From positions 1 through 22,540 of the IMG/VR virus record IMGVR_UViG_3300010370_000270: DNA of 22,540 bases, one strand, 5' to 3'. Below are positions 1 to 22,540 of this stretch, in pieces. Below the pieces are notes generated by a model that ran no database searches, was not told the origin of the DNA, and was given only the letters and a program-made list of their open reading frames with translations. The translations under genes and the position numbers were made by a program. This stretch comes from a virus. How positions within the stretch are numbered: position 1 is the stretch's first letter; the number at the start of each line of letters is the position of its first letter.

Positions 1-1
1 A

Positions 2-451
2 AAGATAACAGATCAAGGTATTAATATTGATGCTATTGTTTTAGATTACTTAAACCTACTTCATTCTCCGATTGGATCTAACTCTTATGAAAGAATTAAA
101 AATGTAACAGAGCAAGTTAGAGCAATGAGTTATGTCTTTAACTGTCCTATTATTTCTGCTACACAGCTTAATAGATCGGGGTTTAATACAGACAATCCTG
201 ATCTAGCTACAATTTCTGAATCTGTTGGATTAGCAGCTACTGCCGATGTTATTGTTTCTATCTATCAAAACGAAGAAGATCGTGATCTTGGTATCATTAG
301 ATTAGGCATGATGAAAAATCGATACGGTCCACGTGGTCATACACAGCCCATGAGAGTCGATTATTCGACTTTAACTATATCGCAGGCAGAAGAAACTATA
401 GAAGTGGGTGAAGATAGCGCGTTTAACGCATTAAGTATGTTGGGAAGTTGA
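2..451 (+). CDS. 41: Replicative DNA helicase, DnaB/T4 gp41 family (C-terminal part, cut by window start)
   Basis: This is the last 149 residues of an open frame that enters from the left edge of the window. The segment begins with a Walker B-like stretch (IDAIVLDYLNLL), followed by a region rich in charged helix, then SATQLNRSG, which is typical of the RecA-fold core of DnaB/gp41 helicases. A later GMMKNRYGPRG segment fits the loop that follows the last core strands. In T4, gp41 is the hexameric 5'-3' replicative helicase that works with gp61 primase, encoded here 5 kb downstream. An internal ATG at 125 is in the same frame, but the conserved Walker B region lies upstream of it, so 125 is not the start. 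The ATPase P-loop lies outside the window. Confidence 0.92.
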   Translation, partial: KITDQGINIDAIVLDYLNLLHSPIGSNSYERIKNVTEQVRAMSYVFNCPIISATQLNRSGFNTDNPDLATISESVGLAATADVIVSIYQNEEDRDLGIIRLGMMKNRYGPRGHTQPMRVDYSTLTISQAEETIEVGEDSAFNALSMLGS

Positions 452-481
452 TTAAGTTCCTTAAAGCGTTAAATACGCTAA

Positions 482-940
482 GTGAATTCGTCCTATTCGA
501 ATATAGATAATACCTTAAGATCGAATGTAAGTGCTTTTCGTTCTGGAAAGCGCGACTTTAGCGTTAAAGAGCTTAATGAAATAAAAGTATATTTACTAAG
601 ATTGAAGGAAGTAATATCTAATACAGATTTCTTCGAAGGTAATATAAAAGATAATAAAGTTATTAGTTGTTTTTCAGAAACGTCCTATAATAGGGAACTA
701 TTCGAGCATATGTTTAATAAGCTAGATGCTGCAATAGGTATAATTGTTATATTAACCGAAAAAAGAATACTTCTTCAGTGCAATCAATCCAAATGTAATA
801 TTGATTTATGCAATCTAGCTAAACTCTTATGCGATGGAGATTGTGAAGATCTATCTGTAGATACAGCAATAGGTAAAATAACAGAAAAATTTCTCAAATT
901 TAGTAAAACACTTCAAGCATGCACTATACCAAAGATTTAG
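482..940 (+). CDS. Hypothetical protein, helical, cysteine-containing (152 aa)
   Basis: I do not recognise this protein. It starts at a GTG 30 nt after the helicase stop; no in-frame ATG occurs until well inside. It is mostly predicted helix, with a hydrophobic stretch (AIGIIVILTE) near residues 85-94 that is too short and too near charged residues to be a convincing membrane span. A cluster of cysteines follows (CNQSKCNIDLCNLAKLLCDGDC spans about residues 100-120), which could bind metal or form disulphides. It sits between helicase and gp32 genes, so a replication or recombination accessory role is possible from context only. A short inverted repeat (AGCGT-TAAAT-ACGCT) ends 2 nt before the start codon and may affect initiation. 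Confidence 0.6.
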   Translation: MNSSYSNIDNTLRSNVSAFRSGKRDFSVKELNEIKVYLLRLKEVISNTDFFEGNIKDNKVISCFSETSYNRELFEHMFNKLDAAIGIIVILTEKRILLQCNQSKCNIDLCNLAKLLCDGDCEDLSVDTAIGKITEKFLKFSKTLQACTIPKI

Positions 941-1212
941 CACCTTCGCAATATATAATGGATCAAGAAAGTGAGCATATATTGCTTTCTTTCTGTACTT
1001 TCTGTACCCTATTAAAGGGCAAAAAGCTATCCCTTCAAAATGTTTTTTTGTTAGTCTTGCAAAATGAAGACCTGAAGTTTATATTAAAAGAGCTAATAAG
1101 TATAGACTCGGATATTGAAATTGTAAAGCTCTTTTTAGAATTCGACCCTACTATTGCTAAAAGTAAGTATATTACCAAATACATTAATAGTAAAAAGCGA
1201 GGATGCAAATAA
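919..1212 (+). CDS. Hypothetical small helical protein (97 aa)
   Basis: Unrecognised. The frame overlaps the upstream gene by 22 nt if the ATG at 919 is used. An ATG at 958, preceded by TATATA like several other starts here, would remove the overlap and give 84 residues; I cannot decide between them. The protein is almost wholly helical and leucine-rich, with cysteines near the N-terminus and a basic end (NSKKRGCK). It ends over the start of the next gene, a 10-nt overlap. In T4 the late co-activator gp33 is encoded just before gp59. Position and size would fit, but I see no gp33-like C-terminal clamp-binding tail, so I do not assign that function. Confidence 0.55.
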   Translation: MHYTKDLAPSQYIMDQESEHILLSFCTFCTLLKGKKLSLQNVFLLVLQNEDLKFILKELISIDSDIEIVKLFLEFDPTIAKSKYITKYINSKKRGCK

Positions 1213-1856
1213 CAGCAAAGGAAAAATCGATTTATAACAGCTTTTTAATAGCTAGTAGAACAGCAAAAAATAAACCATTTAGATTAAGACAGGACTTCAG
1301 TAAAATTGAACCTACTACAGAATTAATCTTAAAGAAATTAAGTTTATTTTTTACAGAAAACAATAGTATAACACCTACAGATTTTTTTATTGCACCGTAT
1401 AAATGTTACGGCTCTGACAATTATTTTGATTTGCAATTTTACGCTACGCGAAAAGCTATTAAATGTTATTCTATATTTTGTAAGCAGAGAGAGACACAAA
1501 ATCCGGATAATGAAGAGTCAATAGAGCATTCAAAAAAATGCTGCAGCTTTATATATAAGTTTTGTAAAGAAAATAAACTTACGCTTAGCGAGTATAAAAC
1601 TATGATTAACGGATCAACTCCTATTGTCTTACAGCATTTACGAGATCATAAAATTAATTTTCACGCTATACACGGTCTCAATAATGATCGAGTGCTTAAT
1701 CAAGTAGAACCAGAACTATTAGATTTTTATATTAAGGATTTTCATAGACTTATGAATGAAACTAGAATCCTATTTCAACAGTCCACACGACTAAAAACAG
1801 TAGTACGTGAAGCTTTTAAAATTATTGAAGAGAAGCTATTGATTTTTGCAAAGTAA
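1203..1856 (+). CDS. Hypothetical protein in the gp59 (helicase loader) position
   Basis: A 217-residue protein directly upstream of the gp32 gene. T4 gene 59, the helicase-loading protein that bridges gp41 and gp32, lies in the same place and has the same length, and is likewise helical. However, I cannot align this sequence convincingly to T4 gp59. The middle contains a distinctive aromatic segment (APYKCYG, then YFDLQFYATRKAIKCYS, about residues 61-90), and the C-terminal half is helical with a STPIVLQHLRDHKINFHAIHGL-like region around residues 140-160. The start at ATG 1203 overlaps the preceding gene by 10 nt and has GAGG directly before it. The assignment as a gp59 functional counterpart rests on synteny, length and fold type, not on motifs. 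Confidence 0.6.
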   Translation: MQITAKEKSIYNSFLIASRTAKNKPFRLRQDFSKIEPTTELILKKLSLFFTENNSITPTDFFIAPYKCYGSDNYFDLQFYATRKAIKCYSIFCKQRETQNPDNEESIEHSKKCCSFIYKFCKENKLTLSEYKTMINGSTPIVLQHLRDHKINFHAIHGLNNDRVLNQVEPELLDFYIKDFHRLMNETRILFQQSTRLKTVVREAFKIIEEKLLIFAK

Positions 1857-1867
1857 TATATTATAAT
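1839..1867 (+). promoter_or_regulatory. Candidate sigma70-type promoter for gp32
   Basis: TTGATT at 1839-1844 and TATAAT at 1862-1867 are separated by 17 bp, ahead of the gp32 ATG at 1879. Transcription would start near 1874, giving a very short leader. The genome is AT-rich, so a chance match is possible. A separate promoter for the abundantly needed gp32 would make biological sense. Confidence 0.3.
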
Positions 1868-1878
1868 CAAACTACATT

Positions 1879-2718
1879 ATGAGTACATTTAATACATCAA
1901 TGTTCCAATCGATTAAGGCAGCTCTCGCTAAAAACGAAGATGCCGGAAATAACACATACACAGAAATACTAAAAACAACTCCAGGTAATACATACACAGT
2001 TAGACTCTTGCCTTATGCGCAAGATCCATCAAAGACCTTCTTCCATTATTATACACATGGGTGGGTGTCCTTTGCTAACGGTCAGTATGTTCAGGCTTTG
2101 TCGCCATCTACATTCGGTGAGAGAGATCCTATTGCTGAAGAGCGGTTTCGTATTTTGAGAACCGGTACTGAAGATGAGAAGGAAAAGGTATCCGCTATCA
2201 AGCGTGCAGAAAAATTCCTTGTTAACGTTTACGTTATCGATGATCCAACTAACTCCGATAATAACGGTAAGGTCAAGCTTCTTAGATACGGTAAGCAACT
2301 TCATAAGATTATCATGGAAGCAATCGAAGGTGAGGATGCAGAAGAGTTTGGTCCTCGTATCTTTGACCTCGGACCTAACGGAGTGAGCTTTAAGATTAAG
2401 GTTGAAAATCAAGGAGAGTATCCAACTTATGTATCTTCTCGATTTACTTCTGCTGGTAAACTCAATCTTACAGAAGATGAACAAGAGAAAATCTATAAGG
2501 GAGTCTTTGATCTTTCTAAAGTGTTTACTCTCAAATCATACGATGAGTTGAAGACCATGTTAGATGAACACTTTCATCTAGCTCAAACTACTCCAAAGAT
2601 AGATGAACAACCACAAAGACGTGCCGTAGAACCCACAGCATATACCGAACCGGTTGCATCTGCAAGTAGTAGTGCATCAATTGATGATGAAATTGACGAA
2701 CTCTTAAAAGATCTATAA
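1879..2718 (+). CDS. 32: Single-stranded DNA-binding protein, T4 gp32 family
   Basis: A 279-residue protein of the gp32 family (T4 gp32 is 301 aa). It coats single-stranded DNA at the fork and organises helicase, primase and polymerase. Recognisable parts are an N-terminal basic and helical segment for cooperative binding, a core with TYTVRLLPYAQDP, FFHYYTHGW, GQYVQALSPSTFGERDPI, LVNVYVIDDP, KLLRYGKQLHKII and PTYVSSRF (about residues 38-195), then a Ser/Pro-rich linker and an acidic C-terminal tail (DDEIDELLKDL) of the kind used to contact replication partners. The whole protein contains no cysteine, so the zinc ligands His-Cys-Cys-Cys of T4 gp32 are not kept. The base composition is slightly richer in G+C than the neighbours, as often seen in a highly expressed gene. 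Confidence 0.95.
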   Translation: MSTFNTSMFQSIKAALAKNEDAGNNTYTEILKTTPGNTYTVRLLPYAQDPSKTFFHYYTHGWVSFANGQYVQALSPSTFGERDPIAEERFRILRTGTEDEKEKVSAIKRAEKFLVNVYVIDDPTNSDNNGKVKLLRYGKQLHKIIMEAIEGEDAEEFGPRIFDLGPNGVSFKIKVENQGEYPTYVSSRFTSAGKLNLTEDEQEKIYKGVFDLSKVFTLKSYDELKTMLDEHFHLAQTTPKIDEQPQRRAVEPTAYTEPVASASSSASIDDEIDELLKDL

Positions 2719-2721
2719 ATT

Positions 2722-3165
2722 ATGACAGAGCAAGAAAAGCAAGCAATGCTAGCCTTTCTAGGTACTGTTCATGCGCAAGCGAAACAGACTGACCAAATGA
2801 TTGTTGGTCAGTCTAATTTCGTAAAACCTGTTAGTCACGTTATTCAGAATGAATTCGCGCAGGTTCTTGCTAAACCAGTAAATAGTTTTGAAGGCAATTA
2901 TCAGCAACCCCCGCAACCGCAGCATGTACAAATGCAACCAGTAGTACATGCTCCAGTACAAGAAGCGCAACCCGTACCAGCTCCACAGGAGGATCAACTA
3001 ATGTTCTCTTTTGAAGCTCCTAAAGAACAAGAAGCTCCTTTTATTACGACAAGTGAACTAATAGAAGTTCTTAAAGATATTAACTTGAATTTACAACGTA
3101 TAGGTAATATCCTAGAAGAGAAGAATAAACCAAATGCGAGAAATAAAAATTCAAAAAAGGAGTGA
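2722..3165 (+). CDS. Hypothetical protein with Q/P-rich linker
   Basis: A 147-residue protein starting 3 nt after the gp32 stop. It has three parts: a helical N-terminal region (residues 1-55, including DQMIVGQSNFVKPVSHVI), a low-complexity Gln/Pro/Val-rich linker (about 58-95), and a C-terminal region with a short hydrophobic peptide (QLMFSFEAP) followed by a helix (TSELIEVLKDINLNLQRIGNILEE) and a basic end. This looks like a tethering protein with two interaction ends and a disordered middle. Its gene overlaps the sliding-clamp gene by 32 nt. The function is unknown; the QLMFSF peptide resembles clamp-binding peptides, but that is inference. Confidence 0.75.
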   Translation: MTEQEKQAMLAFLGTVHAQAKQTDQMIVGQSNFVKPVSHVIQNEFAQVLAKPVNSFEGNYQQPPQPQHVQMQPVVHAPVQEAQPVPAPQEDQLMFSFEAPKEQEAPFITTSELIEVLKDINLNLQRIGNILEEKNKPNARNKNSKKE

Positions 3166-3862
3166 GTTTGCTGAGTTCGTCGACGCAATCTCAAAAGTCA
3201 ACGACTCAGCAATTATCACAACTACCGAAGGAGAATCAGGAACACTTTCTTCCATCGTTGCTTCAGAAGATAACACGCTTATTCTATACGCTGAAAGTCA
3301 AGTAGGGGAAGTAAACTATACAGGATTGTGTAATATTCCTGATCTTAAAAAGCTCACGAGAATTGTAGATTCAATTAATAAAGATGACTTTAAGTTTATT
3401 GTTAATAGCAATAACTTAGAGTATAATGGTAGTGATGTAAAATTTAAATACCATCTTTATGAAGATGGCTTTCTAACTAAACCTTCGATCAATATTGAAA
3501 AGATAAAAGGATTTACATATAATCTGCGGTTCACTCTTACAAAAGCTAATATTCAATCCATAATGAGAGGATGTTCTTTTGCGACACAGACTAATAAGGT
3601 ATATTTCTTTACTGAAGATGGTAAGTTAAAAGCTGAGCTTACAGATCGTTCGAGACACAATACTGATGTATTTTGTCAGAGCCTTGGAGATGCTGATTTT
3701 AATTTAAATCCCATACCTATAAATATTGACAATTTAAAATTGATATCAACTATTAACGACACAATAAACGTTAGTATTAATACTGATTATGGAGTAGTTA
3801 TATTTGATATTTGCAATAATAGTACTAAATTAAAGTATATACTTTCATCTTTAACGCAATGA
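3134..3862 (+). CDS. 45: Probable DNA polymerase sliding clamp, T4 gp45 type
   Basis: A 242-residue protein (T4 gp45 is 228 aa) with the alternating strand pattern of a PCNA/gp45 clamp: two similar halves, each with long amphipathic strands, an internal helix (LTKANIQSIMRGCSFA, about residues 133-148) and strand-rich ends such as KVYFFTEDGKLKAELTD and SINTDYGVVIFDICN. In T4 the trimeric ring tethers the polymerase and is also needed for late transcription with gp33 and gp55, which fits the late-type promoters found elsewhere in this window. The start at ATG 3134 lies inside the upstream gene; no other plausible in-frame start lies near the conserved N-terminus. It overlaps the next gene by ATGA. 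The gp44/62 clamp loader is not in the window. Confidence 0.8.
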   Translation: MREIKIQKRSEFAEFVDAISKVNDSAIITTTEGESGTLSSIVASEDNTLILYAESQVGEVNYTGLCNIPDLKKLTRIVDSINKDDFKFIVNSNNLEYNGSDVKFKYHLYEDGFLTKPSINIEKIKGFTYNLRFTLTKANIQSIMRGCSFATQTNKVYFFTEDGKLKAELTDRSRHNTDVFCQSLGDADFNLNPIPINIDNLKLISTINDTINVSINTDYGVVIFDICNNSTKLKYILSSLTQ

Positions 3863-4185
3863 ACATACAACGTAAAAATAAAATAACTACTCAGAGCTAC
3901 TTTATCAAAAGACTCAAAGATAATAAATTTATAACATATAAAATCTTTGATGAGTATTCTCAAGGAGATACACGTAGATGGACTATATTAGTAGATCCTG
4001 GTAGTACTTCTATTTTTATTACTTGCTATGAAAATAGAGATTTTAGAGGTGATGTTATGTTTGAATTTAGTGACGGTGGTCAGCTCTTTCCTAAGAACTT
4101 TTCTATTAAGACAAACTCTATGGAGGTAATAATTACTACACTATTGGAACGAGGCGTCAATCAGCGTGTAGTAAATGTTGCATAA
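3859..4185 (+). CDS. Conserved-looking hypothetical protein (108 aa)
   Basis: Starts in an ATGA overlap with the clamp stop, so translation is probably coupled. The protein has a basic N-terminus (NIQRKNKITTQSYF), then strands with striking conserved-type motifs: RRWTILVDPGSTSIFITCY (about 38-57) and FEFSDGGQLFPKNF (about 69-82), ending in a helix (SMEVIITTLLERG). The pattern looks like a small compact alpha/beta protein under strong selection. I cannot name a family or function. The position in the replication cluster suggests a role in DNA metabolism. Confidence 0.75.
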   Translation: MNIQRKNKITTQSYFIKRLKDNKFITYKIFDEYSQGDTRRWTILVDPGSTSIFITCYENRDFRGDVMFEFSDGGQLFPKNFSIKTNSMEVIITTLLERGVNQRVVNVA

Positions 4186-4188
4186 ATA
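4181..4188 (+). promoter_or_regulatory. Possible late promoter box (CATAAATA)
   Basis: CATAAATA lies 5 nt upstream of the ATG at 4194, the same spacing as at the late genes. It also contains the stop codon of the preceding gene, and it lies inside the replication cluster, so it may be a chance match. Confidence 0.3.
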
Positions 4189-4193
4189 TATTA

Positions 4194-4484
4194 ATGGACG
4201 ATCTACCTGAAGATAAATCCGAACAAGAGTTGAAGGACTTAATAAAAGACGCTCTTAAAAACAACATAGAAGTAAAAAAGAAAAAGGTTAGTAAACGTCA
4301 ACTTACTTCAGCTCTTTCAGGCACTCTCGATGAGTTTCTAAATAACTACATTCTGATTGGGTACGATATGGAGGGATCACCAGTAATATTGAGGTCACAT
4401 AAAACTGAAATGGAAAATGAAGCTCTTAAATCCCTCTTTATAAAGTACTTTACTATGTACATGTATAATTATGAAGATTTTTAA
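4194..4484 (+). CDS. Hypothetical acidic/basic small protein (96 aa)
   Basis: Unrecognised. It has an acidic N-terminus, a lysine run (VKKKKVSKRQL, about residues 27-37) and a C-terminal part with LDEFLNNYILIGYDMEGSPVIL followed by a helical region rich in aromatic residues (IKYFTMYMYNYEDF). The charged N-terminal half is probably flexible, while the C-terminal half looks folded. The gene overlaps the next one by 14 nt. A late-type box 5 nt ahead of its ATG could allow separate expression. Confidence 0.65.
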   Translation: MDDLPEDKSEQELKDLIKDALKNNIEVKKKKVSKRQLTSALSGTLDEFLNNYILIGYDMEGSPVILRSHKTEMENEALKSLFIKYFTMYMYNYEDF

Positions 4485-4749
4485 AAAGGATCCGTTAAAG
4501 CTACAAGCAGGTAATGTTTATGCGGTACAAACTGGTGACTACGCTGGTGAAATGCTTGTTTATATATCTACAGATTTTATGTATCATAAATTTTTGTCGA
4601 TACCCTTAATGAAAAATAGAAATATTCCAAAAGAAAAATTTGTTTTCGGAATGAACAATCATATAATAGAGTTTGTAGAAAGAGTGCCTAAAAAGTTTTA
4701 TAGTGTAATAGAGGCGCAACATCAAAAAAATGAAAACTCTGATAATTGA
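4471..4749 (+). CDS. Hypothetical small strand-rich protein (92 aa)
   Basis: Unrecognised. It starts inside the upstream gene and ends 20 nt inside the RNase H gene. A basic N-terminus (MKIFKKDPLKL) precedes a strand-rich body: NVYAVQTGDYAGEMLVYIS, HKFLSIPLMKNRNIPKEKF and HIIEFVERVPKKFYSVIEAQ. The first part, with Gly-Asp-Tyr-Ala-Gly-Glu, resembles a small beta-barrel loop, but no family can be named. The long overlaps on both sides argue for coupled translation with RNase H. No Shine-Dalgarno sequence is visible. Confidence 0.65.
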   Translation: MKIFKKDPLKLQAGNVYAVQTGDYAGEMLVYISTDFMYHKFLSIPLMKNRNIPKEKFVFGMNNHIIEFVERVPKKFYSVIEAQHQKNENSDN

Positions 4750-5596
4750 CGGTAATAATTTAGTTCATAGGACATACTGGACTGCAAAAACACAATCAAA
4801 ACGAACTAATACTGATACTCAAGATCAAATTAACGATTTTCATATCTACTTTACGCTAAACGCGGTATTTTCATATGTAACAAAATTTAATCCTGATAAA
4901 ACTATTTTTGTTTGGGACGAAAAGAAAGATTATCAAATTAATGATCGTAAGATTCAATTTGAAGATTATAAAGGCAATAGATCGTCAGATGTCTCGCCTC
5001 ATCAAAATAACAACGACATACAGAGGATATTAAGCTACCTCGGCATTTCTTCTATCTACCCGAGACAATTAGAAGCTGATGACATTGTATCATACATTTG
5101 CAGATTTACAGAAGGTAAAAAAGTTATTGTCTCTGTTGATAAAGATTTTTTACAGCTTATTAATTCGGACGTAATTTTTTATGATCCTATTCGCAAGGAA
5201 GAATATACTATTGAAAATTTTGAATCGAAAACAGGGAGTCATAACACAGAAGAGTGGCTTGTATTTAAAAGCTTAGTTGGTGATAAGTCAGATAATGTTC
5301 CAGGAGTGTTTGGTAAAGCGAAAGCATTAAAATTTATAAAGGGTGAATTAAAGCTATCGTTAGAAGAAGAATCAATATATACTCGTAATTTTAATCTCTT
5401 TAATCTGGGTAAGTTGACTTATGATGATCAAGAGTCAGAATATTATAGAGGCCAGCTTTGCAAAAATGTAGAGAGAAGCTGGTCAAATTTTCTAACAGAA
5501 TGTGATGCTCGTAAATTTAGCTCTATTCTCAAGAAAAAAGAATCCTGGCATACATTGTTTTTTCTTAAGCATAAATTAGCATCACTATTTGTATGA
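4730..5596 (+). CDS. rnh: RNase H / 5'-3' exonuclease, T4 Rnh (FEN) family
   Basis: A 288-residue member of the FEN/5'-nuclease family (T4 RNase H is 305 aa), which removes RNA primers from Okazaki fragments. Metal-binding acidic motifs are present in order: LIIDGNNLVHR with D7, LEADDIVSYI with E115, D117 and D118, VSVDKDFLQLI with D137 and D139, and GDKSDNVPG with D185 and D188, followed by the helical DNA-binding region (KAKALKFI). The start ATG at 4730 puts the first active-site aspartate at the usual distance from the N-terminus. It lies within the 3' end of the preceding gene. It overlaps the primase gene by ATGA, so lagging-strand priming and primer removal are encoded side by side. Confidence 0.94.
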   Translation: MKTLIIDGNNLVHRTYWTAKTQSKRTNTDTQDQINDFHIYFTLNAVFSYVTKFNPDKTIFVWDEKKDYQINDRKIQFEDYKGNRSSDVSPHQNNNDIQRILSYLGISSIYPRQLEADDIVSYICRFTEGKKVIVSVDKDFLQLINSDVIFYDPIRKEEYTIENFESKTGSHNTEEWLVFKSLVGDKSDNVPGVFGKAKALKFIKGELKLSLEEESIYTRNFNLFNLGKLTYDDQESEYYRGQLCKNVERSWSNFLTECDARKFSSILKKKESWHTLFFLKHKLASLFV

Positions 5597-6639
5597 TAGT
5601 AGTACCGCGTGAATATGTAGTATTAAAGTTCTTTGAGCTAGGGTATTATCCGAAGACTAATAGGTATAATGATACCTATCAATGCTCATGCCCTATATGT
5701 AGAGAAGGTAAATCTTTAGGAAAGAAACGCAGGTGTTATTATATTCCAGAAAAGGATAACATTTACTGTCATAACTGCGGCTGGTCTAGTAAACCTTTTA
5801 ATTGGATAAAGGAGGTTTCTGGTAAGAGTGACTATGAGATTATAGAAGAGATAAAGGAGTTTTCTCCAAGCTCAGAAACTATAGTTGAAGAGTCGAATAA
5901 TAAGCGCACCTTTAAAGCTGCAACTCTACCCACAGATAGTATTAACTTAAGTGATGAAAACCAAGTAAGTTATTATAAAGGTAATAATATAGTTAGAATT
6001 TGTAATCAGATCATTCTTACTAGAAAACTAGATAATGCTATTAACAGACCAAAGAATTTGTATCTATCACTTACTGATAAGGTACATAAAAATAGATTAA
6101 TTATTCCCTTCATTAATGAAGGTGGTGATATTGAATTCTATCAATCACGCACTATTCTTCCTAACGATAATAAGATTAAGCCAAAGTATCTTTCTAAAAT
6201 TGGTGCAGAAAAAACCTTATTTAATATCGATCAAGTAAGTAGCGATTACGATACAGTTTATATCTTTGAAGGTCCATTAAATGCATTCTTTACCAAGAAT
6301 AGTGTAGCAGTGGCAGGTATTACAGAAGGTAAGCAATCATTTACTCCAAGACAAAAGCAGCAGCTTGATACAGTTCTTAAATTTTACGATAAGATATGGG
6401 TACTAGACTCGCAATGGATAGACAATGCATCTTTAAGCAAGTCGGAAACTTTACTTAAACAAGATCAGAAGGTGTTTATATGGCCTGAGAAGTTTGGTAA
6501 AAAATTTAAAGACTTTAATGATATAGCTATTAGATGTAATGTTAATGAAATTACTCATAGCTTTATACAAAAAAATACCTTCGAGGGACTCGAAGGTATT
6601 ATTAAACTTTCAGAAATTAAAAAGTTTAGACGTATTTGA
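5593..6639 (+). CDS. 61: DNA primase, T4 gp61 family
   Basis: A 348-residue primase (T4 gp61 is 342 aa) that makes RNA primers and works with the gp41 helicase. A zinc ribbon lies near the N-terminus: C33-P-I-C36 and C59-H-N-C62, with additional C31 and C48. The TOPRIM-like catalytic part has YIFEGPLNAFF with the conserved Glu at 226, and VLDSQWID with Asp at 272, in place of the more usual DxD arrangement. The C-terminal part has KKFKDFNDIAI, as expected for phage primases. It starts in an ATGA overlap with RNase H. Its last codons overlap by 14 nt the convergent gene at 6626, and its 3' end encodes that gene's terminator hairpin. Confidence 0.95.
   Translation: MIVVPREYVVLKFFELGYYPKTNRYNDTYQCSCPICREGKSLGKKRRCYYIPEKDNIYCHNCGWSSKPFNWIKEVSGKSDYEIIEEIKEFSPSSETIVEESNNKRTFKAATLPTDSINLSDENQVSYYKGNNIVRICNQIILTRKLDNAINRPKNLYLSLTDKVHKNRLIIPFINEGGDIEFYQSRTILPNDNKIKPKYLSKIGAEKTLFNIDQVSSDYDTVYIFEGPLNAFFTKNSVAVAGITEGKQSFTPRQKQQLDTVLKFYDKIWVLDSQWIDNASLSKSETLLKQDQKVFIWPEKFGKKFKDFNDIAIRCNVNEITHSFIQKNTFEGLEGIIKLSEIKKFRRI
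6569..6600 (-). terminator. Intrinsic terminator for the leftward gene, inside the primase 3' end
   Basis: A 12-bp perfect stem (arms 6574-6585 and 6589-6600) with a 3-nt loop. On the minus strand it is followed by a run of T (6575-6569). It lies 26 nt past the stop of the leftward gene at 6626. On the plus strand no T-run follows, so it should act on leftward transcripts only. Confidence 0.85.
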
Positions 6640-7057
6640 ATGCTGGGTTCTCGGTCTGCGAAATATAGCCTCTAAACGATTCTGTTAGAGCAGCAAGCTC
6701 AGTTGCAACACGAGCAATTTTACGCTGTTCAGATTGTTTCATTCTATCGAAGATTGTATCTGGTTCAGCATTAGCTAGCTTAGTTTGTATAGATTCACCA
6801 CTTGTACCATTTAAGAATTCCAAAAACTCATCACACTTCTCAACCCAAACTTGAAGTTCTTGTGCCATCGCTTGAGATTGAGCTGATTTAATTTTAGCAG
6901 CCTGTGCTGTTAGATCTGCAGCTGCAGACTCAGCAGGTGCTGTATCAACGTCAAACTCACCAGGATCAGTTCCTTTGTCGAGAGAAGCAGTCATCGCCTT
7001 CTTTTCTAAGTCCTGTTCGTTTATAACTTTAAAGAATCTACTTTCAAATTTAGTCAT
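6626..7057 (-). CDS. Hypothetical Ala/Gln-rich helical protein (143 aa)
   Basis: Leftward gene read from its own late-type promoter. The start was set at the ATG at 7057 (MTKFESRFFKVINE), because a late box sits 5 nt upstream. The longer frame from 7129 would cover the promoter and the divergent gene's start. It has a short basic/aromatic N-terminus, an acidic Ala/Pro-rich linker (DPGEFDVDTAPAESAAADL, about 32-50), then a long helical region (about 50-135) rich in Ala, Gln and Glu, likely a coiled coil or helical bundle. No family is recognised. Late timing suggests a virion or assembly role. It ends in an intrinsic terminator within the primase gene. Confidence 0.72.
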   Translation of the reverse strand: MTKFESRFFKVINEQDLEKKAMTASLDKGTDPGEFDVDTAPAESAAADLTAQAAKIKSAQSQAMAQELQVWVEKCDEFLEFLNGTSGESIQTKLANAEPDTIFDRMKQSEQRKIARVATELAALTESFRGYISQTENPAFKYV

Positions 7058-7062
7058 AAAAT

Positions 7063-7070
7063 TATTTATT
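7063..7070 (-). promoter_or_regulatory. Late promoter box (AATAAATA) for the 6626-7057 gene
   Basis: AATAAATA on the minus strand, 5 nt before the ATG at 7057. It is back to back with the plus-strand box at 7076-7083, with only 5 bp between them. Confidence 0.6.
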
Positions 7071-7075
7071 CTAGA

Positions 7076-7083
7076 GATAAATA
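7076..7083 (+). promoter_or_regulatory. Late promoter box (GATAAATA) for the 7090 gene
   Basis: GATAAATA on the plus strand, 6 nt before the ATG at 7090. It forms a divergent pair with the box at 7063-7070. Confidence 0.55.
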
Positions 7084-7089
7084 TTTTAA

Positions 7090-7419
7090 ATGAATAACAC
7101 GGGATTTCCTTATAGTGTAGGCATTGCACAAAAGCCTATTACACACGACTCTAATGCTAATGCACATCTTAATATTGCTGCAGAAGAAGAAGCTAGAAGT
7201 AAAGCTGACTCAATACTACCTTATTCCTTAGATCAAACTAATCAAATATTAGCTAATGTATTTGTATCTATGCTGCAAATGAAGAATATTATTAGCCAGG
7301 CTGAAGAAGATCCATCTGTTAATAAGCAGAATTTAAAAGGTCTTATTGATATTATAGACGATATTAACCGAAAAATTACTATAGATATACCTCAACAGCT
7401 TGAAATTTTAGCGTTATAA
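7090..7419 (+). CDS. Hypothetical helical protein (109 aa)
   Basis: Unrecognised. The N-terminus is polar (NNTGFPYSVGIAQKPITHDSNANAHL), followed by two helical stretches (residues about 30-70 and 78-105) with Ile/Leu heptad-like spacing (LKGLIDIIDDINRKITIDIPQQLEIL). It has no membrane span, signal peptide or cysteine. It is the first gene of a short rightward set (7090, 7434, 7873) and has a late-type box 6 nt before the ATG. No Shine-Dalgarno sequence is present. Late timing would favour a structural or assembly role, but nothing in the sequence proves it. Confidence 0.7.
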   Translation: MNNTGFPYSVGIAQKPITHDSNANAHLNIAAEEEARSKADSILPYSLDQTNQILANVFVSMLQMKNIISQAEEDPSVNKQNLKGLIDIIDDINRKITIDIPQQLEILAL

Positions 7420-7433
7420 GGTATACTGATATA

Positions 7434-7856
7434 ATGAATACCGCTATTAGAACAATAATTATATCTTTAATAATTACTATAATTATAAGCGCTGGGTTTG
7501 GTTTTGTCTTTTCAAATATTTTAGGCTTTCTACAAGGAACTATCTTAGCATTTCTAGTACAAATTATACTATTTTATGTGTATAGTTTAGTGAAGCAGAA
7601 TAATATCTCTAAAGTTGAGGAAGAACACTTTAGTATTATAAGTGAAATCGCACAACGTAGCCTAGTTGATGTTGTTTGCCCTTGTGGTGTTAAGGGAGAA
7701 CCAATTGCGTACTTTGATCTAGAAGATGCTTCATTTACGTGTGAGAAGTGTTCTAGTAGATATAGAGTTGAAGTTGTATTCAACCCTGTTCTGCTAACAG
7801 AACCTCTTAATCTAGAGAATGCTTTTACAAAAATAAAGGAAAAGGAACTAGCTTAA
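7434..7856 (+). CDS. Membrane protein with cytoplasmic zinc-ribbon-like domain (140 aa)
   Basis: The protein has two hydrophobic helices at about residues 7-29 (TIIISLIITIIISAGFGFVF) and 31-52 (GFLQGTILAFLVQIILFYVY), forming a hairpin. A soluble C-terminal part carries paired cysteines, C82-P-C84 and C103-E-K-C106, separated by 18 residues, the pattern of a small zinc ribbon. It ends in a charged helix. The hairpin would leave both ends on the same side of the membrane, probably the cytoplasm, as phage membrane proteins usually arrange. No family is recognised; it could recruit a phage or host factor to the membrane. The ATG at 7434 follows the previous stop by 14 nt with TATA directly before it. 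Confidence 0.75.
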   Translation: MNTAIRTIIISLIITIIISAGFGFVFSNILGFLQGTILAFLVQIILFYVYSLVKQNNISKVEEEHFSIISEIAQRSLVDVVCPCGVKGEPIAYFDLEDASFTCEKCSSRYRVEVVFNPVLLTEPLNLENAFTKIKEKELA

Positions 7857-7872
7857 AATAATCATATAATAT

Positions 7873-8115
7873 ATGAAAACTATTAAATTTGAACTAAAGA
7901 ACGGTAAAACGCATGAAATGACTATTGATGAGATGGCTCGATGGGCATGCCTCCTAGAAGGTATTGAGCAAGTTTCTAAAAAATGTAGCGAAATCGGTCT
8001 AGGTGATGATGATGATTGCTGGATTAAACCGCTAGCATTTCAAAAATATATTGATGAAAGATTTCATTCAATGAAGCATGACCTAACGGTAGAAGCTACT
8101 TTAGGGAGACTATGA
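7873..8115 (+). CDS. Hypothetical small protein (80 aa)
   Basis: Unrecognised. It opens with a short strand pair (KTIKFELKNGKTHEMTIDEMARWA), reminiscent of small phage proteins with a two-strand, one-helix start. A helix with two cysteines follows, then an acidic patch (GLGDDDDCW, about residues 43-51) and a helical end. It is acidic overall and soluble. It starts 16 nt after the preceding stop; TATAAT lies directly before the ATG but is too close to serve as its promoter. It overlaps the convergent fibre gene by 6 nt at the 3' ends, and no clear terminator separates the two. Confidence 0.65.
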   Translation: MKTIKFELKNGKTHEMTIDEMARWACLLEGIEQVSKKCSEIGLGDDDDCWIKPLAFQKYIDERFHSMKHDLTVEATLGRL

Positions 8116-9561
8116 AGGACAGCTTAAATTAAATGTATAGTCTACATTACTAATAGGACTATCGATATAAATGTAAGCAGAGGTAGGAGATGGATTGCTC
8201 TTATTAAAGGATAAGACTCCGGAATTAGAGCCAATAACAGGCCCGTAGCCTAAATTAATAAGAGCTCCATTATAATTAGTATCGCCTCTAAACCCAGAGT
8301 TAATAACCTCTACATTATCATACATTACTCTAAATCTGACTGGAACGCCGTTGGTATTAAAGGTTAAGCTTACATCTCCTGTTAAATCTCCTAATAACAC
8401 TTCATATAGATTTAGAGTACTATTACCTTTATAAGTAGCAGTAGTACCACAATCTAACGCAGTAGTAGTTGGACAATTAACGGAAAGAGTAGGTAGTAGT
8501 GTTCTGTTAGTTATACCTGTAGGTATGCTTTGCGTTGATTCCGACCATGCATACCTATAACATAAAGAAATTATATTTTTCTTTAAGCATTGATATTGCG
8601 CTGCAAGTCGCGGTACAGTATTATTAATTGGCAGTAGATTTGTTTCCTCTATATCAGAATAATTATAAAGATAAATCGGATAGTTAAATCTCGTCATTAA
8701 AAATTTATTTGTAGGGGTATTTATATCTCCATCTTTTACTACTACTGCAGTATAAATTGGTGATAATATATTTAAAATATCAGGAGATGAAATATTTTTA
8801 TATTCATCATATACCGACATTGTCTTTGTAGTATTGTTAATTGATGCAGCTATTGTAGTTGGTGTAAATGTAGAGAAGTATAGATTATTAAATGTATAAT
8901 CTATAGATGTAGGGTAATTTTCACCGAAAGCCGGTAGAGTATCGTTATTCTTGAGCAATAATAGCTTATTATTACTGTAATACACTCTATCATATGGTAT
9001 ATTATAAGTCTTAGTGGTAGTATCTACATAGAATGTATTAGTGTTACTTTTAAATGGAACTTTTACACTATAAGTAGATCCCCAACCTACACTAAGCCTG
9101 TATTCGAAATTTACTGCTTGACCGTAATTAACCACAACCTCATTAGTTAATACATTTCTAGCAAACCCTTTACCGTTAAGTGTTTTAACAGAAAATTCGC
9201 GTATAGTCTCTGTTGAAAGTGAAGTGAAATCAGAAGTATACCCTGCTACGTATACTTTAGTACTTAACTGATCGGTAAAAGTCTGTAAGCTATCTCTTTC
9301 TATATCTATCAATTCACTATTTACCGACTTACTAATTACACCATTTAAATCATATCCCTGAGACCCTGGTTTAATTGTACTTGTACCTAAATCAACATAA
9401 CTTATTGCTTCAGGTATACTTAGAGACGAAAGCGAAACAAGACCAGATGATAAAATAGTATTTTTACACCACCCGGTATCTGATATTATATTTTCTTTAT
9501 CGATTACTCTTAGTCTATATTCACCATAAAGACTTATATTGGTATCTAAATTATTGTACAT
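8110..9561 (-). CDS. Putative tail fibre / adhesin protein (483 aa)
   Basis: The last gene of the leftward late region. The N-terminal 170 residues look like the attachment domain seen in many phage fibre proteins: YRLRVIDKENIISDTGWCKNTILSSGLVSL, then YVDLGTSTIKPGSQGYDL, ending with a strand-rich segment (VNFEYRLSVGWG). A Thr/Asn/Tyr-rich beta middle follows. The C-terminal ~100 residues form a small beta-domain (VPVRFRVMYDNVEVINSGFRG ... GVLSFNKSNPSPTSAYIYIDSPISNVDYTFNLSCP), a type common in marine phage fibres and possibly sugar-binding. It starts 11 nt inside the lectin-like gene, so the two are probably co-expressed and may form one fibre. It has no own late box. Naming it an adhesin is inference from domain style and neighbours. 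Confidence 0.75.
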   Translation of the reverse strand: MYNNLDTNISLYGEYRLRVIDKENIISDTGWCKNTILSSGLVSLSSLSIPEAISYVDLGTSTIKPGSQGYDLNGVISKSVNSELIDIERDSLQTFTDQLSTKVYVAGYTSDFTSLSTETIREFSVKTLNGKGFARNVLTNEVVVNYGQAVNFEYRLSVGWGSTYSVKVPFKSNTNTFYVDTTTKTYNIPYDRVYYSNNKLLLLKNNDTLPAFGENYPTSIDYTFNNLYFSTFTPTTIAASINNTTKTMSVYDEYKNISSPDILNILSPIYTAVVVKDGDINTPTNKFLMTRFNYPIYLYNYSDIEETNLLPINNTVPRLAAQYQCLKKNIISLCYRYAWSESTQSIPTGITNRTLLPTLSVNCPTTTALDCGTTATYKGNSTLNLYEVLLGDLTGDVSLTFNTNGVPVRFRVMYDNVEVINSGFRGDTNYNGALINLGYGPVIGSNSGVLSFNKSNPSPTSAYIYIDSPISNVDYTFNLSCPS

Positions 9562-10783
9562 ATATTACGCTAAGGTTGGTTACACCGGTGTATGCTCCTA
9601 CAGGTATTGCAGAACTACCAATATAGGTATTTACACCGGAAGTTATTTTCCATGGATCGCCAAACGCTGTAAGTTTTGCGGTTATGGTATTACTAGTATT
9701 TGTATAGTTAAAGACATTATCTCTAGTTAAAGCAGCATTTAATTCAATAACACTCAACTTATAACCAAAATTAAATAAATCAATTCCTGTAGCAGTATTA
9801 ACGCACGTTGTAATATTACAGGTATCAACGCCCACTGTGTTACCTTCTGATAAATAAGCGTAAGCACGAGCTCCATCTGACTCTTCTATATTTGTCGTAT
9901 TGAAGTTAATAACCCGTGGAATTGTATCAATACACGGTTCAGTTATACATACAGGGTTAGCTGAAATACAGTTAAAAGTTAAGCATCTATAGTCTGCCGG
10001 TAAAATACCTAAATCTATATCGCATACATCAGTACTAGCATCGCAATTTATTGCGCATCCAGAATATAGATTCTCGTCTGATGTGCCTTCAACGTGGAAA
10101 TTTTTAAAGTGAATTGTTCCTGTATGGATATAGTTATCAGAGCTAATAGGAGTCGCAAAAGAGACACCTACTTTATATAAAGATGTCATAGCAGGGTATA
10201 ATGTTACATCTTTAGTTAAGATATTTGTAAAATAATCACTAGTATTATTTCTATAATCTATATAAAGTGTGCGACCTAAATTACCAAGTCTAGCTCTTAT
10301 AGTTTTGTAATTTAAAGCACTCTCAACTACATAAAAAGTAGTATTGGTGAGAGCGGAAATAGATGATGTAAAACTTTCCTCATTGTAACTATATTCAGGC
10401 CATCCTCCTCGAATAGTTATAGAGTTTTTAATTACTTTATCTATACCAATACCGTCTCTAATAACACTGCTACCAATAGATGCAGATGCTGCAAATAATC
10501 CTGTAGAATCAAATCCTACTCCTAGTAAAGCACCGGAGATACCTTGTTCAATACTATACGGTAGACTTGCAGAAGATAAGCCTGAATAACCTAAATCAAT
10601 ACCAGTATTACCTCCAGATAAAGGAATATTTTCCATTAAGAAAACAGTAAATCCTCCCTGAACATTGCTATCACCTACTATAGCGTAGTCAAATGACCAT
10701 ACTATATCAAAAAAAGGAGAGTATGCACCGCTACTAGCGAAGTTAATACATTTTGTAGTATTAGGTAGAGCAGGGTACTGCAT
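9551..10783 (-). CDS. Putative receptor-binding protein with L-type lectin-like domain (410 aa)
   Basis: Residues 1-235 follow the order of an L-type (legume) lectin beta-sandwich: FDYAIVG, GGFTVFLMENIP with GIDLGYSG, ALLGVGFDSTGLF, KNSITIRGG, a strand pair (RTLYIDYRNN), TKDVTLYP, LYKVGVSFATP and a closing IHFKNFHVEG. A cysteine-rich part (C243, 247, 254, 267, 272, 279, 284, 322, 327) comes next, then a strand-rich C-terminal region (about 330-410). The likely role is carbohydrate recognition on the host surface. A perfect TATAAATA late box lies 6 nt before its ATG, immediately after the stop of the upstream small gene. The 3' end overlaps the next fibre gene by 11 nt. The lectin call rests on pattern and needs structure prediction to confirm. 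Confidence 0.72.
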   Translation of the reverse strand: MQYPALPNTTKCINFASSGAYSPFFDIVWSFDYAIVGDSNVQGGFTVFLMENIPLSGGNTGIDLGYSGLSSASLPYSIEQGISGALLGVGFDSTGLFAASASIGSSVIRDGIGIDKVIKNSITIRGGWPEYSYNEESFTSSISALTNTTFYVVESALNYKTIRARLGNLGRTLYIDYRNNTSDYFTNILTKDVTLYPAMTSLYKVGVSFATPISSDNYIHTGTIHFKNFHVEGTSDENLYSGCAINCDASTDVCDIDLGILPADYRCLTFNCISANPVCITEPCIDTIPRVINFNTTNIEESDGARAYAYLSEGNTVGVDTCNITTCVNTATGIDLFNFGYKLSVIELNAALTRDNVFNYTNTSNTITAKLTAFGDPWKITSGVNTYIGSSAIPVGAYTGVTNLSVIYVQ

Positions 10784-10789
10784 ATAATA

Positions 10790-10797
10790 TATTTATA
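10790..10797 (-). promoter_or_regulatory. Late promoter box (TATAAATA) for the lectin-like gene
   Basis: A perfect T4 late consensus on the minus strand, 6 nt before the ATG at 10783. It directly follows the TGA of the upstream small gene. Confidence 0.75.
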
Positions 10798-11010
10798 TCA
10801 CGGGTCTTTTACAAAGACACACGTCATATGACCATCTGTTTTAAATTTTGTAACGTGCTTGAGACTAAATCCGAGCTTTTTATACTCTCTGTAAACAGTC
10901 TTGAATAAATCATCATCTATGTTGAGGATTATGCTCTGCCTTTGTTTATCTACTAAAACAAAGTCAGTAAACTCTTCACCTAGTGAATATGCTCGCTCAC
11001 TACCCCCCAC
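10798..11010 (-). CDS. Hypothetical small protein (70 aa), GTG start
   Basis: Unrecognised. I place the start at the GTG at 11010, because an AATAAATA late box ends 5 nt upstream, matching the spacing at neighbouring late genes. A longer reading from a TTG at 11037 would run through that box and through the stop of the small gene upstream. The product starts MGGSERAYSLGEEF and has alternating strands and a helix (DDLFKTVYREYKKLGFSL, about residues 35-52), ending in GHMTCVFVKDP. It looks like a small alpha/beta fold. It lies between fibre genes and its own box suggests late expression; a chaperone or assembly role is possible but not shown. Confidence 0.68.
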   Translation of the reverse strand: MGGSERAYSLGEEFTDFVLVDKQRQSIILNIDDDLFKTVYREYKKLGFSLKHVTKFKTDGHMTCVFVKDP

Positions 11011-11015
11011 ATAAT

Positions 11016-11023
11016 TATTTATT
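11016..11023 (-). promoter_or_regulatory. Late promoter box (AATAAATA) for the 70-aa gene
   Basis: AATAAATA on the minus strand, 5 nt before the GTG at 11010. It contains the TAA stop of the 54-aa gene upstream. Confidence 0.6.
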
Positions 11024-11183
11024 CTTCTGCTAAACAATTAACTATCTCGGTTATTTTACTGTATAGATTTAATACGTCTATATAAGATATGTCGTCATTA
11101 AGTGAAACCTTATAAGATCTTAAAATATCACCTAATAGCTTAAAATCTTGCGGTGTTAATCCCTCTACAATTAATTCTTCCAT
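11019..11183 (-). CDS. Small hypothetical protein (54 aa)
   Basis: A short complete frame, ATG at 11183 to TAA at 11019. It encodes MEELIVEGLTPQDFKLLG, a polar middle and a helical end (SKITEIVNCLAEE). The 54 residues are acidic, helical and free of low-complexity sequence. It fills what would otherwise be a 180-nt gap between the double-collar gene and the 70-aa gene, in the same direction as its neighbours. Its stop codon is inside the late box of the next gene, as seen at the neighbouring junction 10790-10800. No own late box or Shine-Dalgarno sequence is visible; the gap from the upstream gene is 33 nt. I do not recognise a family. Confidence 0.6.
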   Translation of the reverse strand: MEELIVEGLTPQDFKLLGDILRSYKVSLNDDISYIDVLNLYSKITEIVNCLAEE

Positions 11184-11216
11184 ATACAATACTAATTAAT
11201 CAACTCTTAATGCTAA

Positions 11217-12824
11217 TCAATACTTAATACAGTAATTCATAGCTATATTTCTAGGTCGGGTCTCGGTAGCTATTCTAGGAGCTCCATTAGTACCGTCGTT
11301 AGTAGCAGCACGCACATGATTTTTAGCTTGTAGTGTCGCAGAACCTACACCGGGAGTAGTTGAGCTAGTTTGGGTAGTTTGTATGATGTCTGCAGGACAG
11401 CTATTAGTATCGTTTAAGCAATCAAATCCAACTGCTTCTCCAAATGAATGCCAGTGACCCTGGAATGCATCTGCTTGTTTTGCTCCAAATGTACCAGAAG
11501 CAGTTGAGTCGCTATTTGTTCCAGCACCGCGGACAAAATAACCGCGAAGATCGGGAAGATTGAATGTTGTAGAACCGTCACCCGCGCCATATGGTAGAGA
11601 AGGTACTGATGAAGAAAGTACTCTAAATAACGACGAGTATGCAGTGCGACTTATCGCATTACCATTACACGATAACCAACCTGCAGGTGGGAAGTCCATT
11701 GCAAACGCCATAACTGCGCCAGTTGGTATACCATTATCAGTGAGAGTAGTACCTACCACTAAATCACCTCTGAGACTATTAACTGTGCTATCAGTTACAT
11801 TAACTCCATCTAAAGTAGCTGTAAGCGGTGATTTAATGGTAATAGTTGAATTAACAACAGTATCAGGTTTAGCTTTAATAATATAAAGAGCTCCTGATGC
11901 ACTTAACTGTGAATTACTACCAGATGCAATATTAAATGTTGTAGATGTAGAAGGAGATGAACCTACCCCGTATATAGTTTTATTTACAAAGTTTGGTACA
12001 TTGAAATTTGTAGTATTGCCACCGTAGGTTGTTCCTATTACAGCAGATAGCTCTCTATAACTAGCACCTGGTACTGATTGACCGTTACACAACAACCAAC
12101 CTGTAGGTGCACTACCTGCAGAAATATAAGGCATTATTGAACCTACAGGAATTTGACTTGCTGTTCCAGCTACATATACGGTATTGTTACCAGCATCATC
12201 CCACTGTAAGGTTCCATCATACTGCGATGTTAAGAACTTACCAGGGCCACCTACATAGGAAGGTAGTATAAAATTAGTACTATTAACTGATATATTCGAA
12301 GGAATATTTAAATATGTTGATCCTTGTTCAATATTAATAGTTTTAACAGCTATTGTTGAACTTAACGCAATCTTATTACTTCCATCAAGTCTTAAACCAC
12401 TACCTAAAGCATTTGTCGAAAAATTACCTGCAGATAATCTATTTACAGTAATATTATTTGTATTTGATATAGAAATAGTTCCATTACCTGCTGTGTACTT
12501 ACCACCTACATTTTCCCAATTCAATATGTTAGCAGGGTCTCCTCCCTTGAATGCGTAAAAAATATTATTATCATTATCGTAGGCTAAATCTCCAGAAACA
12601 GCTGATGTTAAAACTGTTACATCTGGTACGGATCCTAAGAAACTAGATCCGGCAACAGGTATACCGCCTACGGTTTGACCATCACCAATGTATAATTTTT
12701 TAGTGTCTGTTGTATATCCTAATTCACCCTCTGAAAGAGTAACTTGTTTTCTATCAAGATCACTTCCTCTACGTACTAGAAGTTTTAAGAGAGTATTTTC
12801 AAATATTTCTATTTTTTTCGGCAT
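11217..12824 (-). CDS. Tail fibre protein with Mtd-like N-terminal module and two tail-collar domains (535 aa)
   Basis: Residues 14-58 (VRRGSDLDRKQVTLSEGELG, then KKLYIGDG) form the short module known from the N-terminus of phage tropism determinants, used to mount fibres on the tail. After a beta-rich stem come two phage tail-collar domains: residues 225-285 (VGSIMPYISAGSAPTGWLLCNGQ ... NFNVPNF) and 366-432 (TGAVMAFAMDFPPAGWLSCNG ... FNLPDLRGYFVRG). The first is followed by ALYIIKA, the usual end of a collar protein. The second continues to a collar-type end (ETRPRNIAMNYCIKY). A single HWH at 457-459 resembles the metal-binding HxH of T4 short and long fibre needles. It lies 8 nt after the homologous upstream gene and has no late box of its own. 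Confidence 0.9.
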   Translation of the reverse strand: MPKKIEIFENTLLKLLVRRGSDLDRKQVTLSEGELGYTTDTKKLYIGDGQTVGGIPVAGSSFLGSVPDVTVLTSAVSGDLAYDNDNNIFYAFKGGDPANILNWENVGGKYTAGNGTISISNTNNITVNRLSAGNFSTNALGSGLRLDGSNKIALSSTIAVKTINIEQGSTYLNIPSNISVNSTNFILPSYVGGPGKFLTSQYDGTLQWDDAGNNTVYVAGTASQIPVGSIMPYISAGSAPTGWLLCNGQSVPGASYRELSAVIGTTYGGNTTNFNVPNFVNKTIYGVGSSPSTSTTFNIASGSNSQLSASGALYIIKAKPDTVVNSTITIKSPLTATLDGVNVTDSTVNSLRGDLVVGTTLTDNGIPTGAVMAFAMDFPPAGWLSCNGNAISRTAYSSLFRVLSSSVPSLPYGAGDGSTTFNLPDLRGYFVRGAGTNSDSTASGTFGAKQADAFQGHWHSFGEAVGFDCLNDTNSCPADIIQTTQTSSTTPGVGSATLQAKNHVRAATNDGTNGAPRIATETRPRNIAMNYCIKY

Positions 12825-12832
12825 AATATTAA

Positions 12833-14155
12833 TTAATAACTAAATATAGGAATTGCAAATCTACCCACGTCAGATGTGTCTTCTGTAGTTTCTGCACTTT
12901 CAAATGTAATAAATCCAGCAGAGGTTAATTTTATTGTTGTAGAGTTTATTACACCCCCCACATCATAAGCTGATGTTACGTTTAAAATAGTCTGATTTCT
13001 ATACCCGTAGTTAGAAGTAACTTGATTAGGGCAGCCATTAAAGACAGATAGGTAAGAATTTGTTGAATGTGAAGCGGTTAACCCACTATAAATTGTTGGT
13101 ACGGTACTTGTAATTTGACCTTTTGAGTTATATACTATTCCTCTAAATACCGCTTGACCAGCTCCTATAATATCAGCAATTTCAAATTCATTGCCTACAG
13201 TTACTAGCGTTACATCATCTGTAACTGGAACATCAGCTTGAAGCTTACCTGTAGTACTATTAATACTTAAATTATCACCTATTACTGGTCCAAAGTTTGT
13301 ATAAAAACCAAGTCCGGTAGTGAAGGAAATACCACTACCTGGTATTGCAAGAGTATTACCGTCAAAAGCTATTTTATCAGTAGGATCTAGCGTTAATCCA
13401 TAGCCTAAAATATTGTCTTTGTCAAGTATTAGTTTATCATCATTATCTAAAGCTAAACCATCTCCGTATATTGTAGTTGTATCAATACTATCAAGAGTCG
13501 CTATCTTACTAGGTAAGCTAGTAAGTTTTAAGAATTTAGTTGATACATCAAACCCGAAACCTGGTCCTACGTTTAAGTTAATTTTACTTCCACCGCCTCC
13601 TAATAAACCTGCACCTATGGCATTAGTGCTAATTTTATCTGCACTAATTGGTGATATTGTAATTTTATTAGAGCTTAAAGTTACGTAAGTACCATCGACG
13701 TTAGCTGATAATCCGTTTGATGCTGTAGCTATAATACCACCGAACTGATAGCCTGCAGTTGTATCAAAACTATTATTATTAATAGAATTATCTTTTAAAG
13801 ATAATACCTTTGCATCAGTACCAGTATATTCTAGAGTAACGTTATCTGGCTTGCCGCTGATAATAGCCCAAGAAGATAGCGATGCATAGTCTGTAGCAGT
13901 TAGCTGATAAATTAAAGACCCGGCAGGTACTAGCTCGCCTATACTTGCTGGTACTCCTGTAATAGAGGATGTCTTACTTAGAGGAGTGTATATCTGTGGC
14001 GCTACTGCTAAACCACCTGGCGTTACACCGTCTCCAATAAATAAGCGCTTAGTATCAGTAGTAAAACCTAACTCACCTTGTTCGAGAGTAATAGCTTTTC
14101 TCTGATCATCTGTACCTCTACGTACTTTAATTTTTACTATTGTTACATTAGGCAT
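12833..14155 (-). CDS. Tail fibre protein with Mtd-like N-terminal module (440 aa)
   Basis: Residues 10-55 (VRRGTDDQRKAITLEQGELG, KRLFIGDGVTPGG) are homologous to the N-terminal module of the next gene, and the similarity continues into the stem (ISTNAIGAGLLGGGGSKINL here, FSTNALGSGLRLDGSNKIAL there). The middle has repeats of the type GDGLALDNDDKLIL and GYGLTLDPTDKIAF, a repeated beta-stem. The C-terminal ~130 residues differ from the neighbour and may be the tip (for example FRGIVYNSKGQITS, SYGY-like loops, then FITFESAETTEDTSDVGRFAIPIFSY). The pair is likely a tandem duplication that diverged at its tip. The start is 1 nt after the S74 gene's stop, so translation is coupled. It is probably a virion fibre component. 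Confidence 0.82.
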   Translation of the reverse strand: MPNVTIVKIKVRRGTDDQRKAITLEQGELGFTTDTKRLFIGDGVTPGGLAVAPQIYTPLSKTSSITGVPASIGELVPAGSLIYQLTATDYASLSSWAIISGKPDNVTLEYTGTDAKVLSLKDNSINNNSFDTTAGYQFGGIIATASNGLSANVDGTYVTLSSNKITISPISADKISTNAIGAGLLGGGGSKINLNVGPGFGFDVSTKFLKLTSLPSKIATLDSIDTTTIYGDGLALDNDDKLILDKDNILGYGLTLDPTDKIAFDGNTLAIPGSGISFTTGLGFYTNFGPVIGDNLSINSTTGKLQADVPVTDDVTLVTVGNEFEIADIIGAGQAVFRGIVYNSKGQITSTVPTIYSGLTASHSTNSYLSVFNGCPNQVTSNYGYRNQTILNVTSAYDVGGVINSTTIKLTSAGFITFESAETTEDTSDVGRFAIPIFSY

Positions 14156-14156
14156 A

Positions 14157-14885
14157 TCACTTATTATTAATTATTGTTACAAGCTCTTTAACCGCTTCTA
14201 TCAAAATCGATGTTATTTTACCGTAATCTATAGCTAACGGTTCATTGTTTTCGTCTTTCTGTACGACTTCTGGTAACACTTTATTTACTTCTTCAGCTAT
14301 AAAGCCTATATCGCTATTACCAGTCTCTTTCCAATCGAACCGCACACCTTCCAATTTTTGTAAAATATCTAGAGCGTTAGTTAAGGGCGCGATGTTAGTT
14401 TTAAATCTTTTAGATGATGTTGAGTTATAGGATACAGCAGTTGCTGAACCAGTAATATCTAAATTAGCGCCTACTGAAACAGTACCACCTGCAGGGTTGA
14501 GATTTAAAATAGTTCCTGATCCATTGTTACGAGCTTGAATTTCATTACAGTCAAAAACTAAATTGGTGCTAGTTGACGTTCCAATTTGAAGAGCATTATT
14601 AGTAGACGCTAAGGTTGCTTCAGTACAATTTTCTATTCTAATATAATTATCTCCTACAATTACATCACTTCCTAGATCAATACCACTACTTACTATATTA
14701 TCGCAGGAAAGAGTTCCGCAAATAGTAGCGCCATTACAGTTCGAACCAAGTTTTAAAGCTGAAGGAGTACCATATCCGTCGTAAATTCGCGCTTGCGTTG
14801 TATCAAGCGGAAGAGGTGAACCAAAGGCATGGAGCAATCCGTTGAAAGTTTCACTTATATTGGTAGGTCCTAAATTACTAGGCAT
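14157..14885 (-). CDS. Tail fibre with C-terminal S74 intramolecular chaperone (242 aa)
   Basis: A short fibre. The N-terminus (NISETFNGLLHAFGSPLPLDTTQARIYDGYG) would attach it, followed by a Cys-containing beta-stem (NCNGATICGTLSCDN, about residues 49-63). The last ~95 residues are an S74 endosialidase-type chaperone: SYNSTSSKRFKTNI, GVRFDWKETG, DIGFIAEEVNKVLPEVV, AIDYGKITSILIEAVKEL. In this family the domain drives trimerisation of the beta-stem and then cuts itself off at a Ser; here the SerThrSerSer before KRFK is the likely site. It is the first gene after a perfect late promoter. A paralogue with the same domain is at 20270 on the other strand. Confidence 0.92.
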   Translation of the reverse strand: MPSNLGPTNISETFNGLLHAFGSPLPLDTTQARIYDGYGTPSALKLGSNCNGATICGTLSCDNIVSSGIDLGSDVIVGDNYIRIENCTEATLASTNNALQIGTSTSTNLVFDCNEIQARNNGSGTILNLNPAGGTVSVGANLDITGSATAVSYNSTSSKRFKTNIAPLTNALDILQKLEGVRFDWKETGNSDIGFIAEEVNKVLPEVVQKDENNEPLAIDYGKITSILIEAVKELVTIINNK

Positions 14886-14894
14886 AGCTTACAT

Positions 14895-14902
14895 TATTTA
14901 TA
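14895..14902 (-). promoter_or_regulatory. Late promoter box (TATAAATA) for the S74 fibre operon
   Basis: A perfect late consensus on the minus strand, 9 nt before the ATG at 14885. It lies in the 46-nt gap after the 650-aa gene and would drive the S74, 440-aa and 535-aa fibre genes. Confidence 0.75.
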
Positions 14903-14931
14903 CCAACCACATTAATATCTACCGTATAACC

Positions 14932-16884
14932 TTATAAAACGAAAACATTTGTGTACGGAGAATTTCTAACATTAATAACAGGCTTTATATTTTCGCTGTC
15001 AATCTTAGTTAGCTCAAGTAACTGTGTTTGTAGCTTGAAAATATTAGAAAGAGGTCTGTTAATAACACCAATTATATTTTTTTCATTATCATTAATGAAA
15101 TAATTTTCCTGTTCTAATAATTTAAACTCTGAGAAATCTATATTATAGTTATAATCAGTTAATCTTAAAATCCCTGTGTAGTCATATTCGCCGCTAAACC
15201 TACCTACTATGTTATTTTTAATTGCAAATATATCACGTAAAAGCTTATACAGCTCTTTATTTATAGTTGTTGTATGTATGTAATCTGTGCCTAGAATCCC
15301 CATGTCCTCTTTACCAAAGTTTTCTAAATTACTAGTTTTTATAGAGCGTTTATCTAAATTAGGCTCATCGTAAACATATAATCTTGCACCAGAAAATAAT
15401 AGACCTTTATCATAATTTTGAGGAGTCTCTAATAATCTCATTCCTGCAGTAAACTTATCATTCTGCATCGAGGTCTGTAAGAAAGAGACTACGCTTCCTT
15501 CAGTTATCGTTCTATATGTAACAGGAGCAGCTCTCCATTCCCAGTTAGCGTTGTAATAAATAATAGACCCCTGATTATTCCAGAGGTTAGACGTAGCATC
15601 TGCATCGGTAACTTCATCTAATGCTGATAAAGTTGTTCTAGTTGCTTTAATATTATTAAAAAGTTTATTCTCACCATATCTACCTATTAGTGTAGTTGGT
15701 TTACTTACGAAAAATTTATATATTTCGTTAGTTGTGCATATGTAATAGTAATTACTGTTGTTTTTTGAAAACTCTATATTTTTAACTAACTCGCCCTTGC
15801 TCAGTGTAATATTATATTCAACAGTATCTATCAATGTTAAGCATGTAGCGTCTAGTAAGTATAACTTGAGACCATTGTTATTATATGCTACAACATACAA
15901 CAGATTAAAAAACGGCGAGAACTCCATTGCTGCAACAGGGTTCTTTATAAATGGTATATTGGTAATTTTATTAATGTAGTTAAAATTAAGATCATATACT
16001 TTTATTACAAAGTTATTTGAATCATATACCGTTAAGTACTTACCATTGGTAGCTATTTGCTTCGGACCATTAAATCTACTTTTGTCGCGTTTTGTTCCTT
16101 TACCTCCTAGCGCTTCTAAATAATTGCGTTTATTTTTAATCGCTGAATCGTTATTATAGTACCCAACTATATCGTATTTGTATATAACATTATTATCGTA
16201 ATCGCTTATAAAAATATTATTCTCATAACGACAAATGTTAGATAAATTGCCGTATGGTAATACATTTTCTGTCGACTCAATAAAATTAGATCTTTCAACT
16301 ATATTAAGGTCGTTGTTATTACCTGTAAGAGTTATAAAGCTATTATCTGTTATAGCAAATATAGAAAAGTTACTGGGAACTTCCACATTTAAAGCTGCAG
16401 CATAATCCTTTACGCTACTCAAATAACCGAAGTTAGCTGAATTAAAAAATGGAATCGTAGGTGAATAATTATTGTACTTTGTAAAAGAAGTATCGTTAGT
16501 AGCGCTTATACCGTAATAAAACAAATTACTAGATACAGGCAAATCATTATTCGCCATAAACATTCTCGAATATAAATAAATGTTATTTTCGCGAATTTTG
16601 TTAAACTTATCATTTAAAAGACTGGCTGTTAGATAATCGTTAGGCTGAAACAAAACCTTATCTTCACTAAAAGGTAGTTCGATAGATTCATTTATATCTC
16701 TATCTCTAAAGTACGTTGATGTTAGTAAATCACCATCAAATGAAGGCAATGCTGATAATAATGTATTTGTATTATATACATAAGGAATTCCACTCAAAAC
16801 ACTTACATAGCCAGTAAAATCACCGGTAAGTGTTTGAAAAGTACCAGCCTCAACATATTGTTTTTTAAAGTTATAATATTCCAT
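14932..16884 (-). CDS. Large virion protein with beta-propeller-like repeats (650 aa)
   Basis: The protein begins with YYNFKKQYVEAGTFQTLTGDFTGYVS. The middle (about residues 205-400) has repeats of the NHL/propeller kind: NNVIYKYDIVGYYN, FNGPKQIATNGKYLTVYDSNNFVIKVYDLNFN, PVAAMEFSPFFNLLYVVAYNNNGLKLYLLD, VKNIEFSKNNSNYYYICTTNEIYKFF. Each pairs a readout strand with the next element, suggesting blades. The C-terminal ~150 residues are more helical (INKELYKLLRDIFAIKNNIVGRFSG, ending LLELTKIDSENIKPVINVRNS). The start codon overlaps the stop of the 1101-aa gene (TAATG), so the two proteins are likely made together and may interact. A baseplate or fibre-base role is inferred from context; no enzymatic motif is visible. 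Confidence 0.78.
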   Translation of the reverse strand: MEYYNFKKQYVEAGTFQTLTGDFTGYVSVLSGIPYVYNTNTLLSALPSFDGDLLTSTYFRDRDINESIELPFSEDKVLFQPNDYLTASLLNDKFNKIRENNIYLYSRMFMANNDLPVSSNLFYYGISATNDTSFTKYNNYSPTIPFFNSANFGYLSSVKDYAAALNVEVPSNFSIFAITDNSFITLTGNNNDLNIVERSNFIESTENVLPYGNLSNICRYENNIFISDYDNNVIYKYDIVGYYNNDSAIKNKRNYLEALGGKGTKRDKSRFNGPKQIATNGKYLTVYDSNNFVIKVYDLNFNYINKITNIPFIKNPVAAMEFSPFFNLLYVVAYNNNGLKLYLLDATCLTLIDTVEYNITLSKGELVKNIEFSKNNSNYYYICTTNEIYKFFVSKPTTLIGRYGENKLFNNIKATRTTLSALDEVTDADATSNLWNNQGSIIYYNANWEWRAAPVTYRTITEGSVVSFLQTSMQNDKFTAGMRLLETPQNYDKGLLFSGARLYVYDEPNLDKRSIKTSNLENFGKEDMGILGTDYIHTTTINKELYKLLRDIFAIKNNIVGRFSGEYDYTGILRLTDYNYNIDFSEFKLLEQENYFINDNEKNIIGVINRPLSNIFKLQTQLLELTKIDSENIKPVINVRNSPYTNVFVL

Positions 16885-19800
16885 TATTTAAAGTCTATAA
16901 ATTGTATATCGTTAACTGTAGCACCCACTGGTAAGTTAGCTTGAGCTTCTGATAGAATTAAATTCTTAATATTATTCTGCATATCAATATCAGATATACC
17001 AGAATTTTTTACATAGATATTTATCTTCTTGGAAGATGCTGCAACAGGATCAAATTTAAAGTACCTCTCTATTTCTTCGAGGTTATTTCGTTGCCCCGCT
17101 GGTATTGATAATACCAAATCATTTATAGGTTCGCCATATAATGACATGGCATATATTTCATCATCTGTTATCGCTCTATTGTAAATAAGTAAATTTCTAA
17201 CTTTTAAATCACGTATAAAATAATATCCTTCTTGATTTAGGTATGTAGCTAAATCTTGTGAATTGTAGAATCCAGTACTACCTACATAAACATCATCATT
17301 GAAAATATCTTGAATTGTATATTTACCCGGAGGAACATTTTCACGACCGTAAAAATTACCATTTATATATAGTTCTATACTACCTTTCAGTGAGTCAAAC
17401 CTATATGTAAAGGTATGATATCCTTTATCTATATCATCTCTCTTAACTCTTATATCCTTAGTAACTATATCTTCAGAGGATAGATAATTAGTAAGTGTTA
17501 GTTTAAAATTTAACGCACTTGAATACTCTACTTGCTTAAAGTGATTAAAATTAGTAAGCTGTGACTTATTTCTGTTTACATATCGTGTTTTATAACTTGA
17601 ATTGATTGACTTAGCAGAAAGACCAGTAGTTATAATTGTTGAGGTTGAACCGTAAAATAATTTTAAGTTTGAATTTTCATCTACAAAAGACATTACATAT
17701 GATTCAGATGCTCCGGTGTTAGCATACTCTTTTATTATATCTATACTGATAAACTTGCTCGAAAGACCTATTATAGAACTATAATCTGAACTATCAATTA
17801 CATTTCTATTTTCATCAAAAGTTATTATTTTTGTACTATCGTATAATACAGTTATATTGTTATTAGATGTAATAGCAAAATCTATTATGTTTTTAGCACT
17901 TGATGCTACAAACTGCGTATAGTTACCGCTACGTAAATTTTGTTGTATAATGGTCTCGTCGTTGATAGAATAATATATATTATCTTTGTTTATGTATTTA
18001 ACTTTTTGACCCGGTAAGGTGAGATACTGATTTTCGTACTTTATTATACTCTCATCACCTAAAATCGAGAAGTTAGATATAAATGGCGTTGGTGTAGCGG
18101 TAGTAGGTGTAAAGGTAGTTTTATTTACTTTAAATACCCTTGGTGTTGATCCTCTTACATAGAAGACAATTTCATTATCATCTTGACAAAACGAACTATA
18201 GTTTATTATACCTGGCAGTATTTCTAATTTTTGCTTTATACCTAGTGTATTGACTTTATATAAATATCCGCTTTCACACGAGACAAAGAAATCACCTAAA
18301 GCATCAGACAATATAACATCAATTATATTTTGAGCAAAAGTAACCGTGTTTATTAAATCTCCACTACTGTTAAATATTCTAAGCTCCGTTTTATCAAAAG
18401 CATATACAAACGGGGTAATTGCAGGGTCATTAATGACACCAAATCCTTTGTTAGTTAAATTGCCTAGTAATTGATATCCATAATTTTTATTAGGGTCAAT
18501 ATATGCATCGAAGGTTATAGAAAAGGAATTTGTATTTGGAGCGTCGCGTGAAATATTAAATTTATTATACTTCGTGCCATCATACACAATTTCTTGATTA
18601 CTGTAAGCAATTTCAATATTACGGGTATTGTAATAACCTGTAAATCCGCTAGCTGTAGGGCGAGATGTAGATATTTGATCGTTTATATCTTGTTCACTTA
18701 TTCGTGAATAATAGTAACGGGTACTAGGTAACAAGCATAAGTCGCTTTGTTTATCATAATATCCTTTTTTAGCTAAAGCAGCTCTATCAATTGTACCTAT
18801 AGAGTCGATTGAATCATAAAATGATGGCGCATAAACAGGGTAGCCTGACAAAGCATCTTGCTTAGTAGCGAAATCAGGGTAATAATATCTATCTAACCAT
18901 ATACCAGGCTTATTATAATTGCCTCCTGATAACCAGGTACATAGATATCTACCGTTTTCGTAATTTGTTACACCGCTTTTTAATAAAAATACTTTATCAG
19001 ATAGATATGGTGTCTTACCACCGAAAGCTCCATTTACAATAAATTTTGTATCGTTAATGTTTAGGCGTTCGAATGGGTAAAGTGAAGATGGAGTAGTAAA
19101 ATAAGTATCAGATCCCGGTGTAACCTTGATATCTTTATCGTACCAAATATAAGTCAGTGCAATATTATCATTACCACCTTCTTGGCTATTACCAGTTTGA
19201 AGAGACATATACTCTCTAAAATTAGCATCGGGAGATAAAGGTATACCTTGTTCAAGATTTGCTCCACGCTTTACGTAATTTTTTTCAGATCTAAAGTTAT
19301 TTAACGGTACGTAATTTAAATCTATACTCTCACCCGCCTGGTTATAATTAGCGTGCAACATATACTGCGTATAGCGATCAAATTCACTTTTTTGGGTATT
19401 TATTGTTAAATTATTAGGTTTATTTATATCGTAAGAAATCCAAGAGTTGTTTAAGATAGGCTCAATACCTGTAAAATTGTAATTTATTTTGATAGTATTG
19501 TTAAGAGCCGTAATACTACCACCTGTGTCAATTGGCTTTAAGACTATTCTATCACCTTCAAGAGTTATAATCTTTATACCGCTACGTGTTTTTTTAAACA
19601 ATTGCAAGTAGCCTTTTTTGTCTAGATAATATCTAAACATATCATTACGCTCACTTGTCAGAGCTAAAGTTTCGGAAGAATAGCTATAAAACATTAGAGT
19701 ATCATCTTCCAGAGCATTTAAAAAGAAATCTCTGGCTCCGTTATTGTGCTTTACTCTTAAAAATACGTTACTTAGAACCTCTAACTCAAACTTAGTATTA

Positions 19801-20189
19801 TTTTCATAACCTACATCTGATGATAGAAGCACTCTGCAAGAAACTACATTAGGATCGTCAATAAAGGTTTTATAGATATATAGATATCTATTAAGCGATG
19901 GTATAGTTCCGCTATCTATATTAAAGATTAACGGCGTTGTTATAGTTTTTATCTCAATAGGCTTTTCTTTTAAAGAAAATACATCTGTAAATAAAATTGT
20001 ATCCGTTAGATAAGTTGCCGTATAGTTATTAATAGTACTGTCTAAAGTATTAGTCAGAGCGTTAACCTTATTAAGTGCAAATCCCTGCTCATAACCAGCT
20101 CGATATTGATTATACTTTAAAAGAGGATCTGAATACTTTACATCCAGTGTGTTAATAGCAGAAACATTGTATGTACTTAAACTTATCAC
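16884..20189 (-). CDS. Giant virion adhesin with split LamG-like domain around propeller-like sequence (1101 aa)
   Basis: The first gene of the leftward late region, with a GTG start and a CATAAATA box 6 nt upstream. Residues 1-540 are beta-rich and unrecognised. At about 550-600 there is the first half of a LamG/concanavalin-like domain (NSFSITFDAYIDPNKNYGYQLLG). Residues about 610-870 look like a propeller (LGDFFVSCESGYLYKVN, NEIVFYVRGSTPRVFKVN, NNNITVLYDSTKIITFDENRN). The second LamG half follows at 890-1020 (YHTFTYRFDSLKGSIELYINGNFYG, VYVGSTGFYN, IRDLKVRNLLIYNRAITDDEI). A conserved-looking C-terminal tail (1025-1101, IPAGQRNNLEEIERYFKFDP) may anchor it. It probably binds surface sugars or forms part of the baseplate edge. 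Domain boundaries are by eye. Confidence 0.8.
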   Translation of the reverse strand: MISLSTYNVSAINTLDVKYSDPLLKYNQYRAGYEQGFALNKVNALTNTLDSTINNYTATYLTDTILFTDVFSLKEKPIEIKTITTPLIFNIDSGTIPSLNRYLYIYKTFIDDPNVVSCRVLLSSDVGYENNTKFELEVLSNVFLRVKHNNGARDFFLNALEDDTLMFYSYSSETLALTSERNDMFRYYLDKKGYLQLFKKTRSGIKIITLEGDRIVLKPIDTGGSITALNNTIKINYNFTGIEPILNNSWISYDINKPNNLTINTQKSEFDRYTQYMLHANYNQAGESIDLNYVPLNNFRSEKNYVKRGANLEQGIPLSPDANFREYMSLQTGNSQEGGNDNIALTYIWYDKDIKVTPGSDTYFTTPSSLYPFERLNINDTKFIVNGAFGGKTPYLSDKVFLLKSGVTNYENGRYLCTWLSGGNYNKPGIWLDRYYYPDFATKQDALSGYPVYAPSFYDSIDSIGTIDRAALAKKGYYDKQSDLCLLPSTRYYYSRISEQDINDQISTSRPTASGFTGYYNTRNIEIAYSNQEIVYDGTKYNKFNISRDAPNTNSFSITFDAYIDPNKNYGYQLLGNLTNKGFGVINDPAITPFVYAFDKTELRIFNSSGDLINTVTFAQNIIDVILSDALGDFFVSCESGYLYKVNTLGIKQKLEILPGIINYSSFCQDDNEIVFYVRGSTPRVFKVNKTTFTPTTATPTPFISNFSILGDESIIKYENQYLTLPGQKVKYINKDNIYYSINDETIIQQNLRSGNYTQFVASSAKNIIDFAITSNNNITVLYDSTKIITFDENRNVIDSSDYSSIIGLSSKFISIDIIKEYANTGASESYVMSFVDENSNLKLFYGSTSTIITTGLSAKSINSSYKTRYVNRNKSQLTNFNHFKQVEYSSALNFKLTLTNYLSSEDIVTKDIRVKRDDIDKGYHTFTYRFDSLKGSIELYINGNFYGRENVPPGKYTIQDIFNDDVYVGSTGFYNSQDLATYLNQEGYYFIRDLKVRNLLIYNRAITDDEIYAMSLYGEPINDLVLSIPAGQRNNLEEIERYFKFDPVAASSKKINIYVKNSGISDIDMQNNIKNLILSEAQANLPVGATVNDIQFIDFK

Positions 20190-20195
20190 TGCTAT

Positions 20196-20203
20196 TATTT
20201 ATG
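20196..20203 (-). promoter_or_regulatory. Late promoter box (CATAAATA) for the 1101-aa gene
   Basis: CATAAATA on the minus strand, 6 nt before the GTG at 20189. It supports GTG as the true start. Confidence 0.6.
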
Positions 20204-20218
20204 TATGTATTAAGTTTA

Positions 20219-20239
20219 TAGTGTAGTAATTTTACACTA
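20219..20239. repeat. Inverted repeat between divergent late promoters
   Basis: TAGTGTA (20219-20225) and TACACTA (20233-20239) form a 7-bp perfect inverted repeat with a 7-nt centre. It is almost midway between the leftward box at 20196-20203 and the rightward box at 20257-20264. No T-run follows on either strand, so it is not a normal terminator; it may be a protein-binding site. Confidence 0.5.
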
Positions 20240-20256
20240 GATAAAGATTCTGCCTG

Positions 20257-20264
20257 AATAAATA
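20257..20264 (+). promoter_or_regulatory. Late promoter box (AATAAATA) for the rightward S74 fibre
   Basis: AATAAATA on the plus strand, 5 nt before the ATG at 20270. Confidence 0.6.
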
Positions 20265-20269
20265 ATATC

Positions 20270-21943
20270 ATGCCAGTTAGTATTCCTATTAATACATTAG
20301 CTACTCTTTCTTCTAGCAGAGTTACCGGTAAAGAAACACTACCTGCTGTTCAAATTGAAGGTGGTAATGCTTATACATATCAAGTTGCAGTAAGTAGCTT
20401 GTTTTATCCCAACTCTATAGGAACCGACCAACTTCAAGATGGTAGTGTGATTGGAAGTAAATTAGGAGACGGTGCTCCAAAATGGAATACCAGCGGTACT
20501 CTTTCTTTATCTGGAAATTTAGAAGTAGGAAGCAAGACATCCTCCCCATTAACTCTTTCTTTAGGGTATGATAGAGCAGCAGCAGGCGACACATCGATAT
20601 TAATGTATTCAGATGTTGGTACAATACCCGATGCTACTATAGTAAGAAAAACTGGTACAAATGGAGCATTTGAACTTACAAACACCGGTACGGGCTTCTT
20701 AACTCTTAAACAAACTGCTGGCTCTCCAATAACCTTTCAAACTAATAGCGTAGAAAGAGCGCGTATTACCAGTGCTGGTCGTGTAGGTATAGGTACTATA
20801 TCACCGAGAGCAGAATTAGATGTAGCTGGTACGGTAGTATCTACTTCGATGAGCGCTACTAATGCTACTTTCCCTAGTAATGTATCGCAATCTTTAACAG
20901 ATGGTGCAATAATTTTACCTGGTACAGGAGGTGCTATTGTTATTGATAATAACGGTCATAAGAGAATATCCTGGAACGATGGAGGTGGTAATCTTATCAT
21001 AAGAGCCGGTAATTATTATAATGGTACTAATACAGTCTTTGTTAAAGATCCCGGTAGTAGTAACGGTGGAGCATCAACAATGACTTTTGATTCCGATGGA
21101 ATAGATGGTGCAATTACCCTACAGGTAGCAGGTATCGGTGTTCCAGGTGCTACTGTATCTTACGATAATTCTGTACGTCTAACTAAAGACAATTTTTATA
21201 CACCAGGTAATGTCGGTGTAGGAGTAGTAAGTCCTACTGAGAAACTCGAAGTTAGCGGTACCGTTAAATCTACAGCTATTGAAACCACGGGTAGCGCTAC
21301 TATTAACGGTGGTACAGATTTAGGTCAATTTACTAGAACCGGTACTAGTGTTACAACAGGTGAAACAAATATAGGTCTAGGATACAATCGTACTGGTAGC
21401 GGCGTATCTAAGCTCCTCTTATACGGTAGAGCAGGATCAGGAGCCACTGGATATACTACGCTACAAAAAGAAGGCGGTGATAATGGAAATACTACTCTAT
21501 CAGACACTGGTACGGGTACATTATATTTTACAAAAAATAACGCAGCTGGTACAATTCGTTTTCAAACCGGTGGTACAAACGATAGAATGACTATCTTAGC
21601 AAACGGTAATGTAGGAATAGCTACAGTAACACCTACTACACCTTTAGAAGTTAATGGTGCAGTTAAAGCTGTATCATATAACTCTACCTCTTCATTAAGA
21701 TATAAAGAAAATGTAAAACCGTTAGAAGGTGCGTTAGATATAGTATCTAAATTAAATTCAGTGCGATTTGATTGGAAGAAAGACGGTAAATCAGATATAG
21801 GTCTTATTGCAGAAGAAGTAGATAAAGTTTTACCAGAACTAGTGCTTAAAAACGATCAAGGAGAACCAGATGCTATTGACTATGGTAAGCTAACTTCTAT
21901 TTTAATAGGTGCGATAAACGAAATAAAAAGCACACTAAAATAA
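20270..21943 (+). CDS. Tail fibre with triple stem repeat and C-terminal S74 chaperone (557 aa)
   Basis: The N-terminal ~60 residues (PINTLATLSSSRVTGKETLPAVQ) probably attach the fibre. The shaft carries three copies of a fibre repeat: VGIGTISPRAELDVAGTV, VGVGVVSPTEKLEVSGTV and VGIATVTPTTPLEVNGAV, separated by longer beta-helical segments (for example SLGYDRAAAGDTSILMYSD and GLGYNRTGSGVSKLLLYGR, also alike). The last ~90 residues are an S74 chaperone: SYNSTSSLRYKENV, VRFDWKKDGKSDIGLIAEEVDKVLPELV, AIDYGKLTSILIGAINEI. Expected biology is trimer assembly followed by self-cleavage at the Ser before LRYK. It is a clear paralogue of the 242-aa S74 protein. It starts after a late box and ends 9 nt before the next fibre gene. 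Confidence 0.93.
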   Translation: MPVSIPINTLATLSSSRVTGKETLPAVQIEGGNAYTYQVAVSSLFYPNSIGTDQLQDGSVIGSKLGDGAPKWNTSGTLSLSGNLEVGSKTSSPLTLSLGYDRAAAGDTSILMYSDVGTIPDATIVRKTGTNGAFELTNTGTGFLTLKQTAGSPITFQTNSVERARITSAGRVGIGTISPRAELDVAGTVVSTSMSATNATFPSNVSQSLTDGAIILPGTGGAIVIDNNGHKRISWNDGGGNLIIRAGNYYNGTNTVFVKDPGSSNGGASTMTFDSDGIDGAITLQVAGIGVPGATVSYDNSVRLTKDNFYTPGNVGVGVVSPTEKLEVSGTVKSTAIETTGSATINGGTDLGQFTRTGTSVTTGETNIGLGYNRTGSGVSKLLLYGRAGSGATGYTTLQKEGGDNGNTTLSDTGTGTLYFTKNNAAGTIRFQTGGTNDRMTILANGNVGIATVTPTTPLEVNGAVKAVSYNSTSSLRYKENVKPLEGALDIVSKLNSVRFDWKKDGKSDIGLIAEEVDKVLPELVLKNDQGEPDAIDYGKLTSILIGAINEIKSTLK

Positions 21944-21952
21944 ATTATACTT

Positions 21953-22525
21953 ATGGCTTCTACAAATTTTAATACTAACGATATAGACTTAGATGCAATT
22001 TATCTTCCTCGTGTCTCAACAAAAGCAGCTGATGTTAGTTATCTAGTAAACGGTACTGATATTAGTAATAACTATGAACCTTATGTAGCAGGAAGTACTA
22101 AAGCTCCGTCGGTTTTTTATAATAAAACAGCTGTTGATTTAAGCGATATATTTGCAAGAAAAGGATACAGGCAAATGAACTATCAGTACTATACAGTTGC
22201 TGAGACAGCATCTACGTATAAGACTAATAACAACGGTCAAGTAGTTGTTACTATAATTAATGCTGATTTAAATTCACCAGGACCTAGTCATAATTATACA
22301 GTAACTCTTAAAAATAGTGGTGGAGCTGTTGTAAATGCTATAACGCAAGGATGGTTAGGTGGTACTAGCAGTGCATTTTCGTTTACAGGGTTAAATGAAG
22401 GGAGCTATACTATTACTGTAAAGGATAATTATAGTACCGGTGGATTAACTGATTCAAATAGAGCAGTAACTGTAGGTTACAACACCGGTACAAGCCCTAC
22501 GACTACTATAAAAATTACAAATTAG
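21953..22525 (+). CDS. Small fibre/adhesin protein with Ig-like C-terminal domain (190 aa)
   Basis: The N-terminal half has a pattern familiar from phage fibre-associated proteins: NTNDIDLDAIYLPRVSTKAADVSYLVNGTDISNNYEPY, KAPSVFYNKTAVDLSDIFARKG. The C-terminal half (about residues 90-190) is an Ig-like beta-sandwich: VVVTIINADLNSPGPSHNYTVTLKNSGG, SFTGLNEGSYTITVKDNYSTGG, NRAVTVGYN. There is no signal peptide or catalytic motif. It follows the S74 fibre by 9 nt in the same direction, and an AATAAATT sequence, one base away from the late box, lies 6 nt before its ATG, overlapping the stop of the fibre gene. It probably decorates or caps the fibre; the exact role is unknown. Confidence 0.78.
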   Translation: MASTNFNTNDIDLDAIYLPRVSTKAADVSYLVNGTDISNNYEPYVAGSTKAPSVFYNKTAVDLSDIFARKGYRQMNYQYYTVAETASTYKTNNNGQVVVTIINADLNSPGPSHNYTVTLKNSGGAVVNAITQGWLGGTSSAFSFTGLNEGSYTITVKDNYSTGGLTDSNRAVTVGYNTGTSPTTTIKITN

Positions 22526-22540
22526 TACCAAGTAATCAAA

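Follow-up and report, generated by a model that had tools for sequence, protein, structure and literature searches.

In phage T4 the late-promoter box spans positions −13 to −6 (PMC2988020). The late-promoter box NATAAATA is already known in cyanophages (PMC2984593), and a survey of pelagimyophages was unsuccessful in detecting late promoters (PMC7029224). In bacteria, the accepted mark of a leaderless gene is a TATAAT-like signal ~12 bp ahead of its start codon (PMC3160421). In the literature that we searched, which comprised papers within reach without a subscription, we found no earlier account of T4-like phages with leaderless late transcripts. Phage AR9 was considered as a leaderless precedent and rejected, as its UTRs measure 26–491 nt.

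Here we describe a 22.5-kb virus record from IMG/VR (22,540 nucleotides, analysed at full length and referred to as the window), whose source is an uncultured T4-like phage. In the window and in related contigs, boxes of the T4 late type abut start codons, an arrangement that would very probably yield leaderless or near-leaderless late mRNAs throughout the clade.

Late boxes in the window

In the window, a tail-fibre region adjoins a replication cluster with the C-terminus of a helicase, gp32 (1879), clamp gp45 (3134), an exonuclease (4730) and a primase (5593). Close relatives were found among IMG/VR contigs only, and the window's gp32 is just ~30–40% identical to those of the nearest annotated phages. 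The features considered below, with predicted promoters, are as follows.

1839..1867, + strand: sigma70-type promoter TTGATT-N17-TATAAT, 11 nt before the gp32 start at 1879; predicted leader ~5 nt
3134..3862, + strand: gp45-like sliding clamp, part of the late-transcription machinery in T4
4181..4188, + strand: late box CATAAATA, 5 nt before ATG 4194, within the replication cluster
4194..4484, + strand: 96-aa gene conserved in the clade, close to the sliding clamp gene
6626..7057, − strand: 143-aa gene (MTKFESRFFKVINEQ...), clade-conserved, predicted leaderless
7058..7089, no strand: 32-bp divergent intergenic region with both outward-facing boxes inside
7063..7070, − strand: late-promoter box AATAAATA, 5 nt before ATG 7057
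7076..7083, + strand: divergent late-promoter box GATAAATA, 6 nt before ATG 7090
7090..7419, + strand: 109-aa gene (MNNTGFPYS...), clade-conserved, predicted leaderless
9551..10783, − strand: 410-aa gene in the tail-fibre region
10790..10797, − strand: late box TATAAATA, 6 nt before ATG 10783
10798..11010, − strand: 70-aa gene with a GTG start, predicted leaderless
11016..11023, − strand: late box AATAAATA, 5 nt before GTG 11010
14157..14885, − strand: tail-fibre-like gene whose C-terminus matches baseplate/tail-fibre families
14895..14902, − strand: late box TATAAATA, 9 nt before ATG 14885; predicted leader ~4 nt
16884..20189, − strand: 1101-aa gene with a GTG start; an IMG/VR relative is 48% identical
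20196..20203, − strand: late box CATAAATA, 6 nt before GTG 20189
20257..20264, + strand: late box AATAAATA, 5 nt before ATG 20270
20270..21943, + strand: 557-aa tail-fibre/baseplate-like gene

The original prediction placed ATAAATA 5–6 nt before six of these starts and 9 nt before the one at 14885, and all seven spacings proved exact. It overlooked an eighth box, that at 4181–4188. Exact NATAAATA is found at 8 window sites, i.e., the full 8-bp TATAAATA-like box is present. Bare ATAAATA is no commoner in the window than by chance (19 found vs 21 expected), while 5 ATG starts carry it at 5–7 nt vs 0.2 expected from shuffled upstream regions, and two GTG starts do so as well. Thus, with the count at expectation and the placement enriched, the signal is the position of the word.

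The operon-internal starts at 16884, 14155, 12824 and 9561 indeed have no exact box at 5–9 nt. It had been argued from this that the pattern follows transcription-unit heads and not base composition. This calls for some softening: in the wider clade, 61 of 202 box-led genes (~30%) lie at most 30 nt from, or overlap, an upstream gene on the same strand. This suggests that the box marks promoters and not just operon heads. In the related contig G002, GATAAATA stands 6 nt ahead of the ATG of a gene whose N-terminus (MQYPVLN...) resembles that of the 10783 gene, and upstream of this gene lies C-terminal coding sequence similar to the 70-aa gene.

Spacing in the clade and in reference phages

The clade was represented by related IMG/VR contigs, twelve of the longest of which were analysed in detail together with the window. 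In gp32-related loci totalling ~1.04 Mb, the ATGs of long ORFs have ATAAATA 5, 6 and 7 nt upstream in 71, 69 and 26 cases, respectively, with a few cases at each spacing as background. Each of the twelve long contigs carries 6–25 sites at 5–7 nt vs 0.2–1.7 expected (5–25 boxes per record when the window is counted in); these counts are not fully independent owing to the kinship of the contigs. Only one of the twelve exceeds expectation at 16–32 nt. When all 7-mers were ranked at 5–7 nt before the ATGs of clade long ORFs, ATAAATA came first, with 164 occurrences vs 4.7 expected. The genome-wide enrichment of the 5–6 nt spacing on which the original prediction hinged is thus present in the relatives of the window.

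Chance in A/T-rich sequence was excluded as a source of the pattern by dinucleotide shuffles, by permuted words and by the ranking of all 7-mers. A general feature of T4-like phages was excluded as well, as T4, cyanophages and a Campylobacter phage show leadered spacing. In T4, Syn9, P-SSM2, S-SKS1 and marine virus AG-345-L05 we counted 0–1 boxes at 5–7 nt and 10–28 at 16–32 nt. In the case of HTVC008M, Mosig and Melnitz, only part of the boxes lie at 5 nt.

Conservation of start codons

The short spacing could be an artefact of misannotated starts: the boxes would then be ordinary late promoters, with translation beginning at a later in-frame codon behind a leader of normal length. Start codons were partly picked by ORF rules and many of the genes do have in-frame start codons downstream, but several lines of evidence make this account highly improbable. 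In comparisons of box-to-box ortholog pairs, the starts align in 381 of 440 cases (87%). Nineteen homologous loci were picked by the N-terminal protein motif alone (MxxFxxxFF..L.EQ). In every one of them the exact box stands 5 nt ahead of the start, and a reciprocal box serves the opposite gene in 16/19. In these 16 the two start codons are separated by 32–33 bp with both boxes inside (31–33 bp gaps overall), and conservation of the N-termini on both sides of the gap, MTKFE.RFF...EQ and that of its divergent partner, extends to the very first residue.

Genes with known counterparts agree with this. The tail sheath gene gp18 of T4 is arranged as TATAAATA-N28-ATG with an SD-like GAGG, and in the clade contigs G002, G005 and G008 the box stands 5 nt before the ATG that opens an N-terminus homologous to T4's. 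Additionally, RefSeq starts in HTVC008M fall 5 nt past a box for the baseplate cap, a baseplate wedge subunit, the DNA end protector, the tape measure and a baseplate initiator.

Predicted transcription start

The original prediction derived the start of transcription from the distance rule of T4, and this rule is documented, with the start of the box at −13 (PMC2988020). The rule makes +1 the sixth base past the box, which at a spacing of 5 nt is the A of the ATG. At sites with 5–7 nt, +1 should therefore fall on the start codon or 1–2 nt before it.

A pyrimidine–purine initiator, Y(−1)R(+1), is present at box+5/+6 in the clade. Of the 5-nt sites 96% have it, and of the 7-nt sites 80%, against 27% of other ATAAATA words (Fisher p 2e-6 for the 7-nt sites); in operon-internal genes of the clade, Y occupies −1 in 58% (vs 96% at 5-nt box sites). 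Since the dinucleotide keeps its place in 7-nt sites, the signal is tied to the box and not to the codon. The 6-nt sites show it more weakly (37%), so that the start position may shift by 1 nt; YR at either box+5/+6 or box+6/+7 is found in 82% of them. Leadered promoters of T4 and of the cyanophage type have a purine at box+6 in 75–93%. The choice of start codon follows the same logic. At 5–7 nt GTG outnumbers TTG by 24 to 1, and at 10–40 nt the numbers are 18 and 30 (p 7e-7); keeping GTG and avoiding TTG fits a purine +1 at the start codon. Together, the initiator signature, the GTG/TTG bias and the divergent gaps of 31–33 bp support initiation at the start codon, and with it the earlier proposal that these mRNAs begin at or near it.

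The boxes might also be used by a clade gp55 that initiates farther upstream or downstream than that of T4, giving short but real leaders. The clade gp55 is divergent, the start sites are predicted from sequence, and spacings of 8–9 nt occur as well. We nevertheless regard such a shift as improbable, as the YR dinucleotides sit at box+5/+6, the leadered references have their purine at box+6, and a spacing of 5–9 nt is too short for a Shine-Dalgarno (SD) site unless initiation takes place upstream of the box.

Early promoters and absence of an SD signal

Late boxes are not the only promoters that abut starts. Among clade genes, the most frequent spacing between TATAAT and ATG is 6 nt (53 cases; ~7–22 at neighbouring spacings), and in 47 of 111 promoters with TATAAT 5–8 nt before ATG a TTGA element is found at normal spacing, with a gap of 18–19 nt. 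The sigma70-type early promoter of the clade thus has the form TTGA..TATAAT-N6-ATG, and gp43 and gp55 of several members sit on such promoters. The TATAAT peak near ATG is absent from the T4, cyanophage and pelagiphage genomes scanned. GGAAC-N5-TATAAT, which may be a middle promoter, precedes starts 12 times in contig G001 and 18 times in G003.

Before operon-internal genes of the clade, SD-like words are no more frequent than in shuffled sequence (0.09 vs 0.09), and RM378 likewise shows no enrichment at such genes (0.11 vs 0.12). The corresponding values are 0.56 vs 0.13 for T4 and 0.49 vs 0.18 for HTVC008M; other phages are also above their shuffled level. The original prediction, confined to late genes, therefore under-called the pattern: sigma70-type early promoters abut starts too, in a clade without an SD signal. 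This points to a host that probably initiates translation independently of SD.

These data bear on the possibility that ATAAATA is a signal for translation initiation or low structure, with leadered transcripts arriving from upstream promoters. Upstream regions in the clade are A/T-rich throughout, and in Flavobacterium A-rich sequence upstream of a gene helps initiation without SD (PMC6847099). Yet the exact word and spacing are those of a T4 late promoter and are missing from most operon-internal starts, the initiator signature and the GTG/TTG bias track the predicted transcription start, independent sigma70 −35/−10 pairs occupy the equivalent position, and homologues of gp55 and the clamp are encoded. 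It is thus very unlikely that the word is such a signal and not a promoter.

Late machinery, phylogeny and host

Homologues of the sigma factor gp55 were found in nine clade records (E 1e-45 to 1e-49), none of them within the window fragment; the gp45 sliding clamp is encoded in the window. A gp33 profile gave no match in the clade, this protein being too divergent or absent, which leaves the correspondence with the T4 late machinery incomplete. A profile search for phage bS21 found none in the clade.

Trees of gp20 and gp43 recover the clade as monophyletic and put it outside the T4/cyano/SAR11 group (support 100/99 and 98/99), a placement limited by midpoint rooting and long branches. By these trees the clade appears to fit the Far-T4 phages (PMC4360716), known from published Lake Pavin contigs.

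Published host predictions for Far-T4 phages are Flavobacteriales (PMC13037479) and Bacteroidetes (PMC7198788); Flavobacterium transcripts are mostly leadered (PMC6847099). With respect to this link, the absence of SD in the clade fits, and the promoter type sits badly. Host promoters of the Bacteroidota type (TANNTTTG) were tried and show no enrichment at clade starts, where the early promoters are TTGA/TATAAT. WhiB, sought as a sign of an Actinobacterial host, is absent in 17/17 records, with which such a host is still compatible. Scans of GTDB genomes for phage contigs, meant to point to a host, gave no relative in one case and only two distant matches in the second.

Discussion

We propose that the boxes act as T4-type late promoters, read by the host RNA polymerase once it carries the gp55-like sigma of the phage, with help from the gp45-like clamp. 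The polymerase would initiate at a fixed box+6, on the first base of the start codon (A or G) or 1–2 nt earlier, and the resulting late mRNAs, leaderless or with leaders of 0–4 nt, would be translated by ribosomes that recognise a 5′-terminal AUG or GUG.

Sigma70-type promoters of like geometry, together with operon-internal genes without SD, suggest a general strategy of leaderless, SD-independent expression in the clade, presumably matched to the host. We read this as a genome-wide leaderless strategy in a widespread, uncultured Far-T4-like clade. The strongest form of this reading, a whole T4-like lineage without 5′ leaders in which transcription from early, putative middle and late promoters alike begins on the start codon, internal genes lack SD and translation is wholly leaderless or SD-independent, is in our judgement slightly favoured over its opposite.

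If this is true, abundant uncultured phages have modified the late-transcription module of T4 so that it makes leaderless mRNAs, and the geometry from promoter to start tracks the translation mode of the host. It would also provide a sequence trait that narrows the possible hosts of Far-T4-like phages, and start-abutting promoters may account for the failed promoter searches in pelagimyophages (PMC7029224). HTVC008M on SAR11 offers a cultured test case.

Comparison with known systems

The clade shares with T4 late promoters (gp55/gp33/gp45) a TATAAATA-type box, homologues of gp55 and gp45, and late structural genes downstream. The difference lies in the distance: the T4 box is mostly 16–32 nt from the ATG and is followed by an SD leader, as the original prediction held, whereas that of the clade is 5–7 nt away, without SD. 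Cyanomyophages (S-PM2, Syn9, P-SSM2) have in common with the clade the core word and the degenerate first base of NATAAATA (PMC2984593), but they are leadered, at 16–32 nt, with 0–1 cases at 5–7 nt in each of the phages scanned (Syn9 and P-SSM2).

Pelagibacter phage HTVC008M, Mosig and Melnitz come closer, as some of their structural genes have an annotated start precisely 5 nt downstream of a box; unlike the clade, they have many other genes, late ones among them, that are leadered with SD, and they carry bS21. The Far-T4 phages (Roux et al. 2015) are likewise an uncultured aquatic T4-like group, yet their cultured representative RM378 has just 1 box at 5–7 nt. Finally, the leaderless genes of Actinobacteria and Deinococcus-Thermus also have a TATAAT-like signal ~12 bp upstream of the start (PMC3160421). 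In the clade, by contrast, late leaderless mRNAs are predicted to arise through a phage-encoded sigma, and operon-internal genes are without SD as well.

Late promoter arrangement

Divergent late promoters lie between two start codons 31-33 bp apart in the window (7058-7089) and in two related contigs of the clade (G002, 21372; G013, 1002). The same layout was observed in a second gene pair, MAKKYLTLVEAYLSR / MEFDQLVEEILLEKS. The late box, with its ATAAATA core, also stands 5 nt ahead of the start of one small gene, despite the location of that gene within the replication cluster:

Window 4194-4484, + strand: 96-aa gene conserved in the clade, near the sliding clamp gene

Ahead of the tail-fibre-like gene starting at 14885, an ATG-TAA minimal ORF (window 14894-14885, - strand) separates box and start, in the context TATAAATA ATG TAA GCT ATG.

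Another promoter type

In clade contigs G001 (IMGVR_UViG_3300042309_002885) and G003 (IMGVR_UViG_3300017716_002841), GGAAC-N5-TATAAT recurs 4-9 nt ahead of start codons, with the N5 spacing exact in 12 and 18 copies, respectively. It is possibly a middle promoter with a putative activator site.

Translation-related genes

L155 526-684 (G001): a pair of genes for tRNA-Ile(tat) and tRNA-Arg(tct)
HTVC008M 91228-91431: ribosomal protein bS21 gene, with homologues in Mosig and Melnitz

These two tRNAs were the sole ones detected among the clade records scanned. A profile search did not find bS21 in the predicted-leaderless clade, whereas the pelagi/OM43 phages HTVC008M, Mosig and Melnitz encode it and have a mix of leadered and predicted leaderless late genes.
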